Part shown: in pieces, positions 1-41,392 of the stretch | Layout: each line of letters starts with the position of its first letter | How positions within the stretch are numbered: the stretch's first letter is position 1 | Source of the DNA: Acidobacteriota bacterium | Lineage (GTDB): Bacteria > Acidobacteriota > Terriglobia > UBA7540 | Length of the DNA: 41,392 nucleotides | NCBI GenBank assembly: GCA_021827245.1 | Contig: JAKAWN010000007.1 | Span: 1 to 41,392 of the forward strand | Direction: 5' to 3' | Translations under genes and position numbers: made by a program | Notes under the pieces: model-generated | What the model was told of the DNA's origin: nothing | The model's database searches: none | Seen by the model: only the letters and a program-made list of their open reading frames with translations

Positions 1-593
1 GTCAAGAGCTCTTTCAGGCGATTGATCTCGTCCTCGGCGAGCTTTCCGAATTCCTGCTTCGTCTCCTCGGGCAAATTGGATCTGCGCAAGATCTGCACCG
101 ATCCTTCAATTGAGCCAAGCGGATTGCGGATTTCATGAGCCAAACCTGCCGAGAGCTCGCCAAGAGCGGATAACCGGTCCGCTCGCCGCAACTGTTCGAA
201 CGAGGCTTGCAGCTGCGCGCACACCTCGCTCAGCCTTTGGGCCGTTTGCTCGACTGTGGCTCGCTGCTTGCGCTCTTGCTCGAACAGTATGCCCGCCAGC
301 CCGCCGATGACGAAGAACATTCCTACGGCAACGAACTGGCTGGCCTCATAAGCAGGGGAGGACTTCCAAGCGGTAACGATGAAGGGTGCGTAGGCCAAAG
401 TGGAAAGTGCCGCTGCGAAGATCCCGCCCCGCCAGCCAAACCACATGGCGGCCAGCAGCACCGGTACGTAATACGCGCGTTGGAAAAGTGCGTGGAGCCA
501 GTCGTGGCTCATCGGAGTGCCGTAATGCAAAACGGACACAATCAGGATGGCCCCGATGACGATTCCCACCCGCGAAGCCGTTTTGCCGCTCAT
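1..593 (-). CDS. Membrane-bound sensor histidine kinase, N-terminal part (cut by window edge)
   Basis: The minus-strand frame is open from the ATG at 593 to the window edge, giving 197 residues of the N-terminal part. Four hydrophobic segments (about residues 8-22, 41-54, 56-73, 83-100) form a membrane sensor region, followed by a coiled-coil-like linker rich in Glu and Gln. The phosphoacceptor H-box GLAHEIRNPLGSIEG is at about residues 150-164, with His153 as the expected phosphorylation site. The ATPase domain lies outside the window. The start overlaps the stop of the upstream gene as ATGA (590-593), which suggests translational coupling. The stimulus cannot be read from the sequence; its position behind cytochrome genes suggests a redox or metal signal, which is inference. 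Confidence 0.88.
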   Translation of the reverse strand, partial: MSGKTASRVGIVIGAILIVSVLHYGTPMSHDWLHALFQRAYYVPVLLAAMWFGWRGGIFAAALSTLAYAPFIVTAWKSSPAYEASQFVAVGMFFVIGGLAGILFEQERKQRATVEQTAQRLSEVCAQLQASFEQLRRADRLSALGELSAGLAHEIRNPLGSIEGSVQILRRSNLPEETKQEFGKLAEDEINRLKELL

Positions 594-1018
594 GGAATTC
601 CGACGCCGATCATATTAACACCGACTCTTCCTTCACGGCCTCCACCCCCTCCTGCGAGCCGCCGCCATGTTTTGAACCGATGGAGGATGTGGGTCATCGT
701 CGTGCCCCAAATGAGCCAGAATAAATGCACTTCCTTCCTGTTTTCCGCACCGAAAACGACATCGGGCGTTGAAAACAGGGTTGTTATCCCGTCCTCTTGC
801 GCCCGGACCTTGGTCATGGATTTGCCTCCGGAGGGATGGAATAAGAACCAAAGCTGCATCGAGAGAATTCTGATGGAACGCTCGCTGGCCATCTCGACAA
901 CGACGGATTTGCCGTTCGTTAGATGCCTTGCAATGCTTCGGCAATCGCTCTCTCGCTCTGGCTTTCGAATCCTGGCTGAGGTTCCCTTCGACCGCGAATT
1001 CAAAAACCACGTGGGCAT
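590..1018 (-). CDS. Hypothetical protein, possibly the 3' part of a frameshifted gene
   Basis: This 142-residue frame ends in an ATGA overlap with the histidine kinase start, which supports translation here. I do not recognise the family. The middle part (about residues 30-95) has coding-like third-position G/C bias. The C-terminal 20 residues are Gly-rich and look low in information. There is no Shine-Dalgarno sequence before the ATG at 1018. Directly upstream (about 1020-1250) a different minus frame has stronger coding character and continues past 1018. The simplest readings are a single gene broken by a frameshift near 960-1000, or a short gene overlapping the remains of another. The start is therefore uncertain. 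Confidence 0.42.
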   Translation of the reverse strand: MPTWFLNSRSKGTSARIRKPERESDCRSIARHLTNGKSVVVEMASERSIRILSMQLWFLFHPSGGKSMTKVRAQEDGITTLFSTPDVVFGAENRKEVHLFWLIWGTTMTHILHRFKTWRRLAGGGGGREGRVGVNMIGVGIP

Positions 1019-1308
1019 GGGATGGAGCAGATATACAGTTCTGTTCGTTTGGAGTCCGTTCCACGCCTACCAAGCCATCCTCGGCGACCAGGAGGTAGGC
1101 ATTCTCCTGCCATTTCACTTGATCGTGGCGGAGCAGGCCGATGGCACACACGTTGCGGCAACCGACGTCGGTATGCTCGGGCGGCTGGCCGGACAGATCG
1201 GCCTCGAACTCCTTGGCACCGACCTCAATCGCAGGATTCAACATATCTATTCCGAACTTCGCGCCTGCGAGCAGTCCGGAAGCCGGATGGTGGATCTCAC
1301 GCCTTGAT

Positions 1309-2700
1309 TCAAGGCCCGGCAATACGAATCGACGTGATTTGTAGCTCGCCGTTCTTCGGGTTTAGAGCGCCGGTCACCATGACTCTCTGGGCGGCGAAGG
1401 CATCCGCTGACGGCTGATTGCTGATGACAATCAGACGTCCTGCTTCGCTGAGGGCATACTTCGCGCCGCCGGAGCGGACGCAAGACCGCACGCACTCGGC
1501 GCTGGACTGTTGGCCTCTTTGGACCACACCGCAGTTTGTGTCGGTAATTACCCCGGAAAAAGCCTGCGACAGAGCGCGGCTAGACGGCTCGAGCTTCTTT
1601 CTGCTCGATAGCGAGCCATAAATGAGGAGGAACATCAGAACCGCTCCGCCGACGCTCCCCCAAACTGCGGGACGAAGCAGGACCCCGGCTCGCGCCAGCA
1701 GCGGCCGAGGGTGGCGTAGGGGCTCCCCAGGACCCCGGTCGGAGTCGACTGCTGCTTCGCGCGCGGATGCGTCTGTCGGGGAGTGATTCGCTTGAGCCTC
1801 GATACTGCCGGGGGCAGGCTCCGGTGCCGGGTCAGCGCTGACGTCCTCCAAGATTCCTCGCAGCACGATCCTGTCGCCCTGGATTGTCATCTGTGGAAGG
1901 AGTTGCCTGGTTTCGGGGTATTGGGCAAATGCGGTTTGAATGGCAGCCCCGACGCTGGCCGGAAAGCGGGGCGGAAAACTGCCTCCATCGCTCACAGGGG
2001 GAATCGCGTCCAGGACGACGGCATCGCCTTCGACCGTCACACCGGCATTAAGGTGCCTGGTTTGCGGACTCTGCACTATCGCGGCCCGAACCGCGGCACA
2101 AAGAACCCATTTTCGAATTGAGCGGAGGTCTGCATTCACGGGTTGGTGGCGATCCAGGCATTCGATCATATCCCGCACCGTCGCGCAGGCTTCATCCACG
2201 CTTGTTTCATCGAGATTGATCAGCAGTCCAGGCCCGCACGGCTTAGTCCAGAGCAGGTATTTCCGCCATCGGTCGCGACTTTTCTGGCCCTCACGAAGAA
2301 TTCGCTGAGCCTCGCCGGAATCGAGGTTCTTGCGCTGTTGCGCCAGCCGCAGCCTGGAATCATAGGACGCCTTCACGCGGACACGAAGGATGTGTCCCGC
2401 TCGTACGTCGAGAAGGTCCGCAGCGATGCCATAGCAGATCACGTTTCCTTCTTGAACGTTTTTCGCCAAAGCTGCCCGGAGCTGCAGCACGTGGACGTCC
2501 TTGGAAAGTGTGAGCCGATCGGTGAAACGCGGCGCTCGCTCGCAGATGCGTCGCAGTTTTTTCCGGTTGCCGCGCGACGCAACAGCCCTCTCGACCAAAG
2601 CTTCAGCATCCACAAATCGATACCCGAGTCTTGAGGCAAGCCTCTTCGCAAATTCCCGGCCAGTCGTATAGTCATCGTCGAGGACGATAACGATCCACAT
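1309..2700 (-). CDS. Cytidylate-kinase-like membrane protein with C-terminal exported domain
   Basis: This is a 463-residue protein with an excellent Shine-Dalgarno sequence (AGGAGGGAGG) before the ATG. Residues 1 to about 190 resemble the cytidylate kinase-like family (TGREFAKRLASRLGYRFVDAEALVERA). The usual glycine-rich nucleotide loop is degraded to DDDYTTGREF, so kinase activity is doubtful. Residues about 200-300 hold two similar BON-like units (compare VTVEGDAVVLDAI and MTIQGDRIVLRGI). A Pro/Ala linker and one membrane helix (about 345-365) follow. The C-terminal domain (from about 380, GVITDTNCG, then AECVRSCVRSGGAKYAL) resembles small exported Cys-containing domains that I associate with Acidobacteriota. 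The topology implied is cytoplasmic kinase-like part and periplasmic tail. It lies in line with the cytochrome genes upstream. Confidence 0.75.
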   Translation of the reverse strand: MWIVIVLDDDYTTGREFAKRLASRLGYRFVDAEALVERAVASRGNRKKLRRICERAPRFTDRLTLSKDVHVLQLRAALAKNVQEGNVICYGIAADLLDVRAGHILRVRVKASYDSRLRLAQQRKNLDSGEAQRILREGQKSRDRWRKYLLWTKPCGPGLLINLDETSVDEACATVRDMIECLDRHQPVNADLRSIRKWVLCAAVRAAIVQSPQTRHLNAGVTVEGDAVVLDAIPPVSDGGSFPPRFPASVGAAIQTAFAQYPETRQLLPQMTIQGDRIVLRGILEDVSADPAPEPAPGSIEAQANHSPTDASAREAAVDSDRGPGEPLRHPRPLLARAGVLLRPAVWGSVGGAVLMFLLIYGSLSSRKKLEPSSRALSQAFSGVITDTNCGVVQRGQQSSAECVRSCVRSGGAKYALSEAGRLIVISNQPSADAFAAQRVMVTGALNPKNGELQITSIRIAGP

Positions 2701-2760
2701 CGGATCCTCCCTCCTCAGCCGGCTCGTGCCCCAGGCGGGGAGCGCGAAACTGCCGGCTGG

Positions 2761-3402
2761 CTACTTGCTTGATCCCTTCAAGCTCAACAGAAACGCGACC
2801 AGGTCGTTGATCTGCTGGTCGGTGGTTTTGGGCGGCAGGGGCGGCATGACGGCAGATTTGCCTGCTCTCAACGTGAGAAGTATTTGCCTGATTTCCCCAC
2901 TCGTCAGCCTCTTACCCACATCGCTGAGCGCTGGTCCGACGGTGCCGCCCTTTCCGCCAATAGCGTGACACGCATCGCAGCCGTGTGATTCGTAGAACCG
3001 CTCGCCAGCAGCGACCGCTTTCGACGGTGACGCCGGACCGGCCGCCTGCTTCAGCGCCATTTGGTGCCCGGCGTAATAGCTTAGAAAATCGATGATTGCC
3101 TTGCCCTGAGGGTCGCTGAATTTCGAACTGGGCATCGCCTGCATCTGTTTCACGATTGCAGTCCACTGACCCGCGGACATTCTTAGCTTCAGGCTGCGGT
3201 CAAGACCATGGCATTCGTTGCACTTCACGTAGAACAACCGGTAGCCCTTGCGGATTCCAGAAGGGAAAGTGGCGATGTTCACCCGGATCGCATTTCTCCG
3301 GTCCTGAGTGTATTGACCCTGGGCAGACGCGGCCACCGCGACTAGCAGCAAGCCGAACAGACCCAAAGTTCGAAGAAGGCGCGTTCGATGGGGTTCTCTC
3401 AT
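2761..3402 (-). CDS. Periplasmic diheme c-type cytochrome
   Basis: The protein has 213 residues with a signal peptide at the N-terminus (hydrophobic core LGLFGLLLVAVAASA, cleavage near residue 28). Two heme attachment motifs are present: CNECH (61-65) and CDACH (142-146). The second half has the normal class I fold signals, with a candidate distal Met in KSAVMPPLPP and the terminal helix DLVAFLLSLKG. The start is supported by GGAG 5-6 nt upstream. It lies 22 bp after the cytochrome-porin gene and 60 bp before the kinase-like gene, so all three are probably cotranscribed. Its likely role is to carry electrons in the periplasm between the outer membrane porin and inner membrane partners. Confidence 0.9.
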   Translation of the reverse strand: MREPHRTRLLRTLGLFGLLLVAVAASAQGQYTQDRRNAIRVNIATFPSGIRKGYRLFYVKCNECHGLDRSLKLRMSAGQWTAIVKQMQAMPSSKFSDPQGKAIIDFLSYYAGHQMALKQAAGPASPSKAVAAGERFYESHGCDACHAIGGKGGTVGPALSDVGKRLTSGEIRQILLTLRAGKSAVMPPLPPKTTDQQINDLVAFLLSLKGSSK

Positions 3403-3424
3403 GTTTTCTCCATGCTTGCCGGTC

Positions 3425-4726
3425 CTAGAAGTAAAACGCGAGGTCGGCCTCGACGAGTTTGTCCGTGCTCTTCACCGCCGCGACAGGCTCGCGGCCGGTC
3501 GTGTAGCTATAGGCGATCCGGCCAATGACGTTTCCGGCGGGCGTAAACGTCTTGTTGAGCCCGACGGTCCAATCGTGAGTCGACTGGACCCCCACCCCGC
3601 TTGGACCGGTGATTTGTTGGTGCAGGAGATCGTAGCGGCCGGCGAGTGCGAAGCCCTGACTGATGTAGTAATCGGCTTCGCCGTAGGAATCATCGGCAAC
3701 GAATCGAGCAAGGGGCTCGTCCTCGATCGCCTGCCAATCATCGTCGCTGTGCATATATCCGGCCAAAAGGTTGATCCGGTAATCGAGCATCATGTAGTTG
3801 GCAAACACTCCCTGACGCCTGATGTGCGGACTGAAGGTGAACTGGGTTGGCAGGCCGGAACCCTGGATCTGGTCCTTGCGACCGTAATAATCGACGAAGG
3901 TGACCCCGCTCTCCGGTGCGTACCAGAAATCCACATCCGTCCAGACATCTTTGGAGTTCCTGGTTGAGGGTCCGAGAATCTCACTGCCATCGGCATTGTC
4001 ACCATTGGTGACCTTGACCGAGGCGGCAAAGACATGCCGGTAGGCGCTCGAGGCCCAGGTGTAGCCGAGCGAGACGCACACGGGCGACTGATCGAAAATG
4101 AAAGTGGTAGGACTGGTCGTTTCGAAGAGCAAGGGCGACGCGGGAAGCAGGCTGTAGACTTCGGCGGCTGGTGTGCCCTCGCTCACTTGCAAATGATCGC
4201 GGCCCCCGGCGATGAACCAACTGCTCCTCGCGTTGCCTCCGGCGTATCCGAGATGGGCGTTCATGAGGTCGGGACTCGTAACGCCGTTCGTCGTGATATC
4301 GAGTTCCGAATAATAGAAGAAGTTGGTATTCGGCATCCAACCTGCAAAGTACTCATTCCAGGAATTGACTTGGAAGGCCGAGGTCGAAGTCGGGCTTGCA
4401 CCCTCTTGCGTCGTTCGCTCGGCTGAGTACCCGAAATCGGCCACAGCCGCCGAGACGTTGTTCCAAAAGGTCCAATTGGGCTCCTTTTCAACCAAGTCGG
4501 AAATCTTTGGCGCGGGCTGGCCTCTCTGGAGGGCGGGCGGAAGATGGTAGCCGAGCCTTTTGAAAAGATAGCCCTGTTCGTTAAGAACGGGAGGGATGGT
4601 GTGGCACGCGGTACATTTGAGATTATAGCGGCGAGCGAATTGGGGAATCGCCTCCGCCTGGTGCGGCGTCAAAAACGATAGCAAGACCAGTGCAAACCCT
4701 CGCGGAACAATCCACCGAACCCACAT
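3425..4726 (-). CDS. Outer membrane cytochrome-porin with one N-terminal heme motif
   Basis: I place the start at the ATG at 4726, giving 433 residues. The frame stays open to 5182, but that upstream part has no protein character and spans a perfect inverted repeat. A signal peptide (RGFALVLLSFLTPHQAEA) is followed by FARRYNLKCTACHTIPPVLNEQG, with one heme motif CTACH at 38-42. The remainder alternates polar and hydrophobic residues with many aromatic and Tyr/Trp residues and ends in AFYF, the C-terminal aromatic typical of an outer membrane beta-barrel. One heme at the mouth of a barrel suggests an electron-transfer porin or a heme-plugged channel. The exact substrate is unknown. No strong ribosome site is visible before 4726. 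Confidence 0.75.
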   Translation of the reverse strand: MWVRWIVPRGFALVLLSFLTPHQAEAIPQFARRYNLKCTACHTIPPVLNEQGYLFKRLGYHLPPALQRGQPAPKISDLVEKEPNWTFWNNVSAAVADFGYSAERTTQEGASPTSTSAFQVNSWNEYFAGWMPNTNFFYYSELDITTNGVTSPDLMNAHLGYAGGNARSSWFIAGGRDHLQVSEGTPAAEVYSLLPASPLLFETTSPTTFIFDQSPVCVSLGYTWASSAYRHVFAASVKVTNGDNADGSEILGPSTRNSKDVWTDVDFWYAPESGVTFVDYYGRKDQIQGSGLPTQFTFSPHIRRQGVFANYMMLDYRINLLAGYMHSDDDWQAIEDEPLARFVADDSYGEADYYISQGFALAGRYDLLHQQITGPSGVGVQSTHDWTVGLNKTFTPAGNVIGRIAYSYTTGREPVAAVKSTDKLVEADLAFYF

Positions 4727-5293
4727 TTGGAGTTTAGGTAACACAGGCGCCTCCGTCGCTGACTCCACCCGGTCGCACGCGGCTCTGCTCCGAGCCTCAA
4801 TGCCGCAGGCCCGGAGAATCGCAGGCCACATGCGCCGGCTCGGGTGGTGCAAGCTAAATTCCGAAGGCCTCGGAGTCGTCGAACGCCTCCCTGCCAGAAA
4901 TCCACCAGGTGCTAAGCGGGTTAGCAAGTAGCCACATTTGCATGCAGCACCGAGATTTAATGCGAGAGTCCAACTCGCTTTGCCCTGTCGCGAACAAGTT
5001 CCGGGCATCTTGCCGGCAGCTGCCCACCCGACATTGACCTGCCCCATTTGGGGCAGGTCATGCCTCAATGCGGCCAATGATTGAGTGAGCGGGACCACAT
5101 GGGCGATGGATTCGGGGACAGGAAAAGGACCACGGCTTCTTGGCCCCAGGGAAATTTGCCGCTCGAAAGAAGGGTTGAACATGCGAGAAATGCTATTTAA
5201 GTGAGATCAGCCGCGTGGCGATCTGCCTCTCTTAATCCTCATCACAGGCAGAACGGTGTGCGTAGGAACCAAACTTGCAAGGCAAATGCAGGT
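4727..5293. other. Divergent intergenic region between the cytochrome-porin and copper operons
   Basis: This 567-bp stretch separates the minus-strand cytochrome operon from the plus-strand copper operon and should contain promoters for both. A long minus-strand reading frame crosses part of it, but its predicted residues (many Arg, Pro, Cys) look like chance. The one clear element is the perfect inverted repeat at 5035-5060. I could not pick reliable -35/-10 boxes by eye. Confidence 0.6.
5035..5060. promoter_or_regulatory. Perfect 11-bp inverted repeat, candidate operator
   Basis: The arms are TGACCTGCCCC (5035-5045) and GGGGCAGGTCA (5050-5060), separated by ATTT. The symmetry is exact over 22 bases. 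There is no T-tract on either strand, so it is not a typical intrinsic terminator. It sits in the divergent region between two envelope redox/metal operons, about 310 bp from one start codon and 235 bp from the other, which suits a dimeric regulator site or an mRNA leader hairpin. Confidence 0.6.
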
Positions 5294-5671
5294 ATGGTTC
5301 GTCGCGGCTTCGCCTCCGCCTTGATTCTGAGCCTGGTTGGGCTGACGCCCACGCCGGCCGCCACTTGCTGCCTCGCCTCCGGTCTGGAGGGTCACAGCCA
5401 GTGCCCGATGACGCAGTGTGCGGGCATGGCGAATGCAGCTTCGTCAACGACTGGGACGCAGATCTCCTGCCAGTGCACCAAAGCGAGCGCGCCGCTCCCG
5501 GAAGCCGTCGAAACCGCGGCGTGCCCGGCGCGGCCCGTTTTAGCGGCGAAACTCACGTTGCCTGAATTACCGCTGGCTTTAACTTCCCTTTCCAACCTTC
5601 AGCGAATCCCTCCAAGCCCCAGCCCTGGCCCTCCCGGCGGCCAAGCGCGGCTCTGCGTTTACCTGATCTAG
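5294..5671 (+). CDS. Small secreted Cys-rich protein heading the copper efflux operon
   Basis: The frame is open from 5201, but the ATG at 5294 (125 residues) places a signal peptide right at the N-terminus (MVRRGFASALILSLVGLTP, then TPAAT). The mature part has clustered Cys and Met residues (TCCLASGLE, QCPMTQCAGM, ISCQCTK), which could bind soft metals. It ends with a Pro/Gly segment (SPSPGPPGGQARLCVYLI). I do not recognise a named family. Its place just before tolC-cusB-cusA-like genes on the same strand suggests a periplasmic copper-binding accessory. A second secreted Cys-bearing protein heads the facing operon (16972-17382), which may be a functional analogue. Confidence 0.6.
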   Translation: MVRRGFASALILSLVGLTPTPAATCCLASGLEGHSQCPMTQCAGMANAASSTTGTQISCQCTKASAPLPEAVETAACPARPVLAAKLTLPELPLALTSLSNLQRIPPSPSPGPPGGQARLCVYLI

Positions 5672-5760
5672 CCGAGTCCTCAGGGAAGAGGCGTGCCTGC
5701 ACGCCACGAAGTTATCCCTTAACGACGCGTTCGTTTTCAAAGTCCGTGGGAGAGGTCGAG

Positions 5761-7059
5761 ATGAGTTTTTCCAAAGGAGCATTTTGTTTTGCTTTGCTCC
5801 TGGCTTTCGGAGCGCTGCCGGCCGCAAGCCAGGAGAAACCGAAGCAGGCGCAGCCTGAGACAAAGTCGATCCCGGCCAGGAGGCTGAATCTTCAGGCACT
5901 GGTGGCGCAGGCACTGCGCGTGAATCCAGAGATCCGTGCTGCTGAGTTGCGCGTCGAGGCACTCGAAGCGCGCGTGCCACAAGCGAAGGCACTGCCCGAT
6001 CCCACAGTCAACGTCGGCTGGATGGGCAAGCCCGTTCCCTTCGTCGTGAACAGTGCGGCGATGACCAGCTATCGCGGGGTTTCGGCGATGGAAACATTCC
6101 CATTTCCGGGCAAGCTGAAATTGCGCGGCAAGATTGCCGATCGCGAGAGTCGGGCGGCATGGTGGGACTATGAAGCAGTGCGGCGAGAAGTGATTTCTCA
6201 GGTCAAAGTCGCCTACTACCAATACGCCTATTTCCATCAGGCCCTCGCCATCATCGAGAACAATCGTATTCTGCTAGAAAAATTGACGAAGATCGCCGAG
6301 GCCCGCTATGAGGCCGGCAAAGGCCTGCAGCAGGACGTGCTGAAAGGACAAGTCGAGTTATCCCAGCTGCTCGAGCAGATCACCATCCTCAAGGAAGAAC
6401 GCCGCACCGCCGCGGCGCGAATCAACACGCTCCTCGACCGCTCGCCGCAGACGCCTCTCGCCCCGCCCGCCCCCTTGGCGCAAAGCAAACTCGTCTACAC
6501 GCTCGCCGCTCTCTACCGCCTGGCTCAGGTCAACGATACCGGCATTCAGCGGGACGAGCGCCTCGTCGAGCGTGACCAGGACGCCCTGGCACTTGCTCAC
6601 AAATCTTACGATCCCGATTTCAGCGTCAGCTATGAGTTCCAGAGGATGCCGGGCGGGCCAAACATGTACGGCGCGTTCGTCGGCGTGAACATCCCGATTT
6701 TCTACAAATCGAGACAGCGCCAGGAGGTCTACGAAGCGACCCGGAACCTCGACAGCATGCGCAGCGATCAGGCAAATCGAAAAACCACGGTCAATTATCT
6801 GGTGAAGGAACAATTCCTGGCCGCCGAGCAGGCATCGAAGCTGGCCGTGCTCTATTCCCAAGCCATCGTCCCGCAGTCCTCGCAAACGCTCGAGTCGTCC
6901 GAGATGGCCTACCAGACGGGGAAAGTCGATTTCCTGACCATGCTCGACAATTTCATCAATCTGCTCGGCTACCAGGTGAATTACTACCGCCAGATTTCCG
7001 ATTACCAGATTGCGCTGTCCCGGCTCGAGCCGCTGATCGGTGTGGAACTCGCGAATTGA
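5761..7059 (+). CDS. TolC-family outer membrane factor of the Cu/Ag efflux system (CusC-like)
   Basis: I chose the ATG at 5761 because GGGAGAGG lies 5 nt upstream and a signal peptide follows at once (FCFALLLAFGALPAASQ). The product has 432 residues. It has the duplicated outer membrane efflux protein pattern: long helical stretches (QALRVNPEIRAAELRVEALEARV near the N-terminus, RRTAAARINTLLDRSP in the middle), a second repeat with DFSVSYEFQ, and a C-terminal helical part ending SRLEPLIGVELAN. It forms the outer membrane exit duct for the RND pump encoded by the next two genes. Its stop is 9 bp from the adaptor start, so translation is probably coupled. Confidence 0.9.
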   Translation: MSFSKGAFCFALLLAFGALPAASQEKPKQAQPETKSIPARRLNLQALVAQALRVNPEIRAAELRVEALEARVPQAKALPDPTVNVGWMGKPVPFVVNSAAMTSYRGVSAMETFPFPGKLKLRGKIADRESRAAWWDYEAVRREVISQVKVAYYQYAYFHQALAIIENNRILLEKLTKIAEARYEAGKGLQQDVLKGQVELSQLLEQITILKEERRTAAARINTLLDRSPQTPLAPPAPLAQSKLVYTLAALYRLAQVNDTGIQRDERLVERDQDALALAHKSYDPDFSVSYEFQRMPGGPNMYGAFVGVNIPIFYKSRQRQEVYEATRNLDSMRSDQANRKTTVNYLVKEQFLAAEQASKLAVLYSQAIVPQSSQTLESSEMAYQTGKVDFLTMLDNFINLLGYQVNYYRQISDYQIALSRLEPLIGVELAN

Positions 7060-7068
7060 GGGAGCGCC

Positions 7069-8715
7069 ATGAAGCCGCCAAAGAATCCAATCATTTCCCA
7101 ACCCGCCCAAGGAGCGGATAGGAGTCCTCGCATGAAAAACTATCGCATCGCCTTTTTGGCGCTGCTGGGGGTTAACTTCGCGTTGTTCGCTGGCCTGGGC
7201 GCGTGGTGGTGGCAACGGCGCGCCGTGCGTGCCCAGGCTTCGACGCCGACCGCAACGGCCGTTGCATCCCGAGTTTCAGTCCAACCTACGGGCTCGGCTG
7301 GCGGGCAAGCCGCTTCGGCCGCGTTCGTGAGCCCGGCAGCGGCGCTGGCGCCTCTCCAGATCTCTCCACAGCGGCTTCAGAGCATCGGCGTCACAACCGG
7401 CACGGTCGAACGCAAGGTTATCCATGACGACATTCGCTTCGTCGGCAACGTAGCTGTAGACGAGCAAGAGCAGGCCTACGTCCAGACGCGGTTTTCCGGC
7501 TGGATTCAGCAGGTGTTCGCCAACGCCAAATATCAGTACGTAAAGAAGGGCCAGCCGCTCTTCACTGTTTATAGCCAGGACTTGGTGACCACGGAGCGCG
7601 AATACCTGCTGGCGAAACAGAACGAGCAGCTCTTGGCATCGAGCACGGTGCCCGACGTCGCTTCCGGCGCGAAATCGCTGGTCAGCGCAGCGCTCGAGCG
7701 GCTGCGGCAATGGAACCTCCCTGAGCACGAAATCGCCCGGCTGGAACGCACCGGCAAGGTCGAACAGTACCTCACCATCGATTCCCCCGCCTCCGGCTTC
7801 ATCACCGAGCGAAACGCCCTGCCGAACATGTATGTCGAGCCTGCGACGCGGCTCTATACCGTGGCTGGTTTCTCCCCCATTTGGGTGTATGCCGAAGTCT
7901 TCCAGAACGATCTGGGGCGCATTCGAGTTGGCGACCCGGCCACGCTCACTGTCGATTCCTATCCCGGCCGCACTTTTTACGGCCGCGTGGATTTCATCTA
8001 TCCCACCGTCGACGTTACCACGCGCACCGCCCGCGTTCGTCTCGTGTTTTCCAATCCCGGTTTGCTTTTGAGACCCGGCATGTTTGTGAACGTCGATTTG
8101 GAGATCCCCATGGGATGGCAATTGGTCGTGCCCGCCACAGCGGTCTTCCAGGCCGGAACCCAGCAGATCGCTTTCATCGATCGCGGCGACGGCTACCTGG
8201 AGCCACGCACGATCGTCGCTGGGCCGCAGGTCGGCAACAACTACATCGTGCTCAAAGGACTCAAGCCCGGTGAGCGTATCGTGACTTCGGCGAATTTCCT
8301 GATTGACTCCGAGAGCCAGTTGCAAGCCGCTATCGGATCCTTCCTCCCACCGCCAGCGCCCGTAACAAGCGGAGGCGCCGCGGTGCCTGCGGCGCAAAAC
8401 AACATCGAATTCAGCAGCATCCCCACGCCGCCACGCAAGGGCCCCAACTCCTTCCAAGTGAAACTCACCGATGCCAAAGCCCAGTCGGTTGCTGGCGCCC
8501 TGGTTCAGGTGACCTTCTTCACGCCTGGCATGCCCGATATGGGCATGCCGGGGCAGACCGTCCAATTCAACCTTACCGACAAAGGCAACGGCGTCTATGA
8601 AGGTTCCGGCAACCTGCCCTCAGGTGGGGACTGGCAAGTGACGATCGTGGCGCGCCAAGGCGGCCAAGTGATTGCGAACAAACAACTGAGCGTCAGCGCC
8701 GAAGGAGGGATGTGA
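7069..8715 (+). CDS. RND periplasmic adaptor (CusB-like) with C-terminal FixH/YtkA-like domain
   Basis: The 548-residue membrane fusion protein has an N-terminal anchor helix (IAFLALLGVNFALFAGLGAWWW). The ATG at 7132, which has AGGAG upstream, is an alternative start just before this helix. The core is a standard HlyD-type adaptor: FVGNVAVDEQEQAYV, then FSGWIQQVFANAKYQYVKKGQPLFTVYSQDLV (biotinyl-lipoyl half-motif and start of the hairpin), and the beta-barrel region RPGMFVNVDLEIPMG. The last ~95 residues form an extra domain like FixH/YtkA, containing FTPGMPDMGMPGQ, a Met-rich stretch that may bind Cu(I). It links the pump at 8717 to the outer membrane factor and probably passes copper to the pump. 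Confidence 0.9.
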   Translation: MKPPKNPIISQPAQGADRSPRMKNYRIAFLALLGVNFALFAGLGAWWWQRRAVRAQASTPTATAVASRVSVQPTGSAGGQAASAAFVSPAAALAPLQISPQRLQSIGVTTGTVERKVIHDDIRFVGNVAVDEQEQAYVQTRFSGWIQQVFANAKYQYVKKGQPLFTVYSQDLVTTEREYLLAKQNEQLLASSTVPDVASGAKSLVSAALERLRQWNLPEHEIARLERTGKVEQYLTIDSPASGFITERNALPNMYVEPATRLYTVAGFSPIWVYAEVFQNDLGRIRVGDPATLTVDSYPGRTFYGRVDFIYPTVDVTTRTARVRLVFSNPGLLLRPGMFVNVDLEIPMGWQLVVPATAVFQAGTQQIAFIDRGDGYLEPRTIVAGPQVGNNYIVLKGLKPGERIVTSANFLIDSESQLQAAIGSFLPPPAPVTSGGAAVPAAQNNIEFSSIPTPPRKGPNSFQVKLTDAKAQSVAGALVQVTFFTPGMPDMGMPGQTVQFNLTDKGNGVYEGSGNLPSGGDWQVTIVARQGGQVIANKQLSVSAEGGM

Positions 8716-8716
8716 C

Positions 8717-11700
8717 GTGATCGCGCGATGGATCGATTGGTGCAGCCGGAACCGTTTCCTGGTCTTCACGGGTGTTTTCCTGCTCGTGTTGGCGGGAATT
8801 TGGAGCATGGGCCATATTCCGCTCGACGCCCTGCCCGACATTTCCGACGTTCAGGTCATCATCCATACCAGTTGGCCCGGCGAACCGCCCAACATCATTG
8901 AAGACCAGGTGACCTATCCGATCGTCACAGCACTCCTGACTGCTCCTCAAGTAAAGGAAGTGCGAGCGCAGACAATGTTCGGCGACTCCTACGTCTACGT
9001 CATTTTTCAGGATGGAACGGACATCTACTGGGCGCGCTCGCGCGTGCTCGAGTACCTGCAACAGATCAAGGGCCGCATTCCGCCGGGCGTGAATCCCGAA
9101 ATCGGCCCCGACGCGACCGGTGCCGGCTGGGTCTACGAATATGTGCTGGTGGATCACACCCACAAGTACAGCCTCGCAGATTTGCGCACCCTCCAGGACT
9201 GGTATATTCGCTACTGGCTGGAAACGGTTCCCGGCGTTTCCGAAGTCGCGACCATCGGCGGTTTCGTCCGCCAGTTCCAGGTCAATCTCGATCCCAACAA
9301 GCTGCTGGCCTACAACATCCCGCTGCGCACCGTCATTGACCGCGTGCGCGAGAGCACCAACGAGGTCGGCGGCCGCCTGCTCGAATTTGGCGGTGCCGAA
9401 TACATGGTGCGCGGGCTCGGCTACTTCAAATCGCTCGACGATCTGCGCAACGTCCCAGTCGGCGTTTACAACGGCACGCCTATCCTCGTCAGCGATCTCG
9501 GAACAGTAACCTACGGACCGGACATCCGCCGCGGCGTCGCCGATTGGAACGGCGAAGGAGAGACGGTGGGCGGCATTGTCGTGATGCGATATGGACAGAA
9601 CGCGCTCAACGTCATCCATGGGATCAAAGCCAAGATCGCCGAGATGCAAGCGTCGCTGCCGCCTAGCGTTGAGATCGTCCCCGCCTACGACCGCGCGGGA
9701 TTAATCCACGAATCCATCAACACTCTGCAGCGGGACCTGCTCGAGGAATCGTTGATCGTCAGCCTTGTCATCATCCTTTTCCTGTTTCATTTCCGGTCGG
9801 CGCTGATTCCCATTCTCACCTTGCCCATCGCCGTCATCGCTTCGTTCATCCCTATGTACTACTTCCACGTCACGGCAAACATCATGTCGCTCGGAGGCAT
9901 CGCGCTAGCCATCGGTGTTCTCGTCGACGCCGCCATCGTCATGGTCGAAAACGGCTACCGTTGCCTTTCGGAGGCGCAGGCCGCCGCTTCTCCACCAACC
10001 GGGAAAGGAGCGGTCGATCCCCCGTCTGGGCCGGATCTTGCCTCCGCCGACCCTCCACCCTCCCTGGCCGATCCGCCCGTTGCCGAGGACGACCCGGCAG
10101 GTTCGTCCGTGGCGACACTCGAAGCGCAGCCTCCCACGCCAGCCGCGCCACCTCCAATCAGTAACCGCGAGCGGCAGCGGATTTTGCTCGGTGCCGCCAA
10201 GCAGGTCGGCGCGCCGATTTTCTTTTCCCTGATCATCATCATCGTTTCGTTCCTTCCCGTCTTTCTGCTCCAAGCCCAGGAAGGCCGCCTGTTCCGCCCC
10301 CTGGCCTGGACCAAGACGCTCGCCATTGGTTTCTCGTCTCTGCTTTCCATCACCCTGATCCCGATTCTCATGATCCTCTTCATTCGCGGCCATCTGAAAC
10401 CGGAATCCGCCAATCCCGTTTCGCGCTTCACGCAATGGCTCTACCTGCCGGTATTGCGCTTCTGCTTGCGCCATCGCCTCGCTACCCTGCTCGCTGGCCT
10501 TGCCTTCCTCGCCGCGACGATACCGCTGGCCGCGCGCATCGGGAGCCAGTTCATGCCGCCGTTTTACGAAGGCTCGGCCCTCTACATGCCAACCTCCTAT
10601 CCCGGGATCTCGATCACTCAGGCTTCCGATTTGATGCAGGAGCAGGACCGCATCATCCGCTCCTTCCCCGAAGTCAAAAGCGTCTTCGGCACCGTGGGCC
10701 GGTCGGACTCCGCCACCGATAACGCGGACCTCTCGATGTTCGATACTGCCGTCGTGCTAAAGCCACGCGAGCAATGGCCCAGGGGAATGACTTACGACAA
10801 ACTGATCCACGCGATGAATGCGAAACTGCAATTTCCAGGCATCACCAATGACTGGACCGCGCCGATCCAGAGCCGGTTGGACATGGAACTGACCGGGATC
10901 AAGACGCCGGTCGGCATGAAAATCCAGGCGCCCAACCTTGCCGACATCCAACAAGTCGGCGCTCAGGTGCAGCACCTTCTTTCGGGGCTGCCCGGCGTGC
11001 GCTCGGTTTTCGCGGAGCGTGTCTTGCAGGGCTTTTACGTGAACGTTGCAGTCAATCGGGCAGTGGCCGCGCGCTACGGGCTCACCGTTGCCGACGTGCA
11101 GCGCGCGGTAACCTCGGGCATTGGCGGCGAGGACGTCGCCACCAATATCGAGGGTCGCGAGCGCTACCCGATCAACGTGCGCTACAGCCGCGATTTTCGC
11201 GACAATATCCCGGCGCTCGAGCGCGTCTTGATCCCCACGCCCAGCGGCGCGCAAATCCCCGTCTCTGAAGTCGCCAGCATCACCTTCTCTCGCGGCCCCG
11301 CTTTGATCCGGGACGAGGACGCCCAACTCACCGGCTACGTCTATTTCGATCTAAGCACTAGCGATTACGGCGGTTTTGTCCAAAAAGCCACGAACCTGCT
11401 TCGCCAGAAACTGCAACTACCGCCCGGTGCCTCCTACCACTGGTCCGGTGAATATGAATTCGAGGTGCGGGCGCAAAAGCGGCTGGAACTGATTATGCCG
11501 ATCGTTTTCTTCGTCATCTTCGTCCTGCTCTACATGACCTTCAATTCCGCCACCGAGGCTGCCATCCTGATCCTACCGACCGCCTTCGCCCTTACAGGCG
11601 GGCTGCTCTTGCAATGGCTGCTCGGCTACAACTTCAGCGTGGCTGTTTGGGTGGGTTACATCGCTCTGTTCGGCATCGCCGTCGAAACCGGAGTGGTCAT

Positions 11701-12040
11701 GGTCGTGTACCTGCACGAGGCGCTCGACCGGCGCCTCGCCAGTGACGTCCCGGTCCAGCACGAGGAGATCGAAGCGGCCACGATCGAAGGAGCCGTCCAG
11801 CGTCTCCGGCCGAAGTTGATGACCGTTTTCGCCGTTTTGTTCAGCCTCGGGCCCATCCTCTGGGAAACCGGTGTCGGCTCGGATGTCATGAAACCGATCG
11901 CCACACCGATGGTCGGCGGCATGGTGACTTCAACGATCGGAGTCCTGCTACTGGTGCCGGTGCTCTTCTCGATGCTGAAGGAACGTCAGCTACGGCGCGG
12001 AACGCTCGTGCAGTCGGGCGCGAAGGCAGACGTGGATTAA
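8717..12040 (+). CDS. cusA: Heavy-metal efflux RND pump, Cu(I)/Ag(I) type (CusA-like)
   Basis: This is a 1107-residue inner membrane proton/metal antiporter. The start is GTG with GAAGGAGGGA just upstream, 1 bp after the adaptor stop. TM4 carries LAIGVLVDAAIVMVEN (397-412), the signature of the copper/silver HME subgroup. The three methionines that bind Cu(I) in E. coli CusA (573, 623, 672) have counterparts at Met624 (ALYMPTSYPG), Met674 (DLSMFDT) and Met723 (RLDMELTG), with identical 50- and 49-residue spacing. Unusual is a Pro/Ala/Asp-rich insert (about 416-482) in the loop between TM4 and the next helix, roughly 40 residues longer than in CusA. With the two preceding genes it makes a tripartite efflux complex. 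Confidence 0.95.
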   Translation: MIARWIDWCSRNRFLVFTGVFLLVLAGIWSMGHIPLDALPDISDVQVIIHTSWPGEPPNIIEDQVTYPIVTALLTAPQVKEVRAQTMFGDSYVYVIFQDGTDIYWARSRVLEYLQQIKGRIPPGVNPEIGPDATGAGWVYEYVLVDHTHKYSLADLRTLQDWYIRYWLETVPGVSEVATIGGFVRQFQVNLDPNKLLAYNIPLRTVIDRVRESTNEVGGRLLEFGGAEYMVRGLGYFKSLDDLRNVPVGVYNGTPILVSDLGTVTYGPDIRRGVADWNGEGETVGGIVVMRYGQNALNVIHGIKAKIAEMQASLPPSVEIVPAYDRAGLIHESINTLQRDLLEESLIVSLVIILFLFHFRSALIPILTLPIAVIASFIPMYYFHVTANIMSLGGIALAIGVLVDAAIVMVENGYRCLSEAQAAASPPTGKGAVDPPSGPDLASADPPPSLADPPVAEDDPAGSSVATLEAQPPTPAAPPPISNRERQRILLGAAKQVGAPIFFSLIIIIVSFLPVFLLQAQEGRLFRPLAWTKTLAIGFSSLLSITLIPILMILFIRGHLKPESANPVSRFTQWLYLPVLRFCLRHRLATLLAGLAFLAATIPLAARIGSQFMPPFYEGSALYMPTSYPGISITQASDLMQEQDRIIRSFPEVKSVFGTVGRSDSATDNADLSMFDTAVVLKPREQWPRGMTYDKLIHAMNAKLQFPGITNDWTAPIQSRLDMELTGIKTPVGMKIQAPNLADIQQVGAQVQHLLSGLPGVRSVFAERVLQGFYVNVAVNRAVAARYGLTVADVQRAVTSGIGGEDVATNIEGRERYPINVRYSRDFRDNIPALERVLIPTPSGAQIPVSEVASITFSRGPALIRDEDAQLTGYVYFDLSTSDYGGFVQKATNLLRQKLQLPPGASYHWSGEYEFEVRAQKRLELIMPIVFFVIFVLLYMTFNSATEAAILILPTAFALTGGLLLQWLLGYNFSVAVWVGYIALFGIAVETGVVMVVYLHEALDRRLASDVPVQHEEIEAATIEGAVQRLRPKLMTVFAVLFSLGPILWETGVGSDVMKPIATPMVGGMVTSTIGVLLLVPVLFSMLKERQLRRGTLVQSGAKADVD

Positions 12041-12147
12041 GCCTCGCTATGCGCTTGTCCGGACCCCATGAACGGCCTGGTCGGTACAAGAAGGCAAAAT
12101 GACACTCGAACGAGAGTCGAAGCGAAACATCCGAGGAGAACACGGAG

Positions 12148-12639
12148 ATGAAAAAGCTGGCCAAAGCAGAGAATAAGAGAAGGCGCGGCCGGCGAAGGAT
12201 TGCCTATTTCTGGCTCGCTGCTGCCGGTGTCCTGGTCATTATGACCGTCTGGGCCGTTTCCCGTCCGTCCTCGCAACTGAAGACCACTGAACGCGTGCCG
12301 CCCTACTTTCCCTCGTTGGAGGCAGCGCGACCTTTCCCAGCCCTGCTGCCCGCTGCCGATTTCAGCGGCAATCCTGCAGCGCAGCGCGGTTACGCCGTCG
12401 CGGCGAGGATTCCAGGTGTGCTTGCACAGCAGCCTTGCTACTGCCATTGCGACCGCATGGGCCATCGGAGCCTGCTCGACTGCTATGCCTCCGAACACGC
12501 TGCTTATTGTGACATCTGCCTGATGGAAGCTATGTTTACGCGGCAAATGACAAGCAAGGGACAAGACCCCGCAACGATTCGCGAGGAAATCATCGCCGGC
12601 GCGTGGCGGAGTGTTCATCTGAACGGGCCGCTGCCCTAA
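12148..12639 (+). CDS. Membrane-anchored PCYCGC-motif-family protein
   Basis: The product has 163 residues. A highly basic N-terminus (KRRRGRRR) precedes one membrane helix (about 20-37), and the rest should be periplasmic. It has the motif PCYCHC at 96-101, which matches the family defined by a PCYCGC motif, and further cysteines at LLDCYA and YCDIC (121-124), then a helical end with a DPATIREEI segment. These Cys/His clusters suggest binding of copper or a related metal. It is the last gene of the plus-strand copper operon, 107 bp after the pump. The biochemical role of the family is not established to my knowledge. Confidence 0.8.
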   Translation: MKKLAKAENKRRRGRRRIAYFWLAAAGVLVIMTVWAVSRPSSQLKTTERVPPYFPSLEAARPFPALLPAADFSGNPAAQRGYAVAARIPGVLAQQPCYCHCDRMGHRSLLDCYASEHAAYCDICLMEAMFTRQMTSKGQDPATIREEIIAGAWRSVHLNGPLP

Positions 12640-13107
12640 CACAACCGGAAGGGAAGCAGACGGAAGCAGGAATGGGTATCATGTTCAATCGGCACCCACC
12701 GTATTTACCGGTCATAATGTTGTCAGCAACTTAACGGTCACACTTGCGGACGGAACCTTGGACGACTATGGACCAGGAATTATCTGGCAGTTTCGTTCCC
12801 TCCCGGGCAAACTGACAGGGTATGCCGCTGGCGGATTTGGTTGCGCCCAATTCAATCCCTCGGCTTTGCTCTGCTTCGGCAATCACTGTTCAGAAAATTG
12901 TGGATGAGGCGCGAAGTACTTCCTCACGCATCACTTTGGCCTGCCTCTGGATGCTCGGTCGTCTCCCGCCCAGACACCAACAGGCGCGGAGCTTGTCTGC
13001 GGGGCGGCACAACTTCCCCTGCTTCCAAAATACAGGGGCACAGGCCGCGCAACAACGGCAAGTGCCATTGGCAAGTGAACGTCGGATTCATCTTCGGACT
13101 CAAGTAA
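12640..13107 (+). pseudogene. Remains of an outer-membrane or surface protein between converging operons
   Basis: No intact gene lies here, but fragments look protein-coding. From 12638 to the stop near 12906 a plus frame without a usable start reads VFTGHNVVSNLTVTLADG, then DYGPGIIWQFRSLPG and GYAAGGFGCAQFNPSALLC. A second frame (from about 12907) reads HHFGLPLDARSSPAQTPTGAE. A third ends at 13107 as WQVNVGFIFGLK, the typical C-terminal strand of an outer membrane barrel. Frame changes and missing starts point to a decayed gene or several decayed fragments. The original protein cannot be named. Confidence 0.4.
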
Positions 13108-13124
13108 AGGGTCCGTCACCATAA

Positions 13125-14531
13125 TTATTTGTATGCTCCGGCGCCTGACATCCGGGACGGCAGGTTGATTTCTCGCACCGGACGGTCAATTTGGCCGGCC
13201 GGGGTGGGTGCTCCGAGCCCGTCGATCAGCAGAAAGGATTTCAAGGCAATGGCGCTGGTGCCGAGTCTTTCGAGTGCCGCGACGTAGGCGTCCTCGAGTT
13301 GGAAAAGAGTGCGCTGCGCGATGAGGACCTGGGGATAGGCCGCGGCCATTTGTTGATAGCTTTTCAGGTAGAGGTCGTAGGCCTCCTGCGCTCGCGGGAG
13401 CATCTGCGTCTTGTAACGCTGGACGGCGTCGCGGGCGGTTTCGTAATTCTGAAACACCGGCGCGGCGCGTTCTTGCAGAACGAGCCGCACCCGCTCCACC
13501 TCGCGGCGTGCTCGATCGAGTTGCGCCCGCGCCGCCTCGACGTTCCCCTGATTCCTGTCAAAAAGTGGGATTTGGACACCGACTGTGGCGAACCCCTGAA
13601 GGCCGATGGGCTGGCCGGAGAATTCCGAAAGTTCGCGGTTCTGCTCGATTCCCGCGCGGAGTTGCAGATCGGGGATTGGCTGGCGTCGCGCACGGGCCAG
13701 CACGGCTTCGGCTTTGTTCACGCCGAGTTCGGCGATCTTCACGGCCGGAGCCTCTTGCAGCATTCTGGCGAGCCACGTGGACTGATCGAGAGATCCGAAG
13801 GTTTCGAGATTGCCCGCAAGAGGCGTCATGGACAGGTTGGGCACGCCGACGGTGGCGGCGAGACCTTGCCAAACACTCTGTTGGTTCTGTTCTGCAGCGG
13901 TAAGGGCGAGCTGGGCTTGCTGTGCTTCCACCTCCGCTTCGAGCACGCCGGGACGGTCCGCCTCGCCCACATTGTAGAGTTGGTGAGAAGTCGTGACGGC
14001 TTCCTCGGCGAGTTCAACCAGATGCCGCCGCACAGCCACGGTCTCTTGGGCCGCGAGCGCGCGTATGAAATAAAGCTGGACGGCGGTGGTGACGCGAAGT
14101 TTCTGCTCGGCGGACTCGGCAAGAGCCTGCTGGCGCTCCTGTTCGTAGATTTTGCGGTTCAGGCCCAGCTTGCCGCCCAACACGATTTTCTGCTGAACAA
14201 AAAAGCCCTGCTCGCCGCCGCGCTGCGCACCACCGCGAATCTGCTCGCCGATATAGCCGACGGTCGGATTCGGGTAGAGCCCCGATTGCAGCTTGTGTCC
14301 CTGAACCGACTGGATTTCCGCCTGCGCTTGGCCGATGGTGGGATTATGGGCAAGCGCTATCTTCTCAAGATCGTCCAAAGTGAGCCGGTTGACGGCATCG
14401 TGGCCAGACGTTTCTTGTTGACTTGATGACTGCGCCACGCCGAGTCGCTGCGACCAAGCGCTCCGAGCAGCCAACAGTAGGAGGCAAACTGCGAAGCCAA
14501 ACGCCAGCATCCGTGACCGCACGTCTTTCAT
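13125..14531 (-). CDS. Second TolC-family outer membrane factor
   Basis: The start is set at the ATG at 14531 (468 residues), where AGGAG lies about 9 nt upstream and a signal peptide follows (MLAFGFAVCLLLLAARSAWSQ). The frame is open further upstream to 14609, but that part overlaps the oxidase gene and has no signal. Outer membrane efflux protein repeats are visible: LEKIALAHNPTIGQAQAEI with NPTVGYIGEQIRGG, and the second half QPIPDLQLRAGIEQN, FATVGVQIPLFDRNQGN with a long helix after it. It lies 61 bp behind the multicopper oxidase, so it probably serves the same copper-resistance operon, perhaps using the RND pump at 8717. Confidence 0.88.
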   Translation of the reverse strand: MKDVRSRMLAFGFAVCLLLLAARSAWSQRLGVAQSSSQQETSGHDAVNRLTLDDLEKIALAHNPTIGQAQAEIQSVQGHKLQSGLYPNPTVGYIGEQIRGGAQRGGEQGFFVQQKIVLGGKLGLNRKIYEQERQQALAESAEQKLRVTTAVQLYFIRALAAQETVAVRRHLVELAEEAVTTSHQLYNVGEADRPGVLEAEVEAQQAQLALTAAEQNQQSVWQGLAATVGVPNLSMTPLAGNLETFGSLDQSTWLARMLQEAPAVKIAELGVNKAEAVLARARRQPIPDLQLRAGIEQNRELSEFSGQPIGLQGFATVGVQIPLFDRNQGNVEAARAQLDRARREVERVRLVLQERAAPVFQNYETARDAVQRYKTQMLPRAQEAYDLYLKSYQQMAAAYPQVLIAQRTLFQLEDAYVAALERLGTSAIALKSFLLIDGLGAPTPAGQIDRPVREINLPSRMSGAGAYK

Positions 14532-14592
14532 GGAACTTTTCTCCTTCAATTGAAGTGTGATCATTTCGCCTCTTTCCCCTCTCTCTTGGCGC

Positions 14593-16125
14593 TTATTCCT
14601 TCGTGCCATGCCGCATCGCCATGTAGTACTTCGCCGGTCGCCGAGAATCGGCCTCGCGTTTCAATTCCATGATTTTCTCGTATAGGGCGGGCTCGAGAAC
14701 GCGCACGAGCGTCGACATCCCCTGAACGCCGCCGCTCCAGGTGGGCCGCAGGCCGTAAGTTTCCGGTTTCGCCACGGCCGCGTCGTTGGGCATAAACATG
14801 TCCTGTGGGAATCCGGGAACGGACTGGGATCTGGACGGCATCTGCATACCTGGCATTTGCATACTCGGCATCTGCTGCGGTTTCTTTTCCTGTCCGCTGT
14901 CACCAGCTCCCGTCATCCCGTGCATTTCAGAGAGTGGCATGTTGGTGGTAGGGGTTTCGTAGTCGGAGCCGATGCCCATTGAGCGGCCCAGACTCGGGCC
15001 GTTCTCCTTGCTCATCGCGCCGCCCTGCTGCAGCATGCCCATTCCGGACTTCATGCCCATCCCGGCAGGCATTCCTTGCTCGGATTCAAAGACGGGGCCG
15101 ACCATCGAGGCCATGTGATTCATCATGTGGTGCGGCAGATGACAGTGGAGCATCCAGTCGCCCGGATAGATGGCGTCGAATTCGATGTCGCGTGCCTGGG
15201 CCACGGCAACCAGCACCGTGTTCTCCGGCCGCCACGTGGACACGGGCGCGCGGCCGGCTTCGGTGCCGGTGACGTAGAACGTGTTGCCGTGCAGATGCAT
15301 GGGGTGGTGGTCCATGCCCATGTTCACGAAACGAATGCGGACGCGCTCGCCGAGCTTCACCAGCAGGGGCGTCGTCGCCGGGCCGGAGCGGCCATTCAGC
15401 GTCAGCCAGTTGAATTCCATAGACATAGTGTTGGGGATGGGATTGTTCGGAAGGATGGCGAATTCCTGGAGGATCAGGCCGAAGTCCTTGTCCACCTTCG
15501 GCGAGTAGGGAACTTTGGGATGCATGATAAACATGCCGATCATTCCCATCATTTCTTGCATCGCCATGTGCGAGTGGTAAAAGAACGTTCCCTCCTGGTG
15601 CAGGGTGAATTCATAGACGTAGCGTCCACCCGGAGGGATCGGGTCCTGACAGACTCCGGGAACCCCGTCCATGTCGATAGGGACCTCGAAGCCGTGCCAG
15701 TGCATCGAGGTCGCCTCGGGCAGATGGTTTTCAACGATGAGGCGAACGCGGTCGCCTTGATTGACTTCGATCGTCGGGCCTGGCGCAGTCCCGTTGTAGC
15801 CCCAGAGGTCGAAGGTGTAGCCGGGGATAAACGTGCGCTTGACCGGTTCGGCGACGAGGTGAAAGACTTTCACGCCGTTGTCCATCTTGAACGGCAAGTA
15901 CGGCAAATCCGGCGTAATGATGGAAAGAGAACCTGTTTCCTCCACGGACGTCCGATGCGTTGGTTCGTTCATTTGCATCTTGCCGTGTTCCATTTTCATG
16001 CCCGGCGGCATTTGCAATTTCCCTTGTCCCGATTGCGCCTGGGATTCCGCCCTCCCGCGCGTGGCAATAGCGCCTGCGCCCAGCAGCGCCGCGCCCCGCA
16101 AAAAATTCCGACGTGTGCGATCCAT
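14593..16125 (-). CDS. Tat-exported multicopper oxidase with Met-rich segments (CopA-like)
   Basis: I start at the ATG at 16125 (510 residues), preceded by AGGAGGGG, which puts a twin-arginine signal (RTRRNFLRGAALLGAGAIA) first. All four copper-ligand motifs are present: HWHG (142-145), HSH (184-186), HPMHLHG (274-280) and HCHLPHHMMNHM (327-338). The last fits HCHxxxHxxxxM, which supplies the type 1 and trinuclear ligands. Met-rich regions flank the core (MPPGMKMEHGKMQM near residue 40; GMGMKSGMGM and MPSMQMPGMQMP after residue 370), as in copper-resistance oxidases that bind or oxidise Cu(I). A short imperfect DNA repeat near 14840-14875 encodes the last of these. The likely role is periplasmic cuprous oxidation. 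Confidence 0.93.
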   Translation of the reverse strand: MDRTRRNFLRGAALLGAGAIATRGRAESQAQSGQGKLQMPPGMKMEHGKMQMNEPTHRTSVEETGSLSIITPDLPYLPFKMDNGVKVFHLVAEPVKRTFIPGYTFDLWGYNGTAPGPTIEVNQGDRVRLIVENHLPEATSMHWHGFEVPIDMDGVPGVCQDPIPPGGRYVYEFTLHQEGTFFYHSHMAMQEMMGMIGMFIMHPKVPYSPKVDKDFGLILQEFAILPNNPIPNTMSMEFNWLTLNGRSGPATTPLLVKLGERVRIRFVNMGMDHHPMHLHGNTFYVTGTEAGRAPVSTWRPENTVLVAVAQARDIEFDAIYPGDWMLHCHLPHHMMNHMASMVGPVFESEQGMPAGMGMKSGMGMLQQGGAMSKENGPSLGRSMGIGSDYETPTTNMPLSEMHGMTGAGDSGQEKKPQQMPSMQMPGMQMPSRSQSVPGFPQDMFMPNDAAVAKPETYGLRPTWSGGVQGMSTLVRVLEPALYEKIMELKREADSRRPAKYYMAMRHGTKE

Positions 16126-16223
16126 GACCCCTCCTGAAATTGTTTCCGCTTTTTCTCTTTTCATCTGACCGTCGCTCGTCTCGTTCCGCGATGGTGTCGA
16201 AAAAAACCCGACAGCACTGATGC

Positions 16224-16775
16224 TCACATCTTCATCTTCATGGTCTTCGCAGCTGCCACGGCAGGCGAGGTGCCCGTCACGCCGAAGACCGCTTTGGCGG
16301 CTGGCGGAAGGTTATTCATGTGCGAGAGAAACGATACGACCTGCCAGACTTGCTGGTCCTGCAGCACGTTTTTCCAGCCCGGCATGCCCGTCCAGCGCAC
16401 ACCGTGCAGAATGATGTAGTAGTTCTCGTTTTCCGCCATGTCCGCGGGATCCGTGACGAATTGTGGGGGCGGCGGATTCAGCGTGTTGGCAAGCGGAGAT
16501 TTTGGCTGGCCAGGATCACCATGGCACAGAGCGCAATGCTGACGATAAATTGACGCGCCGGCCACGATGTTCTGGTCCGTCGGTTGCACTGGATTCGCCA
16601 TTTTCGGCGCATTCCGCTCGACATTGGCATCCATCACCCGCATCGCAAGATTCCTTTCGAGGGAACTGGGCAGAATGTCCGCGCGCATGCTGATGCGCCC
16701 CGTCAGCCCTACGACAAGCGCCACGAGCAACACGGAAACGATGGTGGCAATAACGCCCCAAATGAATCCTTTCAT
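16224..16775 (-). CDS. Membrane-anchored monoheme cytochrome c
   Basis: The protein has 183 residues. An uncleaved N-terminal helix (about 5-24, GVIATIVSVLLVALVVGLTG) anchors it in the inner membrane, and one heme motif CALCH (81-85) starts a class I cytochrome domain. The distal Met is probably in RWTGMPGWKNVL. The C-terminus ends in Ala-rich sequence and KTMKMKM, a possible metal-touching tail. AGGAGA lies before the ATG. It lies 98 bp before the multicopper oxidase in the same orientation and may donate electrons to it or accept electrons from copper oxidation. That pairing is inference. Confidence 0.88.
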   Translation of the reverse strand: MKGFIWGVIATIVSVLLVALVVGLTGRISMRADILPSSLERNLAMRVMDANVERNAPKMANPVQPTDQNIVAGASIYRQHCALCHGDPGQPKSPLANTLNPPPPQFVTDPADMAENENYYIILHGVRWTGMPGWKNVLQDQQVWQVVSFLSHMNNLPPAAKAVFGVTGTSPAVAAAKTMKMKM

Positions 16776-16971
16776 TGTCTTCTCCTGTTTGAAATCGCCG
16801 GGTCTTCGCTTCCTTCAACGCAGAAGCTTGCCCCGCGCGTGCATGTTTTGCCTGATGCTTCTCGATGCTTTCGGACCGTGCACCCCGATTGCTTATCGAA
16901 GTTGCGATTGTCAGGAAAAGCTCACGCAATTCGCATGGGAATGCGCGGCTGGCAAGTGCAGCAGGATGGGC

Positions 16972-17382
16972 CTAGATGCGAAGGAGGGTCAGTTTTTGGC
17001 AGATGGAACGGCCCGACGTGAAACCGGGCGGAGAATGAGTGCCAGAACTCGCGCTGGGTCCAGGAACCAGCGCTACGTGTGTGATCGTGGCGACCAGCAC
17101 TCGTGCGTATGAAACTTCCGGGCGGAGTTGGAGTTGCGAAGAACCCGCGACGCATTTTCCCGACTGCAGGCTTCCGGGGCATTGCGAATCCGGATTTGGC
17201 TCGTTTGCTACTCGACGATAGGCCGGGATTGGCCGCGCGCTCTGTCCGAGCGAAACCTGCGCATTTTGCTGGGGGAAATCATCCTGAGCGCAAAGCGCTC
17301 GGCAAACCGTGGCGTAGACCCCAGCCGTGTTCCACAGCAGGATTAGCACAACAACCGTCGTTCGGCGCAGGAAGTGATTCAT
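16972..17382 (-). CDS. Small secreted Cys-bearing protein of the copper oxidase operon
   Basis: The protein has 136 residues from the ATG at 17382, with GAGGA close upstream; a TTG three codons earlier is possible. A clear signal peptide (FLRRTTVVVLILLWNTAGVYA) is followed by TVCRALCAQDD, and two more Cys in DSQCPGSLQSGKC. The C-terminal end is basic and polar with one further Cys (GRSICQKLTLLRI). No known family is recognised. It resembles the Cys-rich secreted protein at 5294 in layout (signal peptide, Cys pairs, short polar tail) and also stands at the head of an operon with copper genes. A periplasmic metal-binding or redox role is plausible. Confidence 0.55.
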   Translation of the reverse strand: MNHFLRRTTVVVLILLWNTAGVYATVCRALCAQDDFPQQNAQVSLGQSARPIPAYRRVANEPNPDSQCPGSLQSGKCVAGSSQLQLRPEVSYARVLVATITHVALVPGPSASSGTHSPPGFTSGRSICQKLTLLRI

Positions 17383-17634
17383 GTTCCTCAAACTTCCGCC
17401 AATCTACTCCCAGCCTGACCTAGCGTCAAGCGCGTCTCGCGCCGCCATGAGAGGGTAGCGGCCTCGTGGGGGAATTCTCCGGGCAGAAAGGCGAGCAGAT
17501 CGTGCTCGTCGGCCGCGACTGCCCGCAGAGCCTGGCCTGTGCCCGTCGCCTTCGCCGGTGCTACCCATCGAGGCGCACTGGCGTTGATGGGGGACGATTC
17601 CCCGGGCGGAGGCGCCGGGGGCAGCCGCAGAGTC

Positions 17635-17922
17635 CTAATGCACAGTTTGGAGCGGACGGCAGCCCGGGCACTGCGTGGGGGAATTCACTCCCGTCGCAGT
17701 GAGCCACGGCCTGATACCCGGCGCAGCCGACAAAACCTCGCGCCGCTTGCCGGTCACGGGATCCACCGTGAGGTCCACGCCACGCAGAGCGCGGTCGAAG
17801 CTCTCCGCCTGGCTTTGGGACTGGGCGGACTGCCTCTCGGAATGCGCTTGCTCTTGCGCCATGTTCCGTTTGAATTGCGCGTAGGCCATGTTCCCGGCCT
17901 GTCCGTTGAGGCGAAGCTGCAT
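17635..17922 (-). CDS. Hypothetical protein, perhaps missing its N-terminal part
   Basis: A frame of 95 residues with coding-like content: an Ala/Gln-rich helix (FKRNMAQEQAHSERQSAQSQ) and then SFDRALRGVDLTVDPVTGKR, ending WLTATGVNSPTQCPGCRPLQTVH. The VDPVTGKRREV segment reads like the C-terminal domain of a longer exported protein. No good ribosome site precedes the ATG at 17922, and a stop lies only three codons upstream, so this may be the remnant of a longer gene. The flanking stretches (17383-17634 and 17923-18039) show nothing I can assign. Confidence 0.42.
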   Translation of the reverse strand: MQLRLNGQAGNMAYAQFKRNMAQEQAHSERQSAQSQSQAESFDRALRGVDLTVDPVTGKRREVLSAAPGIRPWLTATGVNSPTQCPGCRPLQTVH

Positions 17923-18039
17923 AGCGTACCACTAGTCACTGATCGTAAATGTGCTCAACGCGTGAAGAAGAACCTTCATCGCCTCGCCGACCTGTCCTTT
18001 TCACGCTGCCAAACTCCATGGCTTTTGAAGGCCTGCTCA

Positions 18040-21000
18040 CTACCACGAACGGCCAAGATATAAACTGAAGGTTCGTAGCACTCCATTCAAGCTCGGATTG
18101 AGGTAATCCCGATAGCTTCCGTAGTAGAAGAGGAAGCCCCCCTCGATCTTGTAAGGAAACACATAGTAGGCTTTCGATTGCCCAATCCACTGCGGAACGA
18201 TTACTTGCGAAATCTCTGTCGAGGCGAATTGCACATTGGCGAGAGCTGCCGCAAAGCCAACGGGGTCGAAGGCGCCTTGAGAAATTAAAGCCGCATTGCC
18301 AAAAAGTGCGGCGTCGGCTGGATTCAGGTCCGGCCGGAACCCGCTGCGTGACGAGTTGTATGTGAGACGGAAATCGAGCCCAAAATGTCCGTCGAGCATG
18401 TAGTTCGACCCGGCCCAATACGCTTGCGTTATCTGTTTGTATGGGACGAGCGGCTCGTCCAGAACGTAGCCGACACTGGCATCATTCTGGAAGGCCATGT
18501 AGGTCGTCAAGTTATTCTGCTGGTAGGAATATCCGAGGCTGGCATTCCAGTTCGCCTGAAGTGGCAGAGTGAAGCTCGCCGTCTCGTAATAGAATCGGTC
18601 GCGCCGCTGGAAATTCGTAGGTAAACCGGAAATGTCCGTACCGAACCCCGGCGTTTCGCCAAGGGTGTTGGGCAGACCGGGGGCAGGGAACGCGTTCTGG
18701 AGGATCACGCTAGCGTCGTTATCGAAGGTAAGCCAGCGGACGGGAGTGACGGTAACTTCAGCGAACACTCGGTTATTACTTTGCGGCACCAGCAGATAGC
18801 CCGGGTCGTGCGTGCCTGTCCATTCGTAGCCAGCTCGGGCGCTCCAGAAACGAAGATCGTGATAACGGAGCGCCAGGCCGGTGGTATTGCTGAAGGAAGA
18901 TGGCACGACGTAGGACAGGTCCGTATTGTCGAAGGAATACGCCTGGGGCCAGAGGAAGGCGTTGGAGCGGGTAATACCGCTGCGGCGGTAATAGGTTTCC
19001 ACGTCGAAGCCTTTGGGCAGTCGGTAGTCCAGGCGCACGCCCTCCCAGTGGTTGTGATAAGAGACGTTGCCAAAGAGGCTGTAATAAGGCGTGAAATCGT
19101 TGATCTGGTTTTGCTGGTGATAATCGACTGTCACGAGCAGTCGCTTGACCGCATCCCAGTTGATCGTCTCGTCGGTATCGAAGATGTTCTGCGGGTAGCG
19201 CGTGAGCAGGTCGCGCAGGCGCATGTAGCTGATATCGCCATTGAAGTTGAACTTGGCGGACGGAACCCAATTCACGGTGACCTCGTCGGTGGAAGCCTGG
19301 CTGGGCGAGGGGATGTCGATGGCGTATTGGCAGCCGGGTGAAGCGGCGGTTCCGCAAGGGATGTACCCGGGCGCGGGACCGGAAGGCGGTGGCAGGACGC
19401 TGGAGAAACCTCCCAAGTCTTGCGACGGATCGAATGGACCGCTGAAGCTACCCTCAGGGTAGCCCAGACGATCGTTGAAGCTGCTGAAAGCGTGCTCGAC
19501 AGCGATGTCGACGCTGTGCCAGTTGAATTCCGCGCCGCCAGCGACATCGCGCGTCGTGTAGTTCACCGGCTGGAATTGGGAGCTGTGGTGACACTCGTTC
19601 CCGCAGCCGAGGAAATTATCGTTTTCGTCGAGATAAGAGAGTTGCGTTGTGCCCACGCGCGCATTCCAGTCGCCCTTCACGAACAGGTGGATGGGCAACG
19701 AAGGCAGCTTGAACCGGGCGTTTGCATTGCCCATCCTTCTCACGACGCCGAAAAGAGCCCCGCCCGCTTGGGTGACAGGCGCGATCGAATCGCTGGAGGT
19801 ATCGGCAGGCTGTGTGGTGCCGGGCGGAATGTCCAGGACGGGGAAAGCGTAGAAGGGATAGTGGTCCTGTTCCTGCACGAAGCTGCGCTCGGAAAACTGC
19901 GCCTGGAGCCACTCTCCCAGGGTGAGCTGCGAGGCCATGGCGTAATCGGCGCTGCTCAAGACGTTGGCACGGGAGACAACGGTGAGATGGTTGCGCGTGG
20001 ACACGTAGGCCTCGGAGAGGTTGGCTCCTGCTGATTGCGCCAAGCTGTCGTATTCGCCAACGCGGCCTTCAAAGCCGGTGGCATCGATGAACCGATAGGC
20101 GCCCGGGGTGAACGAGAACGCGGCAAAAGTCGATGCTCCCGGGGCGGCGGCCGTGGAACCGCCCATTCCCATTTCCATGGTCCCGCCCGAGAGCGGCGCC
20201 GCGGCCCCGGTGGACATGAAGGCCAGCAAACCGCTCGCAGCGTTGATGGCGGCTGCCGCCGGTGCTAAAGAGGCACCGACCCGCGACATGGAAGAAGAAG
20301 TGACGCTGCCCGAACGCGCAGCGATGCCGGCGTAGCTGCCCGCTGGGGTGGCCACACCATGAACCAGTTGCGCTTCGTTGTAGCCCTTATCGATGAAACG
20401 CGAGCCGCCGCTGGGCGTGGGAACGTCGGTCCCATGGATCGACGAGTGGCAGTCGGTGCAGCGATCGGTGAGGGGCAAGCCAGCGCCATTGTGGTGGCCG
20501 GCATGGCACTGCAAACACAAAGCAGGCATGCTGACTTTCAAGATATTTGTGTTCGGAGAGCCATGAGGCGTGTGGCAGATCAGGCAGTTCTCCGATACGG
20601 GCGGATGCTGGTAGGCGAATGGCCCGCGATACTGCGCATGGCACTTGAGGCAGAGCTGGTTCACACTAGCGGTTTTCAGGTTGTTTCCCGCCGGGCCGCC
20701 GTGCGGGTCATGGCAATCGACACAACTCATGTCCGCTTCGCGCAGCGGGTGGTGGTAAGGCATGCTGAGCTGCGCACGCACATCCTGGTGACACCGGAGA
20801 CAGTTGGCGTTTGTCTCCGCCATCGGCTCGATGATCGCATTCGTTTCGGGCGAAACCTGCGCGGCAGTGAGCGCTCCGTGCGTCTCCGTATCGAATGCGA
20901 ATCGGCCTCGCATGGCTGTGGCCAAGGGGCTGGTGTGTATTTGGTGGCAATCGGTGCAGCGGACTCCATTCCCTGCGTGCGGGCCGGCCATCCAGTTCCG

Positions 21001-21375
21001 CACCGACTGGTCCTGGATGTGGCAGCTCAAGCAAACGGCATTCGCCTGGCGGCCGGTCCGCCGAGGAAAGCTGATGATTTTGGAAACGTCACCGCCGCCT
21101 TGCACGTGAAGACTGCCTGCGCCGTGGCAATCCTCGCACCGGACTCCCTGCTGAGCGTGGAAGGCGTGCTGGAAATCGCGGGCCTCTTGTGCGTGGCAGG
21201 TGGCGCAAACCTGCGACCCGACGCGCTTCGCGCCTGGAATGGCGGTTGCAGAGGCGAAGCGCTCAGTCCACGCATGCCCCTTCGTTTGCCCGAGTGCTGA
21301 CGGTACTGAGAAAAGAGAGCAGAAGAAGAGGAAAGTCAAAAGGGCAGGAACAACCACAGCAGCACGACGGCGCAA
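18040..21375 (-). CDS. Fused decaheme cytochrome (MtrA/DmsE-like) and outer membrane barrel (MtrB/PioB-like)
   Basis: One 1111-residue polypeptide. The start is TTG at 21375 with GGAGGT 5 nt upstream, followed by a signal peptide (VVVPALLTFLFFCSLFSVPSALG). Ten CXXCH heme motifs lie at residues 57, 80, 115, 140, 192, 218, 242, 264, 287 and 306, with the spacing of MtrA/DmsE-type decaheme cytochromes. An Ala/Gly/Ser/Met linker (about 315-425) leads to a ~685-residue barrel with many aromatic strands, ending LYLGRSW. The barrel contains an odd CGNECH (591-596), a CX3CH near its start. In Shewanella and phototrophs these two parts are separate proteins, MtrA inserted in MtrB. The fused product should conduct electrons across the outer membrane. 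No outer-face cytochrome is encoded nearby. Confidence 0.9.
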   Translation of the reverse strand: MRRRAAVVVPALLTFLFFCSLFSVPSALGQTKGHAWTERFASATAIPGAKRVGSQVCATCHAQEARDFQHAFHAQQGVRCEDCHGAGSLHVQGGGDVSKIISFPRRTGRQANAVCLSCHIQDQSVRNWMAGPHAGNGVRCTDCHQIHTSPLATAMRGRFAFDTETHGALTAAQVSPETNAIIEPMAETNANCLRCHQDVRAQLSMPYHHPLREADMSCVDCHDPHGGPAGNNLKTASVNQLCLKCHAQYRGPFAYQHPPVSENCLICHTPHGSPNTNILKVSMPALCLQCHAGHHNGAGLPLTDRCTDCHSSIHGTDVPTPSGGSRFIDKGYNEAQLVHGVATPAGSYAGIAARSGSVTSSSMSRVGASLAPAAAAINAASGLLAFMSTGAAAPLSGGTMEMGMGGSTAAAPGASTFAAFSFTPGAYRFIDATGFEGRVGEYDSLAQSAGANLSEAYVSTRNHLTVVSRANVLSSADYAMASQLTLGEWLQAQFSERSFVQEQDHYPFYAFPVLDIPPGTTQPADTSSDSIAPVTQAGGALFGVVRRMGNANARFKLPSLPIHLFVKGDWNARVGTTQLSYLDENDNFLGCGNECHHSSQFQPVNYTTRDVAGGAEFNWHSVDIAVEHAFSSFNDRLGYPEGSFSGPFDPSQDLGGFSSVLPPPSGPAPGYIPCGTAASPGCQYAIDIPSPSQASTDEVTVNWVPSAKFNFNGDISYMRLRDLLTRYPQNIFDTDETINWDAVKRLLVTVDYHQQNQINDFTPYYSLFGNVSYHNHWEGVRLDYRLPKGFDVETYYRRSGITRSNAFLWPQAYSFDNTDLSYVVPSSFSNTTGLALRYHDLRFWSARAGYEWTGTHDPGYLLVPQSNNRVFAEVTVTPVRWLTFDNDASVILQNAFPAPGLPNTLGETPGFGTDISGLPTNFQRRDRFYYETASFTLPLQANWNASLGYSYQQNNLTTYMAFQNDASVGYVLDEPLVPYKQITQAYWAGSNYMLDGHFGLDFRLTYNSSRSGFRPDLNPADAALFGNAALISQGAFDPVGFAAALANVQFASTEISQVIVPQWIGQSKAYYVFPYKIEGGFLFYYGSYRDYLNPSLNGVLRTFSLYLGRSW

Positions 21376-22554
21376 ACCCCACCTCCGGGAACCGGCGAGT
21401 TCGCGTCCGCCTTACCACGCATGTTGTTACACGAATTCGGCGGTGCTGTCAATTCAACAATGTGAAGAGTTCTTCGAAATCATACGGAATTTCCTCAGCA
21501 GCTTACGGGCGGAGCGGCTTCCATTTCTAATGTTCCTGCTGTTGCCGGGTGGTGGGGTCTGCCGATGTGGAATCTGCTTCTAGATCGCGTTCCTGAGCGG
21601 ATAGCCGTCGTTGTCGCATTTCTCGACGCGAACTGCGCGAACCGGCCTTCTGGTACTTGCAATCCGAGTGGGGGATTCACTTCTCTGTGGCGCAGCATGG
21701 CTCAGCCATCTGCCCGTTTCACGTGATTGAGGGCGGAATGCCTGGCTGCCTCAGCTACCTCATAGGAATCGTGAATCTCTTGCCCTTTTCTCCGATCTGA
21801 AAGTTCAGCAACTTTGCAGGCTGCGTTTTGCTGACGTTACGCAGCATGCGATGACCGAGTCGGGCTTCGTATAATCGAGCAGAACATCCGTCGGCTCTTT
21901 AAGCTCCTCGTCGAGTGTCGGTGCGACGAGAGTACCAACGGGACTGCCGCCGAGACGTGGCCGATATCCTCGTCAGTCGGCGGGGGCGCCAGTGCACCCC
22001 TCAAAGCGAATCCGCCCAAGCCGGGGTGTTCCTCACCAACACACTGCCAACCTTGCCGGTCGCGCCGACCACACATAGGCGAATCTTCGTGGCGCTCATT
22101 GTACCGCGATAGAGTGACAGCGAACCGCGCGGGTCGTGGGCAAAACGGAATTTGCTCCGAGCAAAGGGTTCCTGAAAGCGCCTTCCAGTAGCAACTACTT
22201 GGAAACATTGCCTCAGGCGCGTTCGCGCCCGTGCCCGCTACGCACACCAAACACCTCATGGCCACCGGTAGAACCTTTGGTTCGCGAAGGACAACGAAGG
22301 ATTCGCGCAGAAATTGGCCCGACAATGGGCACAGTTCAGGCACAGCCGCACCTTCCTGGACATCGGGGAAGAGGGGTAGCTCATGAAAGCCCGGGCTCTG
22401 CTATTCTAACGGCCCGTTGTTCTGAACCGTATCACGGCCTTCCTGCCCTTTCGCAGCAGACAGGCACAATCCGGGCACAAAAAGGGCGGCTGGAGTCCAG
22501 CGGGCCATTGAACCAATTGGGGATGCGGCGATTATGACTGAGCCGCAGTGTGGA
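21376..22554. other. Gene-poor junction between the electron-conduit gene and the CRISPR array
   Basis: Nearly 1.2 kb lacks an intact gene. The only recognisable content is the decayed dapB start (21805-22099, minus). A short minus-strand reading near 21690-21785 (IHDSYEVAEAARHSALNH) looks protein-like but is too short to assign. The rest (22100-22554) shows no convincing frame, tRNA or repeat. Debris of this kind is typical of an island edge. Confidence 0.55.
21805..22099 (-). pseudogene. dapB: Decayed 5' end of dapB (4-hydroxy-tetrahydrodipicolinate reductase)
   Basis: From the ATG at 22099 the frame reads MSATKIRLCVVGATGKVGSV, the nucleotide-binding GxxGxxG start of DapB, then stops after WADSL. 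After frame changes the homology resumes around 21950-21830 as SPVGTLVAPTLDEELKEPTD and VLLDYTKPDSVIA, which fits the DapB segment that follows the Rossmann strand. It then ends at a stop (21805) with unrelated residues. Only about a third of the usual ~240-270 residues is present, with at least two frame disruptions, so it is not functional. It may be the scar of an insertion or a transferred fragment. Confidence 0.65.
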
Positions 22555-22663
22555 CTTTCAGTCCCCTCTTCATCGGGGAGTTCTCTTCAACAAACAATTA
22601 AACTTTGCATAGACGCATGGTTACACCTTTCAGTCCCCTCTTCATCGGGGAGTTCTCTTCAAC
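22555..22663 (-). CRISPR. Minimal CRISPR array: two identical 37-bp repeats and one 35-bp spacer
   Basis: Identical 37-bp repeats lie at 22555-22591 and 22627-22663, separated by a 35-bp spacer (22592-22626). Read on the minus strand, the direction of the cas genes, the repeat begins GTTGAAGAGAAC and ends GGGGACTGAAAG. It can form a hairpin with stem TCCCC/GGGGA and an 8-nt loop. Cutting at the stem base by Cas6 would leave the 8-nt handle ACTGAAAG. The spacer is AT-rich (12 of 35 bases G/C) in a GC-rich region, so it probably derives from foreign DNA. The array follows directly after cas4. Confidence 0.9.
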
Positions 22664-22828
22664 TGCTCATTTTGTGCTCTGTTTTCAACGAAATACGCGG
22701 CGTAGCAGCCAGAATTCCTCGAAAACCCCTCATTTGCTGAGAAATGGGGGAGTTTTGCGAGAATCCGGGTCTCAACTCCCATCCCCATATCCGCGCGACG
22801 GCTTTCCACCACTGTAATGCCCCCCTTT
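22664..22828 (-). promoter_or_regulatory. Presumed CRISPR leader
   Basis: This 165-bp non-coding stretch lies between the cas4 stop and the first repeat, on the upstream side for minus-strand transcription. That is where a leader with the array promoter and integration signals belongs. It is moderately richer in A/T runs than its surroundings. A hairpin followed by TTTT lies inside it (22722-22750). Confidence 0.55.
22722..22750 (-). terminator. Candidate intrinsic terminator after cas4
   Basis: On the minus strand the arm CCCCCATTT (22742-22750) pairs with AAATGAGGGG (22726-22735; one bulged A) across the loop CTCAGC. TTTT follows (22722-22725). This could end the cas1-cas2-cas4 transcript before the array, or be a structural part of the leader. 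Confidence 0.4.
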
Positions 22829-23467
22829 TCAGAAGATATCGCCACAATAGTTTCTAAACTCGCATTCTTCGCACCGGGCACGCACCGGTGTGGGTTCCGG
22901 CAGCATTGCCTCTTGGATCAGCTGCCGGATACTGGCGAGTTGTTCATGGATGAGCGCCTTCAGCCGATCAGTGACGTTGATTCGGATCAGCTGGTCGCTG
23001 GGCGTCAGATAAACGAACGCCAACGGTGCCGGCATCTTCATCGCATCTTCGACCAGCACAGCGTAGGCCGCAAGCTGCATAACGTGATTCCGCCTGGGCC
23101 GTCCACGCGTGTATTTGAAATCGACAGGATAGCACGCTTCGGGCGTGACGATCAGCAGATCAAGTTTACCGCTCAGCGCGAGAAAAGGTGAGTTGAGCCA
23201 GACATGAAAGCGGCGCTCACCTTCGCTCAATCGGTATCGGCGTAGCGTGCGCCGCGCTTCCAGGGCATCAAGCTTGACTTCGACCTCCTTGCCCCGATCC
23301 ATCTTGACCGTGCTCTTCCGAGCCACCGGCATGACCGTGTTGTAAAACACAATCCGCGGGCAATATTCGAACTGCTTGAGATCATTCACACGGAGTGGGA
23401 TCAGCTCAGAAGGCGGATCTCCAGTGGCCGTTGAAAGTGCGGCGCCGCTTATCGCGCTCGGCTCCAT
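22829..23467 (-). CDS. cas4: Cas4 exonuclease of the CRISPR adaptation module
   Basis: The product has 212 residues. RecB-like nuclease motifs are visible: GKLDLLIV, then YPVDFKYTRG (the D...DxK core) and QLAAYAVLVEDA (QxxxY-type motif). Iron-sulfur cluster cysteines occur at FEYCPRIVF near the N-terminus and as CEECEFRNYC at the C-terminus. Cas4 trims prespacers and selects those with a proper PAM before Cas1-Cas2 integrates them. It lies 74 bp after cas2 and next to the array, in the same orientation. Confidence 0.92.
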   Translation of the reverse strand: MEPSAISGAALSTATGDPPSELIPLRVNDLKQFEYCPRIVFYNTVMPVARKSTVKMDRGKEVEVKLDALEARRTLRRYRLSEGERRFHVWLNSPFLALSGKLDLLIVTPEACYPVDFKYTRGRPRRNHVMQLAAYAVLVEDAMKMPAPLAFVYLTPSDQLIRINVTDRLKALIHEQLASIRQLIQEAMLPEPTPVRARCEECEFRNYCGDIF

Positions 23468-23541
23468 CGTCAGCCTCGGGCAACCCTCATTCTCATCTCG
23501 AAATCAAAGCCCGTCTAAACAAAACTGGCAACAAAACAGTA

Positions 23542-23946
23542 TTATTCAGCGTGACCGGAGTTTTCTTTGCGCTCCCGCGCCAGATCCTTCGGGACATCCG
23601 CAAAGAGATAGGCATAAAGGGCCGCTTTCACGTCTTTCTCACACAGCGGCTGGATCATGATTTTGAACGCTGGTTGCCAGCGGCCATTGGCCTCGTCTTC
23701 GGGAGGGACTGGCATGTCCATAGGCTTGGTCTGGACCTCTGGGAAGTCTCGATGCCAGCGAGCCTGCCAATCCCGTTGAATCTGGCGCAGGCGCTCATGG
23801 AGTTCCTCGCGCTTGTTTTGCGACAGCGTTCCTCGGAAACAGCTAAACTGCAAGCGCTCCAGACCGAAATCCTTGCAGGCGTCCGCCACGCGCGTCCTCG
23901 CTCGATCGTCTTCGATATCGTAGATGACCAGGGTGCTCAGTTCCAT
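23542..23946 (-). CDS. cas2: Cas2, CRISPR integration complex subunit
   Basis: This 134-residue protein opens with LVIYDIEDDRARTRVADACK, the ferredoxin-like beta1 strand with the conserved Asp of Cas2, and then RLQFSCFRGTLSQNKREELH. It is longer than the usual 90-100 residues: a middle segment (about 60-90, WHRDFPEVQTKPMDMPVPPE) and a charged tail extend the fold. Cas2 forms the dimer that bridges two Cas1 dimers. It follows cas1 by 78 bp. Confidence 0.9.
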   Translation of the reverse strand: MELSTLVIYDIEDDRARTRVADACKDFGLERLQFSCFRGTLSQNKREELHERLRQIQRDWQARWHRDFPEVQTKPMDMPVPPEDEANGRWQPAFKIMIQPLCEKDVKAALYAYLFADVPKDLARERKENSGHAE

Positions 23947-24024
23947 AAAAGCAGCCTACGCTTGGCGTTCCCTTCGCGAGCCGGTGACATTTGAGTGCAA
24001 AGACTTGGCTCAGCAGGCCGTCAC

Positions 24025-25386
24025 CTACCACCGAAACGAGAATGGCTTGTACTTGGCCTTCCCGCGCAGGAAGCTGACGAGCGCCCGCGCCTGCATCTGG
24101 ATAATCGACCGAATCTGGAACTGCTGTCCGCGAAATGGTTCCGGGCTCGCGAGCCGTTCGAGCACTTTCTCAGCGATTGCTTTCCGCGTATCTGCGTCGA
24201 GCAAACCCTCCTTCATTTCCGCTTTCTGGCCCAAGTTGATGAACGCGATCACGGTCCGGTCCACAACAGGCTGGCGGAACTCCTCCACCAGATCGAGCAC
24301 CAAGGAAGGCTTGCCTGGCCGGTCGACATGTAAGAATCCTGCGAACGGTTCAAGGCCGGCGTTCGCGACGGCACCCCAAACATGGCCATAGAGAATCCCA
24401 TAGCCGTAATTGAGCAGAGCGTTCAGGGGATCATCGGCGCCCCGGTGGACGCGACCCATAAACTCCGCTTTGTCCTCGACGATCACCTTAAATCCCTGCC
24501 AATAGAGCCGTCCCGCCACGCCTTCCAGGCCCAGCAGTTCCTGGCGCTTTTCGGCGACCGTTGAGCCAGCAATTTTTCGTGCTTGAAGTTCGAGCTGACG
24601 TAGCTGCTTCGCAAGCCCGACGACAACGTCGTAGCGTTCGGGATTCGACTGCTTTAGATATTTGCCGCAGTACAGGAGGAGATGCCGCTGATTACGAATC
24701 TTACCCCGGACGACGGCCCGCGCGAATTCTAGCCCGCGGGCGTCGTCAAAAGCCTTCAATTGTTCGCGGCGCGATTCCACCGTCGCCGTGAGCGTTGGTG
24801 AGGTGAGCATGGCGTAAGGCCGGCCTGCGTAGTCCAGGAAACTCAGTCGGATCCCGCGCTCGCAGAATTCCTCGAGAAGGTCCGAGGAGAAGGAAACGCC
24901 CCGTGACGCGATTACGACCTCGCTCAACCGGAACATGGGGAATTCGTAGGTCGAGCCGTTTCCGTCCTTCGCCAGCTTCCCAGCCACTTTGATTTGGAGC
25001 CGCTCGCTCTTCTTGCCGAGATAAATGCCGTAGCCTGAAAGAATTACCTGAGCCAAGTCCTCTGTCTTGGCTACCCGGGGCTTGTCAGGAACGAATGGCT
25101 TGCGGCCGAAAACCAAGGGTTGAATTTGTGCCCCGTTCCCGGCACCGCCCCGCTCTGATCCGATAACGGGAAAACTGAGCGTGATCCCTTCTTCCACGAC
25201 GATTTCCTTGCCGGCCCTGTTTTCTGGCAAAACCATGCCCCATTCGGGATCGAACAGCCAGCCTGATTCGGGTGCCTCTCCATCCTGGGCCCGTATTGGC
25301 TCCAATTCACCCGTGAACAGATTCCACTGACCGCCAGCTTCTTCAGTCTGAAGGGTCGGTTGGCCATTGAGAGAGGAAGCGCTCAT
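24025..25386 (-). CDS. cas1: Cas1 integrase with an unusual ~110-residue N-terminal extension
   Basis: I start at the ATG at 25386 (453 residues); a GTG 19 codons upstream is also possible. The Cas1 fold begins near residue 111 (AQVILSGYGIYLGKKSERLQ). Catalytic residues fit Glu288 in LLGLEGVAGRLYWQGF, His353 in AGFLHVDRPGKPS and Glu368 in LVLDLVEEFRQP. The first ~110 residues (NGQPTLQTEEAGGQWNLFTG, then WLFDPEWGMVLPENR) match neither Cas4, Cas2, Cas6 nor reverse transcriptase, all of which are known Cas1 fusion partners. Cas1 usually has about 300-350 residues. It heads the adaptation genes, 335 bp after cas5. Confidence 0.93.
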   Translation of the reverse strand: MSASSLNGQPTLQTEEAGGQWNLFTGELEPIRAQDGEAPESGWLFDPEWGMVLPENRAGKEIVVEEGITLSFPVIGSERGGAGNGAQIQPLVFGRKPFVPDKPRVAKTEDLAQVILSGYGIYLGKKSERLQIKVAGKLAKDGNGSTYEFPMFRLSEVVIASRGVSFSSDLLEEFCERGIRLSFLDYAGRPYAMLTSPTLTATVESRREQLKAFDDARGLEFARAVVRGKIRNQRHLLLYCGKYLKQSNPERYDVVVGLAKQLRQLELQARKIAGSTVAEKRQELLGLEGVAGRLYWQGFKVIVEDKAEFMGRVHRGADDPLNALLNYGYGILYGHVWGAVANAGLEPFAGFLHVDRPGKPSLVLDLVEEFRQPVVDRTVIAFINLGQKAEMKEGLLDADTRKAIAEKVLERLASPEPFRGQQFQIRSIIQMQARALVSFLRGKAKYKPFSFRW

Positions 25387-25721
25387 GTTTGTAGCTCGTG
25401 CCGCTGCAGGCTCGCGGCAGGGAATCACGCAATTTTCGCGCACCTGATGAGGAATCGCCGGGAAAACGCGCGAACCGTTTCCAAAGTATGCAACTCCCGG
25501 TCGGACGCGTTTGCCCTGCGGTTCGTGAATCTAGGCAGCGAAGTCCGCAGCAGATCGCCGCTCTCTGACGGCACCCGACCCTGCACAGTTGGCGACCGGC
25601 CCCCTAACGCATTCGAGCCCCCTTTGGCGAGGGAGGGCGGGCCGCTCGTCTGGGGTGCTCTTGGGAACTCCTGTGTTGGCACTCCGGAGGGCAGTTTGCA
25701 TTCGGATTGGATATCGCAATC
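25387..25721 (-). other. Gap between interference and adaptation modules
   Basis: These 335 bp hold no convincing gene. All other cas genes lie within 80 bp of each other or overlap, so this gap probably contains a promoter for cas1-cas2-cas4, and perhaps the end of the interference transcript. I could not choose reliable promoter boxes by eye. Confidence 0.45.
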
Positions 25722-26555
25722 TTATGCTTTTCCCGCTGAAATCCGATCCCACAATTGGTGGGATACGCCAACGGACCGACCACCTGTGAACCCCGAAAAG
25801 ATTGAAACACCACGCCTGAACTTCAAGCCCTCATCCCAAACAGAAGGCATGATGTCCCATTCTATTTGTTTATTGCTCAGCATGCGAGAGCGAACCGGCA
25901 CGTAGTGGACAAGTGCTTGTCCTGGCAGAAATGTTCGCTGGGGCAGGCTTCCAATTTCCGTCGCCAACATCAGGGCAAGCGTTTCCTCACGGCCAGTGGC
26001 GCTATCAGACTTTAGTTCCAGGATCTCCGGATCAGGAGCATACTCTAGTTGGATGCTACCCTTTTTGGCGAGAGGCCCTAGCCGTCCGCGGACGGCGCCG
26101 TGCAGCGCAAGCAGTTTGGACCGCTCCCTTGAAGCAATTACCAATACAAGCACGTCTGTCAGTACCTCCTCAACGACGGCCAATTTCTTACCTTCGTTTC
26201 GTCCCGCAGACCAGACTGTAGCCTCGTAGTTGAAGATTGAACCAAGATGACCGCGGAAGTGGCGCCGGGAGATTTGCCACTGAACAGGGTATGCTCCCAG
26301 CGCGAAGGTCCCGTGGTAATCCGGCAGGTCCTCAAGTCGCCGGGCATCCAAGCCAAGGGAATTGCTTTCATACCAACGCGTTTTTCCGAGAAGCCCCGCT
26401 AGGCAGCCCGATGCCCCCGTTGGCGGCAAGAACGGATAGCTGGACCACGTGACGTTAGACTTCAATGCGTTTCGCGCCATCAGCGGCGTGAGAGCGGTTC
26501 CTCGAAGCAGGAGGACGAACAGCTTGTCGCTATTCACTTCTGCCAGCCGCGTCAT
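25722..26555 (-). CDS. cas5: Cas5-type RAMP subunit (Csc1-like position)
   Basis: I start at the ATG at 26555 (277 residues), with GGAGGA 11 nt upstream. The frame is open to 26648 but would then overlap cas7 more deeply. The N-terminal part (LFVLLLRGTALTPLMARNA, then SSYPFLPPTGASGCLAGLLG) is like the first ferredoxin-like strand and following helix of Cas5 proteins. The C-terminal FRRGVSIFSGFTGGR resembles a glycine-rich loop. Cas5 caps the 5' handle end of crRNA in Cascade. It overlaps the cas7 end by 26 bp. Its position after the Csc2-like cas7 is that of csc1 in type I-D, but I do not see a clear Csc1 signature. Confidence 0.72.
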   Translation of the reverse strand: MTRLAEVNSDKLFVLLLRGTALTPLMARNALKSNVTWSSYPFLPPTGASGCLAGLLGKTRWYESNSLGLDARRLEDLPDYHGTFALGAYPVQWQISRRHFRGHLGSIFNYEATVWSAGRNEGKKLAVVEEVLTDVLVLVIASRERSKLLALHGAVRGRLGPLAKKGSIQLEYAPDPEILELKSDSATGREETLALMLATEIGSLPQRTFLPGQALVHYVPVRSRMLSNKQIEWDIMPSVWDEGLKFRRGVSIFSGFTGGRSVGVSHQLWDRISAGKA

Positions 26556-27762
26556 CTGGGGCGCCTTCCTCCGGATTTGTGCCCGGATCTGGCGGGGTAG
26601 CGCCGGTCGACTCCTTACTCGGTTCCTTCTTCTGAATCGCGGCCACATATGCGCTGAGCTCTTCGCTCAGCTGACCCCTCCACTCGGGGTCCGCAAGCGT
26701 CTTTTGGAACTCGATCTGCCTTTGCCGAAGGTAGCCCAAGGCTTGGTTGCCGTAATAACGCTTCATCAGCTCATCAGAGCCTTGCCGCACGATTAGGAAA
26801 TTCTCGGCAGCCTCAACAATCAGCTCGGTGCTTCCAGCCCTCGCGGTGAGTGTCTTTGTGTTGCCTTCTACCGCAAAGCCCTGAGCCTGCAAGGTGGACT
26901 GAACACCCACGAGCGACGGCGAACTGGAGTGGTGCGAAGCGAACAGGGCCGCCACTTTGGCGTAGTCTGTTTCCCATGCAGGCACCTTTGGTACCGACAG
27001 GGGGAACACGCCGGTGGGTGACTCGTCAACGATCAGTACCGGGTCTCCATCGTTCTCCGCGAACCGGATGCCCCCTTGGCCACGGGACGCTGCTGTGTAA
27101 CGATTCTGGTTTATACCTTCCAAAAGCGCGTGGGCGAAGGCACCGATTTCCCAGTCAAGAACGTGTAGGAGCGAAGTATATATGGGAAAGTGCGTCCCCG
27201 CGACAATCACCTCTTCCTCATGGATGCCGGCAGCTCCAGCAGTTGTTTGTGATTTTTCGTCGACTTGGTTGCGCGAGTGCCGACTGACACAACGGGCGAC
27301 TCCCTCAAGGGAAACCGATGTACTGTAGAGCACCCGCGACTTGGCATTGATCCTCTTCACAAGGCTTTCTCGCTCTTGCGTCGTGCCCGTGAAGCCGTAC
27401 AGCCAACAAATTGGACACATTCCGCATAGCTCCGGAATATAGCACTTCTCATTCCAACCCGATCGATCGCGTAATTCATGTATTGTTCGCCGGTCGACAC
27501 CACGCCGCTTGGTTCCTGCCCATATCGCCTTCTCTACGCTCTTTCCGTCGGGTGCCAGAACGGCGTCCTTTTCGGTTATGGTCGTGGCGATATCCGTGCC
27601 GTCGCCAAATCGCACATGGCCTGTGACCTCTAGCAAAGCACTTACAACGACGGTCTTGGAAATGGGTGCGTTGACGCCCGTGTACTGCGTTGTGCGCAGA
27701 CTGTCACCAGTCTTCGTGACCCGCGGTGTTGCGGAGTTATCCTTTTTCTGTTTCGACGGCAT
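26530..27762 (-). CDS. cas7: Cas7 backbone subunit, Csc2-like
   Basis: The product has 410 residues and starts after GGGAGGTCAGGA. The RAMP strand SALLEVTGHVRFGDGTDIAT is followed by a loop with RRGVDRRTIHELRDRSGW and a Cys cluster around residue 107-119 (CGMCPICWLYGFTG). That cluster, close to an YG(F/S) motif, resembles the Cys motif of type I-D Csc2. Another typical feature is the later LEGINQNRYTAASRGQGG. The last ~25 residues (from KEPSKESTG) are a polar acidic tail probably absent from the folded core. Multiple copies should form the helical backbone along the crRNA. Confidence 0.8.
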   Translation of the reverse strand: MPSKQKKDNSATPRVTKTGDSLRTTQYTGVNAPISKTVVVSALLEVTGHVRFGDGTDIATTITEKDAVLAPDGKSVEKAIWAGTKRRGVDRRTIHELRDRSGWNEKCYIPELCGMCPICWLYGFTGTTQERESLVKRINAKSRVLYSTSVSLEGVARCVSRHSRNQVDEKSQTTAGAAGIHEEEVIVAGTHFPIYTSLLHVLDWEIGAFAHALLEGINQNRYTAASRGQGGIRFAENDGDPVLIVDESPTGVFPLSVPKVPAWETDYAKVAALFASHHSSSPSLVGVQSTLQAQGFAVEGNTKTLTARAGSTELIVEAAENFLIVRQGSDELMKRYYGNQALGYLRQRQIEFQKTLADPEWRGQLSEELSAYVAAIQKKEPSKESTGATPPDPGTNPEEGAPDDAAGRSE

Positions 27763-27778
27763 TTTTCCTGACCTCCCG

Positions 27779-28390
27779 TTATGAACGCGCCCTGCGAGTA
27801 TTGATCAGAAGAAGCGCAAGGGTTCTGGCTTGGACCTCATCGAGAAACTTACCCCAAGGCCCCGTGTCCTTGCCGTGTGTCTGATGCAAGGAGGCTAGAC
27901 GAGACTCTAGCTCGGTCTTTGGATTGCTCTTGCGAAAAGTTTCCCAGGCATCTCGTATCGCGGAGATGGCCTCATTCCGTTTCAGCTCGGCTTCCTTCAA
28001 AACTTGCTGTGCGGAGGCTCGATCTGAATCCGTCGCATCCTTTAGCTGCTTTTCAGCCGCGTCGTAAGCATTGTCACACCGTTTCAGCTCATCCTGCGCA
28101 TTCGCAATTGCCGTGTCGTCTTTTGCGCCTGGATTGAGGACATCAAAGACCTGCCGTTTGCACCACCGGTCGTCCTGGCTCTCCGCCTGGTCAGCCTCTT
28201 GGCACACGACATAAAGAAACTTCGCTGCCCGGCAGTCCACGAAATCGCGGGCAATGACGTCGGTATACTTTCGGGCGATGCCAGAGACAGCAGACCCACT
28301 CTTGCGGACCTCCCTTTCAACCAGTGGCCGCACAAGATCGAGCAGATAATTAGAAAAGCTGATCACATCATCATAGACGTTGCAATCCAT
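27779..28390 (-). CDS. Predicted internally translated small subunit (Cas11-like)
   Basis: Within the large-subunit gene an ATG at 28390 is in frame (codon 501) and is preceded by AGGAGG (28398-28403) at the ideal 7-nt spacing. Translation from it would give 203 residues, identical to the large subunit's C-terminus. This part is mostly helical, with a long coiled-coil-like stretch (DELKRCDNAYDAAEKQLKDA, then RASAQQVLKEAELKRNEAIS), as expected of a Cas11-type helical bundle. In type I-B, I-C and I-D systems Cas11 is known to be made in this way from inside the large-subunit gene. The call rests on the ribosome site and fold character, not on expression data. Confidence 0.55.
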   Translation of the reverse strand: MDCNVYDDVISFSNYLLDLVRPLVEREVRKSGSAVSGIARKYTDVIARDFVDCRAAKFLYVVCQEADQAESQDDRWCKRQVFDVLNPGAKDDTAIANAQDELKRCDNAYDAAEKQLKDATDSDRASAQQVLKEAELKRNEAISAIRDAWETFRKSNPKTELESRLASLHQTHGKDTGPWGKFLDEVQARTLALLLINTRRARS

Positions 28391-29890
28391 TCTCGGGCCT
28401 CCTAACGCGTAAGCCATTTTGGCCGCGTACGCGGTGTTTCCGATGAACTCGCGCTCAAAATTCCGAACGCCCCGCGGTAGAATGTCGCGTTCGAAACCGA
28501 ACCCCTTTTCAGGTTGCCGAGCTTGGGTGGCGAGGTATAAGGCGGCAAAGGGGCGTCCCTCCACGATGGTGCGGGTCATGCCTTGAGCGGTGATCTTCCG
28601 GTCTCCCGTTTCGTAGTATGCCGGCAAGTGAGCGAAATAAGAGAGCCCAACGGCAACGTGAGGGTGGATCTCTGACCAGAAATTCGGCTGGCTCCCTTCC
28701 ACTTGGACCCGCATCGGACGGTCAAGGCGCCTGAGCAGCGGCTCATGGTTCCGCAGTTGCATGTACACTTGAGTCTTGGAATCCATCTGCCCGTGTTTCG
28801 CGGACTTTGACAGGAGCAGATACCGACTGGGCACAACCGAGAGCGAAGCCGTTCGGTTGATGAGCTTGAGGGCCACCAGCCCCGAAACACCCTGGAGGTG
28901 TTCATGAAGAGCAAATACTTCTAGAAAGTTATCTGCGGGCAGCTCCAAAACGCTCATTTCGTTGGAGGGAACTATGCCCGACAGCAATCCAATGTAAGCA
29001 CAATTCGCGCAGAGGCTTGGGAACTTGTCTCTGGGCCCAGGTTGCTCGTACCATTGCTTCTTATTCTCCGGGAGAAAGAACTTTCCACCTTGGATTAACT
29101 CACCGTGCTGGCCGCAGATTAGGCACGAGGCGCCGGTCTTGATGTTACCCGCAGCACCGCCCTGCTTTGCAGGGCCGTCGAGGCGGACGAAGCTCAAGGG
29201 CGCAGGCGAAGACGTGGATATGTCGTGTGTAGTCGTGAATTGCAGTTTCTCTGCCTTGGATTGAGCCTGGAAAAGTTTCGGGTGCGCTGCGACGGAGATC
29301 CGGAGCGCAGCCTCTATTTCCGTGCCTTTCCATGCCGCCGGGAGTTCAATGGCACCTATCGCTCTTCCGCGCCGCAACGCCGAGAACGTTGCCTTGATTC
29401 CATCCTCAATCGCAGTTCGCGCAAGATCGGAGGCTTGGAAGCTTTGCCATATCTCCTGCGCGTCAGTGGAAACTGCATCTGATGGAGTTCTTATTGCTGA
29501 CAGCATCGCCATCCCCTCAACTACCTGAAGTGGGATAACGGCGTGACGTTTATATAGATATTTGAGAAGAAGGCCGGTAAACACACCGTAGGCGATGCGC
29601 ATTCGAGGCTCGACTGGCACCGGAACAGATAGCAGGTGCGTCGCAGGTGGAAAGTCAAGAAGCCGCTCGAAGCGGGTCGTCGGCGTCGACTCTGACGCGT
29701 AGCGGACATAAAATCCATCGTCGTCGCAAGCAAACAGCCCCGCAGCCCGAAGCAGGTTCCTGAAGTCCTGTTCGGCGTGTTGGCCGAGGTGGGGCTTCAA
29801 AGTGCCCGCGGCGCGGACCGCCTCTTGAGGCGTTTCCGTGTTAGCTAGCAAAGCCCAAATAATCTTCTGAATGCTCTCCTGCGGTGTCAT
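27779..29890 (-). CDS. CRISPR large subunit with zinc finger, without HD domain (Cas10d/Cas8-like)
   Basis: The protein has 703 residues. A four-Cys zinc finger is formed by CLIC (256-259) and CANC (294-297), followed by AYIGLLSGIVP. Both Cas10d and several Cas8 proteins have a zinc finger here. I see no HD motif at the N-terminus and no GGDD-type cyclase motif, so a Cas10 palm, if present, is inactive. The C-terminal ~200 residues are helical and may also be made separately. The ATG overlaps the HD nuclease stop as ATGA (29887-29890). Gene order and the Csc2-like Cas7 favour Cas10d. Its length is near the size expected for a Cas10d that lacks the HD part. The role is PAM recognition and R-loop formation in Cascade. 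Confidence 0.7.
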   Translation of the reverse strand: MTPQESIQKIIWALLANTETPQEAVRAAGTLKPHLGQHAEQDFRNLLRAAGLFACDDDGFYVRYASESTPTTRFERLLDFPPATHLLSVPVPVEPRMRIAYGVFTGLLLKYLYKRHAVIPLQVVEGMAMLSAIRTPSDAVSTDAQEIWQSFQASDLARTAIEDGIKATFSALRRGRAIGAIELPAAWKGTEIEAALRISVAAHPKLFQAQSKAEKLQFTTTHDISTSSPAPLSFVRLDGPAKQGGAAGNIKTGASCLICGQHGELIQGGKFFLPENKKQWYEQPGPRDKFPSLCANCAYIGLLSGIVPSNEMSVLELPADNFLEVFALHEHLQGVSGLVALKLINRTASLSVVPSRYLLLSKSAKHGQMDSKTQVYMQLRNHEPLLRRLDRPMRVQVEGSQPNFWSEIHPHVAVGLSYFAHLPAYYETGDRKITAQGMTRTIVEGRPFAALYLATQARQPEKGFGFERDILPRGVRNFEREFIGNTAYAAKMAYALGGPRMDCNVYDDVISFSNYLLDLVRPLVEREVRKSGSAVSGIARKYTDVIARDFVDCRAAKFLYVVCQEADQAESQDDRWCKRQVFDVLNPGAKDDTAIANAQDELKRCDNAYDAAEKQLKDATDSDRASAQQVLKEAELKRNEAISAIRDAWETFRKSNPKTELESRLASLHQTHGKDTGPWGKFLDEVQARTLALLLINTRRARS
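28391..28403 (-). promoter_or_regulatory. Internal ribosome binding site in the large-subunit gene
   Basis: The minus strand reads AGGAGG, then CCCGAGA, then ATG. The site is encoded within codons for Leu-Gly-Gly-Pro-Arg-Met. It is stronger than the ribosome sites in front of several of the cas genes themselves, which argues against chance. Confidence 0.6.
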
Positions 29891-30846
29891 CGCCTTGTGC
29901 GCCTCCGAGACCCCTCCCTGCCGACAGAGCTTTTCCCGGTCTGCTGACGGACTTCCTCAGCCAAACGCTTCAGGTCCCAATCCACTCTCACAGGATGGTA
30001 TCGAACCACCAGCTCCTTGACGAGGGGTCCGGATTGTTCGGCAGGGAGCCGATCCCGCTCCAGCCGGACCGTGCCCACTCTAAGGCCGTTCCACTCTTCT
30101 TCTGGCTTCGGTTCGGCGGATGCACTCACGCTCACGTCGCCAAAGAAATCCTCGCGATCGGGCTGCTCAGATCCTTCTTCCAGATACTGCACCACATACT
30201 CGGCCCACCGAGAACCTGCGTGATCGGCTACGATTAGCCGGTACAAGTCTCTGACCAGTTCATCTCCGTATTGTGCGCAAGCGCTAATGACACGATCTGG
30301 TTGGAAGGAATGGTGCAAACGGATGAGGTTGAGAATGTATTCTCGGCTCTGCGGGTCCTCTTGCAAATCGACGGCGCCATCCCGGTACGGAAGCAGGTCA
30401 TCCTCGTTAACCTCGGCGGCGTGATTGCCGAAGGGCGCATCAAGGTCCACCCGGAAATCCTGCGCGTCCACGGTGGGCCAGAGACGACGATGAGACCCTG
30501 ACTGAACGAAGGCCAAGTAGCGTTCTGCGGCGCCGGCCGGGGAGAGCCCTGTCCCGGAGTCACTTGGGGCATAAAAATCTCTACGCAGCTTGTCGGGACC
30601 GATCTTGAGCCCCTTAATGAACTCCGACCGCGCTCCGACCTTTTTTCCTATGTCATGGAGTCTGGCAGCGGCTCGCTGTCTGCCGCCAACACCTGGCCAG
30701 AGCCATTCCAGCATTGCGACGACATGGCCGATGTGCTCCTCAACCGATATGAGGACCAACTGGCTCACAACTCCCGGGTCTTCTTGGCTCCTAACCTGAA
30801 TGATCTTGCCAGGTACAAACAGCGCCGGATTGGCGTTAGGTATCAC
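29887..30846 (-). CDS. Stand-alone HD nuclease (Cas3''-like)
   Basis: This 319-residue protein has metal-binding motifs of Cas3-type HD nucleases: His38/His41 in EEHIGHV, the core ARLHDIGKK with His64-Asp65, His178-His179 in IRLHHSF, and Asp208-His209 in VADHAGS. These ligands should bind two metals and degrade single-stranded DNA. The start is GTG and overlaps the helicase stop as GTGA; its own stop overlaps the large subunit start. In type I-D this domain is fused to the N-terminus of Cas10d, while here it is a gene of its own in just that position. The C-terminal ~90 residues (from about 225) are acidic and then basic, and look like an added tail. Confidence 0.85.
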   Translation of the reverse strand: MIPNANPALFVPGKIIQVRSQEDPGVVSQLVLISVEEHIGHVVAMLEWLWPGVGGRQRAAARLHDIGKKVGARSEFIKGLKIGPDKLRRDFYAPSDSGTGLSPAGAAERYLAFVQSGSHRRLWPTVDAQDFRVDLDAPFGNHAAEVNEDDLLPYRDGAVDLQEDPQSREYILNLIRLHHSFQPDRVISACAQYGDELVRDLYRLIVADHAGSRWAEYVVQYLEEGSEQPDREDFFGDVSVSASAEPKPEEEWNGLRVGTVRLERDRLPAEQSGPLVKELVVRYHPVRVDWDLKRLAEEVRQQTGKSSVGREGSRRRTRR

Positions 30847-32828
30847 CTTTGGTTCTCCTCGGCGGGCTCAAACCAGTAGACGGGAAGCTCAGTCTCGGCC
30901 GAATCCTTGTACAGAATCGTCCCGAAGGTGCGAAGAACGGATTCGTTTGGAGAACGGGTGTAGCCTGGCCACCTCGCTCTTTCAGCCTGCGTCTTGGCCC
31001 ATTCATTCCTCGCCCGCTTGTGGTAAACAAGGCCCACGTCCTCGCTGGGGAGTATTCTCTGGCGGATCCCGGCCACATCTGGCACGACCAAAATGAGGGG
31101 AAGGTCAAGCCCGTAGACAGCCTGAACCTTGTTATCCTGATTCTGTGTTTGAGCGCGTGGCCTGAGTCCTGCGAACCGTAATGCCTCAATCAGTGTTCGC
31201 TCTCTTGAGCCTCCAACCGCAATGCGCTGTGTATATTGATTGCCTTCGTTATACCCTTCGAAGACCCATGCGCAGGAGGGAGCTATGTGCGCCGCGCCGG
31301 AGATTGGCACGAGGAGTTTTTCCTTGATCTCCTTTCCTCGCCAAAAGTCACGCGCCGGAATCCCGCCTATGTGGTCCCCTCCCCGACCCTTCTCCCAGCG
31401 CACCAATGGAATCGACGGTTCCCAGTCACGGGTGATCACAACCCCTTTCTCCCACAGTTCCCAATTCTCTTGTACAAAGTCGTAGACATATCGGTACAAG
31501 CTTACGTCTTGGAGGTACTCCAGTCGCAGGGGGACATCTTTCAGATCGGGGACGCGATTCAGCTCGTTCAAGTCCTCCTTCACTTGAGCGTCCAGTGGAC
31601 CTCCCGGTTGTCGTTGCTGCATGAGCTGCCAAAGCGGCTTGGTAGCCTCGGAAATTCTGTCTCCGTTGGGATTTATCAGGTATATTTCACCGGTTTCTCC
31701 CATACGTCTAGCACAGCGGCCCACCCGTTGGATGAAGCTATCCGGCTCGCAAAGATCGGTGATCATCACGTCGCACGAGATATCTACGCCGACCTCCATC
31801 GCAGACGTTGTCAGAAGCACAAACGGCTGCCGGTGCTCCGGCTGGCCATCAGGCTTCCATGGATTATCAAGTGCTTTAAGCCGTCCAAGAACGCGCAACC
31901 GATATGTTGGCATTTGGTGGCCGTGGTATGTGAGGACATTCCCGGTAACGGCGTCGCCATTCAATGAAGCGGTAGTCGTCAGCGAAGCTCTCTCGGGGTC
32001 ACGGGCACGGGCCCCGTCACTAAACTGTTTCCATAGCCCGTGAAGCGAAATGTCATCCAGAGAGTGGGCCAAACCCGAAGGTACTACTCTTCTTGTCACC
32101 ACAATGACGCGTTTACCCTGGTCAAAGAAATCGAAAGACCTGTTGACGACATCCGAAGCCGCGACTAGACCTCCGTAAACGAGAGCCCCGCTCTTGTTCT
32201 CATGATCCTCAACTTTGTCGAAAAACTTGCCTTCATCCTTGCCTCGTGGAAAGTGTTCGTGGCTCGGGTCCTCCAACGCCTCTTTGAGCGAAGGAGGTAG
32301 CGTTGCGGAAAGAAGGACGGTCTGGACGCGACGTTCATATGTGAGCTTTTTCAGCAGAAACCAGAGATGCGAAAACGCCACCTCTTCATAAGCGTGGGCT
32401 TCATCGAGAATCAGAATCGCCTTCCGGTCGTGGGCGAACCCAATCCGGTAAGGGTAAAGATAACTCCATCGCTTCTTTCCATAGCCAAAAAGCCGATACA
32501 GGAATTTATCTAAATTGGTCAAAATCACATCACTGTGATAAAAACGTTGGTCGTCCGCGTCGCCAGTGTCAATAGCTATGGTCCTTCCGACGGCAAGACC
32601 CTTCACGCGTTCGTGCTGGTCTTGAAGAAGGGCTTTGGTCGGATACAAGACCAAGATTCGTTTGCCGGTTTCCAGGGCAGGTAGCAGCGCAGCCTCAGTC
32701 TTGCCGCTGCCCGTACCGGCGAAAATAAGAGTATTCTTACCGGCCAAAATGCTTGCCCACGCGCTTTCCTGGAATGCGCGCGGTGTATTAATACCCGCGC
32801 GTAAGTAAGCTTCATGGATGTCAATCAT
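30843..32828 (-). CDS. cas3: Cas3' helicase without HD domain
   Basis: The protein has 661 residues of superfamily 2 helicase. Motifs in order: Walker A AGTGSGKTEA (37-46), VLYPTKALLQDQ (Ia), DEAH in LILDEAHAYEEV (142-145), SAT in VLLSATLPPS (174-176), and motif VI QRVGRCARR (367-375), with STSAMEVGVDIS-like motif V before it. No nuclease domain is present; the HD part is the next gene, overlapping as GTGA. It should unwind the target strand for degradation after Cascade binding. It lies 32 bp after cas6. The C-terminal ~130 residues, including a Cys-containing insert, may contact Cascade. Confidence 0.92.
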   Translation of the reverse strand: MIDIHEAYLRAGINTPRAFQESAWASILAGKNTLIFAGTGSGKTEAALLPALETGKRILVLYPTKALLQDQHERVKGLAVGRTIAIDTGDADDQRFYHSDVILTNLDKFLYRLFGYGKKRWSYLYPYRIGFAHDRKAILILDEAHAYEEVAFSHLWFLLKKLTYERRVQTVLLSATLPPSLKEALEDPSHEHFPRGKDEGKFFDKVEDHENKSGALVYGGLVAASDVVNRSFDFFDQGKRVIVVTRRVVPSGLAHSLDDISLHGLWKQFSDGARARDPERASLTTTASLNGDAVTGNVLTYHGHQMPTYRLRVLGRLKALDNPWKPDGQPEHRQPFVLLTTSAMEVGVDISCDVMITDLCEPDSFIQRVGRCARRMGETGEIYLINPNGDRISEATKPLWQLMQQRQPGGPLDAQVKEDLNELNRVPDLKDVPLRLEYLQDVSLYRYVYDFVQENWELWEKGVVITRDWEPSIPLVRWEKGRGGDHIGGIPARDFWRGKEIKEKLLVPISGAAHIAPSCAWVFEGYNEGNQYTQRIAVGGSRERTLIEALRFAGLRPRAQTQNQDNKVQAVYGLDLPLILVVPDVAGIRQRILPSEDVGLVYHKRARNEWAKTQAERARWPGYTRSPNESVLRTFGTILYKDSAETELPVYWFEPAEENQR

Positions 32829-32860
32829 CGGTTGCTCTTAGTTGCTTCCTGTTCTCACGT

Positions 32861-34048
32861 TTATCCGTGCACTTGGTAGTGCCCGTTGCCCCAGGCAGTG
32901 TGTTTGCCAACATGGACGAATTCACCCACAGTGAGCCACGGCAAAAATTCGCTCACTTCGCCCCCGTAGGTAGCCTCGCCCACGAAGCCGGAAAGCTCGT
33001 GGCGCTGGCGGGTCTTGGAGGACGTGCGAAAGCGTTCGACCCAGTCGGTCTGAGCGGAGACGGTTCGAACTCTCTCGGCACGTTCCCCGAGCCCACGAAA
33101 ATCCTCCTCCATTGGGCCCTCGCCAAAGAACGTGCTGAGTGCATTTATGCGGTCGCGCAGGCGCTTGAAGACATGGTGGAATTCCGGGCGGCGTATTACT
33201 TCGCCATCGGCACGGAGAAACGTCGGTGTCAGAAATCGGATCGTAATTCGTTGTGTTGGCCCGCGGCCGTTTGAGTCGCGAAGCTCTTGCAGGCGGGCAC
33301 TGATCCATCCTTGAGATCCGACGCTGGCGGGCGCGCGAAACAACTTATCGGCCGACGTGTATACGACGTGCGGGGACCCTGCCGCCGTGAAAGGCTGCGC
33401 TATTCCCTTAGGGCGCGGGGACCGCGCTCCTACGAACGGGTGCGGCGTTGCTTCGGCTGCTGATGCCGGCTGGGAAGCCGGCGGTAGGACTGCCAGTGCC
33501 GACGTGAGGGGCGGCGCTACATCCGGCGCCGGGTGGCTCGCGTCGTTTGAGGAGACACCGGTCTGCTGGACTTGTTCCAGCGTGCATCTGGCGCGATTCA
33601 GCCCCAGCCCCTCGCTTGCAAGCTCCCGAAACGACAGAACGAAGTAAGGCAGAAAATCGAGGGCCCGGCCAATGAGGACTAGGCCGAACTCGAACCGCTG
33701 GCCCCTCTCGAACCGTGTCTGCTGCGTGAGCGGCGCTCGAAAGACAAATGGGCGCGGGATGTCCTGATTCTTCGAAAGCCGCTCTGAGCCGGGCGGCGGT
33801 GAGGGTTCAAAAACCGCCTTGTATGGGCAGGAAGCGGCCAGCGGGCAGGATTTCGTGTCCCTACATTGCGGGATACAGCAGAGCCGCCGGAAGGCATGGC
33901 CGAAGCCGCCGCGAAGCATATTGCCCTTGTTTACGGCGGGCACTTGCAGCGCTTCCTGGGGCTCGATTGTGAAACGAAAAAGGCCAATCGGAAGGTTAAG
34001 TGCAATCAGATCGTCGGCCATGGCCAGACCGTAAAAACGGTTTCCCAT
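32861..34048 (-). CDS. cas6: Cas6 crRNA-processing endoribonuclease with an in-frame palindromic insert
   Basis: This 395-residue protein is the first gene of the cas operon. The ATG at 34021 (MADDLIAL) is an equally good start; neither has a clear ribosome site. Cas6-family marks: LRGGFGHAFRRLCCIPQC, a Cys group (C57, C58, C62, C68, C74) with CPYKAVFEP, IPRPFVFRAP, and the C-terminal RAMP loop HVGKHTAWGNGHYQV. It should cut the repeat transcript at the hairpin base. Residues about 165-232 are Pro/Ala-rich and fit no fold; they are encoded by DNA with two short perfect palindromes (33413-33427 and 33465-33482), apparently an inserted repeat that kept the frame. It is longer than most Cas6 proteins, partly for this reason. 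Confidence 0.85.
   Translation of the reverse strand: MGNRFYGLAMADDLIALNLPIGLFRFTIEPQEALQVPAVNKGNMLRGGFGHAFRRLCCIPQCRDTKSCPLAASCPYKAVFEPSPPPGSERLSKNQDIPRPFVFRAPLTQQTRFERGQRFEFGLVLIGRALDFLPYFVLSFRELASEGLGLNRARCTLEQVQQTGVSSNDASHPAPDVAPPLTSALAVLPPASQPASAAEATPHPFVGARSPRPKGIAQPFTAAGSPHVVYTSADKLFRAPASVGSQGWISARLQELRDSNGRGPTQRITIRFLTPTFLRADGEVIRRPEFHHVFKRLRDRINALSTFFGEGPMEEDFRGLGERAERVRTVSAQTDWVERFRTSSKTRQRHELSGFVGEATYGGEVSEFLPWLTVGEFVHVGKHTAWGNGHYQVHG
33353..33556. repeat. Palindrome-containing insert within cas6
   Basis: This part of cas6 holds GCGCGG/CCGCGC around GGA (33413-33427) and GCCGGCT/AGCCGGC around GGGA (33465-33482). It translates to low-complexity Pro/Ala sequence. The structure resembles dispersed REP-like intergenic repeats more than coding sequence. 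Boundaries are estimates from where Cas6-like sequence stops and resumes. Confidence 0.5.
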
Positions 34049-34206
34049 TCTACTGAATCGTCGCCGGTTTGTCCGTCATTTCGTATCAGTCTGCCTGCCT
34101 GAAGCGCAACACCAAACATTGCCAAAAGAATTAATCCGCGAACGCGAACGCTGTTTGCAAGCTCCCGCAAGGCGTGTAGCGGTCCTCCCCTCACGGACGG
34201 TGAACT
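34049..34206. promoter_or_regulatory. Divergent promoter region of the cas operon and the integrase
   Basis: These 158 bp separate the starts of cas6 (minus) and the integrase (plus), so both promoters should lie here. No palindrome or promoter boxes could be picked with confidence. Confidence 0.45.
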
Positions 34207-35295
34207 ATGGGAACGATATACCGAAGAGGCCGAATCTGGTGGATCAAATACTACCGGAACGGCAAGCCGTTCCGCGAGACCAGCAGGTCCAAAAAGGCTT
34301 CGGATGCCAAGCGGTTGCTCCGGAGGCGCGAGGGAGAAATTGGGGCGGGTTCGTTCGTTGGTCCATGCGCTGAGCGGGTGCGATTCGAAGAATTGGCCGA
34401 GGGTTTTCTGAACGATTACCAAGCCAATGGCCGGAAATCCTTGGTGTGGGCCAGACGACGAATTGAGAACCACTTGATGCCATTTTTCGAAGGTCTGCGG
34501 GTGGTGGAAATCACAAGCGAGCGTGTCCGCGCCTATACGATCAAACGGCAGCAGGAAGGGGCGAGCAACGGGAGCATCAACCGGGAACTGGCAGCGCTCA
34601 AGCGCATGTTCAATCTGGCGGCCGAGATGACGCCGCCAAAAGTCGCTCGCGCACCATATATTCCGATGCTCAAGGAGAGCAATGTCCGCAAGGGCTTTTT
34701 CGAACATGGCGACTATTTGGCGCTTCGGCGCGAATTGCCCTCGTACTTGAAGCCGGCGCTCACGTTTGGATACTACACCGGGGCACGCGAAGGGGAAGTG
34801 CTGAACCTGAAATGGCATCAAGTCGATCTGGAAGCTCGCACGGTGCATCTCGATCCCGGAACGACGAAAAACGATCAACCTCGGACGATCCCCCTGATTG
34901 GAGAGCTGCTCGAAACCCTGCGGGCGCAAAAGGCCTTTTGCGAGTCGAGTTTCCCAGGGTGCACGTATGTGTTTTTCAGGAAAGGCAACCGAATCGGCAA
35001 TTTCCAAAGAGCGTGGAAGTCGGCCTGTACCCGTGCCGGCATATCGGGAAAGCTGTTCCACGATCTCCGGCGCAGTGCTGTGCGAAACATGGTACGGGCG
35101 GGCGTTCCGGAACGTGTGGCCATGGCAATTACCGGTCACAAGACCCGCTCGGTGTTCGACCGGTACAACATTGTGGCGGAGCGCGATTTGCACGAGGCGG
35201 CTCGTCGGCTGGACGCGCACCTCAGTGCTTCGGCTGAGCACAGCAGGAGCGAGCCTTCTGAAACCGTTTCCAGCCCTTCAAGAAAATCTAAGTAA
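34207..35295 (+). CDS. Tyrosine recombinase (phage/island integrase)
   Basis: This 362-residue protein has an N-terminal Arg/Lys-rich DNA-binding part (MGTIYRRGRIWWIKYYRNGK, with a short AP2/Arm-like fold), a SAM-like core-binding domain (about 58-140) and the catalytic domain. Catalytic residues fit Arg194 (YYTGAREGEVLNL), Lys221, His285 and Arg288 (FHDLRRSAVRNM), His311 (ITGHKTRSVFDRY) and Tyr320. All are present, so it should be active. It is divergent from cas6 and convergent with the addA-like gene. An integrase at the edge of a cas locus suggests that the block moved by site-specific recombination. The expected attachment site was not found. Confidence 0.93.
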   Translation: MGTIYRRGRIWWIKYYRNGKPFRETSRSKKASDAKRLLRRREGEIGAGSFVGPCAERVRFEELAEGFLNDYQANGRKSLVWARRRIENHLMPFFEGLRVVEITSERVRAYTIKRQQEGASNGSINRELAALKRMFNLAAEMTPPKVARAPYIPMLKESNVRKGFFEHGDYLALRRELPSYLKPALTFGYYTGAREGEVLNLKWHQVDLEARTVHLDPGTTKNDQPRTIPLIGELLETLRAQKAFCESSFPGCTYVFFRKGNRIGNFQRAWKSACTRAGISGKLFHDLRRSAVRNMVRAGVPERVAMAITGHKTRSVFDRYNIVAERDLHEAARRLDAHLSASAEHSRSEPSETVSSPSRKSK

Positions 35296-35400
35296 AGAGA
35301 GCCCGCATGAACGAATGTCAAAACCATTTGGCCACCGGGCTGAACCGTGATTCATTATCTCATGAGGCGGGCGGCTGACTCTGGATCTCGAGGTAGCGGA

Positions 35401-38400
35401 TCAGGCAGAAATAGGCGGCTGTGACTCCTGCCGAGGCTCTATGGCAATCTCGTGCACATCGCCAGTCGTCATGTAAACAATGGCGCCGCGCGGGCAGTGA
35501 GCCATATCGAGATACGTCCTTAGCTGCGCGAGATGTTTCTTGTGGACGGCAGGCTCCGGCACCACGTCGCTCTTCCAGTCGAAAATAATCTCCGGAACAC
35601 CTACATCGTCGTAGGCAATCGCGTCCGCGATGCCGTAAGCGGCCTCCCAATTCGATTCGTCCTTGTGCACGGACGAAAAGAGGTTCCATTCGGGAACGAG
35701 CTTCCCACGAAATTGTTGCACCAGCGGAAGCGAAAGGGTCCGAAGGATGGTCTCACAGACTTCTCCTGAGCTAACTCCTGACTGGGCGTTTTGCAAATCG
35801 TGAAGGCCGAGTTGGGCCAGCAATTCGTGCGCTCTCGAAGTCAAAGCCTCAAGGCTTCCGTCTATGGAGCCAAGAAGCACTTCTTCCATCAACTTGTGGA
35901 GAATTTGCCCACGCAGGGCACTGCCGACCACATTGCTCTCTTCCGGCCCGGGCACGATCAGCGGCTCCGTCAGACCGCCCATCGGTGCGCCGCTCGACTT
36001 ATCGGCATCGGCCGCGCTGGGGGAAGTCCAGTGGATCTGGGGAGTGCTCTTTGCAAGTGTGTCAGCTTCGTGCTCAAAAACCTCCAGAGTCTGGCGGTTT
36101 TGCCCTTCTGTTGGCGGGCGAGCGTAAGGTCCTCGCGCCTGCGACTCGGCCGACGGGAGCTCCTCGACGCGGAGGTCCATCTCTCCAAACCAGGTGCCGC
36201 CGGGATTCCCATTCACGTGGTGCGGGATCGCCAGCATATCGCGAGCACGCGTGCAGCAGACATACCACATCCGCAAACGTTCCCGGCGGAGTTGTTCGTC
36301 CTCTTCGGCCTGGAATGCGTCATAGGCTGGCGTCCGGATCGGATCGTACTTGCAGAGCAAGACTTGGTTCCTGCCGTCGAAAAGGACTCCCGAGGCCCCG
36401 CGAGGCCGCGTGATCATATTGATTGGGATGACTACCGGCCATTCGAGTCCCTTGGCCGCATGCAATGTAACTATTTGGACTGCGTCTGCCCCCGCGTCCG
36501 CCCGTCCTTCAATCTGCCGCTCAGCGTCTTTCCAGCGACGCATCATGTCCCGAGCGAATTCGCGGAGCCCGCGTACGCTGTACTGCCGCGAGAGTTCGAG
36601 CAACAGATCCACGTTCGCAAGTGCCCGTTCTGGATGGTGCGAATATCGCAACTTGAGCATCGGGCGGACATTCAACCGTTCGATAGCCGCGCTTAGGATA
36701 TCGAACGGAGTTGTGTTGTAGGCGCTGCGGAACAAGTCGCGCAAATTTGTAAGCGTGTCATGCGCTACTCGGTGGGTTATCAGTGTGGGATCGGTATCAA
36801 TCGTAAGAAACGCAAACTCTTGGGTTTCAGGATCGCGAGGGAGTTCGGCCACGATGTCGAGCAACTCCTCTTCGGTCAACCCAACCAGGGGTCCTCGCAG
36901 CAAAGCTCCAAGCGCAAGAGAATCCCGCCGATTCGACAGAACCCGCGTGACCGCAATCAGGTCCTGGATTTCCTGTCTCCAAAAGAGGCCCTTTCCTGCT
37001 TGTGTCGAAAGCGGAATGCCGAGGTCCTCAAGGGCTTGCTCGTAAGTCCATAACTCCGTCCCGCTTGGCGCGAGCAATGCGATGTGCTTGGGGCTGCACG
37101 GTTCAAGAGTTGTACCGTTCCGGACTGGAAACTCTCCAAGCAAGCTCCGGCAAAAATTAGCGACCTGGACCGCCTCTGCGCGTCGCCGGTCGTCCGTTCC
37201 CGCCTCGTGTGAGCATTCAACATGGATTCTGGAGACAAGTGGGGCTGTTCCTGGCGGGTCAACAACAGTGCAATAGAGCGGAGCGAAACCTATGTCGGCA
37301 AAAGGTTCTGCGAATCGCGTATTCACGAAGTCGAGGATGGGCCGCTGGGATCGGAAATTCGCCGTGATTTCCACTTTGCCGTTGGGGAACTGGGTCAAAA
37401 AGGCATTCTTGACTTGTTGATAGATGGCGATGTCCGCCCGGCGAAAGCGGTAGATGGATTGCTTGGGGTCGCCGACCAGGAACAACTGTCCGGGGTGCAG
37501 CCTCAACTCCCACCAGGGCCCTTCCGCTGGCCCTTCGCCAGATAGAAGGAAAAGAACTTCTGCCTGGATAGGATCCGTGTCCTGAAATTCGTCGACCAAG
37601 ATGTGCTGATAGCGCTTCGACAGTGTCTCACGCACTTCGGGAGATTTGCGCAGCAAGTTCCGAGCGTTGATGAGCAGGTCGTCGAAATCCAGGACCGCAC
37701 TGCCACGCTTTTGCTCCTGATAGAACTCGCGGAAGTGCTCGACAGCCGCTACGACCCGCGATAAAGCTATTTCCCCCAGGGCGCTCAGAAGAGCATTGAG
37801 GGTTTCCTCCACGTGGCTATAGACGGCTGAGGCCTCTTCATTGAACCTGTCGCCGAGGCCTTTGGGTTTTCCCGCTGCTTTGGCCGCGGATTGCCACGCT
37901 CCCTTCACGCGGTATTTCCGCAGGCTGCCGGTTTTGGTAAACAGACCGTCTGGAGACCGCACGAGGAGCTGTGGTTGGCACAGCCGCCACAACTCGGGAA
38001 AGGGAATTGACTTCTCGGGGTTGAGGTTATAGGCAGCGGCCAATTGCCCAAGTTCGTCTGCATACCGTGAACTCGTCTGCTCGGTGAGGCCGTCTTGCGC
38101 AGCGCGGCGGACCACCCCTTGGAATCCATCGACCGCCGCCCTGAAACCCGTCAAGAGATCGGCATTCACGTCCCGCTGCATGCCTCCTGCGCTACGGCGT
38201 TCCTGCAGCGCCGTTGCTATTTGTTCAATCAACCTTCGGCCGGCCTCGCCCTCCTCAATAAGTAGCCAAGCAACAGGGTCCTCCACAGGGCCATCGTGAA
38301 GCTTCTGACGCAACCACTGTTCAAAGAGCCGCTCCCAAGAGACCGTAGCCTGGGTCGGGTCCATGACGACAGCGCCGGGATCGAGCAATGCCTCAACGGG

Positions 38401-38793
38401 ATAGGGCCGCGTGACTTGCTGACAGAAGCTGTGAATGGTTGAACAGGTGAGTTCGTCGAATGACTCAGCTCCGCGCTTCAGACATTCAATTTGGCTTGTC
38501 GTCAAGCCGTTTTCAAATGCAATTTTCAACTCCTCGGGGATTTTGCCAGCAAGGAGCCTCTCCACGTATTCAGTGATGCGGACAAGAAGCTCGCTTGCTG
38601 CGGCTTCCGTGAATGTGATGGCGACAATTTCAGGCGGTGGTATCCCTGCGGCAAGGAGCATCGCCACCCGTCCCGCCATCAGGGCAGTTTTCCCAGTCCC
38701 CGCGCCTGCCTCAACCAGGAGCGTCGAGTCTAGGTCCGTGAGAACGCGTAGGCGCGCTGGTCGGTCCGGGATGTAGGTAGTCAGTCGTTCCAT
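35401..38793 (-). CDS. AddA-like UvrD-family helicase/nuclease
   Basis: The protein has 1130 residues. Superfamily 1 helicase motifs: Walker A VEAGAGTGKTALM (30-36), Ia IVAITFTEAAASEL, motif II ILVDEFQDTDPIQ, III LFLVGDPKQSIYRFRRAD, and VI ERLRMWYVCCTRARDM. The C-terminus holds the PD-(D/E)XK nuclease core IIFDWKSDVV, then QLRTYLD (QxxxY). This arrangement is that of AddA/RecB, which processes double-strand ends. The start overlaps the addB-like stop by 13 bp. The pair makes an end-resection complex; RecBCD/AddAB-type enzymes are also known to supply DNA fragments for spacer acquisition. Confidence 0.92.
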   Translation of the reverse strand: MERLTTYIPDRPARLRVLTDLDSTLLVEAGAGTGKTALMAGRVAMLLAAGIPPPEIVAITFTEAAASELLVRITEYVERLLAGKIPEELKIAFENGLTTSQIECLKRGAESFDELTCSTIHSFCQQVTRPYPVEALLDPGAVVMDPTQATVSWERLFEQWLRQKLHDGPVEDPVAWLLIEEGEAGRRLIEQIATALQERRSAGGMQRDVNADLLTGFRAAVDGFQGVVRRAAQDGLTEQTSSRYADELGQLAAAYNLNPEKSIPFPELWRLCQPQLLVRSPDGLFTKTGSLRKYRVKGAWQSAAKAAGKPKGLGDRFNEEASAVYSHVEETLNALLSALGEIALSRVVAAVEHFREFYQEQKRGSAVLDFDDLLINARNLLRKSPEVRETLSKRYQHILVDEFQDTDPIQAEVLFLLSGEGPAEGPWWELRLHPGQLFLVGDPKQSIYRFRRADIAIYQQVKNAFLTQFPNGKVEITANFRSQRPILDFVNTRFAEPFADIGFAPLYCTVVDPPGTAPLVSRIHVECSHEAGTDDRRRAEAVQVANFCRSLLGEFPVRNGTTLEPCSPKHIALLAPSGTELWTYEQALEDLGIPLSTQAGKGLFWRQEIQDLIAVTRVLSNRRDSLALGALLRGPLVGLTEEELLDIVAELPRDPETQEFAFLTIDTDPTLITHRVAHDTLTNLRDLFRSAYNTTPFDILSAAIERLNVRPMLKLRYSHHPERALANVDLLLELSRQYSVRGLREFARDMMRRWKDAERQIEGRADAGADAVQIVTLHAAKGLEWPVVIPINMITRPRGASGVLFDGRNQVLLCKYDPIRTPAYDAFQAEEDEQLRRERLRMWYVCCTRARDMLAIPHHVNGNPGGTWFGEMDLRVEELPSAESQARGPYARPPTEGQNRQTLEVFEHEADTLAKSTPQIHWTSPSAADADKSSGAPMGGLTEPLIVPGPEESNVVGSALRGQILHKLMEEVLLGSIDGSLEALTSRAHELLAQLGLHDLQNAQSGVSSGEVCETILRTLSLPLVQQFRGKLVPEWNLFSSVHKDESNWEAAYGIADAIAYDDVGVPEIIFDWKSDVVPEPAVHKKHLAQLRTYLDMAHCPRGAIVYMTTGDVHEIAIEPRQESQPPISA

Positions 38794-41392
38794 AGGGAAA
38801 GAAGCTTTTTCAGGTACTCGTTGCGGGCCTTAAGCTTTCGCGGGAGATAAAACGCATCGCAATTGGCGGGCAAAGCGAAACGCATTCCTTCGTATCCGTC
38901 TTCCATGCCAACGCCCGGGAGGGCGTAACCCTGCTTCAAGAATTCAGTGGCAAAAGTGAGATAGCGAATCATGGTGTCCATTACCTCCGGCAAATTCTGG
39001 AGTACGAAACGTGTGCCGTCCCGAGGGTAAAGAAGAGCGGCCTCCACGTTCTTGACTTCAGGCAACAGAGCCTTGACCACGAGGCCGTATACCGCTCGTT
39101 GGAGTTCCTTGCCTTGGTTCAAAACCGGGTCAGATGCAGGCGTCTCACTGGTCACCTTGTAATCCGTCACGCGTGCCAGGCTGCAATCACCGCTCAAATC
39201 TAGCCGATCGATCCTCCCCAGAATTCTCAATTCCATGCCTGGGATCCCAACCGGCTTTGTGACGTCCCAGGGATATCCCGTCCCTTCGCCTGCCCACGGA
39301 TCTCCAAAGGGAACCTCCACAAACGACAGCATCCCCACTTCTTGCAAGCGATCTTGCGTCAGAGCGCGCAAGGCGAGGCCGCGAGCTTCGTCTCTTATGG
39401 CTGCCCAGATCAGAGTGGGCGGTACCGGCTGTTCAGATTCCCATTGGCGGACCGTCATCTCGCAAACAGTCCCAATGACTTCCTCGATTCTTTGCCCCGA
39501 AGCCTGAAACAGGCCGCTATCGCTTTCCAGTTGGCGAACTGCTCGTTCCAAAATTTCATGTACGAACTTGCCGAGATCGAGCAGATCAAAGAAAAGCGGT
39601 TCCTCTCCCTCCAGATCTTCTGGCTCTTGCCAATGAAGCCCATACTTCCACACGAATCCGAGCGGATTTCTTAGGAGAAGCTTTAGAGAGGTCGCTGACT
39701 GGATTTGGCCGATCGCCGCCAAGATCACCGGGTGTTGGGCCCGCACGAGACCGTCGTGAGCGGTGATCTCGGAGCGCTGATGATCTTGAATACACAAGAC
39801 GGCCGATCGTGCAACTTCTGATTGGGCGAACTCGTCCTCCCGGGCGAGCAAACGGTCGCTCCGACTGAACGCATGTGTTGGAGTGCGCGATTGGCTGAGA
39901 TGCTCAACCGGTATATCGTCAGGAAACAGCGGGCTGGCGCCCAGGAGGCGACCTTCTTTGTCTCGGCGACTGCGACTGAAGACCACTTCATCCGCCTGAG
40001 CGTTGAGAATCTCGAAGTGCAAACGATCCAGTTGTGAAACCGTGTATTCGGCGAGACGATGTCCCAAAATGTGTTCAGGAAGCAGGGGGTCATCCTGAAT
40101 GGTCCGTGGCCACCCACGGCTACTCAAACCAACGAAGCGAACGAATCGTCTGGGAACCGTGCAAGCGACTGCGGCCGGGCCCCATAGTGCTGAGGCGGCT
40201 AGTTCGGCCTCGTCAGTGACACGAACGCGTTCCAGCGTTGTCGCCAGCGCCGATGGCGGTCCCTCGGCCAATGCCCGTCTCCAGATTTGCCTTGCGATTC
40301 CCCGGAGCCAGCGCTCTCCAACCTCCTCGGCTTGTGGCAGTCCGCGGTCAACGTCCCTCACAAAGGCCATCAACGAGGAACGCAAGTCCAGGTCTTCTTC
40401 TTTTCTGATCCTCTCCACTTCGTATTCCCAATGCTCAACACGCAGCAGAGGCGCCGACGAAGTGAGCATCCGATCCCAACCTTGCGGCAACCCTTTGAGT
40501 TCGGTGCTTTCATGACGAAGGAAGCGAACCGCTCGAAGGACCCGGTCCTGGCTAATCCCACAGAGAAGCAGTTCGGAAAGCGCGGCAGCTTGCTGCCCTG
40601 CATAGCTGCTTAGGGCCATATTCCCTTCAGCGAAAAACAAAGGGAGGTCGCATCCTGCGCGGAGAGTTCGCAGGTAATCATCGAATGCGTCTACGGAAGC
40701 AGATGTGATGGTGATCTCTTGGGGCTTGGCGCGTCCACTCACGATCAGTTGCCGCGCCCACCGTAGCGCCTCGGTCATTTCATGAGCCGGAGTAGCACAA
40801 GTGACGGCGCTTGGAACTGGCGCTCTGGTGGCGACTGGGGTCGCGTTGATCCGTGTGTCCCTGAGCCAATTGTCCAAATCGCTGAATGCCTCCCACGTAA
40901 CGGGTACGCGCTCTGCTAGAGCGGCGAACAACGGACGCCAGCTACGCCCCAGCGCATAAAGGCCCTTGACAAGAACGGGGCCGACAAGGGGAAATGCGCG
41001 ATCAAGACGTGCAATCGCCTGAGCGACAAGTTTCGGTGGAGGCAGGGCATTCGGGGGCAGAGATGAAATGACCGCCCTCTCCAACCGGTGAAGATCAGCG
41101 CACCGCTGATCGTTCGAGTGGTGGGACAAATCAAGCCCAGAATCCCAGACCAAACTCAGTGTTCCGCATAGCGCTCTGCCCATGCCGGGCAAATCAGCCA
41201 GTGCCTGCAGGGGTCCAAGATTTTGTCTCTCGGATTGGAGAGCTTTGGTTGCGGCGTTCAGGAATTCGTTGCGGTCGATGCCACGCCAGAAACCGCCCGC
41301 TAGCCTCTCCGCCAGTCCTTCGACCGTGACAATCTGAGCGCCAGCGATACCACTCTGGGCACGCTCAAACTGGTAGTGGTGCCACGCCGCGT
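38781..41392 (-). CDS. AddB-like PD-(D/E)XK nuclease/inactivated helicase, N-terminus beyond the window
   Basis: The minus frame is open to the window edge (870 residues seen). The upstream part (AAWHHYQFERAQSGIAGAQI, then VEGLAERLAGGFWRGIDRNE) continues without a stop, so no start lies inside. The C-terminal nuclease has GRIDRLDLSG, TDYKVTSE and ELQRAVYGLVV (QxxxY). The four Cys of the AddB iron-sulfur cluster are not visible: the place where AddB has Cys next to the nuclease reads LLRNPLGFVWKYGL, and near the C-terminus only one Cys (PANCDAF) occurs. It may thus be an FeS-free AddB variant. It is cotranscribed with the addA-like gene that follows. Confidence 0.88.
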   Translation of the reverse strand, partial: AAWHHYQFERAQSGIAGAQIVTVEGLAERLAGGFWRGIDRNEFLNAATKALQSERQNLGPLQALADLPGMGRALCGTLSLVWDSGLDLSHHSNDQRCADLHRLERAVISSLPPNALPPPKLVAQAIARLDRAFPLVGPVLVKGLYALGRSWRPLFAALAERVPVTWEAFSDLDNWLRDTRINATPVATRAPVPSAVTCATPAHEMTEALRWARQLIVSGRAKPQEITITSASVDAFDDYLRTLRAGCDLPLFFAEGNMALSSYAGQQAAALSELLLCGISQDRVLRAVRFLRHESTELKGLPQGWDRMLTSSAPLLRVEHWEYEVERIRKEEDLDLRSSLMAFVRDVDRGLPQAEEVGERWLRGIARQIWRRALAEGPPSALATTLERVRVTDEAELAASALWGPAAVACTVPRRFVRFVGLSSRGWPRTIQDDPLLPEHILGHRLAEYTVSQLDRLHFEILNAQADEVVFSRSRRDKEGRLLGASPLFPDDIPVEHLSQSRTPTHAFSRSDRLLAREDEFAQSEVARSAVLCIQDHQRSEITAHDGLVRAQHPVILAAIGQIQSATSLKLLLRNPLGFVWKYGLHWQEPEDLEGEEPLFFDLLDLGKFVHEILERAVRQLESDSGLFQASGQRIEEVIGTVCEMTVRQWESEQPVPPTLIWAAIRDEARGLALRALTQDRLQEVGMLSFVEVPFGDPWAGEGTGYPWDVTKPVGIPGMELRILGRIDRLDLSGDCSLARVTDYKVTSETPASDPVLNQGKELQRAVYGLVVKALLPEVKNVEAALLYPRDGTRFVLQNLPEVMDTMIRYLTFATEFLKQGYALPGVGMEDGYEGMRFALPANCDAFYLPRKLKARNEYLKKLLSLWND

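Follow-up and report, generated by a model that had tools for sequence, protein, structure and literature searches.

The CRISPR-Cas locus described here raises the question of whether its large-subunit gene encodes one protein or two. The locus lies in a stretch of 41,392 nucleotides from an Acidobacteriota bacterium (contig JAKAWN010000007.1), the whole of which we refer to as the window. Its large-subunit gene (27779..29890, minus strand, 703 residues) contains an internal Shine–Dalgarno (SD) sequence, AGGAGG, at 28403-28398, followed by a 7-nt spacer and an in-frame ATG whose first base is 28390. On the minus strand the letters across the site read GCG TTA GGA GGC CCG AGA ATG GAT TGC AAC, with the SD (28398..28403) spanning Leu496 (TTA), Gly497 (GGA) and Gly498 (GGC), and the ATG (28388..28390) forming codon 501 of 703; 203 codons remain before the stop ending at 27779. 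The initial annotation had proposed that this arrangement yields a helical C-terminal protein of 203 residues, a Cas11 small subunit. The sequence bears out the arrangement, the model of the product is helical, and it is very likely that the gene also makes a translated Cas11 from Met501 (predicted cas11 ORF, 27779..28390, minus strand).

The host system is unusual. Its genes form a compact operon on the minus strand in the order cas6 (32861..34048; Pfam PF10040, 5.3e-19), cas3' helicase (30843..32828; PADLOC Cas3d PDLC01196, 1.4e-199), HD nuclease (cas3'', 29887..30846), large subunit (PADLOC Cas8b PDLC01203, 3.3e-63), cas7 (26530..27762), cas5 (25722..26648; PADLOC Cas5b PDLC01198, 1.9e-59) and an adaptation block (22829..25443) of cas1 (24025-25443), cas2 (23542-23946) and cas4 (22829-23467), all three identified by Pfam, NCBIfam and PADLOC profile searches. 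The ATG of cas5 at 26648 sits inside cas7, and the true cas5 start may lie downstream of it. Cas7 is of the Csc2 type found in type I-D, matching Pfam PF18320 (9.6e-9; 35.3 bits, cut-off 25.5) as well as PADLOC Cas7b and Cas7d, and scoring 36.9 bits against NCBIfam TIGR03157, below the cut-off of 38. Just downstream of cas4 are two identical 37-nt direct repeats (22555-22591 and 22627-22663) separated by a 35-nt spacer, and this pair (22555-22663) is probably a minimal CRISPR array.

The HD nuclease is free-standing and has a 4-nt overlap with each of its neighbors, cas3' and the large-subunit gene. It matches no Pfam, NCBIfam or PADLOC family at E 1e-3 and is recognized by its signature residues: H38, H64-D65, H142, H178-H179 and D208 are invariant in three aligned orthologues, and we take them to be the HD-nuclease ligands. 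The signature is common to the window and to related loci from Poribacteria (L001) and Rubrobacter radiotolerans (L005), and is seen in a related Anaerolineae locus (L002) as well. The gene order cas3'-HD-large subunit-cas7-cas5 is identical in all three relatives.

By profile, the system would be called type I-B, as its large subunit and Cas5 match Cas8b and Cas5b profiles. This label seems to be based on the lineage itself, because the R. radiotolerans proteins match those same profiles over their full length (1643.7 bits over positions 1-688 of 688 and 485.9 bits over 1-254 of 254). Type I-B systems usually carry the Cas3 helicase and the HD nuclease on a single protein; here the two activities are encoded by two genes (30843-32828 and 29887-30846). 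The I-D trait of an HD domain fused to the large subunit is likewise absent, the HD signature residing in the separate gene at 29887-30846, and the large subunit has no PADLOC Cas10d match and an hhalign probability against Cas10d of 0.3. What sets the system apart is the combination of a Csc2-like Cas7, a free-standing HD gene and a large subunit without detectable Cas10d sequence similarity. In the main text of the 2025 classification (PMC12669027) the terms 'Rubrobacter' and 'internal' are absent, and the literature searched yielded no experimental work on this rare type I lineage.

The locus had also been said to lack a separate small-subunit gene, and we see none between the effector genes of the window or of the Poribacteria and Anaerolineae loci. 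The cas genes leave little room between them; the larger gap, at 25444-25721, holds minus-strand ORFs of just 85 and 73 residues, and is spanned by a 181-residue plus-strand ORF with a TTG start that runs into both neighbors.

To place the internal site in context, we counted motifs in 28 long ORFs selected by script, 38,820 coding nt of the window in total, and computed SD energies, as pairing with the 16S tail, for a set of 25 genes made up of these ORFs minus four doubtful ones, plus cas2. AGGAGG located 5-9 nt ahead of an in-frame ATG, GTG or TTG occurs once in the 28 ORFs, at codon 501, and the looser GGAGG under the same spacing rule occurs at three sites. The SD energy of codon 501, -10.2 kcal/mol, ranks first of the 29 internal in-frame start codons of the large-subunit gene; the next best is codon 129 (-8.4), and all others are no better than -3.9. 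Of the nine cas ORF starts, eight have a weaker SD than this site and only that of cas7 (-11.0) is stronger; those of cas6, cas3', cas5 and cas1 reach just -2.1. Elsewhere in the 25 genes, 3 of 641 internal in-frame start codons equal or beat it. Judged on the window alone, the site is rare and notable, neither unique nor proven. Among the 28 ORFs TTA accounts for 2.1% of Leu codons and GGA for 20% of Gly codons, and a GGA opens 14 of the 59 Gly-Gly pairs in the 25-gene set. In mRNA accessibility the site is unremarkable: 43% of codons are equally open.

The internal codon coincides with a domain boundary. When the large subunit is modeled with AlphaFold2 (mean pLDDT 86.4), Met501 lies in a loop between helices 486-497 and 505-531, and the C-terminus that follows is all-helical; folded alone, the 203-residue part reaches a mean pLDDT of 93.1. 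A Foldseek search of the PDB with the large subunit returns as its top match 7sba_I, the Cas10d of a type I-D Cascade (E 6.1e-3, probability 0.96, TM-score 0.31), which is the sole CRISPR entry among the 50 matches listed. A second fold search with the large subunit was discarded, as unrelated helical and coiled-coil chains fill the matches listed. The Cas11 model also finds unrelated chains of this kind, mostly through hairpin residues 88-157, with no Cas11 chain among the matches listed; two Cas12m2 entries occur among the unrelated chains in these searches and were not used. A PDB sequence search with the alignments A1 and A3 described below gave no meaningful match, and the C-terminal part of the window protein matches no PADLOC family at E 1e-3.

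Several other features of the large subunit were observed. The Cys pairs C256/C259 and C294/C297 are invariant, from which we infer zinc binding. The coiled-coil hairpin (27920-28129; large-subunit residues 588-657, about 88-157 of the predicted Cas11) holds an insert of about 40 residues that is common to just a few relatives. Homologues of about 900 residues have an additional segment, roughly 240-265 residues long, near residues 224-240 (29171-29221), which is missing from the window protein and the other homologues of 650-710 residues.

A search for the DNA of relatives returned two loci from genome contigs and one plasmid record, and no related locus in viral contigs (two scans) or phages. 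The genome searches, whose sets overlap, met only the two genomes of these loci: Poribacteria 1 of 84, the Anaerolineae class 1 of 298, the Chloroflexota phylum 1 of 400 and the order 1 of 400. DNA comparison accordingly covers two fused relatives, from Poribacteria and Anaerolineae, and one split relative, from Rubrobacter. In Poribacteria the site reads GCG GGA GGT ATT TCT ATG, with GGAGG 7 nt ahead of the ATG; there is no A before the GGAGG, and the GCG ahead of the glycines gives GGGAGG. In Anaerolineae it reads TTA GGA GGT GAA ATC GTG, with AGGAGG kept 7 nt ahead of a GTG that encodes the Val at position 501, and this AGGAGG makes use of the rare TTA (3.7% of Leu codons). The SD at the aligned codon is the strongest of all internal in-frame ATG, GTG and TTG codons in both genes, first of 52 in Poribacteria and first of 57 in Anaerolineae; since the window itself nominated the position, the independent part of this rank evidence is about 1 in 52 x 57. 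The initial annotation had tied its proposal to homologues keeping both AGGAGG and the Met, which stands in part: Anaerolineae keeps the AGGAGG and has a GTG-coded Val in place of Met, while Poribacteria keeps the Met and has GGGAGG in place of AGGAGG. The conserved unit is an SD plus a start codon, which fits an internal start.

The same unit can be followed at the protein level. A homologue search over 5.8 billion proteins yielded 73 sequences including the window's own, and 75 when the alignment was used as the query; alignment A1 holds 68 of them, the window protein and 67 homologues. Gly497-Gly498 is invariant (68/68), the runner-up aligned Gly pairs reaching 40/68, within the insert of the long forms, and 31/68. 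Residue 501 is Met in 41 sequences, Val in 25 and Leu in 2, so that in place of a strictly conserved Met all 68 carry M, V or L behind the Gly pair. The three residues are those encoded by ATG, GTG and TTG or CTG. When the states of this column are mapped on a quick IQ-TREE tree that leaves the column out, six changes are needed. Outside A1, the site is covered by four more proteins (P0026, P0027, P0072 and P0075), which also have Gly-Gly plus M or V.

The pattern might instead have a purely structural cause. If the full-length large subunit is the sole product of the gene, the glycines of Gly-Gly-x-x-[MVL] could serve as a flexible hinge and its last residue as a hydrophobic one buried where the first C-terminal-domain helix begins, with the SD as a by-product of the codons; the motif does lie at the domain boundary in the model, and Gly-Gly suits a hinge. 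Ile ought to be tolerated at a buried hydrophobic position, but 0 of 68 sequences have it. Fifty alignment columns of the window protein have Val at 20-80%, five of these lack Ile, and among those five column 501 alone is limited to M, V and L. Codon choice also argues against a hinge: the first Gly is GGA in all three genes compared, where GGA makes up 16-33% of Gly codons (33% in Poribacteria, 16% in Anaerolineae). In alignment A3 of the C-terminal part, all 13 fused rows spanning the site have M, V or L, and 9 of the 13 have Gly-Gly; the other four, the Rubrobacter-like fused proteins P0088, P0089, P0091 and P0092, have Lys-Gly or Glu-Gly before M, V or L, residues able to encode a purine-rich SD. 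These proteins would thus keep a possible SD without the Gly-Gly that a hinge calls for. Taken together, we consider a hinge with no second product unlikely, and one gene very probably specifies two proteins, a large subunit and a small helical subunit, because distant relatives retain the internal start signal.

A search with the C-terminal alignment returned 20 proteins, six of which start exactly at the site (P0077, P0078, P0085, P0086, P0087 and P0090); P0085, P0077 and P0090 match no PADLOC family at E 1. Some of these stand-alone C-terminal proteins may reflect the choice of a gene caller, since, the Rubrobacter plasmid aside, five sit on short contigs of 865 to 2723 bases. The complete R. 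radiotolerans plasmid (NZ_CP007515.1) carries an orthologous large-subunit gene (5351-7417) in the same gene order as the window. Unlike the window gene, it stops early, and the annotation gives two genes that overlap in different frames, the second (7362-7811) encoding the C-terminal part as a homologue of the predicted Cas11. The second ATG of this ORF aligns gap-free with Met501 and has AAGGAG 5 nt upstream. We do not treat the split as decisive, because the frame change adjoins an A6 run and the four Rubrobacter-like fused proteins align across the break. A frameshift introduced in sequencing may account for it, as may a slippage site or a mutation that arose recently. The R. radiotolerans large subunit also differs from the window's in having about 170 more residues ahead of the Cys motif. 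Its effector operon spans 2555-11897 of the plasmid record and includes a gene for a CARF protein (9716-10945), placed between cas5 and cas6.

A C-terminal fragment could also arise by proteolysis at loop 498-504, which joins two helical parts in the model, and a Cas8b fragment was at first ascribed to fragmentation in work on a type I-B system (PMC11899642). Cleavage would leave the start-codon residues, the SD codons and the separate Rubrobacter ORF unexplained, and we regard it as highly improbable. Equally improbable is that the real start is another nearby internal codon with codon 501 unused; Met492 is just nine codons upstream, but apart from codon 129 no other internal SD beats the -3.9 given above, and column 501 is M, V or L throughout.

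An internally started Cas11 in the window would be of a kind already known. The idea that the C-terminus of the large subunit hides the small subunit in type I systems dates from 2011 (PMC3150331). As the initial annotation noted, Cas11 made by internal translation has been reported for types I-B, I-C and I-D (PMC11899642, PMC10212523), and such translation is stated for about 23% of known CRISPR-Cas systems (PMC9123187). The window system would add a new case to this group. As a control, the same scan was run on Synechocystis cas10d, where it lists Met830 behind AAGGA; the last 146 residues of that protein correspond to PDB chain 7sba_J, 'Cas11d'. The SD energy at Met830 is -5.4 and ranks just 8th of 46, compared with -10.2 at the window site, and because this proven start ranks so low, SD strength is neither necessary nor decisive.

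The Synechocystis I-D system resembles that of the window in having a small helical subunit from an internal in-frame start at the 3' end of the large-subunit gene (7sba_J; PMC9123187), a Csc2-type Cas7 and a separate cas3' helicase. It differs in that HD is fused to Cas10d there and is a separate gene in the window, and the two large subunits share no sequence-profile similarity, although Synechocystis Cas10d is the top, if weak, structural match. Cas11b of Haloferax volcanii starts at Met545 of cas8b, likewise in the 3' third of the large-subunit gene, behind an SD-like GGATG where the window has AGGAGG; a bacterial I-B internal Cas11b is also cited in the same source (PMC11899642). Unlike these I-B systems, the window has a Csc2-like Cas7, and its cas3' and cas3'' are separate genes.

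Under the dual-product reading, ribosomes starting at 29890 would make the 703-residue large subunit, and those binding the AGGAGG would start at Met501 and make the 203-residue Cas11, identical to the C-terminal helical domain. Copies of Cas11 would then line the Cas7 filament beside the Cas11-like C-terminus of the single large subunit, where they may stabilize binding of the target DNA, a role in which Cas11d of type I-D has been shown to act (PMC9123187, PMC10212523). We infer translation in the cell, incorporation into the complex and the DNA-binding role.

One review proposes an origin of the other type I systems from I-D in which cas3' took over the HD domain of the large subunit (PMC10212523). 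It is tempting, if rather doubtful, to see the present operon as a surviving intermediate on this path, with its embedded cas11 just separating in Rubrobacter. The HD nuclease might have left the large subunit to become a free gene beside cas3', not yet fused to it; the large subunit might have shrunk until its Cas10d sequence similarity was no longer detectable; and the Csc2-type Cas7 might have been retained, together with a Cas11 still embedded behind its own start. We put this forward as a hypothesis only, because a split cas3'/cas3'' occurs in type I-A too. If it is true, the Rubrobacter sub-lineage would directly show the origin of separate cas11 genes.

Gly-Gly-x-x-[MVL] at a domain joint offers a protein-level signature for embedded starts where only protein sequences exist. 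In reconstituting this Cascade, or transferring it to eukaryotic cells, one would probably have to provide cas11 on its own, as has been reported for examples of types I-B, I-C and I-D (PMC10212523). For the rare type I lineage to which the window belongs, our analysis predicts a subunit that has gone unannotated.
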